The position numbers were made by a program, and so were the translations under genes. Shown piece after piece: positions 1 to 64,000 of a DNA stretch of 64,000 nucleotides; position 1 is the first letter of the stretch; each line of letters opens with the position of its first letter. This stretch comes from Flavobacteriaceae bacterium (GTDB taxonomy: Bacteria > Bacteroidota > Bacteroidia > Flavobacteriales > Flavobacteriaceae). The DNA is taken from assembly GCA_002702895.1 (NCBI GenBank), contig PACX01000022.1, positions 116,513-180,512 on the forward strand. Direction: 5' to 3'. Under the pieces are notes generated by a model. It had not been told where the DNA came from and did not search any database. It saw nothing but the letters and a program-made list of their open reading frames with translations.

Positions 1-302
1 GAATAATGAATTAGTTTACAATTATATTTTTCAGAAAATTCTATTAAATTCTTTACTCCTTTTTCATTTACTAAATCAGCCCTTTGTTTTTCAATTTCGG
101 CATTATTTACATCAGTATAGGCAGCCGTATTTATAATAAAATTTATTTTATTTTTTTTTAAATAATGTTCAATTTTTTCTTTGTTAGTAATATCGAGGTC
201 TTTGTCTTGAAAAAAAAAATTCACTTCAGGGTATTTATAAGCTAAATTATTAAGCTCTGATCCTAATTGACCATTAGATCCTGTAACTAGAATATTTTTC
301 AT
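1..302 (-). CDS. rfbD: dTDP-4-dehydrorhamnose reductase (RmlD), C-terminus cut by window edge
   Basis: Reduces dTDP-4-keto-L-rhamnose to dTDP-L-rhamnose with NAD(P)H in the cytoplasm. The visible N-terminal part of about 100 residues begins MKNILVTGSNGQLGSEL, the Rossmann nucleotide-binding motif of RmlD, followed by a D-I-T segment and an INTAAYTDV block, all typical of the family. The ATG lies at 302-300, 3 bp after the rfbC stop. A 10-T run inside the gene (coding strand) is read in frame. The order rfbA-rfbC-rfbD is a normal rhamnose operon. The rest lies outside the window, so integrity cannot be judged. Confidence 0.9.
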   Translation of the reverse strand, partial: MKNILVTGSNGQLGSELNNLAYKYPEVNFFFQDKDLDITNKEKIEHYLKKNKINFIINTAAYTDVNNAEIEKQRADLVNEKGVKNLIEFSEKYNCKLIHY

Positions 303-305
303 TTT

Positions 306-857
306 TTAATCAAAAAAATAATTTGTGTCAAAAGGTGGATAACTTTTGTCTTTTTCATTTATAATTATTGATTTTTTGTCAATTTTCCAATCAATTTTAA
401 GTGAAGGATCATTATAATTCAATCCTCTTTCAGATTTTGGATTATAATAATTATCTACTTTATAGCAAACTCTTGCTGTTTTAGATAAAACAACAAATCC
501 ATGGGCAAATCCTTTTGGAATAAATAGTTGCTTACAATTAATGTGATTTAATTCAATTTTAAAACTTTGACCATAATATTTGGAACTTTTCCTAATATCA
601 ACCACAACATCCAATATTTTACCTTTTGATACGCTTACTAATTTAGATTGAGCATAAGGTTCAATTTGAAAATGTAGTCCTCTAAGGACTCCATAATTAG
701 AATTGGATAGGTTTTCTTGACAAAAGTTTATTTTTGAACCTATAAAACCTTCTAATAAATCTTTTCTAAAGTACTCAGTAAAAAAACCTCTTTCATCATT
801 AACCTTGAAAGGTTCACAAATTATAAGACCTGGAAATATAGTTCGAGTAAATTTCAT
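306..857 (-). CDS. rfbC: dTDP-4-dehydrorhamnose 3,5-epimerase (RmlC)
   Basis: Epimerises C3 and C5 of dTDP-4-keto-6-deoxyglucose in the rhamnose pathway. The 183 aa length matches the family. The cupin core shows the RGLHFQ motif (residues 59-64, catalytic-type His62), a KGKILDVVVDIR strand and the PKGFAHGF segment (114-121). The gene starts with ATG 6 bp downstream of rfbA and is followed after 3 bp by rfbD, so the three are co-transcribed. No rfbB (dTDP-glucose 4,6-dehydratase) is seen here. It may lie beyond the left edge. Confidence 0.96.
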   Translation of the reverse strand: MKFTRTIFPGLIICEPFKVNDERGFFTEYFRKDLLEGFIGSKINFCQENLSNSNYGVLRGLHFQIEPYAQSKLVSVSKGKILDVVVDIRKSSKYYGQSFKIELNHINCKQLFIPKGFAHGFVVLSKTARVCYKVDNYYNPKSERGLNYNDPSLKIDWKIDKKSIIINEKDKSYPPFDTNYFFD

Positions 858-863
858 AATTAA

Positions 864-1739
864 TTACTTTAAGACCTTTTCGATTAAATATTTTCCATAT
901 TGATTATTTTGTATAGGCTTAGCTAAATTAATTAGATCATTTTTGCTAATTAATCCTAAAACATAGGCTATTTCCTCTATACAAGCTACTTTTCTTCCTT
1001 TTCTTTTTTCAATTGTGTGAATATAATTTGAGGCCTCTAGCATTGATTCATGTGTTCCTGAGTCAAGCCATGTAAAATCCTTATCTAAAAGCTCTACCTT
1101 AAGTTGTTTATTTTTTAGGAAATTTTGATTTATACTTGTTATTTCCAACTCTCCTCTTTCACTTGGTTTAATTTTTTTTGCAATCTCAACTACTGAATTT
1201 GGATAAAAATAAAGACCTACAACCGCATAATTACTTTTTGGAAATTTTGGTTTTTCTTCAATACTAATAACATTTCCATCCGAGTTATTTTCTACTACTC
1301 CGTAACTTTCAGCATTTTCTACATAATATCCAAATACAAGAGCATTATTTGAAGAACTAATTTCTTTAACACTTTTCTTTAAAAGCTTAGTAAAACCAAC
1401 TCCATAAAAAATATTATCACCAAGAATAAGACAAACATTGCTTTTTCCTATAAATTTTTCTCCAATTATAAAAGCTTCTGCTATTCCGTTAGGGTTCATT
1501 TGCTGAGCATATGAAATTTTTATTCCTATACTACTACCATCATCAAATAATCTTTTAAAATTGGGCAAATCATTAGGGGTAGAAATAATTAAAATATCTT
1601 TAATGCCTGCTAACATTAATACAGAAAGAGGATAGTAAATCATTGGTTTATCATGAATAGCCAATAATTGTTTAGATTGTCCTTTAGTTAAAGGATACAA
1701 CCTTGTTCCACTTCCACCAGCTAAAATAATTCCTTTCAT
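864..1739 (-). CDS. rfbA: Glucose-1-phosphate thymidylyltransferase (RmlA)
   Basis: Makes dTDP-glucose from glucose-1-phosphate and dTTP, the first step of dTDP-rhamnose synthesis. The 291 aa length is normal. The N-terminal nucleotidyltransferase signature [11 protein letters not shown] (residues 8-18), the downstream [16 protein letters not shown] block, the LGDNIFYG active-site segment near residue 107 and the EEKP motif near 160 are all present. It sits 3 bp after the nucleotide-sugar dehydrogenase gene on the same strand. Confidence 0.97.
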
Positions 1740-1742
1740 TAT

Positions 1743-2993
1743 TTACAATCTTCCTGAAATTATATTTTCATCTAAAACAGATTTGACATCATATATAATT
1801 CCGTTAATAGTTTTAAAGTTAACTAAATTCATTTTTAGAAATTTTTTATGAGCTACTGCTAAAATTATAATATCATATTTATATTTAATATTATCTAACA
1901 ATTTTATTTTAAAATTCTTTAAAACTTCTTTTTTTATAGCATAAGGATCATATACGTCAACTTTTAAATTTATTTTTTTTAATTCTTTATACAAATTAAA
2001 AATTCTTGAATTTCTTATATCAGAACAGTTTTCTTTAAATGTTATACCTAAAATTAATGCTCTACATTTTATTGGATTTAAGTTTTTTGCTAATATTAAC
2101 TCGTAAATTCTATTTGCTATATGCTTACCCATTTTATTATTAACTTTTCTTCCTGAGAGTATAACATTTGGAGTATACCCCGTTTGTTTGGCTTTATATG
2201 CTAAATAATAAGGATCTACTCCAATACAATGCCCACCAACTAAACCAGGTTTAAAATCTAAAAAATTCCATTTTGTAGAGGAAGCTTTTAAAACCTCAGA
2301 AGTGTCTACCTTAATTCTATCAAAAATGATTGCTAGCTCGTTCATTAACGAAATATTAACATCTCTTTGAATATTTTCAATAATTTTTGATGCTTCAGCT
2401 ACTTTAATTGATGGAGCTAAATATGTGCCAGCTTTAATTATTTTTTTGTAGAGCTCATCAACTTTAATAGCTATTTCTTTATTACTTCCAGATGTTACTT
2501 TAACAATATTTGCAAGTTTTCTTTTCTTATCGCCAGGATTAATTCTTTCAGGAGAATATCCACAATAAAATTCTTTGTTAAACTCAAGTCCAGAACTTTT
2601 TTCTAAAACAGGAATACATTTTTCCTCTGTGCAACCAGGATATACCGTAGACTCATAAATAACAATATCATTAATTGATAAATATTTTCCTACAGTTTTA
2701 GAAGCGTTTAAAAGAGGAGTTAAATTGGGGGTTTTATTTTTTTTAACAGGTGTAGGAACAGTTATGATATAGATATTAGAATTTTTAATATCAGTTTTTT
2801 TATTAGTAAAAATTAAGTTTTTATTCTTTTCTAATTCTTTTTTAGAAAATTCTCCATTTTTATCGAGAGATTTTTCTAATTCTTTTATTCTTTTTAATGA
2901 AGTGTCATAACCAATAGTCTTTATTTCTTTATTACAGAAAGCCAAAGCTAGTGGCAATCCTACATATCCTAATCCAATTACACAAATAACCAT
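1743..2993 (-). CDS. Nucleotide sugar dehydrogenase, TviB/WbpO-like
   Basis: Probably oxidises C6 of a UDP-N-acetylhexosamine to the uronic acid with two NAD+. The 416 aa protein has an N-terminal Rossmann motif GLGYVGLP (residues 7-14), the YSPERINPGDK segment (near 146-156) characteristic of the TviB/WbpO branch, a central dimerisation helix and the catalytic cysteine in GGHCIGVDPYYL (Cys256). The C-terminal UDP-binding domain is present (ILGITFKENCSDIRNSR). Its product would be a hexosaminuronic acid, a possible substrate for the AsnB-type amidotransferase at 55384. Whether the substrate is GlcNAc, GalNAc or ManNAc cannot be read from sequence alone. Confidence 0.88.
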   Translation of the reverse strand: MVICVIGLGYVGLPLALAFCNKEIKTIGYDTSLKRIKELEKSLDKNGEFSKKELEKNKNLIFTNKKTDIKNSNIYIITVPTPVKKNKTPNLTPLLNASKTVGKYLSINDIVIYESTVYPGCTEEKCIPVLEKSSGLEFNKEFYCGYSPERINPGDKKRKLANIVKVTSGSNKEIAIKVDELYKKIIKAGTYLAPSIKVAEASKIIENIQRDVNISLMNELAIIFDRIKVDTSEVLKASSTKWNFLDFKPGLVGGHCIGVDPYYLAYKAKQTGYTPNVILSGRKVNNKMGKHIANRIYELILAKNLNPIKCRALILGITFKENCSDIRNSRIFNLYKELKKINLKVDVYDPYAIKKEVLKNFKIKLLDNIKYKYDIIILAVAHKKFLKMNLVNFKTINGIIYDVKSVLDENIISGRL

Positions 2994-2995
2994 AA

Positions 2996-3622
2996 TTAAA
3001 TCTTAAATGTTAACATTAATCCTCCTCTGTATATAAGCTCTTCTCCACTTTGATTAAAATCTTTTTTAATATTAGGATTTCCATAAATTCTATTGCCTAG
3101 TTTATTGTAATATTTGTAATTAGATTGTGAACTTCCGCCACCAATAAAGAATTCAAGGTTTAATTTATTATTTTTTAATGGAATTTTTTTTCCAATAGTA
3201 ATTCCATAATATGCATTTCTCCCTGATTGATAACTTCCCTCTTCTTTTAACTCTGTATCAACTATAGAAGTAATAAACTTAGGAATTCTTAATGTAAACA
3301 TTCCATATCCTATATGGGGGCCAATAAAAAATGATCGAGAATTTTTGCCTTCTTGTAATTTTGGATAAAACCTTAGCTCATTAAAAATTTGGGTGGTATG
3401 AAAAGGGGAACTTTCAATATTGTCATAGAAGGAAGCGCTAGTATCTAATTGATAGCTTAATTTTTCTGATAATTTAACTTCAATTCCAATATTTGGAACC
3501 AGAACTAGTGCAGAAGTTAAATTAAGCTTAATTTCAACTTTAGCATTAAATAAGCTATCATTTTGGGCATTTAATAAGCCAGATACCATCATTATCAATA
3601 AAAACAACTTATTTCTAAACAT
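2996..3622 (-). CDS. Outer-membrane beta-barrel protein, function unknown
   Basis: A 208 aa protein with an N-terminal signal peptide (MFRNKLFLLIMMVSGLLNAQ, cleavage probably after the Ala near residue 19). The rest alternates polar and hydrophobic residues in strands, with GPHIGYGMF and YGITIGKKI segments and a final strand ending GGLMLTFKI, which has the hydrophobic, near-aromatic character of a barrel C-terminus. It resembles generic porin-family or DUF3575-like small barrels of Bacteroidota. It is the first gene of the minus-strand operon, 2 bp ahead of the dehydrogenase, so a role in surface-glycan handling is a guess from position. Confidence 0.7.
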   Translation of the reverse strand: MFRNKLFLLIMMVSGLLNAQNDSLFNAKVEIKLNLTSALVLVPNIGIEVKLSEKLSYQLDTSASFYDNIESSPFHTTQIFNELRFYPKLQEGKNSRSFFIGPHIGYGMFTLRIPKFITSIVDTELKEEGSYQSGRNAYYGITIGKKIPLKNNKLNLEFFIGGGSSQSNYKYYNKLGNRIYGNPNIKKDFNQSGEELIYRGGLMLTFKI

Positions 3623-3715
3623 TATTGCAAGTTATTGATAATGAAATTAGATAAAAAATCAATTCCATTTTTTTAATCTGTAAATGTAAAAAAGTCTGAT
3701 TAAACAGTTTTTCAG

Positions 3716-3723
3716 TATCTTCG
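3716..3723 (+). promoter_or_regulatory. Candidate -7 element of the export operon promoter
   Basis: TATCTTCG matches the Bacteroidota -7 element TAnnTTTG with one change and lies 19 bp before the ATG at 3743. A convincing TTG -33 element is not seen. The closest is CTG at 3696-3698, 17 bp upstream. The 120 bp gap 3623-3742 separates two divergent operons and holds nothing else recognisable. Confidence 0.35.
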
Positions 3724-3742
3724 TTTTCCCAATAATTTTAAA

Positions 3743-6298
3743 ATGTTTAAAATTTTAAGAAATATTGCTGTTTTAATAATATGTTTAATTTTTTCAATTA
3801 ACTCATATTCTCAAAGCTTTTCTGATCTTTCAAATATTAATTTTTCAGAGTTGAACAATAGTCAGATAGACTTATTATTACGAAGAGCTACTGCCCAGGG
3901 TTATAATCAATTTGATTTATTAAAAATTGCCAAATCTCAAGGAATGACACAAGCAGATCTTGAGAAATTGGATAAACGATTTAAATCTGCTGAGACTATT
4001 GCAAGAGTTTCAGAAAATGCTAGTACTCCTTTAGAAGAAACTAGGCTAAGAAAAAGGTGGAAAGAAGATATGGAAGTCTTTAGAGAAGTTGATAGTGATA
4101 TCTTTGGTTATGATGTTTTTATGGGTAATACATTTTTATCATTTCAGTCAAATTTAAATATTCCAACACCACTTGATTATATTATAGGTCCAGGGGATAA
4201 ATTATTTATAGATATTTATGGTCAATCTGAAAATTATTACCAGGCTGAAGTAAGCCCTGATGGCGATATAATACTTGAAAATATTGGACCTGTTAATCTA
4301 AGCGGCTTATCTCTAACTAGTGCTAAAAAAAGACTTTTATTAAGACTAAAAAATATTTATTCTGGAATAAATAATAAAACAACATTTGTAAATATATCTG
4401 TAGGTATTCCAAGAGCTGTAAGAGTAAATATTGTTGGTGAAGTTAATCTTCCAGGTACATATAATTTTAGTGCATTTAATACAGTATATAATGCTATTTA
4501 TGTAGCAGGAGGTATAACTGAAAATGCTACTCTTAGAGAAATCAAGCTATTTAGAAACAATAAATTGGTTAATACTGTGGATGTATATAAATTTTTAACC
4601 AAAGGCGATGGGTCTTCCAATATTAGGTTAGAAAATAATGATCTAATTATAGTAGGGCCATATACTAATAGAGTTACTATTGAAGGAGCTGTTAAAACTC
4701 CCGGAAAATTTGAAATAAACGAAAATGAAAACCTTAAAGATTTAATTTTATATGCGGGAGGCCTTTCAGAAAATGCTTTTCAGAAATCGATCAAATTAAC
4801 AAGAATTATTGATGATAAATATAAAATTGTTGATGTTAATTCCGATCAATTTGAATTTTTCCAACCTAAATCTGGTGATAAATATGTTGTTGATAGAATA
4901 ATAGAAAAATATAATAATAGAGTTATAATAAAAGGGTCAGTATATAGACCAGGGACCTTTTCTATTTCTGAAGAAGGGATGACTATTAAAGACCTAATAA
5001 ACAAAGCAGAGGGACTTAAAAGTGATGTTTTTTTAAATAAAGCATATATAACTAGAACTAATTCAGATTATTCCACTACAAATATATCGTTGAATTTAAA
5101 AGATGAATTAAACAATCCAAGATTTAAATTAAAAGAGGAAGATATTGTTAATGTTTTATCAATTAATGATTTAAGTGAAGAGAGTTATATTGAAATTTCT
5201 GGAGAAGTAAATAGTCCCGGTATTTTTCCTTACTCAAAAAACTTATCCCTATCTGATATGATTCTATTGGCAGATGGATTTAGTGATAATGCTACTAGTA
5301 AAAGAGTGGAAATAAATAGAAGGATCTCTAATCAAGATTCAAATGATGATAAAATATCTGAAATATTAACATTTGATTTGAATAAAGATTTAAAAGGATT
5401 AAGTAATAATACTTTTAAAGTAAATCCATTTGATCAAATTATTATTAGAAAGAATCCTAATTTTTATATTCAACAATATGCAAGAGTTGAAGGAGAGATT
5501 ATGTATCCTGGTAAATATGCAATTTCTTCAAAAAGTGAAAGAATTTCAAATTTATTAAAAAGAGCAGGAGGTTTAAAGAATTTTGCTTACAAAAAAGGGG
5601 CAACACTTATAAGATTAACAGAGTTTGCAGAAATTAAATCTGATTTTGATAAAAAGATTAAAAGCTTAAATGATTTAAAAAATAAAGTTTCTAATAAGGA
5701 AGGGGTTTTAACTGAATCAGAAATATTATTAATTCAAAGAATTGATAAAGATTTAAAAAATCTGGATTATCAAAAAAATGATAATAAAAACCTAGGAAGT
5801 TATGCTAAAACAGAGAGAATAAATGAGATAGTCAAAAGAAACTCTGTTAGTGGTGATATACCAATTTCTAAATCTGAGGCAATTGGAATAGATTTAGAAT
5901 CTATTATCGAGTCTCCTGGCTCAAAATCTGATTTGCTCCTAAAAGAAGGGGATGTAATTATTGTTCCAAAAAAATTAGAGACAGTAAGATTAAGAGGCGA
6001 GTTATTATATCCAACTACTATTAGATTTCTACAAGGAAAAAGTTTAAAGTACTATATTAATTCATCTGGAGGTTTTGACAGTAAAGCAAAACGTTCAGGC
6101 ACATACATTGTTTATGCTAATGGGGACGTTGCTAGAACAAAGAAATTCTTATTTTTCAATGTTTATCCAAAAGCTGAACCGGGCTCTGAAGTTATTGTTC
6201 CAAAAAAAGCTACTAAGAGTCCCATAGCAGCCAATCAATTATTGAGTTTTACTACAGGTTTAGCAACATTAATTTTGGCAATAAATCAAATTAATTAA
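3743..6298 (+). CDS. Wza-like polysaccharide export outer-membrane protein with SLBB repeats
   Basis: Likely forms the periplasmic/outer-membrane export channel of a Wzy-dependent capsule system. The 851 aa protein starts with a signal peptide ending near SINSYSQS (about residue 24). The Poly_export domain lies around residues 140-225 (PLDYIIGPGDKLFIDIYG). Several SLBB (beta-grasp) repeats follow, each marked by a V.G.V..PG.(F/Y) pattern: GEVNLPGTY, GAVKTPGKF, GSVYRPGTF, GEVNSPGIF and GEIMYPGKY. A C-terminal hydrophobic stretch (LLSFTTGLATLILAI) is near the end. Such long multi-SLBB forms are common in Bacteroidota. It opens the plus-strand operon and is followed 3 bp later by the Wzz-like gene. 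Confidence 0.93.
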   Translation: MFKILRNIAVLIICLIFSINSYSQSFSDLSNINFSELNNSQIDLLLRRATAQGYNQFDLLKIAKSQGMTQADLEKLDKRFKSAETIARVSENASTPLEETRLRKRWKEDMEVFREVDSDIFGYDVFMGNTFLSFQSNLNIPTPLDYIIGPGDKLFIDIYGQSENYYQAEVSPDGDIILENIGPVNLSGLSLTSAKKRLLLRLKNIYSGINNKTTFVNISVGIPRAVRVNIVGEVNLPGTYNFSAFNTVYNAIYVAGGITENATLREIKLFRNNKLVNTVDVYKFLTKGDGSSNIRLENNDLIIVGPYTNRVTIEGAVKTPGKFEINENENLKDLILYAGGLSENAFQKSIKLTRIIDDKYKIVDVNSDQFEFFQPKSGDKYVVDRIIEKYNNRVIIKGSVYRPGTFSISEEGMTIKDLINKAEGLKSDVFLNKAYITRTNSDYSTTNISLNLKDELNNPRFKLKEEDIVNVLSINDLSEESYIEISGEVNSPGIFPYSKNLSLSDMILLADGFSDNATSKRVEINRRISNQDSNDDKISEILTFDLNKDLKGLSNNTFKVNPFDQIIIRKNPNFYIQQYARVEGEIMYPGKYAISSKSERISNLLKRAGGLKNFAYKKGATLIRLTEFAEIKSDFDKKIKSLNDLKNKVSNKEGVLTESEILLIQRIDKDLKNLDYQKNDNKNLGSYAKTERINEIVKRNSVSGDIPISKSEAIGIDLESIIESPGSKSDLLLKEGDVIIVPKKLETVRLRGELLYPTTIRFLQGKSLKYYINSSGGFDSKAKRSGTYIVYANGDVARTKKFLFFNVYPKAEPGSEVIVPKKATKSPIAANQLLSFTTGLATLILAINQIN

Positions 6299-6301
6299 AA
6301 A

Positions 6302-7363
6302 GTGAGCGATATAAAAGAAAATTTTGATGAAGAAAAAATTTCTTTGAGCTTTCTAGTTCAAGGGTTTAAGAATTGGATCTCATTTTTAATTTCCAAAAAA
6401 AAATTCATTCTTCTTGGATCAGCATCTATATTATTTTTTACTATTTCATATAACTATTTGATTAATCCTGTTTATTATGCTAGAACAACTTTTGTTTTAG
6501 ATAATGAAAATTCTGCTGGATCCATGGCAGATTTGAGTTCCTTAGCATCGCTAGCTGGAATAAATGCCTCTAGTTTTATAGATGCTTCTAGTTTATTTCA
6601 AATAGATAATATTCAAGAATTGTACAGGTCTAATTCGATGATTAAAGAAACACTTTTATCTTCAGCATCTCATAAAAATGATAATTTCTTAATAATAGAA
6701 AGATTTGTAAAGTCTGAAAAATTAGAAAAAAAATGGAAACGCTTAGGAGTTGAAACAAAAGATTTTAAATCTAAAAAGTCATCCCGTATTCAGGATAGTC
6801 TTGTAAAAGATTTGATTAAGCTTATAAAAAAAGAATATTTAATTGTTGATAAACCTAGTAGAAAAACAACTATTTTGGAAATTGGATTTGATCATAAAGA
6901 TGAAGTTTTAGCTAAAACTTTCAATGAAAACTTAGTTAGCATTGTAAATAATTTTTATAATAAGACCAAAACTCTTAAGACTGGCTTAAATATGGAAATT
7001 TTACAAAGACAAGCAGATAGTATCAAAATGGTTTTAGATACTTCTATTGTGATGCTTGCAGAGACAGACCAAAGTATTCCAAATCCGAATCCACTAACAA
7101 AAGTTAGCTTAGTGCCTTATCAAAAGGCAATGATTGATGTTCAAGCTAATGGAGCAATTTATCAAGAACTTTTAAAGCAGCTTGAATTAGCAAAAGTAAC
7201 TCACAGAAATAAGATACCACTTATACAAATTATAGACAAACCCGATTATCCACTGGAAAGTTCTAAATGGAAATTACTCAAAACTCTAATATATGGTTTG
7301 ATTTTTGGTTTTTCTATTTCAGTTTTATTGCTATCTCTTAGAAGGGCTACAGACTCTTTGTAA
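6302..7363 (+). CDS. Wzz-like chain-length determinant (polysaccharide co-polymerase)
   Basis: Controls glycan chain length at the inner membrane. The 353 aa protein has an N-terminal transmembrane segment (about residues 38-53), a periplasmic domain rich in helices with the YYARTTFVLD strand after the membrane helix, and a second membrane segment at the C-terminus (LIYGLIFGFSISVLLLSL). There is no cytoplasmic tyrosine-kinase domain, so it is a Wzz rather than a Wzc. The start codon is GTG at 6302, 3 bp after the wza-like stop. Confidence 0.88.
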   Translation: MSDIKENFDEEKISLSFLVQGFKNWISFLISKKKFILLGSASILFFTISYNYLINPVYYARTTFVLDNENSAGSMADLSSLASLAGINASSFIDASSLFQIDNIQELYRSNSMIKETLLSSASHKNDNFLIIERFVKSEKLEKKWKRLGVETKDFKSKKSSRIQDSLVKDLIKLIKKEYLIVDKPSRKTTILEIGFDHKDEVLAKTFNENLVSIVNNFYNKTKTLKTGLNMEILQRQADSIKMVLDTSIVMLAETDQSIPNPNPLTKVSLVPYQKAMIDVQANGAIYQELLKQLELAKVTHRNKIPLIQIIDKPDYPLESSKWKLLKTLIYGLIFGFSISVLLLSLRRATDSL

Positions 7364-7404
7364 AATTTAATCCTTATATTCATTTATTCTCATTTAACAT
7401 TAAA

Positions 7405-8643
7405 ATGAATAACAAGATTAAAGATATCTTCATAAGAAACTTTACTAATCTTTCGCTTAATCAAGGAATAAATATTCTAATTGCAATTGTTGTAACTCCA
7501 ATTTTATTTAAAAACCTTGGCTCCAGTCAATTTGGTTTAGTAAATCTTGCTTTTTCAATTTTCATGTTAATTTCAATTGTTATAAGCTATGGTTACCATC
7601 TAAATGGTCCAAAACGGATTTCATTGATAAATAAAATTGATCATGAAAGAGATTTAATTAGTGAACTTATTTCTCTAAGATTTTTTATTGCCGTAATAGT
7701 CTCCATATTAATAATTTTAATTACTTCCCTAACTAGCTTATTTAATAATTATGAGTTCATAATACTTTTTTCTATTCCAATATTATTTAGTGAGGCTATT
7801 CATCCTATTTTTTACTTGCAAGGAAAAAATAATTTTTCTGTTTTAGCAATTTTAAATGCATTTTCTAAACTTATCTATTTAGGATTAATTGTAATTAGTA
7901 TAAAAAACCCGGATGATGCATTTAAAGTAAATCTGTTTTATGGTGTTGCCATATTATTTGTGTATTTGATATACTGGATAAAGTTTTTTTACACTAATAA
8001 AATACAGTTTCTTTGGTCTAGTTTTAAAAAAATAACTATCAGATTAAAAGAGAATTTTGAATTTTTCTTTTCTTCAATAGCTGGGCATATTTCAATTCAT
8101 AGTGGGCTAATTATTCTTAAAATTTTTACAGACAATAATGAATTAGGAAAGTTTGCATTAGCAAATAGAGTTGCTCTTCTTTTAAGAATGATTCCTGTTT
8201 TTATAATTCAATCTGTTTTACAAAATGCTTCAGTTATTAATAAAAATAATAATCCTGATTTAAATAAATACTTGAATTACTATTATTCAAGAGGACTATT
8301 TGTAACCTTTATAATTGGCTTGTTTTTTACTTTGTTTTCAAAATGGATTATTATCTTATTTTCAGGAGAAGAAATAATATACTCTAATCAAATACTTAGT
8401 TTGTTGTCTTTTATTCCTTTTTTAGCAATGTTAAATTTTAAAAATATTTTATTAATCTTAGTTAATGAGAAAAAAAGAATTTTAAATAAAGCGACTTGGT
8501 TTTCAGCATTATTTATGATAAGTATTGCAACGCTTTTAAGTTATTATTATAAAGGTTTAGGATTAGCAATAGCTTTATTGATTTCAGAATTTATTAGCTT
8601 TATTGTTCACTATATTTTATTGTCTAATTCAAATGAATCTTAA
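7405..8643 (+). CDS. wzx: Wzx-type polysaccharide flippase (MATE/MOP superfamily)
   Basis: A 412 aa, almost wholly hydrophobic protein with around a dozen membrane segments. It begins with the flippase-like pattern NLSLNQGINILIAIVVTPIL followed by LGSSQFGLVNLAFSI, matching the family's first two helices. It should move undecaprenyl-linked repeat units across the inner membrane. A second possible flippase of another type, an ABC transporter, is found at 21533. The gene overlaps the start of the GT2 gene by 11 bp when the ATG at 8633 is used for the latter. Confidence 0.9.
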   Translation: MNNKIKDIFIRNFTNLSLNQGINILIAIVVTPILFKNLGSSQFGLVNLAFSIFMLISIVISYGYHLNGPKRISLINKIDHERDLISELISLRFFIAVIVSILIILITSLTSLFNNYEFIILFSIPILFSEAIHPIFYLQGKNNFSVLAILNAFSKLIYLGLIVISIKNPDDAFKVNLFYGVAILFVYLIYWIKFFYTNKIQFLWSSFKKITIRLKENFEFFFSSIAGHISIHSGLIILKIFTDNNELGKFALANRVALLLRMIPVFIIQSVLQNASVINKNNNPDLNKYLNYYYSRGLFVTFIIGLFFTLFSKWIIILFSGEEIIYSNQILSLLSFIPFLAMLNFKNILLILVNEKKRILNKATWFSALFMISIATLLSYYYKGLGLAIALLISEFISFIVHYILLSNSNES

Positions 8644-9547
8644 TAAGAAAATAGCAATTATAATTGTCAATTGGAATACATATGAATTGACTAGGTCTTG
8701 TATTTGGAGCTTGATGAATTGCAGATATAATGATTTAGAAATTTTTTTAGTTGACAATAATTCTAAAGACAACTCAGTAAGTAAACTTAAAAAAGAATTT
8801 AAAAAAATTAATTATATAATTAATAATAAAAATACAGGTTTTTCATGTGCTAATAATAAGGCAATAAATATAATATTAAAAAAAAATTTCGATTTTATAA
8901 TGTTATTAAATAGTGACACCGAAGTTTCTGCCCTATTTTTAAATCCATTAATAGAAACCTTTAATTCAAACAAATTAATTGGAGCTGTTCAGCCACTTAT
9001 ATTGAATTGGGATGACAAAAGTACAATTTGGAAGTATGAAGGTATATTTAATTATTTTTTGGGTTTAACAATTCATAAAAATAAAAGAACTAATATTATT
9101 GAAAATTTAGAAACTACAAAGTTTACAGATTGGATTTCAGGATGTTGTTTTATTACTACTCCATCAGTTCTGAAAGAAGTAGGTTTATTAGATGAAATTT
9201 ATTTTGCCTATTTTGAGGATGTGGATTGGTCTTTAAGATTGAGAAAGAAAGGATACTTACTTGGATTAAATAAGAATAGTATTATTTACCATCACGAATC
9301 AGGTTCATCAAAATCATCACAAAAACAAAAAGAAGGTTATTTATCTCCAAAATCTCATTATTATAACTTTAGAAATCACATTATTTTTTTAAGAAAACAT
9401 TATAAGGAATTTAATTTTTATGGTGCAATTCTTTATCAATTGTTTAAAATACTTTTGTATAATTCTTACTTTATAATAAGATTTAGGAGGAAGAAATTAA
9501 TAAATTTATGGAAAGGCGTCTATGATGGCTTAACAATTAAAATTTAA
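8633..9547 (+). CDS. Glycosyltransferase family 2, rhamnosyltransferase-like
   Basis: A GT-A enzyme adding a sugar to the lipid-linked repeat unit. It begins MNLNKKIAIIIVNWNTYELT, a typical GT2 start, followed by FLVDNNSKDNS, NTGFSCANN, the LLNSDTEV metal-binding region (DxD variant SDT) and WISGCCFITTP with FAYFEDVDWSLRLRKKGY (ED/D catalytic region). This pattern is common in WcaA/RfbF-like rhamnosyltransferases, fitting the rfb genes nearby. An in-frame upstream ATG at 8603 would give a longer overlap with wzx. The ATG at 8633 places the family motif at the N-terminus and is preferred. About 304 aa. Confidence 0.9.
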   Translation: MNLNKKIAIIIVNWNTYELTRSCIWSLMNCRYNDLEIFLVDNNSKDNSVSKLKKEFKKINYIINNKNTGFSCANNKAINIILKKNFDFIMLLNSDTEVSALFLNPLIETFNSNKLIGAVQPLILNWDDKSTIWKYEGIFNYFLGLTIHKNKRTNIIENLETTKFTDWISGCCFITTPSVLKEVGLLDEIYFAYFEDVDWSLRLRKKGYLLGLNKNSIIYHHESGSSKSSQKQKEGYLSPKSHYYNFRNHIIFLRKHYKEFNFYGAILYQLFKILLYNSYFIIRFRRKKLINLWKGVYDGLTIKI

Positions 9548-9550
9548 AAT

Positions 9551-10927
9551 ATGTTTTTTGCTGTTTTTTTACTTACGATATATTTTATTTTCTTAATTTT
9601 TATTTTAAAAAAATCATATACAAAAAATTCCATTTATCCTATTCTTTATATCATTTTATTTTTACCAACTTACAGTTTTTTCCAAATTATAATTTATGAT
9701 ATTTCAAATGAAATATTTTTAGTAGAGCTTATTAAATATTCAAAAGATTTTACAATATTTTCTATTTTATTTATTTATTTATTTGGAAGAAAAAATCCAT
9801 TATTAAACATAAAATGGAAAATTACTAATTTAGATATTCTGTTCCTTTTATTTACCCTAACAGTATTTTGTTTTATCGTTTTTCAAATAGGAGAATCTAA
9901 TTTTACTGAAAGAATTATTTATGGAAAAAACTTATTACTTATTTCATCGGTATATTTTATTGGAAGAAATATCAATTATTCATTACTTGATTTAAATTAC
10001 ATAAATAAAATTTTAGTATTGTTAACAATCATTGCTTGTTTTGTTTCAATTTTTGAATTCTTAACAAATACTCACCTTCACAGTTTAATTAATTACAGCT
10101 CATATTATTTGGATTTATATAGTATTGATCCAACAGGAAATTATGGTTTGAGTTGGACTTTCGAAAGACCCGGACCAATTAAAAGATATGGATCTTTTTT
10201 CGCAGATCCTTTAGAGTTTTCTTCTTTTCTACTTTTAGGGTTTTCAATTGGTATTTACAAAATTTTTAAATCAAATATTTTAGTTAATAAACTATATCAT
10301 TGTTTATTTATATCAATAGTGATTTTTGGATTTTATTTGTCATATTCAAGATCAGCAATTTTGGGAGGCTTTTTATTATTATTTTTTAGTTTGTTTTTGA
10401 TGAATAAATTTAGACTATTTATTAATTTATTTTTATTAACCTTTTTATTAGCCTTTTTAATATATTATAATTCCAGTCTTGAGACAAAATATTTTATAAT
10501 TGACTCAATCACTTTTCAAAATTCCTCTAGTTTAGGACATTTATTTAATTGGATACAGGGAATATTATCAATTTATGATAATCCATTTGGAACCGGACTT
10601 GGTACAAGTGGAAATTCTATTAGTGTTGATAATGAAATTGCTATAGGAGGCGAAAATCAATTTATAATTATTGGAGTTCAAATGGGAATAGTTGCCTTAA
10701 TTAATTATGTGGGGTTAATTATATATTCAATTTATAATAGCTATAAATTATACAATTTAGAAAAAGATAAATCACTTAAGTATTTGCCATTCATTGTTTG
10801 TTGTTTAAAATTTTCTTTAATTCTACCTTTGTTGACTTCTAACGCCGAGATATATACTTTTATAAGCTTATTTGGATGGTTTTTTGTAGGACTAAACGAA
10901 AGGAGATATAGTATATTAAAGAATTAA
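9551..10927 (+). CDS. O-antigen/capsule polymerase, Wzy-like
   Basis: A 458 aa multi-spanning membrane protein with about ten hydrophobic segments and one larger loop containing RYGSFFADPLEFSSFLLLGFS and YSRSAILGGFLLLFF. These resemble the conserved parts of the Wzy_C/WaaL (O-antigen ligase) domain, as does the late GTGLGTSGNS loop. It would polymerise repeat units in the periplasm. The start is ATG, 3 bp after the GT2 gene. A second polymerase-like gene lies at 50228. Confidence 0.82.
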   Translation: MFFAVFLLTIYFIFLIFILKKSYTKNSIYPILYIILFLPTYSFFQIIIYDISNEIFLVELIKYSKDFTIFSILFIYLFGRKNPLLNIKWKITNLDILFLLFTLTVFCFIVFQIGESNFTERIIYGKNLLLISSVYFIGRNINYSLLDLNYINKILVLLTIIACFVSIFEFLTNTHLHSLINYSSYYLDLYSIDPTGNYGLSWTFERPGPIKRYGSFFADPLEFSSFLLLGFSIGIYKIFKSNILVNKLYHCLFISIVIFGFYLSYSRSAILGGFLLLFFSLFLMNKFRLFINLFLLTFLLAFLIYYNSSLETKYFIIDSITFQNSSSLGHLFNWIQGILSIYDNPFGTGLGTSGNSISVDNEIAIGGENQFIIIGVQMGIVALINYVGLIIYSIYNSYKLYNLEKDKSLKYLPFIVCCLKFSLILPLLTSNAEIYTFISLFGWFFVGLNERRYSILKN

Positions 10928-10938
10928 AGTTTTTCAAG

Positions 10939-12060
10939 TTGAAAAAGAAAAAAGTTTTTATTGACACTTTTTATTTTCAGTATGCTCTTTCTGGAATTGG
11001 AACCTATATAAATGAATTAGTATTAGGACTTGAAAAGTTTGGATCTTCTAATATTGAATATGTTTACTCTCATAAACTTAGTAATAAAAAAAATTATATA
11101 AATTCTAAATTTAAATTTATTAGGCTTCTGTTTCATTTAAAATATTTTTTTTGGAAGCAAGTTTTGCTACCAATAAAATTAATTATTATAAAACCTGATA
11201 TTTTAGTTTGTCCGGATTATATAATGCCTTTTCTAAATTTTAATTCTAAAGAAATATGTGTGATTCATGATTCTTTTTTTTGGGATTATCCTCAAAATTA
11301 TAATAAGTATTGGGGATATTATTTCAGGTTTTTTATTAAAATATGTTTAAAAAAGAAAACAACTATTTTGACAACTAGTGAAACATCAAAAAAAAACTTA
11401 ACAAAATATTTTTTTAATGAAATATTATTCCTTTATCAGTCATTCAAGCCCAATATAAACAACAAAAATTTTAAATTAAGCAACTATAATATCATCAAAA
11501 ACAGATATATTTTACATGTTGGGTCATTTGATAAAAGAAAAAAAATCATAACATTAGTTAAAGCTTTTTATAAATTAAAATCTTCAAAAATGGATTTTAA
11601 TTTTAAGCTAGTTATTGCAGGAAAGAACAAGGTAAACGGGAATATTGAAGTCTTAACGGAAATATTAGAATTCATAAAAAAAAATAAATTAGAGGAAGAT
11701 GTTGTAATTACTGATTATTTATCAGATACAGAATTAATGGGATTATATTCAAATGCATTATTGTATGTTTTTCCCTCATCAGATGAAGGTTTTGGCATTC
11801 CTGTTTTAGAGAGTTTTTCAAATAATCTTCCTGTGATATGTTCAGATATACCAATTTTTAGAGAGATTGGTTTAGATAGTGTTTCTTTTTTTAGCTTAGA
11901 AAATATAGATGAACTAACTTATTCGATTTTTGAATTAATGCACTCAAAAATAAAAAGAGATATACTGATTAATAATGGGAAGAATAGATTAAAGAATTTT
12001 TCTAGAAAAACTTTTGTTAAAGGATTTGAAAGCATTATTTTTCAAAAAATATTCAATTGA
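10939..12060 (+). CDS. Glycosyltransferase family 4
   Basis: A 373 aa GT-B enzyme. The N-terminal half has SGIGTYINELVLGL (acceptor domain). The C-terminal half has ILHVGSFDKRKKI, followed by LSDTELMGLYSNALLYVFPSSDEGFGIPVLESFSNNLPVICSD in pieces, including the EGFG.P.LE signature that contacts the nucleotide sugar. The start is TTG at 10939. No closer ATG gives the N-terminal motif. Its stop overlaps the next gene's TTG start by 3 bp. Confidence 0.9.
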   Translation: MKKKKVFIDTFYFQYALSGIGTYINELVLGLEKFGSSNIEYVYSHKLSNKKNYINSKFKFIRLLFHLKYFFWKQVLLPIKLIIIKPDILVCPDYIMPFLNFNSKEICVIHDSFFWDYPQNYNKYWGYYFRFFIKICLKKKTTILTTSETSKKNLTKYFFNEILFLYQSFKPNINNKNFKLSNYNIIKNRYILHVGSFDKRKKIITLVKAFYKLKSSKMDFNFKLVIAGKNKVNGNIEVLTEILEFIKKNKLEEDVVITDYLSDTELMGLYSNALLYVFPSSDEGFGIPVLESFSNNLPVICSDIPIFREIGLDSVSFFSLENIDELTYSIFELMHSKIKRDILINNGKNRLKNFSRKTFVKGFESIIFQKIFN

Positions 12061-13193
12061 AAAACATATTAATTCTACATAGCTCTAATGATCTTTATGG
12101 AGCGAGTAAAGCTTTAATAAAGACTATAAATTGTTTAAATAAAAATCAATTTAAAATCCATTTAATTTTGCCAAGTTCTGGGAAATTAGATAATGAATTA
12201 ATTAATAAAGTTTATAAACTAAATTATTATAATTTAGGAGTTTTTCGTAAAAAATATTTAAATTTTTTAGGATTATTTGATAGGTTTTTTAAAATCATAG
12301 ATTCTTCCTTATATGTAAGAAATTACATAAAAAAAAATAAAATTGATTTGGTTTACACAAATACCTCGGTGATTTGGGCTGGATCAATAGCTTCTTTTTC
12401 TTTAAAAAAGAAAAATATTGTACATATACATGAAATTCCCTTTGGCAATAATTTATATAATGTTATTTCTGGGATCTTTTTTAAACTTTTTACCGATTCT
12501 GTCATTGTTGTTTCTGAAAAAGTCAAAGATCACTGGAAAAAAAATATTGATATTAAAAAAATGAAAATTATTTATAATTATTCTGAGTTTCAGATTAAAG
12601 AAAGACAGTTTGAATATTTTAAAAAAGGAACAACAGAATATACTATAACAAATATTTCTAGGATTGTTCCTCAGAAAGGAATTGAATATTTTATTAAAAT
12701 AGCAAGTGAATTATTAAAAAAAAACAAGGAACTAAAATTTAATATTGTTGGAGATCATTTATCTCATTCAGATAATTATTTAAATAATTTAAAAAAGATC
12801 TTAAAAAATAATAATTTGGAAAAACATATTTTATTTAAGGGATTTATAAAAGATATAAAAAAGGTGATTTTAAATTCTGATATGATTTTACAAACACCAG
12901 TTAAGCCAGATTCTCTGCCAACTGTTTTAATCGATTCTTTAACATTAAACAAGCCAGTAGTTTCAACAAATGTTGGTGGCAGTTCTGAAATTCTTAATTG
13001 TGGTAAAAATGGTTTATTAATTCCTACCAATAATCCAAAAAAATCTGCCAAATTAATTTATGAATACAGTAAAAATTTAAATTTGCAAAAAGAACATTTA
13101 GTAAACTCAGCCTCTTTTTTAGAAGAAAATTTTAGTCAATCAAAATTTGAAACAAATATTTTAATAACATTAAGCAAACTTTTAAATGAGTAA
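12057..13193 (+). CDS. Glycosyltransferase family 4
   Basis: A 378 aa GT-B enzyme beginning NILILHSSNDLYGASKALI. The C-terminal nucleotide-binding domain has ISRIVPQKGIEYFI and the sequence DSLPTVLIDSLTLNKPVVSTNVGGSSEI in two parts, the usual position of the GT4 E-x7-E motif although here the first position reads D-S-L-P-T-V-L-I-D. The start is TTG overlapping the preceding TGA. The 3' end overlaps the following gene by 8 bp, so translation is probably coupled. Confidence 0.88.
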   Translation: MKNILILHSSNDLYGASKALIKTINCLNKNQFKIHLILPSSGKLDNELINKVYKLNYYNLGVFRKKYLNFLGLFDRFFKIIDSSLYVRNYIKKNKIDLVYTNTSVIWAGSIASFSLKKKNIVHIHEIPFGNNLYNVISGIFFKLFTDSVIVVSEKVKDHWKKNIDIKKMKIIYNYSEFQIKERQFEYFKKGTTEYTITNISRIVPQKGIEYFIKIASELLKKNKELKFNIVGDHLSHSDNYLNNLKKILKNNNLEKHILFKGFIKDIKKVILNSDMILQTPVKPDSLPTVLIDSLTLNKPVVSTNVGGSSEILNCGKNGLLIPTNNPKKSAKLIYEYSKNLNLQKEHLVNSASFLEENFSQSKFETNILITLSKLLNE

Positions 13194-14310
13194 AAGATTG
13201 AGAATTTCGGTTATTGGAGTAAAGGGATATCCATATGTTTATGGTGGATATGAAACTTTTATTAAAGAAATTAGTGAGAGATTGATAAAAAAAAATTGTC
13301 ATGTTACTATTTACTGTCACAAAAGTCTTTTTATCAATAAACCAAACATAATAAAAGGAATTAATTTGGTTTATATTCCTACTATTGAGACTAAAATTCT
13401 TTCTCAACCCATTCATTCTTTTTTTTCAATTATTCATTGCTGTTTTTCAAAATGTGATATAATATTAGCGGTTAATTCTGCTAATGGCCCTCTTGGATTA
13501 ATAACAAGAATATTCAATAAACCAACTGTTATTAATGTTGATGGATTGGAATGGTTACGTCCTAAATGGAAAGGTCTTGGATCGATCTATTTTAAATGGG
13601 CATCAAAAATGGCTACTATTTTTTTTGATCAGATAATTAGTGATTCAAATGAAATGAGAGAGGTGTATTTAGAATTATTTAAAAAAAATTCTAAAGTAAT
13701 CGCTTATGGTGCTAATATTAGAAAATCTATTAAACCAGATTTAATAAAAACTTGGGGACTTAATATTCGAGAATACTATTTAGTTGTTGGCAGATTAATT
13801 CCTGATAATAATGCAGATTTAATTATTAACGGCTTTTTAAGTACAAAGTCAAAAAAAAAGTTAGTAATTGTTGGAGACGTAACTTACAAAGATAAATATG
13901 CTAATAATTTAAAATCTATTAATGATAAAAGATTGGTTTTTACAGGATATGTAAATAATCAAGAGGTTTTGGCAGAACTATATCATAACTGTTATGTTTA
14001 TATTCATGGGCATCAATATGGGGGAACAAATCCAACAATGATTAAGGCTCTAGCCTATCAAACAGCTATTCTAGCCCTAGAAACTTCTTTCAATAAAGAA
14101 ATGCTACAAAATGAAAGATTTGGTTTGTTCTTTAAAAAACAAGTAAAATCAGTCTGTGAAATGATAAATTATTGTGAAAATAAAATTTCATTAATTAATG
14201 AGTTGAGATTGAACTCTATTAATGGAATTACAAAAAAATATGATTGGGATTTTATTACACAAGATTATTTAGAGGTATTTAGAAATTTAGTTCAAAAAGG
14301 AAAAAAATAG
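13186..14310 (+). CDS. DUF1972-type glycosyltransferase (rhamnosyltransferase-like)
   Basis: A 374 aa GT-B enzyme. The N-terminus ISVIGVKGYPYVYGGYETFIKEI is the DUF1972 signature seen in WchF/RgpA-like beta-1,4-rhamnosyltransferases. NVDGLEWLRPKW and the C-terminal HGHQYGGTNPTMIKALAY are also family hallmarks. With rfbACD at the left of the window, transfer of L-rhamnose is a reasonable inference. It is the last gene of the first plus-strand operon. Its 3' end overlaps the convergent wzi gene by 19 bp. Confidence 0.9.
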   Translation: MSKRLRISVIGVKGYPYVYGGYETFIKEISERLIKKNCHVTIYCHKSLFINKPNIIKGINLVYIPTIETKILSQPIHSFFSIIHCCFSKCDIILAVNSANGPLGLITRIFNKPTVINVDGLEWLRPKWKGLGSIYFKWASKMATIFFDQIISDSNEMREVYLELFKKNSKVIAYGANIRKSIKPDLIKTWGLNIREYYLVVGRLIPDNNADLIINGFLSTKSKKKLVIVGDVTYKDKYANNLKSINDKRLVFTGYVNNQEVLAELYHNCYVYIHGHQYGGTNPTMIKALAYQTAILALETSFNKEMLQNERFGLFFKKQVKSVCEMINYCENKISLINELRLNSINGITKKYDWDFITQDYLEVFRNLVQKGKK

Positions 14311-16001
14311 GTCATTTTAATAGTAGTATGAAAATTATTTACATCATTTCCAGGATGATAGTAGGGAGTGGCGGAATCATTAAGATCCCACTGATAATTT
14401 AAACTTCTAGAATACATCAAATTAGATGAAAGCCAAAATTTATTATATTTTTTAGAGAAATTAATATGTATATTAAAATCTTTCCAATATCTCCTAAAAT
14501 CTTGAGCTGATGAAAAAGCTTCGTGATAAAAATCATTATCCTGGTCAACAATTTCTAAAGCAATCCCAATTTTCTCTTTTTTTCTTATTCTATTTAAAGC
14601 AAAATAATGAGAATTACTTCCTGGACCTATACTGGCACCAAGCACTTCGCCTTCATTAGTATAGCCATCAAAAGCCCAACCATGTTCATACCACGATCCA
14701 GCATCTCTTAATAATCTGCTTGCGGTTTGTTCCATTTGTGTCCATTCCCATGAAAATAAAAAATTATCATTATTGATTCTAAAAATTTTTTGTAGTCCAA
14801 CAGTTGTTGCTCTACTATGATCGGTGTCTAATAATAAATCTCGAAAGTTTTGTTTAGCATCATTAAAATGAAATTCCGCATAAATTTCAGCCTTAGAATC
14901 AACCCATAACCATCTAAGGAAAACTCCTGCAGCTTGATTAGTTTGAGCTTCATAATTTTCAAATTGATCATTTTTTCTAAATAGATTTGAAAATACAGGA
15001 AACCAAGTTGGGTTACCTTTAAGCCATGGATACTTTCCTTCTACTAGCGACGCATACATCATTGTCCATCTAATGAAACCAATTGACATCCCTTTAATCC
15101 ATTTAGGAGAGTAAGTTAATGTATAACCTTGTAAATACCTCCAATCATCAGTTTCCCCTCTCTGATTTATTTTTGGAATATATAGCTTAGTTCCTGCATA
15201 TTCAAATTCTACATTTGGGGGAGTGAATCCTGAGGATTCTAATCTTCCTGAAATAAGTTGCCATTCAAAATTTCCTATTTTGGTTTTGAGTGGCTTTGTA
15301 GTATTAAATGTAATATGTTTAAATCCTCTTGCATGATTACTCATCATTATTCCATTTCTAATAGATGGTCCCCACCATATATTCTCATTTGAGATTCCAA
15401 AGCTTAATCCTTTGAAATTCAATTTAATGCTAGATTGTCCAATTAATGTTTTATTATGTTGTTTTACTCCAAACCTCTCTGGCATATCAATATGGTTCCA
15501 AAGTTGATATCTTTTTGCCCATATAATAGGATAATGACCATTTGGTCCTTCACCGAAGCCTTCAAAATCTTTGTTTTCAGAAAACAAATGCTCTGGCCTT
15601 AATTGAATTGATAATGGGCCAACTTCAGCAAAAATCCCTGCACTTATTATATGTTGATAACCTCTATTTGCTATCATACTACCATTATTTCTATTGTAAG
15701 GATGGTGACTATTGAATTCAATGTTATAGTCGATAGGAAGTATTTTTAATTTCCCTTTTCCATTTAAAAAATTTAAAATAGTTGGAGAATATTCTTTAGT
15801 TTTAAAAAAAGTAGAATCAATATTAAAATTATTTTTTTCAATATCAAATGGTTTTAATGTAAATGAAAAATCAGAATTCAGTTCTCCAGATAATTGAGAG
15901 GTTCTAAAAAAATCTACTATTTGACTTTGGTTTAGATTTATCGATTGGGAGTTTGATGTTAAAAATGAAAAGAATATTAGGAATAAGAATTTATATTTCA
16001 T
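14292..16001 (-). CDS. wzi: Capsule assembly protein Wzi family
   Basis: Wzi-type proteins are outer-membrane beta-barrels that bind capsule at the cell surface. The 569 aa protein has a signal peptide (MKYKFLFLIFFSFLTSNSQS) and a long barrel region with the aromatic-rich blocks IWWGPSIRNGIMMSNHARGF, FLRWLWVDSKAEIYAEF and WEWTQMEQTASRLL, typical of Bacteroidota members of Capsule_synth/Wzi. The final strand ends MTYFFPF with a terminal Phe. It shares the A of its ATG with the stop of the upstream lipoprotein gene. The 3' end is convergent with and overlaps the glycosyltransferase gene. Confidence 0.88.
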   Translation of the reverse strand: MKYKFLFLIFFSFLTSNSQSINLNQSQIVDFFRTSQLSGELNSDFSFTLKPFDIEKNNFNIDSTFFKTKEYSPTILNFLNGKGKLKILPIDYNIEFNSHHPYNRNNGSMIANRGYQHIISAGIFAEVGPLSIQLRPEHLFSENKDFEGFGEGPNGHYPIIWAKRYQLWNHIDMPERFGVKQHNKTLIGQSSIKLNFKGLSFGISNENIWWGPSIRNGIMMSNHARGFKHITFNTTKPLKTKIGNFEWQLISGRLESSGFTPPNVEFEYAGTKLYIPKINQRGETDDWRYLQGYTLTYSPKWIKGMSIGFIRWTMMYASLVEGKYPWLKGNPTWFPVFSNLFRKNDQFENYEAQTNQAAGVFLRWLWVDSKAEIYAEFHFNDAKQNFRDLLLDTDHSRATTVGLQKIFRINNDNFLFSWEWTQMEQTASRLLRDAGSWYEHGWAFDGYTNEGEVLGASIGPGSNSHYFALNRIRKKEKIGIALEIVDQDNDFYHEAFSSAQDFRRYWKDFNIHINFSKKYNKFWLSSNLMYSRSLNYQWDLNDSATPYYHPGNDVNNFHTTIKMTYFFPF

Positions 16002-16699
16002 TATTTATAAGAAATAACCCTCACTTTTAAATTATCTAATGACCAACTTTCATCACATTTAGATTGATTTTCGCCAAAATCATCAATTGCATTTGGTTGA
16101 TAAAGTTCATCATAGAATCTCACTACAAGAGCATTTCCAGAATGCTTAAAACTTTTTTCAATTTTATACAAAGTGGTTTTTCCTCCAAAAAAGGATTTTT
16201 CACATTTTTTTGGTAGATCTGTGTAATTGCTGCCAGTTTTTGGATTATTTTCAAATGGATAATTTTCTGGATAAGACTGTCTCAAACAATAATTGGAATA
16301 ACAAACGCTATTTGAAAAGGTAGTTACAAATCTATCATTTGAAGTATCTTTTATCAAATCCATATTTGGGTCAAGTTCCATAATCCATTTATCAGGCTTA
16401 TCATTTTCGGGGAATCCATTTAAGTTACCATCCCAGGATCCATGAATGTATAAATCAAAAGAAATAAACACATAGTCATGTTTTCCAGTATTTTTTAGGT
16501 GTAGTGTAAACCCATCATTATTAAAGTCACCTAAAACAGTAGTATTGTTAAAAGTAGAAGTAGCCTTACCATCAATTTCAGTAAAATTGTTACTTTCAAA
16601 ATCATTGTCATAAATTAAAACATCTCTGGAAATTTCAGGATATGAACAGGAATTCATAAAAATGAAAACAAATAAAAAAAGAATTTTAGGATATTTCAA
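16001..16699 (-). CDS. Predicted lipoprotein with carbohydrate-binding-like fold, function unknown
   Basis: A 232 aa protein whose N-terminus KYPKILFLFVFIFMNSC ends in a lipobox, Cys18 becoming the lipidated residue. The body reads like a concanavalin/LamG-type beta sandwich: FISFDLYIHGSWDGN, then DKWIMELDP, and a last strand ESWSLDNLKVRVIS. It has four additional cysteines that may pair. No enzyme motif was recognised. The start codon is TTG, the only start that gives a complete signal peptide. It overlaps wzi by 1 bp, which suggests joint work on capsule at the outer membrane, but that is only positional. Confidence 0.7.
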   Translation of the reverse strand: MKYPKILFLFVFIFMNSCSYPEISRDVLIYDNDFESNNFTEIDGKATSTFNNTTVLGDFNNDGFTLHLKNTGKHDYVFISFDLYIHGSWDGNLNGFPENDKPDKWIMELDPNMDLIKDTSNDRFVTTFSNSVCYSNYCLRQSYPENYPFENNPKTGSNYTDLPKKCEKSFFGGKTTLYKIEKSFKHSGNALVVRFYDELYQPNAIDDFGENQSKCDESWSLDNLKVRVISYK

Positions 16700-16713
16700 A
16701 ACAAATTTTTTTT

Positions 16714-16721
16714 CAAAATTA
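16714..16721 (-). promoter_or_regulatory. Candidate -7 element for the lipoprotein-wzi operon
   Basis: On the minus strand this reads TAATTTTG, a match to TAnnTTTG, 15 bp before the TTG start at 16699. At the expected 19 bp spacing the -33 position reads TTT instead of TTG, so the promoter is plausible but weaker than its divergent partner. Confidence 0.35.
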
Positions 16722-16784
16722 ATATAATATTCTTAAATATAAATTTGTAGAACTAGAATAGATTTGAAATAGTTGAAAGTTTTT

Positions 16785-16814
16785 TTGTAGTAAAATAAAA
16801 AATAAGTACTTTTG
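16785..16814 (+). promoter_or_regulatory. Bacteroidota-type promoter (-33 TTG, -7 TACTTTTG) of the large biosynthesis operon
   Basis: TTG at 16785-16787, preceded by a T run, is followed after exactly 19 bp by TACTTTTG at 16807-16814. This fits the published Bacteroidota consensus TTTG-N19-TAnnTTTG. The start codon is at 16826, 11 bp after the -7 element, so the leader would be very short or absent. It drives the regulator and possibly much of the downstream gene run. Confidence 0.65.
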
Positions 16815-16825
16815 GTACTTGAACT

Positions 16826-17339
16826 ATGTTAGAAAATTTAATCACATCTAAAACAAGACTAAGGCTCTTAGTAAAGTTTTTTGTAAATATTGCAAATAAA
16901 GGCTATTTAAATTCTCTTGCTAATGAATTTGGTGAGTCAACTAATTCTGTAAGAAAAGAACTTAACAATCTGTCCTCTGCTGGATATTTAGAGAGAGAGT
17001 TAAAAAACAATAAAGTAATATATAAAGCAAATATTTCACACCCTCTTTTTAAAACATTACAAAAAATCGTTCATAAACACCTTGGAATTGAAGATTTGCT
17101 AGAGACTGTTTATAATCAAATTGGAGATGTACAAAAAGTAGTATTGCTGGGGGATTATGCTAAAGGAAAGGACAGCGGCATAATTGAAGTTTTAATAGTT
17201 GGAAAAAATATTGATAGAAAATATTTGGATCAAATTACTCCTAAAATTGAAAAAAAAAATAAGAAGGAAGATAAACTTTTTTGTTTCTAACAGTTTGCTT
17301 AATCAAGATTCTTTAATCGTTTTTGATAAAGAAGCTTAG
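16826..17339 (+). CDS. Capsule-locus winged-helix (ArsR-like) regulator, frameshifted at a poly-A run
   Basis: As it stands the frame ends at 17290 (154 aa). It begins MLENLITSKTRLRLLVKFFV and contains a winged helix (LANEFGESTNSVRKELNNLSSAGYLERE) and the LGDYAKGKDSG segment of a family that commonly heads Bacteroidota capsule loci. In that family the protein continues with an EKKI-(R/N)RKI-type strand. Removing one A from the 10-A run at 17250-17259 gives exactly IEKKIRRKINFFVSN and then DSLIVFDKEA, stopping at TAG 17337-17339 (170 aa). The gene is thus complete except for one base. It may be an assembly error, a slippage site or a real mutation. Its targets are presumably the operon behind it. 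Confidence 0.82.
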
Positions 17340-17377
17340 AGTTTTAAATAAAAGTATAATTTTGCCAGGCACAAATT

Positions 17378-18232
17378 GTGATTGAAATGGCGAAGCCATA
17401 TTTAAAAAAAATGAATATAGGAATAATTGGTCAAGGTTTTGTAGGAAACGCAGTTTACCAAAAATTTAAAAATTTTTTCAGAGTTTATACCTATGATGTA
17501 ATTTCAGAGATATGTAATTCTACTTATGTTGAATTAATTGATAATTGTAATACAATTTTTGTTTGTTTACCAACTCCAATGAACAAAAACGGAAGTTGTA
17601 ATTTAGATTTATTGAAAGAGGTATTATTAGGTTTAAATAATAAAACAAATGCAAACATAGTAGTTAAGTCAACTGTTCCGCCTGGAACAACTGAAAATTT
17701 TAATAAGAAATTTAAAAATATTCAAATTGTTTTTAATCCAGAATTTTTAACAGAAAGAAATGCAGTTGAAGATTTTAATAATCAAAACAGAATTATACTG
17801 GGGGGACCAAGACCTTTAACTACAAATTTAAAACAGATTTATTCTACGGTATTTCCAAATGCACATGTTATTAAAACAGGATCTACTCATGCAGAAATGA
17901 TAAAATACTTTACTAATTGTTTTTTAGCTAATAAAGTGTCCTTTGCCAACGAAATGTATGAATTATGTAATGCTCTAGAATTGGATTATGACAAAATAGT
18001 TGAATATTCTGTTTTAGATAGTAGATTAGGGAATTCTCATTGGGCAGTACCGGGCCCTGATGGTGATTTTGGTTTTGGGGGACATTGTTTCCCTAAAGAT
18101 TTATCTGCAATCATTAAATTGAGCGAGAAATTAAAAACAACCAATAATGTTTTAAAATCGACAATGAAAACAAACAATAATGTTAGAAAAAATAAAGATT
18201 GGGAAAAAATGAAAGGAAGAGCTATAATTTAA
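17378..18232 (+). CDS. UDP-glucose/GDP-mannose dehydrogenase family protein lacking the C-terminal domain
   Basis: A 284 aa Rossmann dehydrogenase with GIIGQGFVGNAV, FVCLPTPMNKNG, VVKSTVPPGTT, FNPEFLTERNA and the catalytic cysteine motif GGHCFPKDL. The UDP-binding C-terminal domain of ordinary UDP-glucose dehydrogenases (about 390-440 aa) is missing. The protein ends KDWEKMKGRAII. Short forms like this occur in several bacteria and phages and look intact, since the ending is family-like. The ATG at 17411 (MNIGIIGQ) is an equally good start and places the Rossmann motif at the N-terminus. The last 21 bases are inside a perfect tandem duplication. Probable role: uronic acid formation. Confidence 0.85.
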   Translation: MIEMAKPYLKKMNIGIIGQGFVGNAVYQKFKNFFRVYTYDVISEICNSTYVELIDNCNTIFVCLPTPMNKNGSCNLDLLKEVLLGLNNKTNANIVVKSTVPPGTTENFNKKFKNIQIVFNPEFLTERNAVEDFNNQNRIILGGPRPLTTNLKQIYSTVFPNAHVIKTGSTHAEMIKYFTNCFLANKVSFANEMYELCNALELDYDKIVEYSVLDSRLGNSHWAVPGPDGDFGFGGHCFPKDLSAIIKLSEKLKTTNNVLKSTMKTNNNVRKNKDWEKMKGRAII

Positions 18233-18269
18233 ACATTTTAAAAGGAAGAGCTATAATTTAAACATTTTA
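18212..18269 (+). repeat. Perfect 29-bp tandem duplication across a stop codon
   Basis: The 29 bases 18212-18240 are repeated exactly at 18241-18269. The unit begins AAAGGAAGAGCTATAATTTA and ends in AACATTTTA. It covers the last codons and stop of the dehydrogenase gene and its 3' spacer, so the second copy forms the leader in front of metK. It is a recent duplication, since no base differs. Confidence 0.95.
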
Positions 18270-18271
18270 AA

Positions 18272-19522
18272 ATGAGTTATTTATTTACATCTGAATCAGT
18301 TAGTGAAGGACATCCAGACAAAATTGCTGATCAAATTAGCGATGCACTTATTGATAATTTTTTGGCTTTTGATCCAAATTCAAAAGTAGCTTGTGAAACA
18401 CTTGTAACAACTGGTCAAGTAGTTTTGGCTGGTGAAGTCAAATCGAATATTTACTTAGATGTTCAATCTATTGCAAGGGATGTTATTAATAAAATTGGAT
18501 ATAATAAAAGTGAATATATGTTTGATGCCAATTCTTGTGGTATTTTTTCTGCTATTCATGAACAATCCTCTGACATTAATCAAGGTGTTGAAAGAAAGAA
18601 TCTAGAAGATCAAGGTGCTGGAGATCAAGGAATGATGTTTGGATATGCCTGTAATGAAACAAAAAATTTTATGCCTTTATCTTTAGATTTATCACACAAA
18701 ATTCTTTTAGAATTAGCAGAGCTTAGGAGAGAGAATGAAGAGATAACTTATTTAAGACCAGATTCAAAATCTCAAGTAACTCTTCAATATTCTGATAAAA
18801 ATAAGCCTGAAAAAATAGTTGCTATAGTCATTTCTACTCAACATGATGATTTTGATTCTGAGGGCAAAATGCTTTCTAAAATAAAATCTGATATGATTTC
18901 AATTTTAATTCCAAGAATTTTAAAAAAATATCCTTCATTAAATAGTTTTTTTAATGATGAAATTGAATATTATATTAATCCTACAGGTAAATTTGTAATA
19001 GGTGGGCCGCATGGCGATTCAGGATTAACAGGAAGAAAAATAATTGTGGATACTTATGGCGGAAAAGGAGCTCATGGTGGGGGAGCCTTTTCAGGAAAAG
19101 ATCCCAGTAAAGTAGATAGAAGTGCAGCATATGCTACTAGGCATATTGCAAAAAATTTAATTGCTGCTGGAGTTGCAGATGAATGTTTAGTACAGGTTAG
19201 TTATGCTATAGGAGTTTCAAAACCTATGGGGATTTATATTAATACATATGGTACATCTAAAGTTAGGTTTTCAGACGCAGAAATTTCAAAAATTGTTGAG
19301 AAAATTTTTGATATGAGACCTTATTTCATTGAACAAAGATTGAAATTAAGAAATCCAATTTATACTGAAACTGCTGCATATGGTCACATGGGAAGAAAGC
19401 CAGAAATAGTTTCAAAGACTTTTCATTCTCCTAACGGAGATTCAAAAACTATGAAAGTAGAACTTTTTACTTGGGAAAAATTAGATTATTTAGATCAAAT
19501 AAAACAAGAATTCAAACTATAA
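18272..19522 (+). CDS. metK: S-adenosylmethionine synthetase
   Basis: Makes S-adenosylmethionine from methionine and ATP. The 416 aa protein has [17 protein letters not shown] (ATP/Mg site), [12 protein letters not shown], the P-loop-like [39 protein letters not shown] and the K-x-D-R-S-A signature of the family. It starts right after the 29-bp duplication, with ATG at 18272, and is followed 4 bp later by ahcY. A housekeeping gene inside a glycan island is unusual, although pairing metK with ahcY makes a SAM-recycling unit that could support a methyltransferase such as that at 58049. Confidence 0.98.
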
Positions 19523-19526
19523 AATT

Positions 19527-20858
19527 ATGATTAAAGCAACAAATACTGTGAGGAAATCAAAATATATTCCTTTTAAAGTAAAAGATATTTCATTGGCAGA
19601 ATGGGGAAGAAAAGAGATTAGTTTAGCAGAAGCTGAAATGCCAGGTTTAATGTCATTAAGAAAAGAATATGGTCAAACAAAACCATTAAAAGGAGCTAGG
19701 ATTGCAGGTTGTCTCCATATGACTATCCAAACGGCAGTTCTAATAGAAACATTAGTTGAATTAGGAGCGGATGTCACATGGAGTTCTTGTAATATATTTT
19801 CTACACAGGATCATGCAGCTGCAGCGATTGCAGCAGCAGGAATTCCTGTTTATGCTTGGAAAGGTATGAATGAAGAAGAATTTGAATGGTGCATTGAACA
19901 AACACTTTTTTTTGGAGAAGAGAGTAAACCTTTAAATATGATTTTAGATGATGGAGGAGATTTAACAAATTTAGTGCTTGATCATTATCCAGAATTAGTA
20001 AAGGAAATAAAGGGTATTTCTGAAGAAACAACTACTGGAGTTCATAGATTATATGAAAGGGTAAAGAATGGAACCCTCCCATTACCTGCAATTAATGTTA
20101 ACGACTCCGTTACTAAATCAAAATTTGATAATAAGTATGGTTGCAAAGAAAGTGCTGTTGATGCTGTTAGAAGAGCTACGGATGTAATGATGGCTGGGAA
20201 AAGAGTAATAGTTGTGGGTTATGGTGATGTTGGGAAGGGGTCTGTAGCTTCATTTAGCGGAGCTGGAGCAATAGTTACTGTTGTTGAAATTGATCCTATT
20301 TGTGCATTGCAAGCTTCAATGGATGGATATGAAGTTAAAAAAATGAAGACAGTAATTCAAAATACTGATATAATTGTTACTGCTACAGGGAATAAAGACA
20401 TCTTGACTGAAGATCATTTTAGATTAATGAAGGATAAAACAATAGTCTGTAATATTGGTCATTTTGATAATGAAATAGATATGTCGTGGCTCAATGAGAA
20501 CTATGGACATACTAAAAATGAAATTAAACCTCAAGTTGATTTATATAATATTGATGGAAAAGATATAATTATTCTTGCCGAGGGTAGATTGGTTAATTTA
20601 GGTTGTGCAACTGGGCATCCTAGTTTTGTAATGAGTAATTCTTTTACAAACCAAACTTTAGCCCAATTAGAATTGTGGTTAAATACAGATTCTTATGAAA
20701 ATAAAGTTTATATGCTTCCAAAGCATCTAGATGAAAAAGTTGCCAAACTACATTTAAATAGGCTTGGTGTTGAATTAGAAGTTTTAAATAAAGAACAGGC
20801 TGACTACATTGGAGTTAAAGTAGAAGGTCCTTATAAACCAGGATATTATCGATACTAA
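19527..20858 (+). CDS. ahcY: Adenosylhomocysteinase
   Basis: Hydrolyses S-adenosylhomocysteine to adenosine and homocysteine, removing the product inhibitor of methyltransferases. The 443 aa protein has the [17 protein letters not shown]-terminal block, [35 protein letters not shown], the NAD-binding [15 protein letters not shown] and the C-terminal KPGYYRY tail whose Lys and Tyr reach the neighbouring subunit. It is complete and highly typical. It sits between metK and the HAD phosphatase gene with spacers of 4 and 5 bp. Confidence 0.98.
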
Positions 20859-20863
20859 AAAAA

Positions 20864-21400
20864 ATGGCAGTTAAGTTTATTGTTTTTGATAGGGATGGCA
20901 CCTTAATAAAGCACAAACCTTATTTGTTTGAACCTGAAGAAGTTGAACTTTTGCCGTATGTTTCAGAGGGATTAAAAAAATTAAAAGAATTTGGACATAA
21001 GCTTTTTTTACATACTAATCAGTCTGGTGTTTCAAGAGGGTATTTTAAAATAGAAGATGTAATAAAATGTAATAATAAAATGCTTGAACTTATTGGTTTG
21101 GGAAATGATTTATTTGAAAAAATTTGTATAGCAGATGATTTTCCTCCCAATAAAGATTCTTACAGAAAACCCTCTTCCAAATTTGGAATAGAGATTGCAA
21201 AAAATTATTCAATAGATAAAAGCAAACTTTATTATGTCGGTGATTCTCTATCTGACATGGAAACAGCAATTAATTTAAATTGTATTGGTTTAGGATTAAA
21301 TACTGGAGAATTTGATTTAGTGAAAAAAATAAAAAAGTATAATCAAGATGAAATACAAGTTTTTAGAAATTTTAAACAATTAATTCAATTTTTAAACTAA
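20864..21400 (+). CDS. HAD phosphatase, GmhB/HisB-N-like (heptose bisphosphate phosphatase candidate)
   Basis: A 178 aa HAD hydrolase with DRDGTLIKH (nucleophile Asp and acid/base Asp), HTNQSGVSRGYF, and KPSSKFGIEIA followed by YYVGDSLSDMETA (Mg ligand). This is the GmhB/histidinol-phosphatase layout. The zinc-binding cysteine/histidine loop of classical GmhB is absent: the segment between reads ICIADDFPP and has one Cys only. With hddC, hddA and gmhA downstream, removal of the 7-phosphate from heptose 1,7-bisphosphate is the likely job. Other sugar phosphates are possible. Confidence 0.82.
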   Translation: MAVKFIVFDRDGTLIKHKPYLFEPEEVELLPYVSEGLKKLKEFGHKLFLHTNQSGVSRGYFKIEDVIKCNNKMLELIGLGNDLFEKICIADDFPPNKDSYRKPSSKFGIEIAKNYSIDKSKLYYVGDSLSDMETAINLNCIGLGLNTGEFDLVKKIKKYNQDEIQVFRNFKQLIQFLN

Positions 21401-21406
21401 TAAAAT

Positions 21407-21433
21407 AAAAGTTTTTAAGCAAAAATTTTTTTT
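21407..21433 (+). terminator. Weak A/T hairpin with T-run, possible terminator
   Basis: AAAAGTTTTT and AAAAATTTTT can pair around an AAGC loop (one G-T pair), followed by three more Ts. It lies just after the HAD phosphatase stop, at the start of the 132-bp gap 21401-21532, the largest gap in the window. In such A/T-rich DNA a chance hairpin is easy, hence the low score. Confidence 0.3.
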
Positions 21434-21480
21434 ATTATCTACTCAATTTAATTATATAAATGAAAGTTATTTAATGTTAT

Positions 21481-21488
21481 TATATTCG
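21481..21488 (+). promoter_or_regulatory. Candidate -7 element before the ABC transporter gene
   Basis: TATATTCG fits TAnnTTTG with one change and lies 44 bp before the ATG at 21533. No TTG is seen at the expected -33 spacing. With the possible terminator just upstream, the gap may separate two transcription units. Confidence 0.25.
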
Positions 21489-21532
21489 TTAAACCCAAAA
21501 TGTTTCCAATTATTTTTAAATCTTAAATTGCA

Positions 21533-23269
21533 ATGAATTTTTTTGGGAAATTATTTTATATTCTTCCAAAATCAAAGAAAAATAAACTTATTTATTTATT
21601 TTTTCTTTTATTGATTGGAATGGCATTTGAAATGTTAGGTTTAGGGTTACTTATTCCTGCCTTAACATTGATGTTAAATGCAAATATTGAAGAAGATTAC
21701 CCTTTTATTTCTCCATTTTTAGATTATTTAGGAAATCCTCAACAAGATCAATTAATAATTTGGGGAATGTTATTTTTAGTTTTAGTTTACTTTTTAAAAG
21801 GAATTTTTTTAATTTTTTTGGCTTGGGAGCAAAGTAAATTTACTTCAAATTTGCAATCAGAACTTACTGCAAAATTGTATGAAATTTATCTTAGACAATA
21901 TTATGAATTTCACTTATTAAGAAACTCAGCTGAATTAATAAGAAATGTTCAAACTGAAATAATTTTATTTAATAGAGCTGCTCAAGCTTTAATTTTATTA
22001 TCAACAGAATTATCTTTAATAATTGGTGTTATTGCAATGCTCTTGTTTATAGAACCCTATGGAACGTTAACTGTAATGTTAGTTTTAGTAATCTCAATCA
22101 TTATTTTTAATGCTTTGACACAAGGGTATTTAATTAAATGGGCAGAAAAAAGACAAGTTTTAAGTAAAAAAATAAATCAAGTGCTTTTAGAAGGTCTTGG
22201 TGGCGTCAAGGATATTAAATTGCTTGGAAGAGAAGATAGTTTTATTTATAAGTATTCTTTAAATAATAATAGATGGGCTAAAATTAATTCATTGCAATTA
22301 ACATTACTTCAGGTTCCAAGAATGTATTTAGAAATATTAGGAATTATAGGATTATCTATTTTGGTCATTGTTATGGTTTTGCAAGGCAGATCTATAGAAG
22401 CTCTTTTGCCCACTTTAGTAATATTTGCTGCAGGTGCTTTTAAAATGATACCTGGTTTTAATAGAATTATGGGGGCTATTCAAAATGTTAAATTAACTGT
22501 TCCTGTAGTAAATGTTTTGTATGATGAATTTAAACTCAAGTCAAAAGAAAAATTAAATCAAAAAACAAAAGATTTTAATTTTAATAATAATATTGTTTTA
22601 AATAATTTAAACTTTAAATATCAAGACACACATAAATATTCATTAGAAAATATAAATATAAATATCAATTTTGGTGAAACTATTGGTTTTATGGGGGAAA
22701 GTGGTTCTGGAAAAAGTACATTAATCGATTTAATTTTAGGCCTTATAAATCCAGAAAAAGGAGAAATCATAGTAGATGGTCAAAACATTAAAAAGAACAT
22801 TAGAGGATGGCAAAATAATATTGGCTATGTTCCCCAATCAATATATTTATCTGATGACAGTTTAAAAAATAATATAGCTTTTGGAATAAGTGAAAATAAA
22901 ATTGATGATAAAGCTGTATTAAGATCTTTAAAATCAGCACAATTAGATGACTTAATAAAATCAAGTGATGATGGGCTAAATACATTTGTTGGAGAGAGAG
23001 GCGTTAGACTTTCTGGTGGACAAAGACAGAGAATAGGAATTGCTAGAGCACTATATCACGATCCTAAAGTGTTGGTATTAGATGAAGCCACAAGTGCTTT
23101 AGATTCTGATACTGAAAAGGGTGTTATGGAATCTATTTCAGTTCTTAAAGGCAAAAAAACAATTTTAATTGTTGCTCACAGACTTACAACTTTGAAAAAT
23201 TGTGATAAAATATTTAAACTTGAAAATGGAAAAATTATTGACAATTTATATTCAAATCAAATTACATAA
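21533..23269 (+). CDS. ABC transporter, permease-ATPase fusion, PglK-like lipid-linked oligosaccharide flippase
   Basis: A 578 aa half-transporter. Residues about 1-330 hold six membrane segments (for example YLFFLLLIGMAFEMLGLGLL). The ATPase domain has Walker A GESGSGKST near 387-395, the signature LSGGQRQR near 492, Walker B VLVLDEATSALD near 512 and the H-loop VAHRLTT. The permease contains GGVKDIKLLGRE, a motif typical of PglK/WlaB-type flippases. In C. jejuni PglK flips lipid-linked glycans. Here it would be an alternative to the Wzx at 7405. It precedes the heptose gene set. Confidence 0.85.
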   Translation: MNFFGKLFYILPKSKKNKLIYLFFLLLIGMAFEMLGLGLLIPALTLMLNANIEEDYPFISPFLDYLGNPQQDQLIIWGMLFLVLVYFLKGIFLIFLAWEQSKFTSNLQSELTAKLYEIYLRQYYEFHLLRNSAELIRNVQTEIILFNRAAQALILLSTELSLIIGVIAMLLFIEPYGTLTVMLVLVISIIIFNALTQGYLIKWAEKRQVLSKKINQVLLEGLGGVKDIKLLGREDSFIYKYSLNNNRWAKINSLQLTLLQVPRMYLEILGIIGLSILVIVMVLQGRSIEALLPTLVIFAAGAFKMIPGFNRIMGAIQNVKLTVPVVNVLYDEFKLKSKEKLNQKTKDFNFNNNIVLNNLNFKYQDTHKYSLENINININFGETIGFMGESGSGKSTLIDLILGLINPEKGEIIVDGQNIKKNIRGWQNNIGYVPQSIYLSDDSLKNNIAFGISENKIDDKAVLRSLKSAQLDDLIKSSDDGLNTFVGERGVRLSGGQRQRIGIARALYHDPKVLVLDEATSALDSDTEKGVMESISVLKGKKTILIVAHRLTTLKNCDKIFKLENGKIIDNLYSNQIT

Positions 23270-23284
23270 AATAAATTTAGACTA

Positions 23285-23974
23285 TTGAAATTACTAGTAT
23301 TAGCCGGAGGATTTGGAACAAGATTAAAATCAGTTGTTAAAGAACTGCCTAAAGCCTTAGCCCCCATTAATGATATTCCTTTTCTTTATTATCAAATAAA
23401 AAATTGGAAAAAACAGGGTGTAAGAGATTTCGTTTTTCTATTATATTTTCAAGCTGATATGATTATTTCATTTTTGGAAAGTGAAAAATCAGGGATTTTA
23501 AAAAATTGTTCTTTAAAATGTATTATAGAGCCTAAACCATTGGGAACTGGTGGAGCAATAAAGTATTGTATAAATGAATTGAGTATTAAAGAAAATTTTT
23601 TAGTAGCAAATGCAGACACATGGTTAGGGTCAGGAGTAAAACAGTTGATTAAGAAAAAATCCCCCTCTATATTAATTGTTGAGGTCGAAGATTCTCAACG
23701 TTATGGTTCTGTAATTTTAAGAAACAACAAGATTATGTTATTTAAAGAAAAAACAAATTTCAAGTCTAAAGGGTTAATAAATGCAGGATTAGCTATTTTA
23801 AATCCCAATTTTTTTAATTTAAGTTCTGATGTTTTTTCTTTAGAAAATCAAATATTTCCCAATTTGGTAAAAAAAAACTTGTTAGTAGGATTAGAGTTGA
23901 AAACAACATTTATTGATATAGGAGTACCCGATGATTATTATCGATTTATAAAAATGTTTAAAAAATTGATTTAA
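23285..23974 (+). CDS. hddC: Nucleotidyltransferase, HddC-like (heptose-1-phosphate guanylyltransferase)
   Basis: A 229 aa single-domain sugar nucleotidyltransferase. LLVLAGGFGTRLKSVVKELPKALAPI is the HddC-type version of the GGxGTRL signature, and IEPKPLGTGGAIKYC, NADTWLG and FIDIGVPDDYYRF follow the family. It should join GMP to D-glycero-alpha-D-manno-heptose-1-phosphate. The kinase gene (hddA) begins 1 bp after its stop, and gmhA lies two genes further on. The start codon is TTG at 23285. Confidence 0.85.
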   Translation: MKLLVLAGGFGTRLKSVVKELPKALAPINDIPFLYYQIKNWKKQGVRDFVFLLYFQADMIISFLESEKSGILKNCSLKCIIEPKPLGTGGAIKYCINELSIKENFLVANADTWLGSGVKQLIKKKSPSILIVEVEDSQRYGSVILRNNKIMLFKEKTNFKSKGLINAGLAILNPNFFNLSSDVFSLENQIFPNLVKKNLLVGLELKTTFIDIGVPDDYYRFIKMFKKLI

Positions 23975-23975
23975 G

Positions 23976-25337
23976 ATGAGTAAAGATAAATACATAATTT
24001 CAAGAAATTCTACAATAAAAGATGCATTAAAGCAAATCGAATTTAATAAAGAAGGTTTTGTGCTTATTGAGAATTCAAAAAACCAAATATTAGCAGTTGC
24101 AACAGATGGAGATATTAGATCAGGATTATTGAAAGGAGTTACTTTGAATGATTTAATTGATAAAGTAGGAAATAAAAATTTTTTTTATGGTTCAAAAAAC
24201 ACTCCAAATGAAATATTACTAAAAAAATTAGACAGTAGTATTAAATTTATTCCAGTGCTGGATCATGATAAAAAATTAATTTCTATTCTCAGTAAAGATA
24301 GTTTCCCTTTAAAAAGAGAATCTAATACCTTTTACAGATCAAAATCACCTGTTAGAATAAGTTTTGGAGGAGGTGGATCTGATGTTTCAAAATATTTCAG
24401 TGAGTATGGGGGCGCAGTAATAAATTCAACAATTTCACTTTTTTCTCACGCAACTTTAAATTTAAATAGAGACAAAAAAATTAGAATTTTTTCATTGGAT
24501 TTAAATGATTCTGTTGAGTATGATAGTTTAGCTAATCTAAAATTAGCTGAAAGCAAATCATTTTCTTTAATAAATTCGGTTATTTCTGCTGTTAATCCTT
24601 CTTTTGGTTTTGATTTGTATATTCGCTCAGACTTTCCAATGAATTCTGGACTTGGTGGTTCAGCTGTAGTTTCTTCTGCAATAATAGGGTGTTTTAATCA
24701 ACTCAGAAATGATAAATGGAATTTATATGAAATTGCTGAAATAGCTTTTCAAGCGGAACGCATTCAATTACAAATTTCTGGCGGATGGCAAGATCAATAT
24801 GCTACTGTTTTTGGTGGATTTAATTTTATGGAGTTTAATAAAAATCAAAATATTATTCATCCAATTAGAATGCCAAAAAACTCACTTTTAGAATTAGAAC
24901 AAAGTCTAATCTTGTGTTACACAGGCGGAAACCATGATTCAGGAAATATTCATGAAGATCAAGCTGAACAAACTAAAACAATTAAAACAAAAGATAAAAT
25001 CAAGAAAAATGTTGAATTAACATATAAAATGAGAGATTATTTATTAAAAGGAAAATTGCACAAACTTGGCGAATGTTTAAACGAGACTTGGAAAATAAAA
25101 CGATCTCTTAGCTCAAAAATTAGTAATGAAAGGTTAGATGAAATATATTCAAAAGCAGTCGATAATGGAGTAGTTGGAGGAAAATTGTTAGGAGCTGGTG
25201 GAGGTGGATACTTTTTGTTTTACACAAACCCATTTGATAGACATAAAGTAATGAAATGGATTAAAAAAGAAAATTTAATATATACACCATTTATTTTTGA
25301 AACAAATGGCCTTCAATCATGGACAGTTAGAAATTAA
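23976..25337 (+). CDS. hddA: CBS-domain pair fused to GHMP kinase (HddA-like heptose-7-phosphate kinase)
   Basis: A 453 aa fusion. Residues about 1-110 form two CBS motifs (IKDALKQIEFNKEGFVLIENS, ATDGDIRSGLLKG). Residues about 120-453 are a GHMP kinase with SPVRISFGGGGSDVSKYF, the phosphate loop PMNSGLGGSAVVSSA and the C-terminal GGKLLGAGGGGYFLF. Ordinary HddA is about 340 aa and has no CBS part. The same CBS type is fused to the nucleotidyltransferase at 40320. CBS pairs usually bind adenosyl or guanosyl compounds, so feedback control of heptose supply is a fair inference. The expected reaction is phosphorylation of heptose-7-phosphate at C1. Confidence 0.88.
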   Translation: MSKDKYIISRNSTIKDALKQIEFNKEGFVLIENSKNQILAVATDGDIRSGLLKGVTLNDLIDKVGNKNFFYGSKNTPNEILLKKLDSSIKFIPVLDHDKKLISILSKDSFPLKRESNTFYRSKSPVRISFGGGGSDVSKYFSEYGGAVINSTISLFSHATLNLNRDKKIRIFSLDLNDSVEYDSLANLKLAESKSFSLINSVISAVNPSFGFDLYIRSDFPMNSGLGGSAVVSSAIIGCFNQLRNDKWNLYEIAEIAFQAERIQLQISGGWQDQYATVFGGFNFMEFNKNQNIIHPIRMPKNSLLELEQSLILCYTGGNHDSGNIHEDQAEQTKTIKTKDKIKKNVELTYKMRDYLLKGKLHKLGECLNETWKIKRSLSSKISNERLDEIYSKAVDNGVVGGKLLGAGGGGYFLFYTNPFDRHKVMKWIKKENLIYTPFIFETNGLQSWTVRN

Positions 25338-25352
25338 TTTAAAAAAAGAAAA

Positions 25353-27248
25353 TTGAAATCAAATCTTATAAATATTTTAAAAGACTCAAATCAAACTTTT
25401 ATAATCGCGGAAATAGGAAACAATCACAATGGTAGTATCGATTTAGCTAAAAAAATGGTTGATTTAGCAATTGATATGGGTGCAGATTGTGCAAAATTTC
25501 AAATGAGAAAACTAGACAAAGTTTATAGAAAAAGAAGTTTAGTTAAATCTGGTGAAGATTTAGGAACAGAATACGTGATTGATTTATTAAATAAATTTGA
25601 ATTGTCAACTGAGGAACACAAAGAGCTTTCAAAATATTGTAAATTAAAAGGTATAATTTATATGTGCACACCTTGGGATTTGGAAAGTGTTAAAGTTTTA
25701 GAAACTTTTCAGGTACAGGCTTATAAAGTTGCCTCAGCTGATTTAATAAATCTTCCTTTAATTGATTCGTTAATAAAAACTAAAAAACCATTAATTTTAT
25801 CAACTGGGATGAGCTCAAATGATGAGATTAAGTGCACAGTTGATTTTTTAAATAAAAGAAATGCCTTTTTCATATTACTTCATTGTAATAGTACTTATCC
25901 AGCCCCATTTCAAGATATAAACCTATTATGGATGAAGACTTTGAGATCTATTCATCCTTATGTTGGATATTCTGGACATGAAAGAGGAACAGCCGTGTCT
26001 CTTGCAGCAGTTGCTTTAGGAGCAACTGTAATTGAAAGACACCTAACTACTGATAGATTAATGGAAGGCCCTGATCATGCTGCAAGTTTAGAAATCAATG
26101 AATTTAAAACTTTAATAAAGGGAATCAGAGAAATTGAAAAATCTTTAGGAGAAAGTAAAATTGAAAGAAATTTTAGTCAAGGAGAATTAATTAATAGAGA
26201 AAATTTAGCTAAAAGTTTAGTAGCTTCAAAGGATTTAAAAAATGGAAAGACATTGAATTCATCCGATATTAAAACATTAAGTCCAGGCCAGGGATTGTCA
26301 CCTCAAAAACTTGATTTATTATTAGGAAAGAAATTAACAAGAGACATGAATGAGGAAGATTTTTTCTTTCAATCAGACATTAACGAAAGCAAGGTAATGC
26401 CCCGAAATTATAAGTTTAAACATCCATGGGGAGTTCCTGTAAGATATCATGATTTTAAAGAATATTATTCAATGATTAAGCCTGATTTATTCGAATTTCA
26501 TTTATCATATTCTGATATGGAAGTAGATCCAGATGATTATCTTTTTAGGGTAGAAGATTGTGATTTTGTAGTTCATGCTCCTGAACTTTTTTCTAATAGC
26601 CATTTAATGGATTTAGCATCTCCTGAAAATAACTATAGAAAAAAATCAATTTTAGAAACTCAAAGAGTTATTGATATAACTAATTCTTTAAAAAAATACT
26701 TTCCTAAAACTTTGAGACCTATGATTGTAGCTAATGTAGGAGGATTTACTATGGACAAGAATTTAGATAAAGAAATAATTAATGAATATTATCAGCGTTT
26801 TGCGCAAAGTTTAAATGAACTTAATTTAGATGGCGTTGAACTAATTCCTCAAACCATGGCTCCATTTCCTTGGCATTTTGGAGGTCAACGTTATCAAAAT
26901 ATTTTTGTTCATGTTGACGAAATTATTAAATGGTGTACAAAATTGAATTTAAGAATGTGTTTTGATGTTTCACATACACACTTGACTTGTACACATTTTA
27001 ACTTAGATTTTTATGAATTTGTGAAAAAAATAGCTCCTTTCTCTGCTCATATTCACTATGGAGATGCTAAGGGAGTAAATGGTGAAGGTCTTCAAATTGG
27101 AGAAGGTAATATTGATTTTAATAAATTAGGAAAAATATTAAATAAAGGTTGTCCAAATGCATCATTTATCCCTGAAATTTGGCAAGGCCATAAAAATGGA
27201 GGGGAAGGTTTTTGGATAGCATTAGAGAAACTTGAAAACACTTTATAA
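25353..27248 (+). CDS. NeuB-family synthase fused to a C-terminal TIM-barrel isomerase/epimerase domain
   Basis: A 631 aa two-enzyme fusion. Residues about 1-275 are a NeuB sialic-acid-synthase barrel (IAEIGNNHNGS, ILLHCNSTYPAP, GYSGHERGT, MEGPDHAASLE), and about 280-345 an SAF/antifreeze-like domain (LVASKDLKNGKTLNSSDI). Residues about 350-631 resemble AP-endonuclease-2/xylose-isomerase-like barrels with likely metal ligands in GVELIPQTM, RMCFDVSHTH and IHYGDAKGV and the final Glu in FIPEIWQGH. NeuB enzymes condense phosphoenolpyruvate with an N-acetylhexosamine-type sugar. The second barrel may make or modify the substrate. The start is TTG at 25353. It lies between hddA and gmhA, an unusual place for a NeuB. 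Confidence 0.87.
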   Translation: MKSNLINILKDSNQTFIIAEIGNNHNGSIDLAKKMVDLAIDMGADCAKFQMRKLDKVYRKRSLVKSGEDLGTEYVIDLLNKFELSTEEHKELSKYCKLKGIIYMCTPWDLESVKVLETFQVQAYKVASADLINLPLIDSLIKTKKPLILSTGMSSNDEIKCTVDFLNKRNAFFILLHCNSTYPAPFQDINLLWMKTLRSIHPYVGYSGHERGTAVSLAAVALGATVIERHLTTDRLMEGPDHAASLEINEFKTLIKGIREIEKSLGESKIERNFSQGELINRENLAKSLVASKDLKNGKTLNSSDIKTLSPGQGLSPQKLDLLLGKKLTRDMNEEDFFFQSDINESKVMPRNYKFKHPWGVPVRYHDFKEYYSMIKPDLFEFHLSYSDMEVDPDDYLFRVEDCDFVVHAPELFSNSHLMDLASPENNYRKKSILETQRVIDITNSLKKYFPKTLRPMIVANVGGFTMDKNLDKEIINEYYQRFAQSLNELNLDGVELIPQTMAPFPWHFGGQRYQNIFVHVDEIIKWCTKLNLRMCFDVSHTHLTCTHFNLDFYEFVKKIAPFSAHIHYGDAKGVNGEGLQIGEGNIDFNKLGKILNKGCPNASFIPEIWQGHKNGGEGFWIALEKLENTL

Positions 27249-27821
27249 ATGAATATAAAAGAAGAAATAAAAGAATCTATTTTCGTTAAAGAAAATTTAT
27301 TAAATGATAAAAAATTAATAAATCAAATAGAAGAATTAGCTAATTTATGTTTAGAGTCAATTAAAAATGGAGGAAAAATCATTTTTGCTGGAAATGGCGG
27401 CTCTTTTGCTGACTCTCAACACCTAACTGCAGAATTTGTATCTAGATTAAGATTTGACCGAAGCCCGCTTGCATCCGTTGCTTTAGGGACTAATAGTTCT
27501 ACTATGAGTGCCATTGGAAATGATTATGGTTATGATAATGTTTTCAAAAGAGAGTTAATTGCATTAGGAAGCGAAAGAGATATATTTATTCCAATAACTA
27601 CCAGCGGAAATAGTTTGAATATTATTTTGGCAATTGAAGAAGCAAAAAAAATTGGCATAAAAACTATAGTCTTAACTGGGAATGAAGGGGGAAAGGCGAA
27701 ATCAATTTCTGAGTGTATTATAGTTCCCTCTTTAAGAACAGAAAGAGTTCAAGAATGTCATATATTAATAGGTCATATCGTTTGTGGACTAGTAGAAGAA
27801 AAAATTTTCAAAAATAGTTGA
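27249..27821 (+). CDS. gmhA: Sedoheptulose-7-phosphate isomerase, GmhA-like (SIS domain)
   Basis: A 190 aa SIS-domain protein. GNGGSFADSQHLTAEFVSRL is the GmhA signature, and ITTSGNSLNI, VLTGNEGG and the late QECHILIGHIVCGLVE helix (His and Glu of the active site) match the family. It converts sedoheptulose-7-phosphate to D-glycero-D-manno-heptose-7-phosphate, feeding hddA, the HAD phosphatase and hddC. It follows the NeuB fusion with no spacer. Confidence 0.92.
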   Translation: MNIKEEIKESIFVKENLLNDKKLINQIEELANLCLESIKNGGKIIFAGNGGSFADSQHLTAEFVSRLRFDRSPLASVALGTNSSTMSAIGNDYGYDNVFKRELIALGSERDIFIPITTSGNSLNIILAIEEAKKIGIKTIVLTGNEGGKAKSISECIIVPSLRTERVQECHILIGHIVCGLVEEKIFKNS

Positions 27822-27823
27822 TT

Positions 27824-28561
27824 ATGAAAATTCCAGGCTTCATTACAGTAAGATCAAGCTCTTCACGATTACCATCAAAATGTTTTCTGCCTTTTGGTAA
27901 AGAGTGTAATGTAATAGAGCATATAATTAGAAGAGCACAACATTATAATATTGATCCAATTATTTGCACTAGTACAGACCCAAGTGATGATTTACTTGAA
28001 AAAACAGCTATTAAAGAAAGAGTAAAGTTTTTTAGAGGATCACTGAACAATAAATTACAAAGATGGGCTGATTGTGCTAAATACTTTAATTTGGATGCGT
28101 TTCATTCTGTTGATGCCGATGACCCTTTTTTTGATGGAAATGAGATGAAGAGGTCTTATGAGCTCTTATTGTCTGAAAAATTAGACGTAGTTAGTCCTAC
28201 TAAAGAATCTTCAGCTGGGGATGCTAGTGTAGGATACTCACTTAAAACTAATGCAATAATTAGATCATTAAAAGGTTTAAATCCTGAAACTGATACTGAA
28301 ATGATGTGGTTTTATTTAGAAAAAATAACTGATTTGAAGAAAAAAATATTGCCTTCTATTTCGAAAAGTAAATTAAAATTAAGATTGACTTTAGATTATA
28401 AAGAAGATTACTGGCTTTTAGAATCTTTAAGACGTCTTGTGGGGAATCTAGCAACAAGAAACGAAATCAATACTTTATTCTTAAATAATCCAGATTTACA
28501 CAAGATAAATTGGTTTAGAAATAGTGAGTGGAAAAAAGCTCAAATTGATAAAAAAATATAA
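27824..28561 (+). CDS. SpsF-like cytidylyltransferase
   Basis: A 245 aa GT-A-fold nucleotidyltransferase. GFITVRSSSSRLPSKCFLPFG is a divergent form of the SpsF/CMP-transferase N-terminal motif, and FHSVDADDPFFDG supplies the metal-binding acidic residues. LKLRLTLDYKEDYWLLESL is the C-terminal SpsF-type segment. It probably activates the ulosonic acid made by the NeuB fusion as a CMP-sugar, but the nucleotide is not proven. An in-frame TTG at 27818 overlaps the gmhA stop. The ATG at 27824 is preferred. Confidence 0.8.
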   Translation: MKIPGFITVRSSSSRLPSKCFLPFGKECNVIEHIIRRAQHYNIDPIICTSTDPSDDLLEKTAIKERVKFFRGSLNNKLQRWADCAKYFNLDAFHSVDADDPFFDGNEMKRSYELLLSEKLDVVSPTKESSAGDASVGYSLKTNAIIRSLKGLNPETDTEMMWFYLEKITDLKKKILPSISKSKLKLRLTLDYKEDYWLLESLRRLVGNLATRNEINTLFLNNPDLHKINWFRNSEWKKAQIDKKI

Positions 28562-28562
28562 A

Positions 28563-29786
28563 ATGGATTATAATAAAATTATTAAAAGTATAAAAAGTAA
28601 AAGCGGTAAGTTTAACGGAAATGAATTAGACAATGTTCTAAAGTACTTAGATAGTCAAAATAGTGATCACAAGTCAATAGATTGGCTACTTGAATTCGAA
28701 GAATCTTTTGCTCAAATAGTTGGTTCAAAATATGCAATTGCGGTTAATTCAGGGACATCTGGACTACATGCTGCTTTATTTGCAGCTGGCATCTCTGATG
28801 GAGATGAAGTAATTCAACCATCTCTTACAGTTATAATGGATGCTTATGCAACAATTCATTTGGGAGGAATTCCTGTTTTTGTAGATTCTAAAAAATCTAG
28901 TTGGAATATTGATCCAAGTTTAATAGAGTTAAAAATTACAAAAAAAACTAAGGCTATTTTGACTGTTTCATGGTTTGGTCTTCCTGTAGACATGGATCCT
29001 ATTATGAAAATTGCAAAAAAACATAATTTAATTGTTATTGATGATTCAGCCGAAACATTTTATGGTTATTATAAAGGTAAATTTTCTGGATCCAATGCAG
29101 ACATTGGAGTTTATAGTTTTGAAAATAAAAAGCATCTTACATCTGGATCTGAGGGTGGTATGATTGTAACAAACAATGAAAAGTTAGCAACTCTTGCAAG
29201 AAAATTTGCAGGAATTGGTTATAAACATATGACAGCATCAGCGGGCAGAACACATCTTGCTAAATCTACATTTCAAGATCCTAATTATTTTAGGTTCGAT
29301 ACCATTGGTTTAAATTATAGAATGAACTCTATTTCTGCCGCTGTTGGAATAGCACAGTTAGAAAGATCTAAATCATTAGTAAAAAGAAGAAAAGATAATG
29401 CAAAATTCTTTATTGATGCAATTAAAGATTGCTCATGGTTAATACCACAGAAATATGATAAAAAATTATACGAACATTCTTACTATACTTTTGCAGTTTT
29501 GTATAAAGGAGATTTAGTAAAAGGAATTTCTTGGAAAGAATTCTATAATCAATATAAAGCTGATGGAGGTGATGGGTTTTACGGAAATGTAGCAATACCG
29601 TACCTGGAGCCAGCACTGATTAACAAAAAATTTGGAAAGAAAATATTGGGGAAAGGTTTATGTCCAATATCTGAAGAATTGCAACAAAGCGTTATGGCGT
29701 TCAAAACTAATTATAGGGATGTTAATGAATGTGTTAAACAGGCTAAAATTTTAAAAACATTGATTGATAAAATTGGAAGAAAATGA
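28563..29786 (+). CDS. DegT/DnrJ/EryC1 family PLP aminotransferase
   Basis: A 407 aa fold-type I aminotransferase of sugar pathways. AVNSGTSGLHAALFAAGI (phosphate-binding loop), the EVIQPSLTVIMDAYATIHLGG block, IDDSAETFYGYYKG (Asp that contacts PLP nitrogen) and SFENKKHLTSGSEGGMIVTN (Schiff-base lysine) are all in order. A longer frame from GTG 28524 would overlap the upstream gene by 38 bp. The ATG at 28563 is preferred. It would place an amino group on a keto-sugar of module A. Its stop overlaps the next ATG (ATGA). Confidence 0.92.
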   Translation: MDYNKIIKSIKSKSGKFNGNELDNVLKYLDSQNSDHKSIDWLLEFEESFAQIVGSKYAIAVNSGTSGLHAALFAAGISDGDEVIQPSLTVIMDAYATIHLGGIPVFVDSKKSSWNIDPSLIELKITKKTKAILTVSWFGLPVDMDPIMKIAKKHNLIVIDDSAETFYGYYKGKFSGSNADIGVYSFENKKHLTSGSEGGMIVTNNEKLATLARKFAGIGYKHMTASAGRTHLAKSTFQDPNYFRFDTIGLNYRMNSISAAVGIAQLERSKSLVKRRKDNAKFFIDAIKDCSWLIPQKYDKKLYEHSYYTFAVLYKGDLVKGISWKEFYNQYKADGGDGFYGNVAIPYLEPALINKKFGKKILGKGLCPISEELQQSVMAFKTNYRDVNECVKQAKILKTLIDKIGRK

Positions 29787-30601
29787 AAAATTTAGGAATT
29801 GTACAAGGAAGATTAATTAAATCTCCACCTGGAAAATTACAATGGTTCCCTCAAGATGATTGGGAGAAAGAATTTTATATAGCCTCTGAATTAGGTATAG
29901 AAAATATAGAACTAATTGCTGAAAGAGTTCATAATGAAAAAAATCCAATATGGACAGATTCCGGCATTGATAAATTATTAAAAATTTCAAAAAAAACGTC
30001 TGTAAATATTCACACACTTTGCAATGATCATGTAGTTGACTTTAGTTTAGTAAGTAACCCAAAAGTTTTAGATCAAAATTTAAATTTAATAAAAAGAGGA
30101 GCTAAACTAAACTGTAATAAATATGTTTTACCATTATTTGAAATGTCTGAACTAAACATGAGGAATTATTCTGATTTTATTAGTCCAATTATAACTATTG
30201 CTAATGCTTGTGAAAAATATGGAATGGTCTTGTGTTTAGAGACTATTTTGAATGCTAAAGATTTAAAATTTATTTTAAATAAATTAAAAAACAAAAACAT
30301 TAAAGTAGTTTTTGATACTGGAAATAGAATTGCTTTTGGGCATGACTTGTACAATGATATAGTTCTTTTGGGAAACAATATTGAACATGTTCACATTAAA
30401 GACAAGGATAAAACAAACGAAAATGTATTATTAAGTACTGGTTTAGTTGATTTTAATTTGGTTTTTAAAGCTTTAAAAAAAATTAAATATCAAAAATCAT
30501 ATACTTTTGAAACATACAGAGGAAATGATCCCATCAATACCGCAAAGTTTAATATGAATCTTGTAGATTTCTTTTATACTGAAAATTTTAATTCAAAATG
30601 A
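29783..30601 (+). CDS. Sugar phosphate isomerase/epimerase (AP-endonuclease-2-like TIM barrel)
   Basis: A 272 aa TIM barrel beginning LGIVQGRL, with IENIELIAERVHNEKNPIW (metal Glu), CLETILNAKD, KVVFDTGNRIAFGHD, VHIKDKDKTNENVLLSTGLVDF and the last Glu in YTFETYRGNDP. These match the metal-dependent xylose-isomerase-like superfamily (IolE/IolI type). The C-terminal half of the 25353 protein belongs to the same superfamily, so the module has two such barrels. The substrate is unknown. It overlaps both neighbours by 4 bp. Confidence 0.83.
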   Translation: MKNLGIVQGRLIKSPPGKLQWFPQDDWEKEFYIASELGIENIELIAERVHNEKNPIWTDSGIDKLLKISKKTSVNIHTLCNDHVVDFSLVSNPKVLDQNLNLIKRGAKLNCNKYVLPLFEMSELNMRNYSDFISPIITIANACEKYGMVLCLETILNAKDLKFILNKLKNKNIKVVFDTGNRIAFGHDLYNDIVLLGNNIEHVHIKDKDKTNENVLLSTGLVDFNLVFKALKKIKYQKSYTFETYRGNDPINTAKFNMNLVDFFYTENFNSK

Positions 30602-31629
30602 AGTACAAGAAAATTTTGTTTATTGGATTGGGAGGAGCTGGACAAAGACATTTGAGAGTTTTTCGTAGTTTATTTAAAACTAACTCAAAATATTATGCTT
30701 TTAGAAAGACAAAAAAAACTCCTTTTTTAAATTCTGATTTTACAGTAAACATTAATAAAGACTTAGAAAGTGAATATGGATTAAAAGTTTTTAATAATAT
30801 TGATGAAGCTTTTGAAATTAAACCAGATTTAACTGTAATTTCAACCCCTACTGCGTTACATAAAGTTCCTATGTTTAAAGCAATAGATAACAATAGTGAT
30901 ATCTTTGTAGAGAAACCCTGGGCTGAAAACAGTAAAAAATTTGGTTTTTTTAAAAATGAGATCATTAAAAGAAACTTAAATTTTCATATTTCATTTCAAA
31001 GAAGATTTAATCCATTGATATTAAAAACTAAAGAATTATTAGAAAATTCTTCAATTGGCAAAATATTATTTGTCAATTTTAATATTTATTCAGACTTAAG
31101 ACAATGGCATAAATATGAAGATTGGAAGTCTTTATATGCGGTTAACAAAAATCTTGGAGGAGGAGTTCTATTGACTGAAATTCACGAGATAGATTTTATT
31201 TATTGGTTTTTTGGCATTCCAAATAGTTTGTTTGCAATTGGAGGAAATTATTCACCATATAATTTAGATGTTGAAGATACTGTGAATCTAATTTTAAACT
31301 ATGATTTATTTTCTGTTCAGTTAAATTTATGTTTTTTACATTCAGATACTCAGAGAAATTTTTGTATTACTGGGGAAAAAGGAAGTATATCATGGAACGA
31401 CAATAATAATGAGCTTATTTATAAAGTTAACTCTGATAGTAAAAAAGTTTATAAAAATGATTTAACAAATGATGATATGTTTTTTATGCAAGCTAAAAGG
31501 TTTATTAATTCATGGGATAATAAACAGACAATAAATTCATTAAATTCTGCAGAATTTAGTTTGAAAATTGTAGAATCAGCAAAAAAATCAATGCGAAGAA
31601 ATAAAATTGAAACAATTAAAAATGAATAA
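30598..31629 (+). CDS. Gfo/Idh/MocA family oxidoreductase
   Basis: A 343 aa NAD(P)-dependent sugar dehydrogenase. ILFIGLGGAGQRHLR is the Rossmann motif, FVEKPWAENS holds the catalytic EKP lysine, and GGGVLLTEIHEIDFIYWFFG supplies the conserved H-x2-D/H-x3-D region. This is one of four Gfo/Idh genes in the window (also 34704, 35635, 42079). In nonulosonate and aminosugar loci such enzymes make a keto group that a DegT aminotransferase then uses. A DegT gene lies two genes upstream. Confidence 0.9.
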   Translation: MKYKKILFIGLGGAGQRHLRVFRSLFKTNSKYYAFRKTKKTPFLNSDFTVNINKDLESEYGLKVFNNIDEAFEIKPDLTVISTPTALHKVPMFKAIDNNSDIFVEKPWAENSKKFGFFKNEIIKRNLNFHISFQRRFNPLILKTKELLENSSIGKILFVNFNIYSDLRQWHKYEDWKSLYAVNKNLGGGVLLTEIHEIDFIYWFFGIPNSLFAIGGNYSPYNLDVEDTVNLILNYDLFSVQLNLCFLHSDTQRNFCITGEKGSISWNDNNNELIYKVNSDSKKVYKNDLTNDDMFFMQAKRFINSWDNKQTINSLNSAEFSLKIVESAKKSMRRNKIETIKNE

Positions 31630-32440
31630 ATTATTTTCTTTAAAAGGTAAAGTTATTGTTGTCACTGGAGCCGCCGGACTTTTGGGAAGACAACATGTCA
31701 AGGCAATTGCTATGGCTGGAGGCATTCCAATACTACTGGATATAAATTCTTTTTCTTTAGAATCAATAGTTAATAAAATTAACCTTGATTATAAAATTGA
31801 ATCAAATGGATATAAGGTAGATATAACAAACGAAAAAGAAGTTAAAAAAAATTGTAAAGTTATTTTAAAAAAGTATAGAAAGATTGATGGTTTAATTAAT
31901 AATGCAGCCAATAATCCTAAAATGGAAATTAGTAATAACAAGAATTTTTCCAGATTAGAAAATTTTTCAACCTCGAGTTGGGAAAATGATATATCTGTTG
32001 GTTTAAAGGGAGCATTTTTATGTTCTAAACATTACGGTAAAGCAATTTCTAATCAGGGAGGAAGCATAATTAATGTTTCCTCAGATTTGGGTGTAATTGC
32101 ACCAGATCAAAGACTCTATAGAAAAAACGGATTGAAGGATGATTTACAGCCTGTCAAACCAGTAACGTACTCTGTTATAAAAAGTGGATTAATAGGTTTA
32201 ACTAAATATTTATCTACATATTGGCTTAAAGAAAATGTTAGGTGTAATGCTATTTGTCCAGGAGGCATAGAAACTGAACAGGATCCCTCTTTTATTCAAG
32301 AGTTATGTAAAAGAATACCAATGGGAAGAATGGCTAAAAAATCCGAGTATCAGGGTGTGATTCTTTTTTTATTGAGTGAAGCTTCTAGCTATATGACAGG
32401 TTCAATAATTAACATAGACGGAGGAAGAACTTCATGGTAA
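31622..32440 (+). CDS. SDR family oxidoreductase, PtmA-like
   Basis: A 272 aa short-chain dehydrogenase. VIVVTGAAGLLGRQHVKAI is the TGxxxGxG-type nucleotide site, followed by LINNAANNPKM, INVSSDLGVIAPDQ (Ser) and the catalytic YSVIKSGLIGL (YxxxK). The tail MTGSIINIDGGRTSW is typical. A longer frame from TTG 31607 adds five residues. The ATG at 31622 is preferred and overlaps the upstream stop by 8 bp. The closest relative in the window is the SDR at 42992, and both resemble PtmA of the Campylobacter flagellin-glycan locus. Confidence 0.9.
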   Translation: MNKLFSLKGKVIVVTGAAGLLGRQHVKAIAMAGGIPILLDINSFSLESIVNKINLDYKIESNGYKVDITNEKEVKKNCKVILKKYRKIDGLINNAANNPKMEISNNKNFSRLENFSTSSWENDISVGLKGAFLCSKHYGKAISNQGGSIINVSSDLGVIAPDQRLYRKNGLKDDLQPVKPVTYSVIKSGLIGLTKYLSTYWLKENVRCNAICPGGIETEQDPSFIQELCKRIPMGRMAKKSEYQGVILFLLSEASSYMTGSIINIDGGRTSW

Positions 32441-33000
32441 ATAATATGGAAATTCGATTTGAAGAACTTTTTGGAAAAAGAATAAATCTAATAAAACTTA
32501 ATTCAAATTATATCAATGATATTCATGAATATTCAACAATTCCAATATTTTATAAATATTTAGAATATGATTGTTTTAAAAATATAGATGAAACAAAATT
32601 GTTTTTTAATAAAATATGTTCAAGATCAAATGAAATTGATTGTCATTATTGGATGATTTACTACGCAGAAAAAGATAAAGTTATAGGAACTATAGGACTT
32701 CACGATATAAATTGGAGAAAGGGTTCTGCTGAATTAACTTATGGTCTTTCTCCAAATTTTTGGGGAGTGGGTTTTTTTTCAGAAAGTTTAAATTTAGTTG
32801 TTAAATGGTTTTTTAATTTAAAAAATACCAATAGACTTTTTATAAAAACAGCTGCATCAAATATGGGTTCTATAAATTCAGTTTCTAAATATGGTTTTAA
32901 AAAAGAAGGTGTTTTAAGAGAATTTTATCTCGACAATAAAACAAATGAAAAGTGGGATGCAACTATCTTTTCACTTTTAAAATCTGATTTAATTAAATAA
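32434..33000 (+). CDS. GNAT family N-acetyltransferase (RimJ/RimL-like)
   Basis: A 188 aa acetyltransferase. KVIGTIGLHDINWRKGSAELTYGLSPNFWGVGF covers the core strands and the acetyl-CoA loop, and RLFIKTAASNMGSINSVSKYGFKKEGVLREF is the typical C-terminal part. It is comparable to sugar-amine acetyltransferases such as PseH or WecD-like enzymes. With the upstream DegT aminotransferase it would N-acetylate the new amino sugar. It overlaps the SDR stop by 7 bp. The ATG at 32446 is an alternative start. Confidence 0.87.
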   Translation: MVNNMEIRFEELFGKRINLIKLNSNYINDIHEYSTIPIFYKYLEYDCFKNIDETKLFFNKICSRSNEIDCHYWMIYYAEKDKVIGTIGLHDINWRKGSAELTYGLSPNFWGVGFFSESLNLVVKWFFNLKNTNRLFIKTAASNMGSINSVSKYGFKKEGVLREFYLDNKTNEKWDATIFSLLKSDLIK

Positions 33001-34707
33001 ATGCAAAGAGAAATTGAGGGAATTTTTTTAACTGAACTAAACTTTTTAAAATTCATATTGAATATTTTTTTGTTAAAAAAAAAATATTGTGTTTTACATA
33101 CTTACTCATATATATTTAATCATGGCAGCTATCTTAATAAAATAGTTGAGGATCTTCATAAAAAAAAATATATTGAAACAATCTATGATAAATCAAGTGA
33201 ATTACCATATTTTGATACAGGTGATTGTAAGCGTTTGAGCGATGTTTTCGCTGTTTCAGAGAATTGGTTGAATATTAGTTTTAATATGAAACAAGATGGT
33301 TATTATGGAAATGCTTTTAGGCATATTGTTTCAAACAGATCATATAATTTATATGAGAGATGTATTGACCTTTATTATCTCTCAAAAAAAATTTCTGTTC
33401 CTCGTTTAGATTATTTATATAGATCCTTTTATTTTTTTAGATACGGGATTAGAATTAAAGTAAATTATTATGAATATTTTACTAAATATTTTTTAAATTT
33501 TTTTCTATTTTTAATTTCATGGTTACATTTCTTATTTTGGATTTGTTTAAGGATAAGAATTTTAGACAAATCTGAAAAATATAGATTTGCAGTAGATTAT
33601 AATGGTGGACCAAGAGATATGAAATTTTGGGATTTTATCAATCCTAAAAAGGAAAAAACATTGGTAGTTGTAAGGGATAAATTTACTAAAGTTAATTTTG
33701 CACATTATATAAAAAATTATAAGGTAGTTTGTGATGATGACGGAACTTTTAGTATTTATTTAGGTATAAAATATTTTTTCACTTTTGTCAGGGACTCATT
33801 TATTCTTTTTATTGACAATTTAAATCTTCCACCAGATTATTATAGACAAATTTGCTTTTTGCCATATAAGAAAATAAAATACAAAGCTTTCTTTAATAAG
33901 TATAAATGTAAATTTTTTTGGGGAAGAGATGATTATAATTACCAACATATTATTCGAAGTCAAGAACTTAGAAAACATGGAGGTGTTTCCATGGGTTGTA
34001 ATCATGGAATTGAATCTATAAATTCTTTAGCATTTCAGCTTCGTCAAATAGATTTTGACTATTACTATATGCATGGCACTTATCAGTATCATAACACTTA
34101 TAAAAAATATTGGCCAAAAAAGATGATTGTTAAAGGCATTGGTTCATTATTTTCTAATCCAAAACAACATAAAAAAATAGATAAAAGTAATGGTAAAAAT
34201 GTTGCTATAATTGTAGCCCCAAGCTTTCATCAAGACTCTATCTTTGAATGTATTATAAAACTGGCTGAAAATTTTCCTGGTTTAATTTTTTGGATTTCAA
34301 CTAAAGCAAAGCACAGAACTCAAAGTGGAGATTTTAGTAAGAAATATCAAAAACTATTGAAAAGAAAAAAAAATATAAAAGAAAACGTTGATGACGTATA
34401 TGATTTGATTTCTGACTGTAAGTATGTTTTTAGTGAGTCTTCAACATTATTAGCTGAAGCTGTTTTTTTTGATAAAGTTGCATTATGTTTTGATCCTGAG
34501 CCTGAAAAGTTCAAATACTTATATTATAGGAATTTTCCAGAACTTGTCTTCAATGATGTTGAAAGTATAATTTCAAGAATAGAGAAAACTTTAAATAAAC
34601 AAAATGATTTTTATAATGATATAAATCTTAATTTGATGATTTGTAAAACAAAATCACACCCATGGAATATCATAAAAAAAGATATGGAAATAATTCAAAA
34701 AATATGA
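33001..34707 (+). CDS. Unrecognised 568-aa GT-B-like surface carbohydrate protein
   Basis: I do not recognise the family with certainty. The N-terminal half includes a hydrophobic region at about residues 160-182 (FFLFLISWLHFLFWICLRIRI), perhaps a membrane anchor. The C-terminal half reads like a GT-B nucleotide-binding domain: VAIIVAPSFHQDSIFECIIKLAENFPG, then VDDVYDLISDCKYVFSESSTLLAEAVFFDKVALCFDP. That layout resembles KpsC/KpsS or CDP-glycerol transferase-like proteins. It directly follows module A, with no spacer after the acetyltransferase. A role as transferase for the module A sugar is inference. Confidence 0.5.
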   Translation: MQREIEGIFLTELNFLKFILNIFLLKKKYCVLHTYSYIFNHGSYLNKIVEDLHKKKYIETIYDKSSELPYFDTGDCKRLSDVFAVSENWLNISFNMKQDGYYGNAFRHIVSNRSYNLYERCIDLYYLSKKISVPRLDYLYRSFYFFRYGIRIKVNYYEYFTKYFLNFFLFLISWLHFLFWICLRIRILDKSEKYRFAVDYNGGPRDMKFWDFINPKKEKTLVVVRDKFTKVNFAHYIKNYKVVCDDDGTFSIYLGIKYFFTFVRDSFILFIDNLNLPPDYYRQICFLPYKKIKYKAFFNKYKCKFFWGRDDYNYQHIIRSQELRKHGGVSMGCNHGIESINSLAFQLRQIDFDYYYMHGTYQYHNTYKKYWPKKMIVKGIGSLFSNPKQHKKIDKSNGKNVAIIVAPSFHQDSIFECIIKLAENFPGLIFWISTKAKHRTQSGDFSKKYQKLLKRKKNIKENVDDVYDLISDCKYVFSESSTLLAEAVFFDKVALCFDPEPEKFKYLYYRNFPELVFNDVESIISRIEKTLNKQNDFYNDINLNLMICKTKSHPWNIIKKDMEIIQKI

Positions 34708-35645
34708 GAAAAATAAAAATTGCTTTTATTGGTGCTGGTAATATGACTACAGAACATATTAAATGTTTTTATGATGAAAAAAATGTTGAGCTTACAGGTA
34801 TTTTTTCAAGAACAAGAATTAGGTCAGAATCTTTGTCCAAGTTATTTAATATTAAATATGTTTGTGATTCTGTCGAAGAATTATATAACAAAACTAAAGC
34901 TGATCTGGTCATAGTTTGTGTTCCTATTTTAATGAATAAAATTATTTGTTTTGAAGTTTTTAAATATCCATGGATGAGTTTAATAGAGAAACCAGTTGGG
35001 TATAATTATTCTGAAGCTAAAGAAATATTATTAGAACAAAAAAAACAAGAAGCTAATTCATTTGTAGCTTTAAATAGAAGACATTACAACTCAACTACAG
35101 TCGCTTATAATGATTTTGAAAATATTGATGGTGTAAGAATTGTTCAAATTCAGGATCAGGAAGATCTATTACTTGCGCAAAAAGCAAATCATCCTAAATT
35201 GGTATTAAAAAACTGGATGTATGCAAACTCAATCCATTTAATTGATTATTTATCTGTTTTTTGCAGAGGTGAAGTTATAAGTGTAGACAATACTATACCA
35301 TGGAGTAATAAATTATTTTATGTTTTATCAAAAATTCAATATTCATCAGGTGATATTGGAATTTATCAATGTATATGGAATGGGCCTGGCCCTTGGTCTG
35401 TTTCAATATCTTCTCTAGAAAGAAGATACGAAATACGGCCATTAGAAAAAGGTTTTTTTCAAGAAAAAAATTCAAGAATTATTAATGAAATTGATGTTTC
35501 AGAATGGGATAAAAATTATAAGCCAGGTCTTAGAATGCAGGCTTATCAAGCTATTAAAGCTGTGAGAAAAAAACAGCACAATTTACCTTCTCTTGAGGAA
35601 GGATTAAAAACAATGAAACTAATTAAAAATATTTATGAAATATGA
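34704..35645 (+). CDS. Gfo/Idh/MocA family oxidoreductase
   Basis: A 313 aa protein with the Rossmann motif IAFIGAGNMTTEHIK and the catalytic SLIEKPVGYNYSEAK (EKP). The substrate domain has ANSIHLIDYLSVFCRG, keeping the H-x2-D pair. The ATG at 34704 overlaps the previous stop (ATGA). A longer upstream frame from 34662 would overlap by 46 bp and displaces the Rossmann motif. It pairs with the next gene, also a Gfo/Idh type, and both precede the NeuB of module B. Confidence 0.88.
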   Translation: MRKIKIAFIGAGNMTTEHIKCFYDEKNVELTGIFSRTRIRSESLSKLFNIKYVCDSVEELYNKTKADLVIVCVPILMNKIICFEVFKYPWMSLIEKPVGYNYSEAKEILLEQKKQEANSFVALNRRHYNSTTVAYNDFENIDGVRIVQIQDQEDLLLAQKANHPKLVLKNWMYANSIHLIDYLSVFCRGEVISVDNTIPWSNKLFYVLSKIQYSSGDIGIYQCIWNGPGPWSVSISSLERRYEIRPLEKGFFQEKNSRIINEIDVSEWDKNYKPGLRMQAYQAIKAVRKKQHNLPSLEEGLKTMKLIKNIYEI

Positions 35646-36579
35646 TATTTTGATATGTGGAGCAGGTCAATTAGGATCAAGATACTTGCAAGGAATTTCA
35701 AAACTAAGATATAATTATAATGTTTATGTTTTTGATATTTCTGAAAAATCAATAGAAAGAGCAAAGGAAAGGTGGAATGATGTAAAAAAAAATAGGTTTT
35801 TTAAGAAAATTTTTTTTATTAAAAATTTTAATTTAATTCCAAAGAAAATTGATTTTGCTATTGTTTCTAGTCTTTCTTCTGTCAGACTAGATAATGTTAT
35901 AAGTATAAATAAAAATACCAATGTAAATTATTGGATTTTAGAAAAAGTTCTAGCTCAAAATGAATCTCAAATAAAAAAAATGGAATCTTTAATCTATAAA
36001 TCTAAAGGTTCATGGGTTAATAAACCAAGAAGAGAAATGAGTTGGTATAATATTATTAAGTCCAAAATAAACGTTACTAATAAAATTAAAATTGAAATTA
36101 AAGGAGGTAAATGGGGTTTACTTTCAAATGCTATTCATTTTATTGACTTAGCGTCGTGGATAACAACAAAAAAATTAACTAGAATTGATTCTTCAAATTT
36201 AGACTCTAATTGGTTTGAAAGTAAAAGAAAGGGTTTCTATGAAACTTACGGTTTCATTAGTTGCGAATTTGAAAATGGTTCAACTTTAAATATTGATTGT
36301 AAAAATGACGATTCTCCTTTATTTATTAATATTTATGAAAAAAACTATTCATGGAAAATCAGTGAAATTAATGGAAAAGCTTTAAGATCCGATGGATTAC
36401 AAATTCAAGGAAAAATTGAAATGCAAAGTGAAATTACTCAAAAAATTATCACAAAAATAATTCAAACAGGAGACTGTTCACTACCAAAATTAGTAGAATC
36501 TGCTAATATGCATAGCACCTATTTAAATAATTTGCTTTCAAATAATAATTTATATGAAAACATTTTACCTATAACTTAA
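35635..36579 (+). CDS. Gfo/Idh/MocA-like oxidoreductase with altered EKP motif
   Basis: A 314 aa protein with the Rossmann start DILICGAGQLGSRYLQ. Where the family has EKP, this one reads ILEKVLAQNESQ: the Lys is kept and Pro is replaced by Val. SNAIHFIDLASWI retains His and Asp of the active site. It overlaps the upstream Gfo/Idh gene by 11 bp. It could be an active variant or a non-catalytic partner of the upstream protein. Confidence 0.8.
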   Translation: MKYDILICGAGQLGSRYLQGISKLRYNYNVYVFDISEKSIERAKERWNDVKKNRFFKKIFFIKNFNLIPKKIDFAIVSSLSSVRLDNVISINKNTNVNYWILEKVLAQNESQIKKMESLIYKSKGSWVNKPRREMSWYNIIKSKINVTNKIKIEIKGGKWGLLSNAIHFIDLASWITTKKLTRIDSSNLDSNWFESKRKGFYETYGFISCEFENGSTLNIDCKNDDSPLFINIYEKNYSWKISEINGKALRSDGLQIQGKIEMQSEITQKIITKIIQTGDCSLPKLVESANMHSTYLNNLLSNNNLYENILPIT

Positions 36580-36590
36580 ATTATTGTACT

Positions 36591-37613
36591 GTGAATAAAG
36601 ATGTAATTATAATTGCAGAAGCTGGAGTAAATCACAATGGAGAACTAGAATTAGCTAAAAAATTAATTGAAGAAGCTGCTTTTTCTGGTGCTGATTATGT
36701 AAAATTTCAAACATTTAAAGCTCAAAATATTGTCAGCAAATCAGCAACTAAGGCAATATATCAATCAAAAAACATTGATGATCATGATGATTCACAGTTT
36801 AATATGTTAAAAAAACTTGAAATTCCTTTTGGTTGGCACAAAAAATTAATTGCGCATGCATCTTCTTTTGGAATAAAATTTTTATCGACGGGATTTGATG
36901 AAGAATCAATAGATTTTTTACATACTTTAGATTTAGATTTTTTTAAGATTCCATCTGGAGAAATTACTAATAAACCATATTTAAAACATATTACTTCAAA
37001 AGGTATTCCCATTGTAATATCAACCGGAATGGCTAACATGAAAGAGATAGAAGAAGCTCTAGAAATTTTTTTAATTAATGGATTTAAAAAACAAGATATT
37101 ACAATTCTTCATTGTAACACTGAATACCCAACACCAATAGAAGATGTAAATTTAAAAGCTATGAATTTTATAAAGGAAAATTTCAATGTAAATGTTGGCT
37201 ATTCAGACCATACTCTAGGTATTGAAGTATCAATTGCAGCAGTTGCTTTGGGAGCAACAATTATAGAAAAACATTTTACTTTAGATAAAAACATGGAGGG
37301 CCCAGATCATAAGGCTTCTTTAAATCCCGATGAGTTGAAAGAATTAGTTAAATCGATTAGAAATGTTCAGAAATCTATGTCTGGAAATGGCATCAAAGAA
37401 CCAAGTAAATCTGAACAAAAAAATATTGAGACAGTTAGAAAGAGTTTACATTATAAAAAAAATTTTAATGAGGGACATATTCTCAGATTTGAAGATATTA
37501 TAAGTTTAAGACCTGGTAATGGTATTAGTCCAATGAAAATAGATTCATATATTGGTAAAAAACTAAATCAAAATGTACTTAGTTATACATTAATCAATAA
37601 AAAACATTTTTAA
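36591..37613 (+). CDS. neuB: N-acetylneuraminate/legionaminate synthase (NeuB/LegI-like)
   Basis: A 340 aa PEP-condensing synthase. The barrel has IIAEAGVNHNGELELAKKLI, YVKFQTFKAQNIVS, IPSGEITNKPYL, ILHCNTEYPTPIEDVNL, GYSDHTLGIEVSIAAVALGATIIEKHFT in parts, and MEGPDHKASLNPDEL. The SAF domain follows from about residue 280 (RKSLHYKKNFNEGHIL). The NTEYPTP and GYSDHT forms are usual for Leg/Neu synthases. It begins with GTG at 36591 and is followed 1 bp later by neuC. The gene order from here to 43732 resembles the C. jejuni legionaminic-acid locus. Confidence 0.93.
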   Translation: MNKDVIIIAEAGVNHNGELELAKKLIEEAAFSGADYVKFQTFKAQNIVSKSATKAIYQSKNIDDHDDSQFNMLKKLEIPFGWHKKLIAHASSFGIKFLSTGFDEESIDFLHTLDLDFFKIPSGEITNKPYLKHITSKGIPIVISTGMANMKEIEEALEIFLINGFKKQDITILHCNTEYPTPIEDVNLKAMNFIKENFNVNVGYSDHTLGIEVSIAAVALGATIIEKHFTLDKNMEGPDHKASLNPDELKELVKSIRNVQKSMSGNGIKEPSKSEQKNIETVRKSLHYKKNFNEGHILRFEDIISLRPGNGISPMKIDSYIGKKLNQNVLSYTLINKKHF

Positions 37614-37614
37614 A

Positions 37615-38767
37615 ATGAAAGTTTGCGTAATTACAGGGACCAGAGCAGAATACGGTTTGCTATACTGGACTATGAAACTAATGGATGAAAATCCAAATAT
37701 TCAATTATATGTTTGTTTGACAGGAATGCATCTCTCTCCCGAATTTGGATATACTTGTGATAAAGTTAAAGAAGATGGTTTTGTAATTGATCACAAAGTT
37801 GAAATGTTGTTATCTTCTGATTCTGCTGTAGGTATTTCTAAAAGCATTGGATTAGGCATCATTGGTTTTTCTGATTATTTTGAACAATTAAAACCTGACT
37901 GGATATTGGTTTTAGGTGATAGATTTGAAATTTTTTCTGCTGTTTCTGCTGCGATGATAGCCAAGATTCCAGTTTGTCATTGCCACGGAGGAGAGTCCAC
38001 TGAAGGATTAATTGATGAGGCAATTCGACATTCAATAACCAAAATGTCACATTTACATTTTGCATCAACAGAAAGATATAGAAAAAGAATTATACAGCTA
38101 GGAGAACAACCTAACAAAGTATTTAATTCAGGAGCACTAGGAATTGAAAATATTAATCGAATCGAATTATTAAATCGTCAGGATTTTGAAAATAAAATTA
38201 ATTTTAAGTTATCAAAATTAAATTTTTTAGTGACATTTCATCCAGTAACTCTTGAAAACTATTCTGCTGATGAGCAGTTTAATGAGCTACTTGACTCATT
38301 ACGAAAAATTAAAAAAGCAAATATTATTTTTACAAAACCGAATGCTGATCACGACGGAAGAGGAATAATTAAGTTAATAGATTTATTTGTTAATGAAAAC
38401 AAAAAAAGATCTATTTCGTTTATATCAATGGGCCAATTACTTTATTTATCAGCTATTAAACATTGTGATATTGTGATTGGAAATTCATCAAGTGGATTAA
38501 TAGAAGCTCCAAGTTTTAAGAAACCCACTATTGATATTGGTGATAGGCAAAGAGGAAGAATTAAGTCTAAGAGTGTTTTAAACTGTGAACCTTTTGAAAC
38601 TTCAATATCTAAATCAATTGAATTTGCTCTTTCTGAAAGTTTTCAAAAAAAAATTAAAGTTAATTGATAACCCATACGATAATGGCAACTCATCTGAAAT
38701 TATAGTTAATAAAATTTTAGAAACCTCAAAAAAAAATATTTTAAAGAAGAAATTTTACAATACTTAA
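37615..38767 (+). CDS. neuC: Hydrolysing UDP/GDP-N-acetylhexosamine 2-epimerase (NeuC/LegG-like), frameshifted at a poly-A run
   Basis: Hydrolyses and epimerises the nucleotide-activated sugar to give the NeuB substrate. VITGTRAEYGLLYW, LVLGDRFEIFSAVSAA, CHCHGGESTEG and IGNSSSGLIEAPSFKKPTIDIGDRQRGR are unmistakable. The open frame stops at 38667 (350 aa), short of the family. The missing end lies in the +1 frame: after FQKKLKL it reads IDNPYDNGNSSEIIVNKIL, the expected NPYGDGN-type tail, with its stop at 38765-38767. Removing one A from the 9-A run at 38645-38653 joins the two (383 aa). The small frame over 38585-38767 is this tail, not a gene. Confidence 0.9.
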
Positions 38768-38768
38768 A

Positions 38769-39650
38769 ATGAAAATTATATTTATTGGTTCAGTTTACTT
38801 TTCTAAAGTAATGCTAGAAAAATTAATTGATTTAAAGGCTAATGTTGTTGGAGTTATAACAAAGAAAAATTCAGATTTTAATAGTGATTTTGTAGATTTA
38901 TCAACTATATCTAGGGTTTATAATATCCCTTTTTTGTACACCAAAAACATCAATAATCAAGAAACTATTTATTGGATAAAAAAGTTAAAATCTGACATTA
39001 TTTTTTGTTTTGGTTGGTCAAGTCTATTGAAAAAAGATGTTCTTCAAATATGCCCAATGGGAGTATTAGGTTTTCATCCCGCTTTAATACCAGAAAACAG
39101 AGGAAGACATCCTTTAATTTGGTCTAAGATCTTAGGTTTAGAAAAATCTGGCACCACATTTTTTTTTATGGACAAGGGTGCTGATACTGGGGATATTTTA
39201 GATCAAAAAGAATTTAAAATATCTTTTCAAGATGATGCAGCTTCACTTTATGAAAAAATGATTGTAAATTCCGTGGATCAATTAAAATTTTTTTTACCAA
39301 AACTAATATCCAATAGCTATTCGAGAATAAAGCAAAATAAGTTGGGTAACACATGGAGAAAAAGAGATCAAATTGATGGATTAATTGATTTTAGGATGAC
39401 TAGTGAATCAATTTGTAATCTTGTAAGAGGATTGTCAAAACCATATTTTGGAGCTCACTGTATTTATGGAGACAAAGAAATCAAAGTTTGGGAAGTCGAA
39501 TTGTCAACCTGTGATTTAAATAATTTTGAGCCCGGAAAAGTTTTAGAGATTATTAATGATAATATAAAAGTAAAAACATCTGACAGTGCAATATTATTGA
39601 CTAAACATAATTTTGAAACAATTCCATCTGTTGGAAAATATATAAAATAA
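38769..39650 (+). CDS. Sugar N-formyltransferase-like protein (methionyl-tRNA formyltransferase fold)
   Basis: A 293 aa formyltransferase. IIFIGSVYFSKVMLEKLI opens the Rossmann-like N-terminal domain, followed by MGVLGFHPALIPENRGRHPLIW and the catalytic FMDKGADTGDIL (Asp). The C-terminal FMT-C-like domain is present (RKRDQIDGLIDF, LVRGLSKPYFGA). In Fmt and ArnA the active site is N-x-H. Here the Asn position is Gly (G-F-H), a variant that I recall from proteins in nonulosonate loci. It would formylate a sugar amine using N10-formyltetrahydrofolate. The next gene, a deacetylase, may free that amine. Confidence 0.85.
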   Translation: MKIIFIGSVYFSKVMLEKLIDLKANVVGVITKKNSDFNSDFVDLSTISRVYNIPFLYTKNINNQETIYWIKKLKSDIIFCFGWSSLLKKDVLQICPMGVLGFHPALIPENRGRHPLIWSKILGLEKSGTTFFFMDKGADTGDILDQKEFKISFQDDAASLYEKMIVNSVDQLKFFLPKLISNSYSRIKQNKLGNTWRKRDQIDGLIDFRMTSESICNLVRGLSKPYFGAHCIYGDKEIKVWEVELSTCDLNNFEPGKVLEIINDNIKVKTSDSAILLTKHNFETIPSVGKYIK

Positions 39651-39651
39651 A

Positions 39652-40323
39652 ATGAAAAAAGTTATTATAATTTCATCACACCCCGATGATGAGATTTTAG
39701 GTGCTGGGGGAACATTATTAAAACATAAATCAAATGGAGATGATCTCGCTTGGTTAATTGTGACTTCTATGTTAAAAGATGAAAAGCAATCAAAAGACAC
39801 TATAAATAAAAGAAAAGAAGAGATTAAAAAAGTTTCTAAAATGATAGGTTTTTCTAAGGTTTATGAACTAAATTATCCAACAACGGGTTTACAATCTCAC
39901 TCTATGAATGAGATGATTCCTGAAATCTCAAGGATATTTTTAAATTTCAAACCAGAAATCATATATGTAATGAACCGCTCTGATGCACATTCTGATCATA
40001 GATATACTTTTGAATCAGTTTTAGCATGTACAAAATCATTTAGATATCCCTTTATAAAGAAAGTTTTAATGTATGAATGTATTTCAGAAACCGAATTTGC
40101 ACCTCAATTACATGAAAGAGTTTTTATCCCAAATTATTTTGTTGATATAAGTCCTTTTTTTGCTAAAAAAATAGGAATCATGGAGGTTTATAAATCCGAA
40201 CTTGGAGAGCACCCATTCCCCAGAAGTAAAAGAAATATTGAAGCGCTGGCCACTTTCAGAGGCGCAACAATTGGAGTGGAATATGCTGAATCTTTTCAAA
40301 TTATTAAAATATTAGATAAATGA
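39652..40323 (+). CDS. PIG-L family deacetylase
   Basis: A 223 aa zinc deacetylase. VIIISSHPDDEILGAGGTL carries the HPDD zinc motif near the N-terminus, and YVMNRSDAHSDHRYTFESVLACT supplies the third ligand (H-x2-H type). Members remove N-acetyl groups from GlcNAc-type sugars. Placed between the formyltransferase and the CBS-nucleotidyltransferase of module B, it likely deacetylates the amino sugar that is then formylated. It overlaps the next gene by 4 bp. Confidence 0.92.
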   Translation: MKKVIIISSHPDDEILGAGGTLLKHKSNGDDLAWLIVTSMLKDEKQSKDTINKRKEEIKKVSKMIGFSKVYELNYPTTGLQSHSMNEMIPEISRIFLNFKPEIIYVMNRSDAHSDHRYTFESVLACTKSFRYPFIKKVLMYECISETEFAPQLHERVFIPNYFVDISPFFAKKIGIMEVYKSELGEHPFPRSKRNIEALATFRGATIGVEYAESFQIIKILDK

Positions 40324-41366
40324 TAAGCTATAAAGATCACTTAATTAAATCAGATAGTTCTATTAAAAATGCATTAAAAAAATTAAATTTTTTAGCTAAA
40401 GACGCAATACTTTTTGTAATAAATAATAATAATCAGTTGTTGGGTTCAATAACTGATGGAGATATTAGAAGAGGTTTTTTAAAAGGCAAAAAATTAGAGG
40501 GAAACATTGACGGTTTATATAGAAAAGATCCAAAGTTTATAAGAAAAGAAGATTTTGATTTACATAAGATTATAGCTCTGAGGGAATTAAATTATAAGAT
40601 TTTCCCTGTTATAGATAATCAAAATGTTATAATAAATGTAGTAAACTTTAGAAAATTAAAATCATATCTTCCTATAGATACAGTTATAATGGCAGGAGGG
40701 AAAGGAATCAGATTAATGCCATTAACTACTAATATTCCAAAACCATTACTCAATGTTGGTGAAAAACCTATTATTCAACACAACATAGATAGGTTGCTTT
40801 CATTTGGAATTAATAATTTATGGATTTCAGTTAATTACCTAGGAGATTTGATAGAAAAACATGTTAATAATCATATTAATAAAAATATTAATGTAAATTT
40901 TATTAAAGAAGATAAACCAATGGGTACAATTGGTTCATTGTCCAATGTAAATAATTTTGTTCATGATTATATCCTGTTAACTAATTCTGATATCATAACT
41001 AATTTAGATTATGAGCAGTTTTTTTTAGATTTTATTGAAAAAGATGCTGATATTTCTGTTGCCACTGTACCTTATAATGTAAGTATACCCTATGGTGTTT
41101 TAGAGTCTACCAATGGACATATTATTAGTTTAAAAGAAAAACCAACATACACGTATTATTCAAATGCAGGAATTTATTTGATAAAAAAAGAAATCTTAAA
41201 ATATTTACCTAAGAATTCTTTTTTTAATTCTACTGATTTAATAGAATTATTGATTAACAAAAAAAAGAAGGTTGTTTCTTACCCAATGTCATGTTACTGG
41301 GTAGATATTGGTCAGCATCAAGATTATGAAAAAGCTAAAAAAGAAATTAAAAATATAAGATTTTAA
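40320..41366 (+). CDS. CBS-domain nucleotidyltransferase, PtmE-like (GDP-glucosamine type)
   Basis: A 348 aa fusion. Residues about 1-115 are a CBS pair (IKNALKKLNFLAKDAILFVI, SITDGDIRRGFLKG). From about residue 120 a nucleotidyltransferase follows: DTVIMAGGKGIRLMPLTTNIPKPLLNVG, PMGTIGSL, LTNSDIITNLD and CYWVDIGQHQDYEKA. This architecture is that of PtmE of C. jejuni, which makes the GDP-amino-sugar that starts the legionaminic-acid pathway. The neighbouring neuB, neuC, neuA-like and SDR genes support the same role. Its CBS half resembles that of the HddA fusion at 23976. Confidence 0.88.
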   Translation: MISYKDHLIKSDSSIKNALKKLNFLAKDAILFVINNNNQLLGSITDGDIRRGFLKGKKLEGNIDGLYRKDPKFIRKEDFDLHKIIALRELNYKIFPVIDNQNVIINVVNFRKLKSYLPIDTVIMAGGKGIRLMPLTTNIPKPLLNVGEKPIIQHNIDRLLSFGINNLWISVNYLGDLIEKHVNNHINKNINVNFIKEDKPMGTIGSLSNVNNFVHDYILLTNSDIITNLDYEQFFLDFIEKDADISVATVPYNVSIPYGVLESTNGHIISLKEKPTYTYYSNAGIYLIKKEILKYLPKNSFFNSTDLIELLINKKKKVVSYPMSCYWVDIGQHQDYEKAKKEIKNIRF

Positions 41367-41368
41367 TA

Positions 41369-42082
41369 ATGAATTTTCTTATTACTATTTGTGCAAGGGG
41401 AGGGTCTAAGGGGCTTAAGGAAAAAAACATAAAAAAAATAAATAATATCCCTTTAATAAAATACACTATCGATATTGCTAAACTATTTTCATCTAAGTAC
41501 AATTCAGTAATTGCTTTATCAACAGACAGTTTAAAAATAAAGGGATTGTGTGAAAGTTTTGGTTTAAATACAGAATATATAAGACCAACAAGATTAGGTG
41601 AAGATAACATTGGAAAATTAGATGTTATTTACGATGTTTTACAATATCAAGAAAAAAAACTCAAAAAAAACTTTGATCTTATTTTAGATTTAGATGTAAC
41701 GTCTCCACTCAGAAATATTAATGATTTAGATATGGCATTATCTTTATTAAATAATGATAGTGATGCACTTAATATTTTTTCAGTGAATGAATCTCAAAGA
41801 AATCCATATTTTAATATGGTTGAAAAAAAATCAAATGGTTATTATGGGCTGGTTAAGGATGGAGCTTTTTTAACTAGACAGTCAACTCCAAAAGTTTATG
41901 ACTTAAATGCTTCATTTTATTTTTTTAAAAGAAATTTTTTTAATGTAGGTCACAAAACTACAATTAGTAATAAATCTCTAATTTACACAATGCCTCATAT
42001 TTGCTTTGATATTGATAATCAGGCAGATTTTGATTATATGGAATATTTACTTAAAAATAATAAGTTAAATTTTAAACTATGA
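41369..42082 (+). CDS. neuA: CMP-nonulosonate cytidylyltransferase (NeuA/LegF/PtmB-like)
   Basis: A 237 aa enzyme beginning FLITICARGGSKGLKEKNIKKI, the NeuA/PtmB signature (RGGSKG.x.KN). RPTRLGEDNI, LILDLDVTSPLRNINDLD (metal-binding D-x-T-S-P-L-R) and the late CFDIDNQADFDYMEYLL complete the family pattern. It activates the product of NeuB as a CMP-sugar. It follows ptmE after 2 bp and overlaps the Gfo/Idh gene by 4 bp. Confidence 0.93.
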   Translation: MNFLITICARGGSKGLKEKNIKKINNIPLIKYTIDIAKLFSSKYNSVIALSTDSLKIKGLCESFGLNTEYIRPTRLGEDNIGKLDVIYDVLQYQEKKLKKNFDLILDLDVTSPLRNINDLDMALSLLNNDSDALNIFSVNESQRNPYFNMVEKKSNGYYGLVKDGAFLTRQSTPKVYDLNASFYFFKRNFFNVGHKTTISNKSLIYTMPHICFDIDNQADFDYMEYLLKNNKLNFKL

Positions 42083-42999
42083 ATGTTTTAGTAGTTGGCC
42101 TAGGATCTATTGCGAGAAAGCATATAATTGCTATGAACCAGTTAGAAATTAAGTTTAAAATATATGCATTAAGATCTAAGTCTAATAAAAAAGAAGAAAA
42201 ATTTATTAAAAATATATATGATCTAAAAGATCTGAAAATTAAACTTGATTTTGCAATAGTTTCCAATCCAACTGAACTTCATGAGCAAACGATAATAAAG
42301 CTTACAGATTTAAAAATTCCAATCTTTATAGAAAAGCCAGTAATGAGTAATTATAAAAATTCAAATGATATCTCAGATTTCTTAAAATATAATAAAATTC
42401 TAACTTATGTAGCTTGTAATTTAAGATTTCACCCCTCTATATTATTTTTAAAAAAATATATTGAAAAGTTCAAACCTTTAATTAATGAAATAAATATTTA
42501 TTCAGGCTCATATCTGCCAAACTGGAGAAAAGATCAAAATTATAGGGATTCTTACAGTTCGTTTTCAAAAATGGGAGGAGGGGTTCATCTAGATCTAATT
42601 CATGAAATTGACTATTGCCAATGGATTTTTGGATTACCCTCAGATGTTTATTCTCTTAGGAGAAGTGTTTCGACTTTAGAAATTGATTCTATAGATTTTT
42701 CTAAATACAGTTTAATTTATGACAAATACACTATTAATATTATTTTAAACTACTATAGAAAAGATTCAAAGAGGGAAATTGAATTAGTCACTAAAGATGA
42801 TACAGTCTTGATAGATTTAATTAAAAATAGTGTATATTCTTTTCAAAAAAATAAAATTTTATTTGAAAAACAATTTGATATTCAAGAAACATATAATCAA
42901 CAAATGAAATATTTTATCGAGACTATACAGAAAAATAAAAAACCTATGAATAATTTTGACGAAGGAGTTAGTACCCTAAAAATTGCATTAAATGAGTAG
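42079..42999 (+). CDS. Gfo/Idh/MocA family oxidoreductase
   Basis: A 306 aa sugar dehydrogenase. NVLVVGLGSIARKHI is the Rossmann motif, IFIEKPVMSNYKNS has the catalytic EKP, and GGGVHLDLIHEIDYCQWIFG the active-site His/Asp region. It is closest in layout to the 30598 protein (shared L..IHEIDY/F..W.FG segment), suggesting paralogy between modules A and B. It lies between the neuA-like and ptmA-like genes and overlaps both. Confidence 0.9.
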   Translation: MNVLVVGLGSIARKHIIAMNQLEIKFKIYALRSKSNKKEEKFIKNIYDLKDLKIKLDFAIVSNPTELHEQTIIKLTDLKIPIFIEKPVMSNYKNSNDISDFLKYNKILTYVACNLRFHPSILFLKKYIEKFKPLINEINIYSGSYLPNWRKDQNYRDSYSSFSKMGGGVHLDLIHEIDYCQWIFGLPSDVYSLRRSVSTLEIDSIDFSKYSLIYDKYTINIILNYYRKDSKREIELVTKDDTVLIDLIKNSVYSFQKNKILFEKQFDIQETYNQQMKYFIETIQKNKKPMNNFDEGVSTLKIALNE

Positions 43000-43732
43000 A
43001 TTAAAAGATAAAATAATTGTAGTTACAGGAGGAAATGGTCTTTTAGGAAGAGCATTAATAAAAAATATTTCAAAGGAAGAAGGGATAGCAATAAATTTAG
43101 ATATTAATTCTGATCATAATATTGATAAAAGAAGTTTAAAATGTGATATTACATCAAGAAAATCAATTCAAAGTTCCATAAAAATAATTTTAAAAAAATA
43201 TAAAAAAATTGATGGTTGGGTTAATAATGCTTATCCAAGAACAAAAGATTGGAATAATAAATTTGACAGAATAAAATCTGAATCATGGAAAAAAAATATT
43301 GATATTCAATTAAATAGTGTTTTCGATTGTTGTCAGTTAGTACTCAAAGTTATGATTAAACAAAAAAAAGGGAGTATAGTAAATATATCTTCAATTTATG
43401 GTTTATTAGGTCCAAACTTTAATGTATATAAAGGAACAAAAATGACTATGCCAGCTGCATATTCCGCTATTAAAGGTGGAATTAATAATTTCACTCGTTA
43501 CTTATCTTCCTATTATGGATCTGAAGGAATTAGAGTTAATTGTGTTTCGCCAGGTGGAATATTCAATAATCAAAATAAAACTTTTGTTAAAAATTACACA
43601 AAAAATGTGCCTTTACAAAAAATGGCTTTACCTAATGATATAGCACCTAGTGTAAGTTTTTTACTTAGTGATGAATCGAATTATATCACAGGTCATAATT
43701 TAATAATTGATGGGGGGTGGTCTATAGTTTAA
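42992..43732 (+). CDS. SDR family oxidoreductase, PtmA-like
   Basis: A 246 aa short-chain dehydrogenase. IIVVTGGNGLLGRALI (nucleotide site), KIDGWVNNAYPRTKDW (NNA-type motif), VNISSIYGLLGPNF and the catalytic AYSAIKGGINNFTRYL (YxxxK) are visible, ending ITGHNLIIDGGWSIV. The NNAYPRT variant is typical of PtmA, named from the Campylobacter flagellin modification locus. The order neuB, neuC, ptmE, neuA, oxidoreductase, ptmA closely follows that locus. Confidence 0.9.
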   Translation: MSRLKDKIIVVTGGNGLLGRALIKNISKEEGIAINLDINSDHNIDKRSLKCDITSRKSIQSSIKIILKKYKKIDGWVNNAYPRTKDWNNKFDRIKSESWKKNIDIQLNSVFDCCQLVLKVMIKQKKGSIVNISSIYGLLGPNFNVYKGTKMTMPAAYSAIKGGINNFTRYLSSYYGSEGIRVNCVSPGGIFNNQNKTFVKNYTKNVPLQKMALPNDIAPSVSFLLSDESNYITGHNLIIDGGWSIV

Positions 43733-43736
43733 AAAA

Positions 43737-44405
43737 ATGAGAAAATTAAAAACTTCTATTTCAGAACATAATCTATTTAATTATATTTTTATTCAATTAA
43801 GAAATTTTTTTCCTGATAACAACAATATTAATAAAAAGAATTTAGAATATTGCTTAAAAATAGCTTTAGAAAGGATAGAGTTAAGTTTTTCAATTATTAA
43901 AAATAAATACTATTTTAAAAACAATTTTTCTTTTTTCAATCACTTAAATGGAGACCATTATTCAGCTTTATTATACTTTATCTCAAATAATGCATTTAAA
44001 ATTAATGATGAAGTTTTAGCTACAAAAACTTTTTTATTAAACAAGCATATGTTTAGTATTGATGTTTTTTATAGTATTGAAATGCCTAATCATTTTATAT
44101 TTGTTCATCCATTAGGCACTATATTGGGTAATGCTAAATATGACGATTTTTTAGTTGTATATCAAAACGTAACAGTAGGTTCAACAACTGAGGGATTATA
44201 TCCAAAATTTTCAAAAAAAACCATTCTTTACTCAAATTCATCAATATTAGGAAAATGTAAAATTGGAGAAAATTTTGTTTTAGCTTCCAATTCTTTTATA
44301 GTGAATAAAAATATTGGTGATAATAAAATTGTTAAAGGCACGTATCCAAAAAACAATATTTCTGAAAATAACAATTCAATTATTAAACACTATTTTGATT
44401 TATAA
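43737..44405 (+). CDS. Serine O-acetyltransferase-like hexapeptide transferase
   Basis: A 222 aa protein with an all-helical N-terminal half and a short left-handed beta-helix at the C-terminal half: FIFVHPLGTILGNAKYDDFLVVYQNVTVGSTTEG, then ILGKCKIGENFVLASNSFIVNKNIGDNKIVKGTYP in part. The H-P-x-G...YQNVTVG pattern is that of CysE-family acyltransferases with its catalytic His. In a glycan locus it more likely acetylates a sugar than serine. It begins 4 bp after the PtmA-like gene. Confidence 0.82.
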   Translation: MRKLKTSISEHNLFNYIFIQLRNFFPDNNNINKKNLEYCLKIALERIELSFSIIKNKYYFKNNFSFFNHLNGDHYSALLYFISNNAFKINDEVLATKTFLLNKHMFSIDVFYSIEMPNHFIFVHPLGTILGNAKYDDFLVVYQNVTVGSTTEGLYPKFSKKTILYSNSSILGKCKIGENFVLASNSFIVNKNIGDNKIVKGTYPKNNISENNNSIIKHYFDL

Positions 44406-44411
44406 ACCTTA

Positions 44412-45575
44412 ATGAAGACAATCGCTTTTTTAATCTTTTCTCCTTTTTCTCAAAGAGATTTTAACCGTTTTGGAATTGAGATTTTAAAAAAAAAATTTAA
44501 TGTCTATGTTTTAGACATGAGTAAATTATTTGGGATGGATTTAAATAATAAATGTTTAATACACAAATTTGATGGATATTTGTCAATTAACTCGATTAAA
44601 GAATTTAAAAAGAATAGTACAAAATTAAATTTTGATTTTGCAGTTGATTTTTTAGACATTAGTCCAATATCTTACGAATTAAGAAATTTTTTAAAAAAAA
44701 AAAAAGTCTCTATAACAAAAGTTCAAAATGGATTACAACCGAAATATGTTCCAAGTAATGTCTTAAAAGATAAGGTTTATAAAAATATTTTTAGCTTAAG
44801 TAGCTGGCAAAAAATTGTTTTTACTTTGCATAAACTTTTAAATCCAAAATCTTATTTTTTTTCTGACGAGATTTTAGTTGGTGGATTATCTGGTTTAAAT
44901 TTAATTGCTGCCAAGTTTTCTAAAACTATTATTCCTTGTCATTCATTCGATTATGATATTTATCTGAACTTAAAAAAAAATAAAAAGATTATAAAAGACA
45001 AATATTTAGTTTTTGTAGATCAAAATTTAGCATTTCATCCTGATTTAGATTTTCTAAAACTTAAAAAGATTGTTGACCCTTATAATTATTACAATTCTAT
45101 GGAGAGTTTTTTTAAAAAAGCAGAATCCTTTTATAATTTAAAACTAATTGTAGCTTCACATCCTCGTTCCAATTATCACTTACACAAGGAAATTTTTAAA
45201 AATAGAACAATTATAAAGGGGAAAACAGCAGATTTAATAAAAGACTGCGAACATGTTTTTATGCATGCAAGCAATGCGTTGTCTTATGCAGTTTTGTATA
45301 GAAAACCAATTTCTTTTATTTCAACAAATGAGATAAATAATTCTTTTTTTAAAAATACGATTGATGTTTTTTCAAAATTTTTTTCAAAAAAATATTTAAA
45401 TATCGACAATTACACTGAGAATGATTTTTTGGAATTAGTTGATAAAACAATCAATGATAGTGTTTATCAAAAATATGAAAGAGAGTTTTTGATACACCCT
45501 GAGTCCTCAAAAGATCTTTTTTGGGAAATTTATTCAGAATATATTTTAAATAAAAAAATAAATCATAAAAAATGA
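44412..45575 (+). CDS. Unrecognised 387-aa GT-B-like protein
   Basis: I cannot assign a family. The N-terminus (TIAFLIFSPFSQRDFNRFGIEIL) looks like the first strand and helix of a GT-B domain. The C-terminal part has LIVASHPRSNYH, ADLIKDCEHVFMHASNALSYAVLYRKPISFIS, a late-domain layout like that of 33001 and 51734 and reminiscent of sialyl/Kdo transferase-like GT-B families. A run of 13 As at 44693-44705 is read in frame. It closes module B and overlaps the aldolase gene of module C by 4 bp. A glycosyltransferase for the module B sugar is plausible, not shown. Confidence 0.5.
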   Translation: MKTIAFLIFSPFSQRDFNRFGIEILKKKFNVYVLDMSKLFGMDLNNKCLIHKFDGYLSINSIKEFKKNSTKLNFDFAVDFLDISPISYELRNFLKKKKVSITKVQNGLQPKYVPSNVLKDKVYKNIFSLSSWQKIVFTLHKLLNPKSYFFSDEILVGGLSGLNLIAAKFSKTIIPCHSFDYDIYLNLKKNKKIIKDKYLVFVDQNLAFHPDLDFLKLKKIVDPYNYYNSMESFFKKAESFYNLKLIVASHPRSNYHLHKEIFKNRTIIKGKTADLIKDCEHVFMHASNALSYAVLYRKPISFISTNEINNSFFKNTIDVFSKFFSKKYLNIDNYTENDFLELVDKTINDSVYQKYEREFLIHPESSKDLFWEIYSEYILNKKINHKK

Positions 45576-46312
45576 AAAAAAACACAACTATTGGTTCTTG
45601 GATTACACTTAATCATACTTCAATTGTAGAAATAATTGCAGAAGCTGGTTTTGATTGGCTTTGTGTTGATTTAGAACATTCAGTTACTGACTACAAAGAA
45701 GCTCAACAACTAATATCAAGTATACAAAGCAAAGGAATAATAGCTTATGTTAGAGTTGGAGAAAATAACCCCCTAATTATTAAAAGAATTCTTGATGCAG
45801 GAGCTGATGGAATAATTATTCCAAATATTAATTCTAAAAATGAAGCTTTAAAAGCTGTAGAATCTATTTATTATCCACCTATTGGCAAAAGAGGTGTTGG
45901 ATTAGCTAGAGCTCAAAAATATGGTTTTGATTTCAATAAATATAGAGACGGCAAAGCAAAAAATATAAAAATTATTGTTCAAATAGAGCATATTAATGCA
46001 ATTAATGAATTAGAATCTATATTAGAAATAGATGAGATAGACGGAACATTTATCGGTCCTTATGATTTGTCAGGATCAATGGGCAAACCAGGTCAATATG
46101 ATGATATAGATGTCAAAGAAGTGCTTTCTAAATATGAAACAATTGTTAAAAATTATGATAAACTTATAGGCTATCATGTTATCGAGCCAGATCATACAAA
46201 AGTGATTGACAAAATAAATAAAGGGTATAATTTTATAGCTTTTAGTTTAGATACTATATTTTTAGGATCAGCAGTCAGAAATGAAATGAAATCTTTAAAA
46301 AATAATCTCTAA
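45572..46312 (+). CDS. HpcH/HpaI family aldolase
   Basis: A 246 aa class II pyruvate-type aldolase. GSWITLNHTSIVEIIAEAGFDWLCVDLEHS is the family start, followed by VRVGENNPLIIKRILDAGADGIIIPNI, the metal-binding VQIEHINAINELESIL (Glu) and GTFIGPYDLSGSMGKPG (Asp). Such enzymes condense or split pyruvate and an aldehyde to give 2-keto-3-deoxy acids. Next to a KdsB-like cytidylyltransferase it is a candidate for making an ulosonic acid without PEP. It is the first gene of module C. Confidence 0.92.
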   Translation: MKKNTTIGSWITLNHTSIVEIIAEAGFDWLCVDLEHSVTDYKEAQQLISSIQSKGIIAYVRVGENNPLIIKRILDAGADGIIIPNINSKNEALKAVESIYYPPIGKRGVGLARAQKYGFDFNKYRDGKAKNIKIIVQIEHINAINELESILEIDEIDGTFIGPYDLSGSMGKPGQYDDIDVKEVLSKYETIVKNYDKLIGYHVIEPDHTKVIDKINKGYNFIAFSLDTIFLGSAVRNEMKSLKNNL

Positions 46313-46321
46313 ACTTTAGAA

Positions 46322-47089
46322 ATGAAAATATTAGGAATAATTCCTGCAAGAATGGCATCATCTAGATTTCCTGGAAAACCTATGAAAGATATATTAGGAA
46401 TGCCTATGATTGGTCATTGCTATAAAAGAGCACAAATGTCTTCTGTTTTAAATGATGTTTATGTTGCTACTTGTGATTTAGAAATTTTTGAATATATAAA
46501 AAGTATTGGAGGAAAGGTTGTAATGACATCTAGTTCGCATGAAAGAGCTTCTGATCGAATTGCAGAAGCATTATTAATAATTGAAAAAATTAATAAAATA
46601 AAATCTGAAATCGTAGTTTTATTACAAGGAGATGAACCAATGACAAGACCCTCAATGATTGAAGCTGCAGTTCATCCTTTAATACATTCTGAAAATATTA
46701 AAATATCTAATTTATATACTAAAATAAAAACCATAAATGAATTTGAGAATCGAAATGAAGTTAAGGTAGTTGTAGATAAAAATAATTTTGCAATGTATTT
46801 TTCAAGAGAGCCTATTCCATCTAGGAGAATGAATTTTTTAAACGTTCCAATGTACAAGCAAGTTTGTGTTATTCCTTTTAAAAGAGATTTTTTAATTGAA
46901 TATAATAAAATGGAACAAACTCCTTTGGAGATTATTGAATCAGTTGATATGATGAGAGTTTTAGAAAATGGGATTAAAATTAAAATGGTTTATATTTCAG
47001 ATGAGAATTATTCTGTTGATACTGCAAATGATTTAAAAAACGTTATAAGAATTATGAAAAATGATAGTATAATAAAAGATTATATTTAA
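46322..47089 (+). CDS. KdsB-like cytidylyltransferase (3-deoxy-ulosonate CMP transferase)
   Basis: A 255 aa enzyme starting ILGIIPARMASSRFPGKPMKDILGMPMIGH, the KdsB signature. VATCDLEIFEYI, SSHERASDRIAEA (KdsB has T-S-x-x-H-x-S-G-T-D-R), VVLLQGDEPMTRPSMI and YFSREPIPSRRM are family blocks. It would activate the product of the HpcH-type aldolase as a CMP-sugar. Because it lies in this glycan module and its His-Glu-Arg-Ala-Ser-Asp segment differs from housekeeping KdsB, it is probably not the lipid A Kdo enzyme. Confidence 0.9.
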   Translation: MKILGIIPARMASSRFPGKPMKDILGMPMIGHCYKRAQMSSVLNDVYVATCDLEIFEYIKSIGGKVVMTSSSHERASDRIAEALLIIEKINKIKSEIVVLLQGDEPMTRPSMIEAAVHPLIHSENIKISNLYTKIKTINEFENRNEVKVVVDKNNFAMYFSREPIPSRRMNFLNVPMYKQVCVIPFKRDFLIEYNKMEQTPLEIIESVDMMRVLENGIKIKMVYISDENYSVDTANDLKNVIRIMKNDSIIKDYI

Positions 47090-47090
47090 A

Positions 47091-48021
47091 ATGAGAATTC
47101 TTTTAACAACAACTTCCTTTATTGATACACCAGGGATGCACCAAAAGAAATTGCATGACTCTAAATTTAAAATAGATGAATTAAGGGGTCCTCTCAAAGA
47201 GGAAGTTTTATTGCCGATAATTTCTAATTACGATGGTATAATTTGTGGAGATGATGATATTACTTATAAAGTAATAAGTAGTGGATCTAAAGGTAAACTT
47301 AAAGTTATTTCTAAATATGGTATTGGCCTTGATAAAGTTGATTTAAATGCAGCTAAAAAATTTAGAATTCCAGTTTTTAATACCCCAGGTGTTAACCATA
47401 TAACTGTATCTGAACATATAATCGCATTAATTTTTACTTTTTATAAAAATATTCACTTAGAATATCAAATTACTATAAATGGAAAATGGAAAAGATTAAT
47501 AGGAAATGAAGTTTTTGACAAAAAAATTGGGATACTTGGTCTGGGTAGAATAGGCAAAGAACTATATAAGAGAGTTATAGCTTTGGGAATGAAAGTTATA
47601 GTATATGACTCTAATATAGATTCAAAATTTGTTTCTAAAAACAATATACAAGCTGTTGAATCAATTGAAAGACTTGTAGAAGATATAGATATTTTAGCTT
47701 TAACTCTCCCTTTAACGGAAATATCTAAAGGAATTATTAACAAAGAGCTAATAGAAAAAACAAACAAAAAAATAATAATAGTTAATACATCAAGAGCTTT
47801 AATTGTAGATCAAAAGTCTTTAATTTATTTACTTAAAGAAAAAAAAAATAAAAGCATATTTAACTGATGTTTTAGAGGAAGAACCTATGACTGAAAATCA
47901 TCCATTACTTGATTTTGATAATGTTATAATTACTCCTCATATTGGCTCAAGGACTTTTGAGAGTGTTCAAAGGCAAGGCTCAATGGCTGTGGAAAACTTA
48001 TTTAAAATTTTAAACAAATGA
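47091..48021 (+). CDS. D-2-hydroxyacid dehydrogenase (SerA-like), frameshifted at a poly-A run
   Basis: The open frame ends at 47867 (258 aa) with the Rossmann motif GILGLGRIGKEL and the catalytic-Arg segment NTSRALIVDQKSL. The catalytic Glu and His are missing in that frame. They follow in the +1 frame: KAYLTDVLEEEPM and VIITPHIGSRTFES, ending at TGA 48019-48021. Deleting one A from the 10-A run at 47839-47848 joins them to a 309 aa protein of normal length that ends in an ATGA overlap with the next gene. It is therefore intact apart from one base. Its role in the module is presumably reduction or oxidation of a 2-keto/hydroxy acid. Confidence 0.88.
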
Positions 48022-48932
48022 AAAAAATAATAGTATTTGGAGGCTCAGGATTTTTGGGAAGTCATGTTGCAGATGAATTGACGAAAAAAGGGCATGATGT
48101 TACAATTTTTGATAAAGTAAAATCTAAACATCTTAAATCTAACCAAAAAATGGTATTAGGAGATATTTTAAATCAAAAAATTGTAAAAAAAGTAATTAAA
48201 GGAGCAGATTATGTTTATCATTTTGCTGCCATCGCAGATATACTAGAAGCTAAAAAAAATCCTGTAGATACAGCAAAATTTAATATAATGGCAACAATGT
48301 ACTTACTTGACGCATGTAATGAGTTTAAAGTCAAAAGGTTTATATATTCAAGTTCGGTATATGTTTACAGTGAACATGGATCATTTTATAGAAGTTCAAA
48401 ACAATCTTGTGAATTATTCATTGAAAATTATCAAAAAGAATATAATTTAAACTTTACAATTTTAAGATATGGATCTTTGTATGGTCCTAGAGCAAATCAT
48501 TTTAATTTTATTAAAAAAACAATTGAACAGGCATTAATTGAGAATAGAATTCAGAGAAAGGGTGATGGTAATGAAGTAAGAGATTATATAAATGTTTTGG
48601 ATGCTGCAATTGCTAGTGTAGATGTTTTAGAAGAAGAATATTTAAACAAATACGTTATGATTACAGGACCTCAAACAATGAAAGTAAAAGAAATATTAGA
48701 GATGATTAAAGAAATACTTAATGATGAAATTGAAATAGAATATTTAAGTGATCTTGTTGAAGGGCACTACCAAATAACCCCATATTCTTTTAAACCTAAA
48801 GTAGCTTTGAAATTAATTCCTAAAAATTATCATGATTTAGGACAAGGAATTTTGGATTTAATTTATGATGTATATGCAGAGTTAATTAAAAAAGGAGAAA
48901 AAATAAAGTATAATAAACTTGATAGCAAATGA
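48018..48932 (+). CDS. NAD-dependent epimerase/dehydratase family protein
   Basis: A 304 aa extended SDR. IIVFGGSGFLGSHVADEL is the NAD site, followed by VYHFAAIADILEAKKNP, FIYSSSVYVYSEHG (Ser/Thr) and the catalytic YRSSKQSCELF (YxxxK). ILRYGSLYGPRANHFNFI and GNEVRDYINVLDAA are typical of UDP-sugar 4-epimerases and dehydratases. It belongs to module C, overlapping the preceding gene by 4 bp and the cyclase gene by 4 bp. The exact sugar is unknown. Confidence 0.9.
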   Translation: MKKIIVFGGSGFLGSHVADELTKKGHDVTIFDKVKSKHLKSNQKMVLGDILNQKIVKKVIKGADYVYHFAAIADILEAKKNPVDTAKFNIMATMYLLDACNEFKVKRFIYSSSVYVYSEHGSFYRSSKQSCELFIENYQKEYNLNFTILRYGSLYGPRANHFNFIKKTIEQALIENRIQRKGDGNEVRDYINVLDAAIASVDVLEEEYLNKYVMITGPQTMKVKEILEMIKEILNDEIEIEYLSDLVEGHYQITPYSFKPKVALKLIPKNYHDLGQGILDLIYDVYAELIKKGEKIKYNKLDSK

Positions 48933-49582
48933 GTAAGTATATTTATCTTTCCTATTTCTTAGATGATAAAACTCCCATTTATGGTGGTGATAGAGGAATT
49001 AGTATAACTGAAAATAGTTCAATTAAAATGGGCGATACAGCAAATACTAAACTATTATCATTTCATAACCATTCAGGAACTCATATTGACTTTCCAAACC
49101 ATTTCATCGATAATGGGAAAAAATCAGATGATTATGAAGCAGGGTTTTGGATATTTGAAGATCCACATTTAATTAATATTAATGTATCAGAAAACGAGTT
49201 AATTAATATTAGTAAAAAAACATTGAATACTATTCCCATAAATACTGACTTTTTGATTTTTAACACTGGATTCCATATTTACAGAAATGATGAAAAGTTT
49301 TGGAAATATAACCCCGGTTTTGCTCCTGAAATGGCAAAAAAACTAAAAGACCATTGTCCAAATCTTAAAATTATTGCTATGGATACAATTTCTTTGACTT
49401 CATTTCAAAACAGAGAAATAGGAAGAGTTTCTCATAAAAATTTTCTTGGCAAAAGCGACTTATTAATTGTTGAAGACATTGATGTGAGATTTTTAAAAAC
49501 CCAGCCAAAAAAAGTAATGTGTTTTCCATTATTAGTAAAGAGCGTAGATGGCTGTCCGGTAACAATCATAGCTCAAGTTTAA
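48929..49582 (+). CDS. Cyclase family protein (kynurenine-formamidase-like metal hydrolase)
   Basis: A 217 aa protein with the family's metal-binding motif in HNHSGTHIDFPNHFID (H-x-G-T-H-x-D-x-P-x-H) at about residues 47-62, DFLIFNTGFHIY, NLKIIAMDTISL and NFLGKSDLLIVEDIDV. Members are metal-dependent hydrolases or lyases of small amides or lactones, for example kynurenine formamidase. No tryptophan pathway is nearby. In module C it could act on an amide or lactone of the ulosonic acid. Confidence 0.9.
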   Translation: MSKYIYLSYFLDDKTPIYGGDRGISITENSSIKMGDTANTKLLSFHNHSGTHIDFPNHFIDNGKKSDDYEAGFWIFEDPHLININVSENELINISKKTLNTIPINTDFLIFNTGFHIYRNDEKFWKYNPGFAPEMAKKLKDHCPNLKIIAMDTISLTSFQNREIGRVSHKNFLGKSDLLIVEDIDVRFLKTQPKKVMCFPLLVKSVDGCPVTIIAQV

Positions 49583-49583
49583 A

Positions 49584-50228
49584 ATGAATTATAAAGCATT
49601 AATATATGATTTTGATGGAGTAATATGTGATTCTGTTGATGTAAAAACAGAAGCATTTGCCCAGATATATAAAAAATATGGGCCAGATGTTGTCAAAAAT
49701 GTAAAAGAATATCATATTAAAAATGGTGGTATATCAAGATTTAAAAAATTTAAATATTTTCATCTTAATTACTTAGGGCTTAAATTATCAAATAATCAAT
49801 TAATCTCTCTAGGAAATACTTTTTCAAATTTAGTAAAGAAAAAAGTTATTGAATCACCATTTATTAATGGAGTACAAGACTTTATATCAATTAATTCTAG
49901 AACTTTTTTACAATTTATTTGCACAGGAACACCAGAAAATGAAATTTTAGAAATTGCAAAAAAAAAAAATATATCTACTTACTTTAATGAAATTTATGGA
50001 TCTCCAAAAAGTAAGGAGGAAATCATTAGCTTAATAAAAAAAAAATACAATTTAAGTTCTGATGAAATAGTATTTTTTGGAGATGCAATGACGGATTATA
50101 ATTCCTCCAAGAAATGTAATGTTTCATTTATCGGAGTTGAAAATAATTTAAACTCTTTTCCAAAAAATACTTTTTTAATAAATGATTTTCTGGATGATTC
50201 ACTTAAAAAAATTTTAAAAATTAACTAA
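49584..50228 (+). CDS. HAD superfamily hydrolase
   Basis: A 214 aa phosphatase of the beta-phosphoglucomutase-like branch. LIYDFDGVICDSVDVKTEAF is the nucleophile motif (DxD), FICTGTPENEILEIA gives the Thr motif, KSKEEIISLIKKKY the Lys, and VFFGDAMTDYNSSKKC the acidic Mg motif. It is the last enzyme of module C and may dephosphorylate a phosphorylated intermediate, as KdsC does for Kdo. A 12-A run at 49958-49969 is read in frame. Confidence 0.9.
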   Translation: MNYKALIYDFDGVICDSVDVKTEAFAQIYKKYGPDVVKNVKEYHIKNGGISRFKKFKYFHLNYLGLKLSNNQLISLGNTFSNLVKKKVIESPFINGVQDFISINSRTFLQFICTGTPENEILEIAKKKNISTYFNEIYGSPKSKEEIISLIKKKYNLSSDEIVFFGDAMTDYNSSKKCNVSFIGVENNLNSFPKNTFLINDFLDDSLKKILKIN

Positions 50229-51700
50229 TGAATAAAAAAGAATTAGTATGGACTTTGCCAAAATCTTTTTTAAGGTTTTGTTACGGGTCTGTAATTATTA
50301 TTTCTTTTCTAATATTTTTTACAAATTTTATTGGTATTACATCAAATCCCTTCTATTCTAACACATCAGTATTTCTTTTTTTTATTTCAACAATTTTAGT
50401 ATACAAGATTGCTCTTCTTAATACAGCCTTAACTTTCTGCCTTAGTTTTTCTTTGTTAACTGCTTTTTCACAAAGAATAATTATTACTTACTTTTTTCCG
50501 GAATCTATGGATTTTCAATTGGATTCAAGTACTGGAATTAACAGATTAGTTTTTACTAAAATGGAAGTAGAGTATGGATTATTTTTTTATACTCTATGCA
50601 CTGGGAGTGCTTTATTAGGATTTTTAATTGGTGGAAGTAAAAGTATAAAAATACCTAACACTGAAAATGTAAAAAATGTTTTTGATTTTGAATACATAAA
50701 TTTTTTTGTATTTAAGTTTAAAACTATATACTTTATCAAATGTGTTATTTGGTTTTATATTATCACAGTATTAGTTAAAATCGGAATAATATTAAATTCG
50801 GGCATTGGCTTAACCGGAGCCACTCATAACTCTGATCAATCTTTACTGCATTTTATTTCAACTAGATCAGTAGTAATTAAAAATTTTGCCTTTTTTGGGA
50901 TTATTTTATTGTGGCAGTACGAGAAAAAAAATAAATTAACTAAATTGTTTTTTAGCTTGTATTTTATTGAAAGTTTAGTGGCTGCCTCCAGAGCGTTTTT
51001 ACTTTCTTTAGCTCAAACCTTCACTATAATTTATTATATACTAAGAAAAAAAATAAAATTAAAATACATAATAATTTCAATTGCCATTATTGTTGGTTTT
51101 GGAGCAATATATTATGTACTAGTATCCTTATTAAGAAATTATTTGCTAACGGGTGAAGTATATTTTAGTTCAGTAAATGCTTTTTTATCAATTTCTAGAG
51201 GTTTATCTCAGTTTGATTCTTTGTTACTTTGGATTGAAATGCCAAGTCAACTTTATGAAAAAAGTGTTGGTTTTTTTCCAGATTTAATATTATTTATTAA
51301 TTCTTTTGTAATTGGGGATATTATACCCGATCCAGATAGAGTTAATTTAGGTAAATTGATGGTTCAATATGGTAGACAAAGTGATTTTGATATTTTTTCA
51401 TTAGCAGGCCATTCAGAAAATCCTGGAGCATTTGGTACAACTTATATGTATTTGGGTTTATATGGAGGGATGATCTATTGGTTTCTTCATGGGTTTGTAT
51501 TAACTGTTTTTATGAATTCAAAAATTCATACATTTTGGAAATTTGCGATTATTAGTAGTTTTGCTTTTGGCCCAAATTACGTTGTTTATACTTCGTTTAT
51601 ATCTTTAATACAGCCCCTTCTAGTAATTGGTTTAGGTGTTATTGCGTTTGATTTTATTAAATCAATTTTTGGATATAAACAGTCTTTAAATATCAAATAA
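50228..51700 (+). CDS. Second Wzy-like oligosaccharide repeat unit polymerase
   Basis: A 490 aa protein with about ten membrane segments. The region from VAASRAFLLSLAQTFTIIYYIL through YYVLVSLLRNYLLTG to SISRGLSQFDSLLLWIEMP matches the arrangement of O-antigen polymerases (oligosaccharide repeat unit polymerase family). The periplasmic loop with HSENPGAFGTTYMYLGLYGG is the typical Wzy N-P-G/G-x-x-Y-x-x-x-G region. It differs from the polymerase at 9551, so the locus carries two. It shares one base with the HAD gene stop. Confidence 0.82.
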   Translation: MNKKELVWTLPKSFLRFCYGSVIIISFLIFFTNFIGITSNPFYSNTSVFLFFISTILVYKIALLNTALTFCLSFSLLTAFSQRIIITYFFPESMDFQLDSSTGINRLVFTKMEVEYGLFFYTLCTGSALLGFLIGGSKSIKIPNTENVKNVFDFEYINFFVFKFKTIYFIKCVIWFYIITVLVKIGIILNSGIGLTGATHNSDQSLLHFISTRSVVIKNFAFFGIILLWQYEKKNKLTKLFFSLYFIESLVAASRAFLLSLAQTFTIIYYILRKKIKLKYIIISIAIIVGFGAIYYVLVSLLRNYLLTGEVYFSSVNAFLSISRGLSQFDSLLLWIEMPSQLYEKSVGFFPDLILFINSFVIGDIIPDPDRVNLGKLMVQYGRQSDFDIFSLAGHSENPGAFGTTYMYLGLYGGMIYWFLHGFVLTVFMNSKIHTFWKFAIISSFAFGPNYVVYTSFISLIQPLLVIGLGVIAFDFIKSIFGYKQSLNIK

Positions 51701-51733
51701 ATCATTCATTAATAGATTCTTCATTTGTTTTTT

Positions 51734-53572
51734 ATGAAAAATAAAATTTTATTTCTAAATATTTCAAATAATCTATGGACTTTTAGAGTTGATTCTAATC
51801 AGATTAATAGATATTTGAGTGATTATATTGATATAAATTCAAAAAAAATAAAATCTAAATATATTTCATTTATAAATACTTTGTCTAATCATAAAATTTA
51901 TGGAAAAAACATTTCAGAACATTTTCATTTAAAATCAGGTTATAATATCTGGTGGATGTCCAAAATTGCAGAGAAAAGTTCATATAAATCACCACAAATC
52001 TCTGATTGTATAAAGTTGATTGCATTGGAAGAAATTATTCTTCATAACAAATGCAACAAAATTATTTTGACTGTTGATAATCACAAGTTAATAAAGTCAA
52101 TAAGAAAATTGTCAAAAAACCTTGGAATTAAGATTGTAATTAATAATTATAAATTTAAATATTATTTAGAATCAATAAGAAGAAATATTTTTCACTTCTA
52201 TTTTTTTTTAAATTTAGTAAAGGGAATAGTCTATTTATTTTTAAATTTTATTTCAGTATGGTTTAGAACAAAACCTTCTAGTAATTGGTTTAAAGGAGAT
52301 AAATCAATTATGATTTTTTCTTATTTCATACATTTAGATTTAAATAAAAGTAAAAAAGGAATTTTTTATTCAAGACAATGGGAACTATTACCTAAATTAA
52401 TTAACTCTATCAATGTTAAATGTAACTGGGTTCATCATTTTTTAACTAGTGAAGTAGCTAGAAGTCCTAAGCAAGCAATTAATCTTTTGGAAAAATTTAA
52501 TTTATCCTCAAATAATCGCCACACCTTATTAAATTCATATTTAGATTTTGTTATTATAAGAAAAATATTTGTGAATTATTTATACATAATTAAAAAAACA
52601 ATTGAAATTAGTTCCATAAGAAATCATTTCAAATTTGATAAATCTTCAATTGATTTTTGGCCTTTATTAATGGAAGATTGGTATTCTTCTTTTGTTGGAG
52701 CAACATGTATACAAAATTTAATATTTATTTTTCAGATGGATAAAATTTTCAAAGAAATGCCATACCAAAAATTGGGTTTGTATTTAAATGAAAACCAGGG
52801 ATGGGAACGTGCCATGTTACAATCTTGGCGAAAACACAAACATGGAAAGATAATTGGAGTTCAACATTCTTCCTTGAGATATTGGGATTTAAGATATTTT
52901 GACCACAAAGATATTTTAAATTCTAATGGAAAGTTTTCACAACCAAAGCCAGATTACATTGCAGTTAATGGTCCAATTCCTTTAAAAATTTACTTAGATG
53001 CTAAATATGATAAGAAATCTTTTATCAAAGTTGAAGCTGTTAGGTACTTATTTCACTTAAATAATTCATCTAAAAAAAATAAATCATTAATTAAAAATAA
53101 ATGTAAAAAAATTTTGATACTAGGAAATATTTTAAAAGATTCAACAATAGCGTTATTATCTTTATTAAGTAAAATTGATTTTAAGGATTCAATAAAATTT
53201 GTAATAAAGGCTCACCCGGGCGCGCTTATTAATGAAAAAAAATTTCCTAAATTAAATTTGGAAGCAAATAACACTCCTCTTGTTGATCTCTTGGATGAAT
53301 TTGATAACTGTATAGCAGTCGGAGACACAACGGCTGCATTAGACGCTTATTTATCAGGTCTTAATCTAATTGTATTTTTAGTCAATGGGGAATTAAATTT
53401 AAGTCCTTTAAAAGGATTTGCTAGTGTTCATTTTGTGAGGAATTCTAATCAATTAAAAAAAGTATTGGACTTTAATAAAAACAAAAGCAAACAATTAAAT
53501 GTAATACAATCATATTATTGGTTAGATAAATCTTTACCTAAATGGAAAAATTTATTAAATGATTTTTATTAG
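51734..53572 (+). CDS. Surface carbohydrate biosynthesis protein (TIGR04326-like), GT-B-like
   Basis: A 612 aa protein that I link tentatively to the LIC-type surface carbohydrate family. The middle has a hydrophobic stretch (FYFFLNLVKGIVYLFLNFI) at about residues 150-175. The conserved-looking part is GLYLNENQGWERAMLQSWRK, KIIGVQHSSLRYWDLRYF, and later VIKAHPGALINEKKF and LLDEFDNCIAVGDTTAALDAYLSGL. This GT-B end layout recalls CDP-glycerol or sialyl-type transferases. A longer frame from TTG 51725 adds three residues. It follows the module C polymerase. Confidence 0.6.
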   Translation: MKNKILFLNISNNLWTFRVDSNQINRYLSDYIDINSKKIKSKYISFINTLSNHKIYGKNISEHFHLKSGYNIWWMSKIAEKSSYKSPQISDCIKLIALEEIILHNKCNKIILTVDNHKLIKSIRKLSKNLGIKIVINNYKFKYYLESIRRNIFHFYFFLNLVKGIVYLFLNFISVWFRTKPSSNWFKGDKSIMIFSYFIHLDLNKSKKGIFYSRQWELLPKLINSINVKCNWVHHFLTSEVARSPKQAINLLEKFNLSSNNRHTLLNSYLDFVIIRKIFVNYLYIIKKTIEISSIRNHFKFDKSSIDFWPLLMEDWYSSFVGATCIQNLIFIFQMDKIFKEMPYQKLGLYLNENQGWERAMLQSWRKHKHGKIIGVQHSSLRYWDLRYFDHKDILNSNGKFSQPKPDYIAVNGPIPLKIYLDAKYDKKSFIKVEAVRYLFHLNNSSKKNKSLIKNKCKKILILGNILKDSTIALLSLLSKIDFKDSIKFVIKAHPGALINEKKFPKLNLEANNTPLVDLLDEFDNCIAVGDTTAALDAYLSGLNLIVFLVNGELNLSPLKGFASVHFVRNSNQLKKVLDFNKNKSKQLNVIQSYYWLDKSLPKWKNLLNDFY

Positions 53573-53580
53573 GTTTTAAT

Positions 53581-55380
53581 ATGGAAAGTGAGTTTAAGAA
53601 TTATTTGTTAACATTCAAACTACCCAAACTAGTATTCACCAATTTATATTTTTTTTGGAAAGCATTTTATAGAAAAATTAGAAATTTATTTTTTTCACAA
53701 AATAATTATTCAAAATTTAAATTAATAAATAGACATAGAAAAAAAATTTTAAAAAAATCTTATCCTATTTGTCAAATAAAATCACAAAATTTTAAAAAAT
53801 CTTATAAGCTAAAACTAGTAACAGGGTTTATAAATATTAAATCAAATTCAGATTGGCATAAAAAATATGATGATATTGAGTTGAGAGTTTCACTAGATAG
53901 ATGGAATTGGTTAATTGTAGGCCAAAACAACCATTTATTTCCATTTGATTTCAATGATGGAGTTTTTTTGATTCGTTCCTGGGCCTCTCAATTTATCAAT
54001 GATAAAGATTTAGCTAAAAATGAACCATATTGTGTTGGAGAAAGAATATCCAATGCTATATTATTTTTTAAATTAAATAATTATAAAATTCCTGATGATA
54101 TATTAACTGTCTTAAAAAAATTAACTTTTCAACTAACTCAAAATTTAGAATATTTCAAGGATGGTTTAACAGGTAATCATGCATTTAATAACTCAAGAGC
54201 ACTTTATTTAGTTTCTGATTATTTAATTGATGATGATATAAGAAGTTTAGCTTTAGAAATAGCCAAAGAAAGATTAGAAAAACTAATTACAGCTGATGGT
54301 TTTTTAAGAGAAGGAAGCAGTCATTATCAATTTATTTTCACTAGATGGGTTTTAGAAATGATTTGGAGTGCTGAATCAAGAAAGGATAAAGAAGCAATAA
54401 ATGTTCTAAAGCCTTATTGTGAAAAATTACTAAAAAATTGCTGGGTTTTTCTTGTTAAAGATCAAAATAACAAATGGAGTTTTCCTCTATATGGAGATGT
54501 ATCACCTGATTGTACGCCAGAATGGCTAATGTCACTAACTTGGTCTAAGATTGCTTGCAATATTTATAGGCCTGAAAGGGTTCCAATAGCTCCAAAAAAT
54601 GTAGGGTGGGCAAATTTGTTTGGTATTATAGATCAAACAAAACAACATTATAATAAATTAAAAATTAATTTTTCTTCTAATTGTGGTTGGCACAGGTTAG
54701 ATTTTTATGATTGGACTTTTTTTACATATACTCCAAAAAAAGCGAATTACATAAAAGCAACTCATGCTCATTTAGATTTATGTAGTTTCTCTTTATTTTA
54801 TAAAGGAAAACCAATCATTATTGATATTGGAAGATTTGATTATACTAATTCATCTATTAGTAAATATGGCAAATCTGTTAGATCTCATAATAGTTTAGAA
54901 ATAAATAATTTAGGACCTGAAACTGATTTATATTCGTGGATGAATCCCTCATATTCAAAAATCAAATCAAAATTAAATGTAAATGAAATTGAAAATAAAA
55001 CTATTATAACAATCAATCATAATGGGTTTGAAAGAATTATAAATAAAAAAATTAATCATAAAAGAATAATTTCATTATCTCAAAAAGAGGTGAAAATTAA
55101 GGATGTAATTCTAGGAAAAGGTAAAGTTAAGGTTAATAATTTTTTTAATTTTGGACCTGATTTAAATTTATTAAAAAAAGATTCAAAAATTATCAAATTT
55201 TCTAATAATATTGATTTTGAAATTAATGCTGAATCAAAAAAAATATCACGATCTAATCAAAATTTTTCGGGCTGGATGTTTCCCTCATATGGAACTAAAG
55301 TTCCAATTTTCTCTTTAGAACTAAGAACCTTAAAAACATTGCCTTTAACATTATCTAATAAGATCATTATTAATAAATAA
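53581..55380 (+). CDS. Heparinase II/III family protein
   Basis: A 599 aa protein. The N-terminal half is an alpha/alpha toroid (LTGNHAFNNSRALYLVSDYL, GFLREGSSHYQFIFTRWVLEMIW, with the N, H and Y residues used by these lyases). The C-terminal half is a beta-sandwich with HAHLDLCSFSLFYKGKPIIIDIGRFDY (metal-type His/Asp) and VRSHNSLEINNLG. There is no clear signal peptide, so it may act inside or be exported otherwise. Many polysaccharide loci contain such a heparinase-like gene, perhaps for trimming or epimerisation. It sits 8 bp after the 51734 gene. Confidence 0.87.
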   Translation: MESEFKNYLLTFKLPKLVFTNLYFFWKAFYRKIRNLFFSQNNYSKFKLINRHRKKILKKSYPICQIKSQNFKKSYKLKLVTGFINIKSNSDWHKKYDDIELRVSLDRWNWLIVGQNNHLFPFDFNDGVFLIRSWASQFINDKDLAKNEPYCVGERISNAILFFKLNNYKIPDDILTVLKKLTFQLTQNLEYFKDGLTGNHAFNNSRALYLVSDYLIDDDIRSLALEIAKERLEKLITADGFLREGSSHYQFIFTRWVLEMIWSAESRKDKEAINVLKPYCEKLLKNCWVFLVKDQNNKWSFPLYGDVSPDCTPEWLMSLTWSKIACNIYRPERVPIAPKNVGWANLFGIIDQTKQHYNKLKINFSSNCGWHRLDFYDWTFFTYTPKKANYIKATHAHLDLCSFSLFYKGKPIIIDIGRFDYTNSSISKYGKSVRSHNSLEINNLGPETDLYSWMNPSYSKIKSKLNVNEIENKTIITINHNGFERIINKKINHKRIISLSQKEVKIKDVILGKGKVKVNNFFNFGPDLNLLKKDSKIIKFSNNIDFEINAESKKISRSNQNFSGWMFPSYGTKVPIFSLELRTLKTLPLTLSNKIIINK

Positions 55381-55383
55381 TTT

Positions 55384-57240
55384 ATGTGTGGAATAGCTGG
55401 TTTAATACAATTTAATGGAAAAGAGATATCTAATCGAGATTTAAAACAAATGACTGATGCTATGATTCAAAGAGGACCAGATGATGAAGGTTTTTATGTT
55501 GATGGTAAATTTGGAATTGCCATGAGAAGATTATCAATTATAGATGTTAAAGGGGGACATCAACCTATCTCTAATGAGGCTGGAAATCTTCATCTAGTGA
55601 TGAACGGTGAAGTTTATAATTTTATTGAACTGAGAAATCAACTTAAAAGTAGGGGACATGTTTTTAAGACGGGTTCAGATGCGGAAGTTTTAATTCATCT
55701 CTACGAAGAAAAAGGGACAAAAGCAATAAATGATTTAAATGGAATGTTTGCATTTGCACTTTATGATAGCATTAAAAAAACAATTTGGGTTGGAAGAGAT
55801 AGATTAGGAATAAAACCATTTTTTTACGTTTTAAATGAAAATTATTTTGTTTTTTCATCGGATATTAAATCCATCAGAAAATTTCATAAATCTAAAATTG
55901 AACATAATTCTGTTATTAAGTATTTTTCCTTAGCATATTCTCCATCAAACGAAACGGTATGGAAGGATATAAATAAACTTGAACCAGCAAATTATGCAAC
56001 AATTGATCAATTAGGTAAAATAAAAATTCAAAAATATTGGACATTAAATAATTTTGAATCTTGGAAAGGAAATTTGAATCAAGCAAAAGCAAACTTAATG
56101 GAAATTTTTAATGATTCTGTTAAACTTCAATTACGAACAGATGTGCCTCTAGGAGTTTTTTTAAGTGGCGGATTAGACAGTTCTGCTATTGTTGCTAGTG
56201 CCTCTAAACAAATGAACCATCCATTAAAAACTTTTACAGTGGACTTCGAAGGTAAAGAAGGAACAAAGGATGCTTATTACGCAAAAAAAGTTTCTGAAAT
56301 GTACCAAACAGATCACTTTAATTTTTCAATGTCTTCAAAAGATGCTATCAATACTTTGGATGAGTTATTAGAAATTATTGATGAACCACTTGGAGATTCA
56401 GCTTTATTGCCTACTTACATTCTATCTAAATATGCCAGAAAAAATGGAATTAAAGTTATTTTGAGTGGAGCAGGCGGAGACGAATTGTTTGGAGGGTATG
56501 CTAGGCACTGGACCCCAAAATTTCCTAGTCCTGATTGGTTCTCTGAAAATACTCATGGGATAACAAGAAAATTTATCTCAGATTTTTGGAAAACTTTTCA
56601 ACCTCAAAGGGGAATAAGAGTTTTAGATCCAAGACTCTCTTGGGGGGTAAGTATTTCGGGAGCAGACCTTAGTGCATTGCAAAATATATTAAATGATAGA
56701 GTTAATTATAACTTAATTTTAAAAACTATGTATGAAGAACATATGGATATGATTAAAAATCCAATAAAAAATAAATCATATTCATATAATAGAATGTTTA
56801 TGGATTTAAACAAATATTTACCTGAAAATATTTTGTCATTATGTGATAAGGCAACGATGTGCACATCAATTGAAGGAAGATTTCCTTTTTTAGATCATAG
56901 GTTGGTAGAATTTGCTTTTTCTTTACCATCAGAATTTAATTTGCTTAATAACACACCCAAGGGACTTTTAAAAAATATTAATGTTGATTTATTACCATTT
57001 GGATTATGTAATAGATCAAAGGAAGGTTTCAATGCACCTGATAAAGGATGGTTTGGTGAAATTTTAAAACACAAAATTAAGGAGGAGCTTTTGGACAATA
57101 CTTCTTCTGTAATGGAAGAATTAATAAATAAAAATAAATTAGAAAAGCTATTGCTTAATAAAAAGAAAAGTCAAAATGCAGCAACGACTCTTTATTCTTT
57201 ATTTTTATTTAATAAATGGTATCTAAATCAAAGAAATTAG
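55384..57240 (+). CDS. asnB: Asparagine synthase (glutamine-hydrolysing) family amidotransferase
   Basis: A 618 aa protein. The N-terminal glutaminase domain begins MCGIAGLIQFNG with the nucleophile Cys2, RGPDDEGFYVDG and HLVMNGEVYNF. The synthetase domain has LGVFLSGGLDSSAIVA (pyrophosphate loop SGGLDS), DEPLGDSALLPTY and LSGAGGDELFGGYARH. It is complete. In glycan loci these enzymes usually amidate uronic acids. The TviB/WbpO-like dehydrogenase at 1743 and the dehydrogenase at 17378 could provide such a uronic acid. Housekeeping asparagine synthesis cannot be excluded. Confidence 0.93.
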   Translation: MCGIAGLIQFNGKEISNRDLKQMTDAMIQRGPDDEGFYVDGKFGIAMRRLSIIDVKGGHQPISNEAGNLHLVMNGEVYNFIELRNQLKSRGHVFKTGSDAEVLIHLYEEKGTKAINDLNGMFAFALYDSIKKTIWVGRDRLGIKPFFYVLNENYFVFSSDIKSIRKFHKSKIEHNSVIKYFSLAYSPSNETVWKDINKLEPANYATIDQLGKIKIQKYWTLNNFESWKGNLNQAKANLMEIFNDSVKLQLRTDVPLGVFLSGGLDSSAIVASASKQMNHPLKTFTVDFEGKEGTKDAYYAKKVSEMYQTDHFNFSMSSKDAINTLDELLEIIDEPLGDSALLPTYILSKYARKNGIKVILSGAGGDELFGGYARHWTPKFPSPDWFSENTHGITRKFISDFWKTFQPQRGIRVLDPRLSWGVSISGADLSALQNILNDRVNYNLILKTMYEEHMDMIKNPIKNKSYSYNRMFMDLNKYLPENILSLCDKATMCTSIEGRFPFLDHRLVEFAFSLPSEFNLLNNTPKGLLKNINVDLLPFGLCNRSKEGFNAPDKGWFGEILKHKIKEELLDNTSSVMEELINKNKLEKLLLNKKKSQNAATTLYSLFLFNKWYLNQRN

Positions 57241-57243
57241 TAA

Positions 57244-58044
57244 ATGACAGATATTTCGGTAATTGTACCCACATATAATTCTTCTTTATTTATTTCTAAA
57301 ACATTAAAATCAATAATTAATCAAACATTAAAGCCATATGAGGTTATAATTATTGATGATGGATCTACTGATAATACTAAAGAAAAAATACAAAGTATAA
57401 TTATTCAAAATAAAAATATAAACATAAAATTAATTTCGGGATTACATGCAGGTCCTGGTTCAGCTAGAAATATTGGAATTAAATCAGCTAAGTCAAAATG
57501 GATAGCTTTTTTAGATTCAGATGATCTATGGTTCAAAGAAAAGCTAAAAATTGTGTCAAAATCAATAAAGGAAAATGTTGATTACACTTTTTTCTGTCAT
57601 AATGAAAAAACTTTTCAGTTTGGAAAACCAGCTATTGTTTTGGATTATTCAAAAAAATATAACCCTAAAAAAAAATTGTCAAAACAACTATATAAAAACA
57701 ATTTATTTTCCACTTCTGCAGTTGTTTGTTTGAGGGATGATTTGATTAAGGCAGGAGGGTTTGACGAGAATTTATCCTCAGCTCAAGATTATGATTTGTG
57801 GTTGAAAATGTCTCAACATATAAAGCCTTTTTTTATAAAAAAAGTTTTGGGAGTTTATACAATAAGGGATGGAAATATTACATCAACTAATCATTTTAAA
57901 AAACTAATTAATATTATGACTATAATGATTAGACACAAGTCTAAAGGAAATATGTTTTTATTTTTTGTAAAAATTTCTTTTTATTTTATTCTAATACCAC
58001 TAGTGCTTTCAATAAAAAAAATAATTTATAGATTTAAAAGATAA
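57244..58044 (+). CDS. Glycosyltransferase family 2
   Basis: A 266 aa GT-A enzyme. ISVIVPTYNSSLFISKTLKSIINQTLKPYEVIIIDDGSTD in parts is the classic GT2 opening, followed by GPGSARNIGIKSAKSKWIAFLDSDDLWF (DxD as DSDD) and GGFDENLSSAQDYDLWLKM (catalytic ED/QD region). A hydrophobic C-terminal segment (FFVKISFYFILIPLVLSI) suggests membrane attachment. It begins 3 bp after asnB. Confidence 0.93.
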   Translation: MTDISVIVPTYNSSLFISKTLKSIINQTLKPYEVIIIDDGSTDNTKEKIQSIIIQNKNINIKLISGLHAGPGSARNIGIKSAKSKWIAFLDSDDLWFKEKLKIVSKSIKENVDYTFFCHNEKTFQFGKPAIVLDYSKKYNPKKKLSKQLYKNNLFSTSAVVCLRDDLIKAGGFDENLSSAQDYDLWLKMSQHIKPFFIKKVLGVYTIRDGNITSTNHFKKLINIMTIMIRHKSKGNMFLFFVKISFYFILIPLVLSIKKIIYRFKR

Positions 58045-58048
58045 ATAA

Positions 58049-58912
58049 ATGGTTTCATTTAAGAATATATTAAACAATCTTAATTTAGAAGTTGATGGAA
58101 TTTATTCTGGTTTAAAATCAAATGCCAATGATCAAAAATTAGAAATCTCTTTAAGGGAGTTAGTTGCATCAAAAAACTACAGTAATTACTTGAAATCAGT
58201 TGCAAAAAGTCATTCAATTAAAGTTATGGATTATGAGGTTGAAAGATTTTTGAAAAAAATGCCACAAAACGCAGTAATACTTGATATTGGAGGTTGTTGG
58301 GGTTGGCATTGGCGTAAAATAAATATAATAAGATCTGATATAAAAATAATAATTGTTGACTTTGTTAGATCAAATTTAATTCATGCCAAAAAAGTTTTAG
58401 GAGATTTAGTTGGAAATCAAATTAATTTGGTTCACGCTGATGCTACTAATTTACCTTTTGAAGTTAATAAAAATTTTAAAGGCTTTAATGGAGTTTGGAG
58501 TGTTCAAACCTTCCAACATATTCCAAATTTTTCAAAAGCAATTAAAGAAGTTAATAGATTATTATTAAAAAAAGGATTTTTTATAAATTATTCTTTGCGG
58601 AATACACCACTCAATATGTTAGTTTTTAAAATTTTTGGAAAAAAATATCACAAAAAAGGAGAAGTTAATGGATCATATTACCTAGAAAGAGCTAGCAAGA
58701 ATCAGTTGCGTACTTTAACAGATTATTTTGGAAAAGAAAATGTTTTTGTGAATTATAGTGAAACTCTTTTTCATCCTGATTTAAAATTTACATTTTCAGG
58801 AAAAGAAGATAATTATTTAGGATATTTGGATATTTTATTGAGTTTTATAAAACCTTTTGCTTATTTTATTTCAAGACAATCAAGTTTTTTATGTAAAAAA
58901 AATAATATATAG
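58049..58912 (+). CDS. Class I SAM-dependent methyltransferase
   Basis: A 287 aa protein with an N-terminal helical extension and the Rossmann methyltransferase core: VILDIGGCWGWHWRKI (motif I, unusual GGCWGWHW instead of G-x-G-x-G), IIIVDFVRSNLIHAKK (acidic motif II), HADATNLPFEVN (motif III) and WSVQTFQHIPNFSKAIKEVNRLL (motif IV and on). It fits the Methyltransf_11/ubiE type. It would methylate a sugar or a glycan terminus. metK and ahcY in the same gene run could support it. Confidence 0.85.
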   Translation: MVSFKNILNNLNLEVDGIYSGLKSNANDQKLEISLRELVASKNYSNYLKSVAKSHSIKVMDYEVERFLKKMPQNAVILDIGGCWGWHWRKINIIRSDIKIIIVDFVRSNLIHAKKVLGDLVGNQINLVHADATNLPFEVNKNFKGFNGVWSVQTFQHIPNFSKAIKEVNRLLLKKGFFINYSLRNTPLNMLVFKIFGKKYHKKGEVNGSYYLERASKNQLRTLTDYFGKENVFVNYSETLFHPDLKFTFSGKEDNYLGYLDILLSFIKPFAYFISRQSSFLCKKNNI

Positions 58913-58917
58913 AATTT

Positions 58918-59781
58918 ATGAGTCTACATCATTATATAATAGTTTTCCTTTACCCCTTTAAACGGGTTTTATATTTTGTTAAAAAGTATTTATTTCGCAG
59001 TAATAATTACAATGAATTAAGGGTTTTATTATTTCATGATATTCCTGAAGATAAACATTCCAAATTTTATAAAAAATTAAATAAATTAAGTAAGTCTTGG
59101 AATTTTATTTCACCTAAAGAATTTTCTGATATTTTGGAAAAAAGAAAAATATTGAAGGGAAGAAATTTATTATTAACTTTTGATGATGGATATATATCAA
59201 ACAGGATTATTGCAAAAAAATTTTTAAATCCTCTAGGAATAAAAGCAATTTTTTTTGTTATTCAAGACTTTATTGGAATAAAAAATAGGAGTGAAGCTAG
59301 AAAATATGTTTCATCAAATATTTACCCATCTCTAAAATATAGTAATGTGCCAAAAAATTATTATAATATGAACTGGAAACATCTCAAAGAATTAGTAAAA
59401 GAAGGTCATTCAATTGGAGCTCATACTAAATCGCATAAAAAACTTTCAGAAATTAAAACTAAAACTAATTTAATTAAAGAAATAGTTGAAAGTGCTGACT
59501 ATATTGAAAAGATGTTGAATGTTTCTATTGAACACTTTGCATTTCCTTTTGGCAACAGAAAAAGTTTTAGTAAAAAAGCTTTTTTAGTAGCAAAAGAGAG
59601 GTTTAATTTTATTTTTTCAGGTATTAGAGGTGATAACAATAAAATTTCAAAAGAAAATGTGATATTTAGAGATAGTATCAATATGAGTTTTTCATATTTT
59701 TTAACAGGTTCTTTTTTAGAAGGATCTTCAGATTTCTACTACAAAAATGATATGATAGAGATCAATTCTTGGATAAATTAG
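58918..59781 (+). CDS. Polysaccharide deacetylase family protein (NodB-like)
   Basis: A 287 aa CE4-type protein. LLLTFDDGYIS carries the TFDDG motif (catalytic Asp and metal Asp), SIGAHTKSHKKLSEI the H-x3-H-type metal histidines (H-T-K-S-H), and FAFPFGNRKSF the later Arg-type motif. An N-terminal hydrophobic stretch (HHYIIVFLYPFKRVLYFV) may anchor it to the membrane. It could remove N- or O-acetyl groups from the growing glycan. It is one of two different deacetylases in the locus (the other is PIG-L at 39652). Confidence 0.87.
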   Translation: MSLHHYIIVFLYPFKRVLYFVKKYLFRSNNYNELRVLLFHDIPEDKHSKFYKKLNKLSKSWNFISPKEFSDILEKRKILKGRNLLLTFDDGYISNRIIAKKFLNPLGIKAIFFVIQDFIGIKNRSEARKYVSSNIYPSLKYSNVPKNYYNMNWKHLKELVKEGHSIGAHTKSHKKLSEIKTKTNLIKEIVESADYIEKMLNVSIEHFAFPFGNRKSFSKKAFLVAKERFNFIFSGIRGDNNKISKENVIFRDSINMSFSYFLTGSFLEGSSDFYYKNDMIEINSWIN

Positions 59782-59796
59782 TTTTTATAATATATT

Positions 59797-61950
59797 ATGT
59801 TTTTTTCTCCCTTACCTAATTTAAAAGATTTTTTTTCACCTTTAAAAAAACGAATTCATAATGAGAAAGAAATATTAAAACCTTGGATTAAAGAGGGAGA
59901 AAAAGCTGGTTGGCTTTCAAGGTCTGCTTGGTCATTTGTTTTAATTGCTTTATGGAAAAGGAATCAGGTAGTTGAAAATAGAAAGATTAATATTTGGATA
60001 CCGGATTATTTTTGTAATTCATCAATTGAACTTTTAAGGAAAACAGAACAAAATATCTTTTTTTATAGAATAAAAAAAGATATGGAACCTGATTATTCAG
60101 ATTGTCGCGAAATGGCATTAAAAAATCCTCCAGATATTTTCCTCTTTGTGCATTATTTTGGTAAACCTTTAGATAGTGCAAATGCAAAACAATTTTGTGC
60201 TAATTATAATTCTTGGTTGATTGAAGATGCTGTTCATGTTTTGGTCCCAAAGGGAACAATTGGAAAGCATGGTGATTTTGTTTTGTACAGTCCTCACAAA
60301 ATCTTTCCAATTCCTAATGGAGCTATTTTAGTTGTTAGAAAAAAAGGACCAGGATCAATTGATATTGAAAATAAAAACTTTATTAATAAGGATAAGTGGA
60401 TTGGAATTTTAGAAAATTTTATTCTCTCAAAAAAGATTAAAATAAAATTTAATAAAAAAGAAGTTTTAAAGTGGTATTTCAAAAAGATTTTTCAAAAACT
60501 TGGTTTCAATAGAAAAGTTTTTTTAAAATTTACAGATTTGATTAACACTAAATCTTCAACTAATAATTTGTTTGATTCACCTAATGTTAGCAATCTGTCA
60601 TTGATAATCTTAAAAAATCACATTAAGAAAATTTTTTTAGTAGCTTTAAGTAGAAAAAAAAATAATAAAATATGGAATTATTTTATTTTAAATAATTTTT
60701 CAACAAAAATTGAAACAAGCCTGTTCAATAATCATGTTCGGAATAATGATCATAACCCATATTTATCCGCTTTTAGATTTAAAAATGGATTAACTAAGGA
60801 TATTTTTTACCAACTACAAACAAGGAATATTAAAGTTTCAACTTGGCCTGATCTCCCTCCAGAGATACATAAACAAAAAGAATTTCACAAAAATGCTTGG
60901 GAATTAAGAAATTCTTATTTATATCTTCCATGTCATCAATCAATTTCGCCTAATTCATTTTATAAAATTTTTAAAAAAGATAGTCTAACTCAATTTGAAA
61001 GTAATAAAATACATATTGAAAAAAATAAAATTAGAAGATCTGATTGGGATGAACTAATAGAAAAAACTAATAAATCTAATTTACTACAATCATGGTCATA
61101 TGGTAATGCAAAAAAAAGTGATGAAGGTTGGCAGCTTGATAGGTTAGTTTTCAAAAAACAAAATAATCCATTAGCTTTTGTTAGTGTATTAAAAAAGAAA
61201 ATATTATTTTTTAAAATAATTAGGATCAACAGAGGACCACTTTTTCTTCCATATGCTACAGATAGTGATAGAGAAATAATTTTGAAAAAAATATTTAAAA
61301 TGGGAAGTTTTTTGAAAATGAGTTTACTATCAATAGCTCCAGAAATTAGTTTGAATGGAAAAAATATCTCATTTCTGATTTCAAATAATTTTAAGTTTTA
61401 TAAAACTAAAACATGGAGTTCAGTTAATCTAAATCTTGATTCTAATATTGAAGAAATTAAATCAAATTTTACTTCAAAATGGAGAAACAAACTTGCTGTT
61501 TCCCAAAAAAACAACTTAAATATTGAATTTGGTTCTAATTCACAGCTTATGAGCTGGATGTTAAAAAAGTATAAGTTGAGTATGAAAGAAAATTCTTTTA
61601 AAGGCATTAGTGTGCCAATTTTTAAGAGAATTTACAATGAAATGAATGATAATTCTTCTTTAATTTTTTTTAGAGTAACAGAAGATGGGATACCTGTTTC
61701 AGGACTTTGTATTGCATGTCATGGTCAATCTTCAACTTATCTAATTGGTTGGACAGGTAAAAGAGGAAGAGATGTTAAGGCAAATCATTTTCAACTTTGG
61801 AATGTAATTTGTGAATTAAAAAAAATAGGTATTAAATCGATAGATCTTGGTGGAATTGATGAGGATCTCACACCTGGAATTACTGAATTTAAACTTGGTA
61901 TAGGTGGGGATCAATATAGTCTAGTTGGAGAAGGTTGGAAATGGAATTAA
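59797..61950 (+). CDS. Fusion of a DegT-like PLP domain with a C-terminal FemAB/GNAT acyltransferase domain
   Basis: A 717 aa two-domain protein. Residues about 1-390 resemble DegT/DnrJ/EryC1 aminotransferases: SAWSFVLIALWKR at the small-loop position, IWIPDYFCNSSIELLR, SWLIEDAVHVLVPKGTIGKHGDFVLYSPHKIFPIPNGAILVV in pieces, with a candidate Schiff-base Lys168 in SPHKIFP. Residues about 410-717 read as a FemAB-like GNAT: KSNLLQSWSYGNAKKSDEGW, FTSKWRNKLAVSQKNNL, SSTYLIGWTGKRGRDVKANHFQLW and IKSIDLGGIDEDLTPGITEFKLGIGG. An aminotransferase followed by an acyltransferase in one chain would make and cap an amino sugar, perhaps with an amino acid. The start is ATG at 59797. Confidence 0.78.
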   Translation: MFFSPLPNLKDFFSPLKKRIHNEKEILKPWIKEGEKAGWLSRSAWSFVLIALWKRNQVVENRKINIWIPDYFCNSSIELLRKTEQNIFFYRIKKDMEPDYSDCREMALKNPPDIFLFVHYFGKPLDSANAKQFCANYNSWLIEDAVHVLVPKGTIGKHGDFVLYSPHKIFPIPNGAILVVRKKGPGSIDIENKNFINKDKWIGILENFILSKKIKIKFNKKEVLKWYFKKIFQKLGFNRKVFLKFTDLINTKSSTNNLFDSPNVSNLSLIILKNHIKKIFLVALSRKKNNKIWNYFILNNFSTKIETSLFNNHVRNNDHNPYLSAFRFKNGLTKDIFYQLQTRNIKVSTWPDLPPEIHKQKEFHKNAWELRNSYLYLPCHQSISPNSFYKIFKKDSLTQFESNKIHIEKNKIRRSDWDELIEKTNKSNLLQSWSYGNAKKSDEGWQLDRLVFKKQNNPLAFVSVLKKKILFFKIIRINRGPLFLPYATDSDREIILKKIFKMGSFLKMSLLSIAPEISLNGKNISFLISNNFKFYKTKTWSSVNLNLDSNIEEIKSNFTSKWRNKLAVSQKNNLNIEFGSNSQLMSWMLKKYKLSMKENSFKGISVPIFKRIYNEMNDNSSLIFFRVTEDGIPVSGLCIACHGQSSTYLIGWTGKRGRDVKANHFQLWNVICELKKIGIKSIDLGGIDEDLTPGITEFKLGIGGDQYSLVGEGWKWN

Positions 61951-61954
61951 AAAA

Positions 61955-62986
61955 ATGAGTAAAGAAAGGTTAATTGTAAATGCATCAAACTGTCATTCTG
62001 GTGGAGGAAAAACTTTAATTAATGGCTTTTTAAAAGGTGCTTCAGAAAAAATTGAAATCTTAGTTTATGTTGATAATAGGCTTGAAATTAATTATCCAAT
62101 TTCTAAATCAATAAAAATTATTAGGGTTAATAAATTAAGTAGATTTTTAATTGGATTTAAGATTAAGAAAATTTTAAAAAAAAATGACAAAATACTATAT
62201 TTTGGCAATCTTCCACCATATTTAAGATTCAAATGTAAAAATGTAATGTTGCAACTCTCTAGTAGATTTTATGTTGATTCAATTAGCATGAAGGGTTTTA
62301 AATTTCAACAAATTATTAAAATTTATTTTGAAAAGCTGTATTACAGATTATTTGTAAAAAATGTTTCTCATATTATTGTACAGACATCAACAATGTACAA
62401 AAAGTTAATTAATAGTGGGTTTAGAAAAAAAATTTCTATTTGGGCATTTGATGATTTGGGAAGTTTTTCCTTTGAAGGCAATAAAGTTTTTAAAAAAGAA
62501 ATAGGTTCATTTATTTACGTAGCTTCTCTTTTGCCATATAAAAACCATAAAAGGTTACTATTAGCATGGAATGAGTTAAAAAAACAGGATATTAATCCTA
62601 AATTATATTTAACATTAGATGGAAATAATAATAATTTAAAAAAATGGATAATCAATTTTGTTTCAATAAACAAATTAAATGTTTGTTTCTTAGAGAATAT
62701 AAGTAGAGATAACTTAATCTCAACTTATAAAAAAGTAGAAACTTTAATATATCCATCTTTTTTTGAAGCCTATGGTTTGCCTTTGGTTGAAGCAAAAAAG
62801 TATAAATTAAAAATAATTTCATCTGATTTAGATTATTGTTGGGATTTTATTGAACCTGATGAATTTTTTAATCCATATGATGTATCATCCATAGCAAGGT
62901 CAGTAAAAAGATTTTTATCAATAGAAAAAAAATTAGATAAAATTTATGATCCTAAGGAATTTTTTAATAAAATAATTAATACATGA
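61955..62986 (+). CDS. Glycosyltransferase family 4/1
   Basis: A 343 aa GT-B enzyme. RLIVNASNCHSGGGKTLINGFL is the glycine-rich acceptor-side loop, SSRFYVDSISMKGF and HIIVQTSTMYKKLI follow, then FIYVASLLPYKNHKRLLLAWNEL and YPSFFEAYGLPLVEAKKYKLKIISSDL (the E-x7-E nucleotide-sugar motif). An upstream in-frame ATG at 61925 would overlap the fusion gene. The ATG at 61955 is preferred. It overlaps the next gene by 4 bp. Confidence 0.9.
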   Translation: MSKERLIVNASNCHSGGGKTLINGFLKGASEKIEILVYVDNRLEINYPISKSIKIIRVNKLSRFLIGFKIKKILKKNDKILYFGNLPPYLRFKCKNVMLQLSSRFYVDSISMKGFKFQQIIKIYFEKLYYRLFVKNVSHIIVQTSTMYKKLINSGFRKKISIWAFDDLGSFSFEGNKVFKKEIGSFIYVASLLPYKNHKRLLLAWNELKKQDINPKLYLTLDGNNNNLKKWIINFVSINKLNVCFLENISRDNLISTYKKVETLIYPSFFEAYGLPLVEAKKYKLKIISSDLDYCWDFIEPDEFFNPYDVSSIARSVKRFLSIEKKLDKIYDPKEFFNKIINT

Positions 62987-63663
62987 ACACTATAATTTTA
63001 GCTGGGGGAAAAGGAAAAAGATTAAAACCAATTACTATAAAAATTCCAAAACCTATGGTTTTAGTTAAGGATAAGCCTATTTTGTGGTATATCCTTAAAC
63101 AATTAAAATTTTATGGAATTAATAAAATTAATTTAGCAATTGGATATAAATCATCATATATTATTGATTACTTTAAAAATAATTTTTTAGAAAATAATAT
63201 TAATTTTTTTGATGATGGAGATGTTGATATAATAGAAAGAATAAAGTCAGTGATTAAAGAAAAACCCAATGAAGATGTTTTGATTTTATATGGTGATACA
63301 ATTTCTGATGTAAGAATAGATGAATTATTTTTATTTAGTAATAATAACAAGAAACATAGTATTTTAACTGTATGGCCTCTAAAAACAAATTTTGGAATTG
63401 TTGAATTAAATGAGAAACAAGAAATAACTCATTTTAAAGAAAAACCTCAACTAGATAAATATATTAATATTGGTTATTTTATTTTGAGAAAAAAATTATT
63501 TAAGTATTTAGATATGCATAACACATATGCCGATTTTTTAATTTTTTGTGGTAAAAACAATCTTTTAAAGGCTTTTATTCACAAAGGAGAACATTTTACG
63601 GTTAACAATGTAGTTGAACTGCAGCTTGCAGAAAAAAATATCAGTAAAATTAAAATATTTTAG
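62983..63663 (+). CDS. Sugar-1-phosphate nucleotidyltransferase
   Basis: A 226 aa single-domain enzyme. TIILAGGKGKRLKPITIKIPKPMVLVKDKPILWYIL in parts carries the GGxGxRL motif, with LYGDTISDVRIDELF and ELNEKQEITHFKEKP as later active-site parts. It resembles glucose-1-phosphate cytidylyltransferase but is shorter than RfbF (about 257 aa). The next gene is an epimerase/dehydratase, as in CDP-6-deoxyhexose (RfbF-RfbG) pairs. The nucleotide cannot be read from sequence with confidence. Confidence 0.87.
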   Translation: MNTIILAGGKGKRLKPITIKIPKPMVLVKDKPILWYILKQLKFYGINKINLAIGYKSSYIIDYFKNNFLENNINFFDDGDVDIIERIKSVIKEKPNEDVLILYGDTISDVRIDELFLFSNNNKKHSILTVWPLKTNFGIVELNEKQEITHFKEKPQLDKYINIGYFILRKKLFKYLDMHNTYADFLIFCGKNNLLKAFIHKGEHFTVNNVVELQLAEKNISKIKIF

Positions 63664-63665
63664 AA

Positions 63666-64000
63666 ATGAAAAATTTTTGGAAAAATAAAAAAGTTTTAAT
63701 TACAGGAGTAACTGGATTTGTTGGAGGGAATTTAGTGAACAACCTGTTAAATTCTGGAGCATCTGTTTTTGGAATTATTAGAAGTGAAAATAAATTTTCA
63801 TTTCTATATCTAGAAGGATTAAATGAAAAAATTAGACTTTTTAGTGGAGATTTAATGGATCACAAATTATTACTAGATATAATAACAGAACAACAAATTG
63901 AAATAATATTTCATTTAGCTGCCCAAGTAGAAGTTGGAGTTGGTCTTATAAACCCTTTTTTAACTTTTGAAACTAATGTTAGGGGAACCTACAATTTATT
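63666..64000 (+). CDS. NAD-dependent epimerase/dehydratase, N-terminal part only (cut by window edge)
   Basis: About 111 codons are present. The start MKNFWKNKKVLITGVTGFVGGNL with the GxxGxxG NAD site, GDLMDHKLL and IIFHLAAQVEVGVGLINPFLTFETNVRGTYNLL are close to CDP-glucose 4,6-dehydratase and GDP-mannose-type dehydratases. The MKNFW.NKKVLITG opening is usual for RfbG-like dehydratases. It begins 2 bp after the nucleotidyltransferase. The catalytic YxxxK is beyond the window. Confidence 0.85.
   Translation, partial: MKNFWKNKKVLITGVTGFVGGNLVNNLLNSGASVFGIIRSENKFSFLYLEGLNEKIRLFSGDLMDHKLLLDIITEQQIEIIFHLAAQVEVGVGLINPFLTFETNVRGTYNL

Follow-up and report, generated by a model that had tools for sequence, protein, structure and literature searches.

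The gene run and its island

The window, a stretch of 64,000 nucleotides from a Flavobacteriaceae draft genome (contig PACX01000022.1), carries six plus-strand open reading frames at 45572–50228, and profile searches confirmed the family to which each had been assigned (Table 1). The genes are tightly packed, with spacings between neighbours of −4, 9, 1, −3, −4, 1 and −1 bases when HADH is taken to include its second frame in full. The first-pass annotation had described six genes of these families joined by short overlaps, with neither KdsA nor NeuB inside the run; this is borne out by the open reading frame content, except for the single 9-base gap.

Table 1. Genes of the run and a downstream candidate, in window positions.
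Gene	Product	Position	Strand	Basis
ALD	HpcH/HpaI class II pyruvate aldolase (by residues and predicted fold), 246 aa	45572..46312	+	PF03328
KDSB	KdsB-like cytidylyltransferase, 255 aa	46322..47089	+	PF02348, NF009905
HADH	D-2-hydroxyacid dehydrogenase (PGDH-like), two frames	47091..48020	+	PF02826/PF00389, TIGR01327
EPIM	Extended SDR	48018..48932	+	PF01370
CYC	Cyclase-family (kynurenine-formamidase fold) metal hydrolase	48929..49582	+	PF04199
HAD	Phosphatase-type hydrolase	49584..50228	+	PF13419
–	Candidate glycosyltransferase, GT-B-like fold, tentative part of the module	51725..53572	+	Model, Foldseek

The first frame of HADH (47091–47867) is interrupted at a run of ten A residues (47839–47848). 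A second frame, open between 47839 and 48020, supplies the conserved tail of the protein (..DVLEEEP..PHIGSRT..), and we therefore take the gene to be 47091–48020 with a one-base shift, which may be genuine or may stem from misassembly of the draft genome. Intact homologues of the dehydrogenase are present in, for example, loci L037 and L095. Against TIGR01327 HADH scores 171 bits, which is under the cut-off.

Genes for NeuB, cytidylyltransferases and glycosyltransferases share the island in which the run sits. Both strong NeuB matches of the genome fall upstream of the run within this island, in separate modules at about 25353 and 36591. Elsewhere in the source genome, family searches located another KdsB gene, at C9:35451, and a KdsA-like one, at C18:56086. 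The product of 51725..53572 is tentatively a glycosyltransferase for the CMP-sugar: its predicted structure (pLDDT 72.5) retrieves GT-B glycosyltransferases and UDP-sugar 2-epimerases in Foldseek, homologues occur in 8 of the 44 KDSB-type loci compared to none of the 38 NeuA-type loci, and in loci L204–L206 a homologue directly follows KDSB.

Conservation of the gene set

Among 77 dereplicated loci, drawn from archaea and a wide range of bacterial phyla, 75 have a CMP-transferase in one gene run with ALD. When 297 genomes were drawn independently, 10 of the 12 ALD loci among them had a CMP-transferase in the run, and the association holds at 11/13 when the search is begun from CYC. The first-pass annotation had named conserved co-occurrence as a check on its reading and independent occurrence of the genes in other genomes as a refutation; the genes are found together far beyond chance, and independent occurrence is not the rule. 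Roughly 3% of the genomes sampled from the phylum of the window carry the module (10/297), as do genomes from several other phyla and from archaea.

The composition of the module varies. Some loci pair ALD with a NeuA-like transferase in place of KDSB, HADH is present in 47 of 55 well-flanked loci (modules L055, L102 and L089 are among those without it), and other modules lack a lactonase or EPIM. The six-gene set is a conserved, mobile module. Scans of viral contigs with ALD and KDSB returned no relative and phage records gave weak matches only, so that it is not a phage cassette in the collections scanned. Plasmid matches to KDSB reach at most 42% identity among the matches listed.

The aldolase

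ALD matches PF03328 with 107.9 bits, and the catalytic and metal-binding residues D33, E35, H36, R61, E139 and D165, assigned by reference to D42, E44, H45, R70, E149 and D175 of EcHpaI, are retained in all 74 relatives. Its predicted structure is a TIM barrel (pLDDT 87) for which the best PDB match is HpaI (TM about 0.84). Judged by residues and predicted fold, ALD is an HpcH/HpaI class II pyruvate aldolase. The module sequences form a clade of their own (support 98/97), to which H202, H140 and Q115 are specific. None of the eight outgroup rows carries these residues; one of the eight (L025) is a distant variant that also lies beside a cytidylyltransferase and is not a clean outgroup, and the residues are missing from the other seven as well. 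In addition, a leucine of the acceptor pocket, as described for HpcH/HpaI aldolases in PMC8560999, is replaced by histidine in 74/74 module aldolases. Together with the co-occurrence, we consider it likely that ALD makes an ulosonic acid that is then activated with CMP.

Gene swaps around the aldolase

The roles of HADH, EPIM, CYC and HAD were left unexplained in the first-pass annotation, and the swaps between unrelated genes across the loci suggest that they supply the acceptor of the aldol reaction via a lactone and an aldonic acid. The clearest case is CYC, in which the motif HxGTHxDxPxHF and residues D152, H169 and E182 are invariant in 14 relatives. Its position is occupied in other modules by a 6-phosphogluconolactonase (among them a flavobacterial one of 234 aa), the two are never found together (36 versus 16 loci), and they have switched at least three times on the ALD tree. 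One or the other is present in 40/55 well-flanked loci. Since the two genes are mutually exclusive and repeatedly swapped, the step is probably the opening of a sugar lactone.

In HAD the residues D9, D11, K144, D167 and D171 are invariant in 44 relatives, and the gene alternates with IMPase or AroB-like genes, which argues that a phosphate is lost in the pathway. EPIM has an intact S112-Y124-K128 triad (100% conserved in 50 relatives), alternates with GFO plus GmhA-like SIS genes, and in sequence resembles NDP-sugar epimerases/dehydratases more closely than it does sugar-phosphate dehydrogenases; its proposed role as a sugar-phosphate dehydrogenase yielding a lactone is the weakest assignment of the module. 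NanQ-like genes, of an anomerase family, occur in 15 loci, all of NeuA type. Taken together, the non-homologous swaps suggest a sequence from sugar phosphate through lactone, aldonate and 2-ketoaldonate to pyruvate aldol and CMP-ulosonate. We note that the GFO, SIS and AroB-like variants fit this simple order of steps incompletely.

A proposed pathway and its alternatives

The module probably builds an ulosonic acid from pyruvate and activates it with CMP for a surface polysaccharide, by chemical steps all of which we infer. The SDR encoded by EPIM would oxidise a sugar phosphate at C1 to a lactone, CYC would open the ring of the lactone and so yield an aldonate phosphate, from which HAD would strip the phosphate, and HADH would oxidise the resulting aldonate at C2 to a 2-ketoaldonate. 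ALD would then add pyruvate to the ketone to give a 3-deoxy-4-C-carboxy-2-ulosonic acid, which KDSB would activate with CTP before a glycosyltransferase attaches the sugar. Starting from glucose 6-phosphate, the acceptor would be 2-keto-D-gluconate and the product would have the skeleton of Kdo with an added carboxyl group on C4. We give this full order of steps, including the ketone acceptor, a probability of about 40%. A natural pyruvate aldol addition onto a 2-ketoaldonate is not known to be documented. In vitro, HpcH aldolases do accept hydroxyketones with pyruvate (PMC7610986).

One alternative is that the acceptor of ALD is an ordinary aldehyde, be it an aldose, an aldose phosphate or a uronate. 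The sugar activated with CMP would then be a linear 3-deoxy-2-ulosonic or ulosaric acid, and the remaining genes would serve in its preparation or tailoring in a different order. HpcH/HpaI aldolases usually take aldehydes as acceptors (PMC8560999), the GmhA-like SIS isomerase of the variants would yield an aldose phosphate, and some modules do without HADH. However, such a scheme offers no clear place for HADH or for the interchangeable lactonases, present as they are in most well-flanked loci, and the acceptor pocket is altered in every module aldolase. We regard a linear product as a doubtful but serious possibility.

Alternatively, HADH could itself form the ulosonic acid through C2 oxidation of an aldonate, with a non-deoxy sugar then being CMP-activated and ALD confined to a side role. 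Interconversion of aldonates and 2-ketoaldonates is known in the HADH family, with a 2-ketogluconate reductase among the PDB relatives of HADH, and both the lactonase and the phosphatase would fit. This is nevertheless improbable, given that the CMP-transferase is linked more closely to ALD than to any other gene, and accompanies ALD at loci that lack HADH too.

Specificity of the CMP-transferase

KDSB scores 171 bits against PF02348 and 297 bits against NF009905, above the cut-off of this KdsB subfamily. With a KdsA-like gene also present in the genome, KDSB could be a second, KpsU-like CMP-Kdo synthetase fed by the housekeeping KdsA, with the other genes of the run serving a separate sugar. 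Several results make this quite unlikely. In the tree, a branch with support 100/96 sets the KDSB clade apart from KdsB/KpsU. All 43 module sequences carry Q180, I184, D209 and M210, whereas at the same four positions canonical KdsB/KpsU have H, Y and E without exception (16/16) and Q in all but two sequences (14/16), and the four positions fall in the Kdo-binding (sugar) half of the enzyme. KdsA is present elsewhere in the genomes of Bacteroidota carriers, but three Bacillota carriers have only sub-cut-off matches and none was found in five archaeal/CPR carriers. Finally, NeuA-like transferases replace KDSB beside the same ALD. Because its sugar-half residues are changed and it occurs where no KdsA is found, KDSB is probably not a CMP-Kdo synthetase, and we rejected Kdo specificity on residues, tree and the absence of KdsA from some carriers. 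A KdsB-like enzyme accepting only Kdo made by KdsA, which the first-pass annotation had held out as a refutation of its reading, is at odds with the genomes that carry KDSB without detectable KdsA. That annotation had also proposed a PEP-independent route to a Kdo-like sugar; an aldol addition of pyruvate with subsequent CMP activation is still the reading we favour, but the uniformly changed sugar-half positions indicate that the sugar made is probably something other than Kdo.

A catabolic sugar-acid operon in which ALD cleaves 2-keto-3-deoxy acids, lying in a polysaccharide island by chance, is very improbable: HpaI, GarL and RhmA, the characterised relatives to which NCBIfam points, are catabolic, yet nearly every ALD copy is accompanied by a CMP-transferase, the two exceptions in the independent draw are among its three lowest-scoring loci, and the window copy keeps company with the island genes described above.

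Relation to known systems

CMP-ulosonic acids such as Kdo and the sialic, legionaminic and pseudaminic acids are key surface sugars, and in the biosynthetic routes known to us the chain is joined with PEP by KdsA- or NeuB-type synthases. The Kdo pathway (KdsD-KdsA-KdsC-KdsB), with the capsule-specific KpsU, resembles the proposed pathway in its 2-ulosonic acid, phosphate removal, KdsB-fold CMP activation and destination in surface glycans, but KdsA joins the chain with PEP where the module has a pyruvate aldolase and no KdsA, and the module KDSB is a separate clade with altered sugar-half residues. The NeuB-type pathways (sialic, legionaminic, pseudaminic) likewise deliver CMP-ulosonates for surface glycans, and module variants share with them NeuA-like transferases and NanQ-like proteins; NeuB however takes PEP and a HexNAc-type aldehyde, and these pathways have no oxidation or lactonase genes, whereas the module has both and lacks NeuB. 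ALD has the fold of HpaI, GarL, RhmA/YfaU and SwHKA and every one of their catalytic and metal residues, but characterised members of the family are catabolic or in vitro catalysts, in contrast to a clade that is tied to CMP-transferases and has its own invariant residues. A biosynthetic enzyme of the same family, the citrate synthase SbnG, likewise joins a nucleophile to a 2-oxoacid at its ketone; its substrates, however, are acetyl-CoA and oxaloacetate and its product is not a sugar, and it matches ALD only distantly in sequence and fold.

Our searches of open-licence papers turned up neither a characterised pathway of this kind nor a 4-C-carboxy ulosonic acid. The module is apparently a conserved, undescribed assembly line of bacteria and archaea. 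In its broadest form the proposal, which we put forward as possible though unlikely, is of a widespread pathway in which pyruvate aldol addition onto the ketone of a 2-ketoaldonate yields a branched, doubly acidic CMP-activated sugar (4-C-carboxy-Kdo in the case of a 2-keto-D-gluconate acceptor) for bacterial and some archaeal surface polysaccharides. Carriers exist in culture, making the pathway directly testable: Polaribacter glomeratus, Flavobacterium akiainvivens and Winogradskyella tangerina have the variant with 6-phosphogluconolactonase as lactonase, Dyadobacter luticola and Mucilaginibacter phenanthrenivorans the AroB-like variant, and Daejeonella sp. H1SJ63 a module of the type seen in the window. 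If true, it would give functions to subfamilies named by fold alone, provide enzymes for the synthesis of rare sugar acids, and add a class of acidic surface sugars that is absent from current catalogues.

Conservation of the gene set

ORF and family matches, together with the intergenic gaps, confirm the six tightly packed, collinear genes at 45572–50228 (table). HADH is split, its frame breaking at a one-base shift in an A10 run (47839–47848); a second frame, starting at 47839 and open to 48020, encodes the conserved C-terminal tail. The shift is either a real lesion or an assembly error.

Features of the island carrying the aldolase module
Feature	Coordinates	Assignment or content
NeuB module A	about 25353–33000	CMP-ulosonate module with NeuB
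NeuB module B	about 34662–44405	NeuB, NeuC-like, formyltransferase, CBS nucleotidyltransferase, PseF-like and PtmA-like genes
387-aa protein	44412–45575	no Pfam family; possibly a glycosyltransferase
ALD	45572–46312 (+)	HpcH/HpaI aldolase
KDSB	46322–47089 (+)	KdsB-like CMP-transferase
HADH	47091–48020 (+)	D-2-hydroxyacid dehydrogenase
EPIM	48018–48932 (+)	extended SDR
CYC	48929–49582 (+)	cyclase-family hydrolase (PF04199)
HAD	49584–50228 (+)	phosphatase-type hydrolase
GT-B-like protein	51725–53572	candidate transferase (homologues and structure model)

Using an alignment of six close ALDs to scan one genome from each of 84,980 species, we found that the best 80 loci (identity up to 72%) lie in Bacteroidota, Ignavibacteriota, Kryptoniota, Chlorobiota, Nitrospirota, Omnitrophota, Deferribacterota, Bacillota, Balneolota, Planctomycetota, CPR bacteria and archaea, a spread drawn mostly from draft metagenome genomes, in which single contigs can be misbinned. 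Once near-duplicates were removed and relatives added, a CMP-transferase was present in the ALD gene run at 75 of 77 loci. Of the 55 loci with 5.5 kb or more on both sides of ALD, 54 had the CMP-transferase, 47 had HADH and 40 had either CYC or 6-phosphogluconolactonase; ORFs were called mechanically, and contig ends, frameshifts and competing ORF picks make some modules seem incomplete. Two controls were independent of this ALD-chosen set. An ALD query of 297 phylum genomes gave 12 further loci, ten with the module, and both module-less loci rank among the three lowest scores. A CYC query of 395 class genomes gave 13 strong matches, counting that of the window; ALD shares the block with 11 of them, one other has the rest of a module minus ALD and one is solitary. 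Given these counts and both controls, the six-gene set is a functional unit. The first-pass annotation had proposed a PEP-independent route to a CMP-activated Kdo-like sugar; the genes co-occur, as that proposal expects, rather than occurring independently.

Elsewhere, the 1.87-Mb draft genome that contains the window carries another KdsB gene and a KdsA-like one. Only one of 21 genomes of the genus has two TIGR00466 matches over cut-off, so that within the genus the module is patchy and looks acquired. A version on Acuticoccus plasmid unnamed5 (L015:13962-18414), its transferase annotated as acylneuraminate cytidylyltransferase (NeuA), is evidence for mobility on plasmids. At L025:8967-11052 the neighbours of a distant ALD (29% identical) include a PF02348 cytidylyltransferase and a HAD gene, which suggests that modules of this kind have another, older branch.

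Variants and neighbouring genes

Four arrangements recur. The window type, ALD-KDSB-HADH-EPIM-CYC-HAD, often has an added methyltransferase. The second is ALD-KDSB-HADH-GFO-SIS-SDR-AroB-like-CYC, or has an IMPase-like gene replacing SDR and AroB-like; the third, mostly flavobacterial, is NeuA-like-(NanQ-like)-ALD-EPIM-lactonase-HAD-HADH; and the fourth is HADH-GFO-SIS-SDR-AroB-like-NanQ-like-NeuA-like-CYC-ALD. Additional types exist, such as L201, with both HAD and SIS. NanQ-like genes are confined to NeuA-type modules (15/15). At L044:12456-15953 and similar loci an AroB-like cyclising phospholyase (TIGR04425) accompanies GFO, GmhA-like SIS and SDR genes, and the product of such variants may be a carbocyclic or bicyclic sugar acid. 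A SAM methyltransferase of ~325 aa (L073:11549-12526 and homologues) often directly follows KDSB, a position suggesting that many carriers methylate the sugar.

The occurrence of three CMP-ulosonate modules in a single island, two of them NeuB modules upstream of ALD (25353–44405), is unusual. Homologues of the GT-B-like protein occur at 8/44 KDSB-type versus 0/38 NeuA-type loci, and those of the 387-aa protein at ALD loci L044 (46%), L073, L089, L056/L169 and partly L036. A protein adjoining ALD at L019:10630-11790 weakly matches alpha-2,8-polysialyltransferase (PF07388, 24.3 bits), as would be expected of a transferase that takes a CMP-ulosonate as substrate; an L074 neighbour matches PF07388 below cut-off.

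Substrates and proposed pathway

KDSB separates from KdsB/KpsU in the tree (support 100/96). The C-terminal half of KdsB binds Kdo (PMC3149649), and four positions there that are H, Y and E (16/16) and Q (14/16) in canonical KdsB/KpsU are Q, I, D and M in all 43 module KDSBs. A search for KdsA found none in five carriers (Methanoperedens, Hadarchaeum, one Woesearchaeota, two CPR) and only sub-cut-off matches in three from Bacillota, though drafts may be incomplete. Taken together, the tree split, the changed residues and these carriers make a substrate other than Kdo very likely for KDSB.

ALD forms its own clade (98/97), keeps all catalytic and metal residues (74/74), and its model has the expected barrel, best matching HpaI. 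Clade residues H202 (74/74), H140 (73/74) and Q115 (74/74) are absent from eight outgroup sequences; H202 replaces EcHpaI Leu212, whose AbHpaI counterpart, Leu214, forms part of the wall of the aldehyde pocket (PMC8560999).

CYC (36 loci) and 6-phosphogluconolactonase (16 loci; TIGR01198 183 bits, cut-off 124, PDB relatives agreeing) never co-occur and share one position, and the ALD tree requires three or more switches between them (Fisher p = 8e-6; the swap p-values ignore relatedness and are indicative only). Since two unrelated hydrolases fill one slot, its substrate would be a lactone. HAD alternates with IMPase or the AroB-like phospholyase, pointing to loss of a phosphate in the pathway; L050 and L113 appear to break this pattern, but in each the second gene is several ORFs distant. 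In other modules GFO and a GmhA-like isomerase take the place of EPIM, consistent with sugar phosphate oxidation. 3-Dehydroquinate synthase binds its substrate carboxylate through K and R, and its K, R, N, H motif is kept in 11/11 AroB-like proteins; by analogy, a 2-ulosonate phosphate substrate would require this K/R retention.

We infer a single linear order that would give every core enzyme its ordinary reaction: EPIM would convert a sugar phosphate to a lactone, CYC the lactone to an aldonate phosphate, HAD this to the aldonate and HADH the aldonate to a 2-ketoaldonate, to which ALD would add pyruvate before KDSB activates the aldol product with CTP. EPIM is the weakest assignment, because its closest relatives are NDP-sugar epimerases. 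Of these steps the aldol addition is the least usual, its acceptor being a ketone. SbnG, an HpcH/HpaI family member and a fold match to the ALD model, adds to the ketone of oxaloacetate. HpcH enzymes add to the ketones dihydroxyacetone and erythrulose in vitro (PMC7610986). The main alternative, that the ALD acceptor is an aldehyde, would give neither HADH nor the lactonase a clear place in the pathway. With a ketone acceptor and a glucose 6-phosphate start, 2-keto-D-gluconate and pyruvate would, speculatively, give a Kdo skeleton bearing a carboxyl on C4.

ALD, HADH, EPIM and CYC pass no NCBIfam equivalog cut-off, and no matching pathway was found in the open-licence literature; we rate the module as a variant of CMP-ulosonate biosynthesis not found described there. 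If the branched product is true, the module would approach a new kind of CMP-ulosonate biosynthesis.
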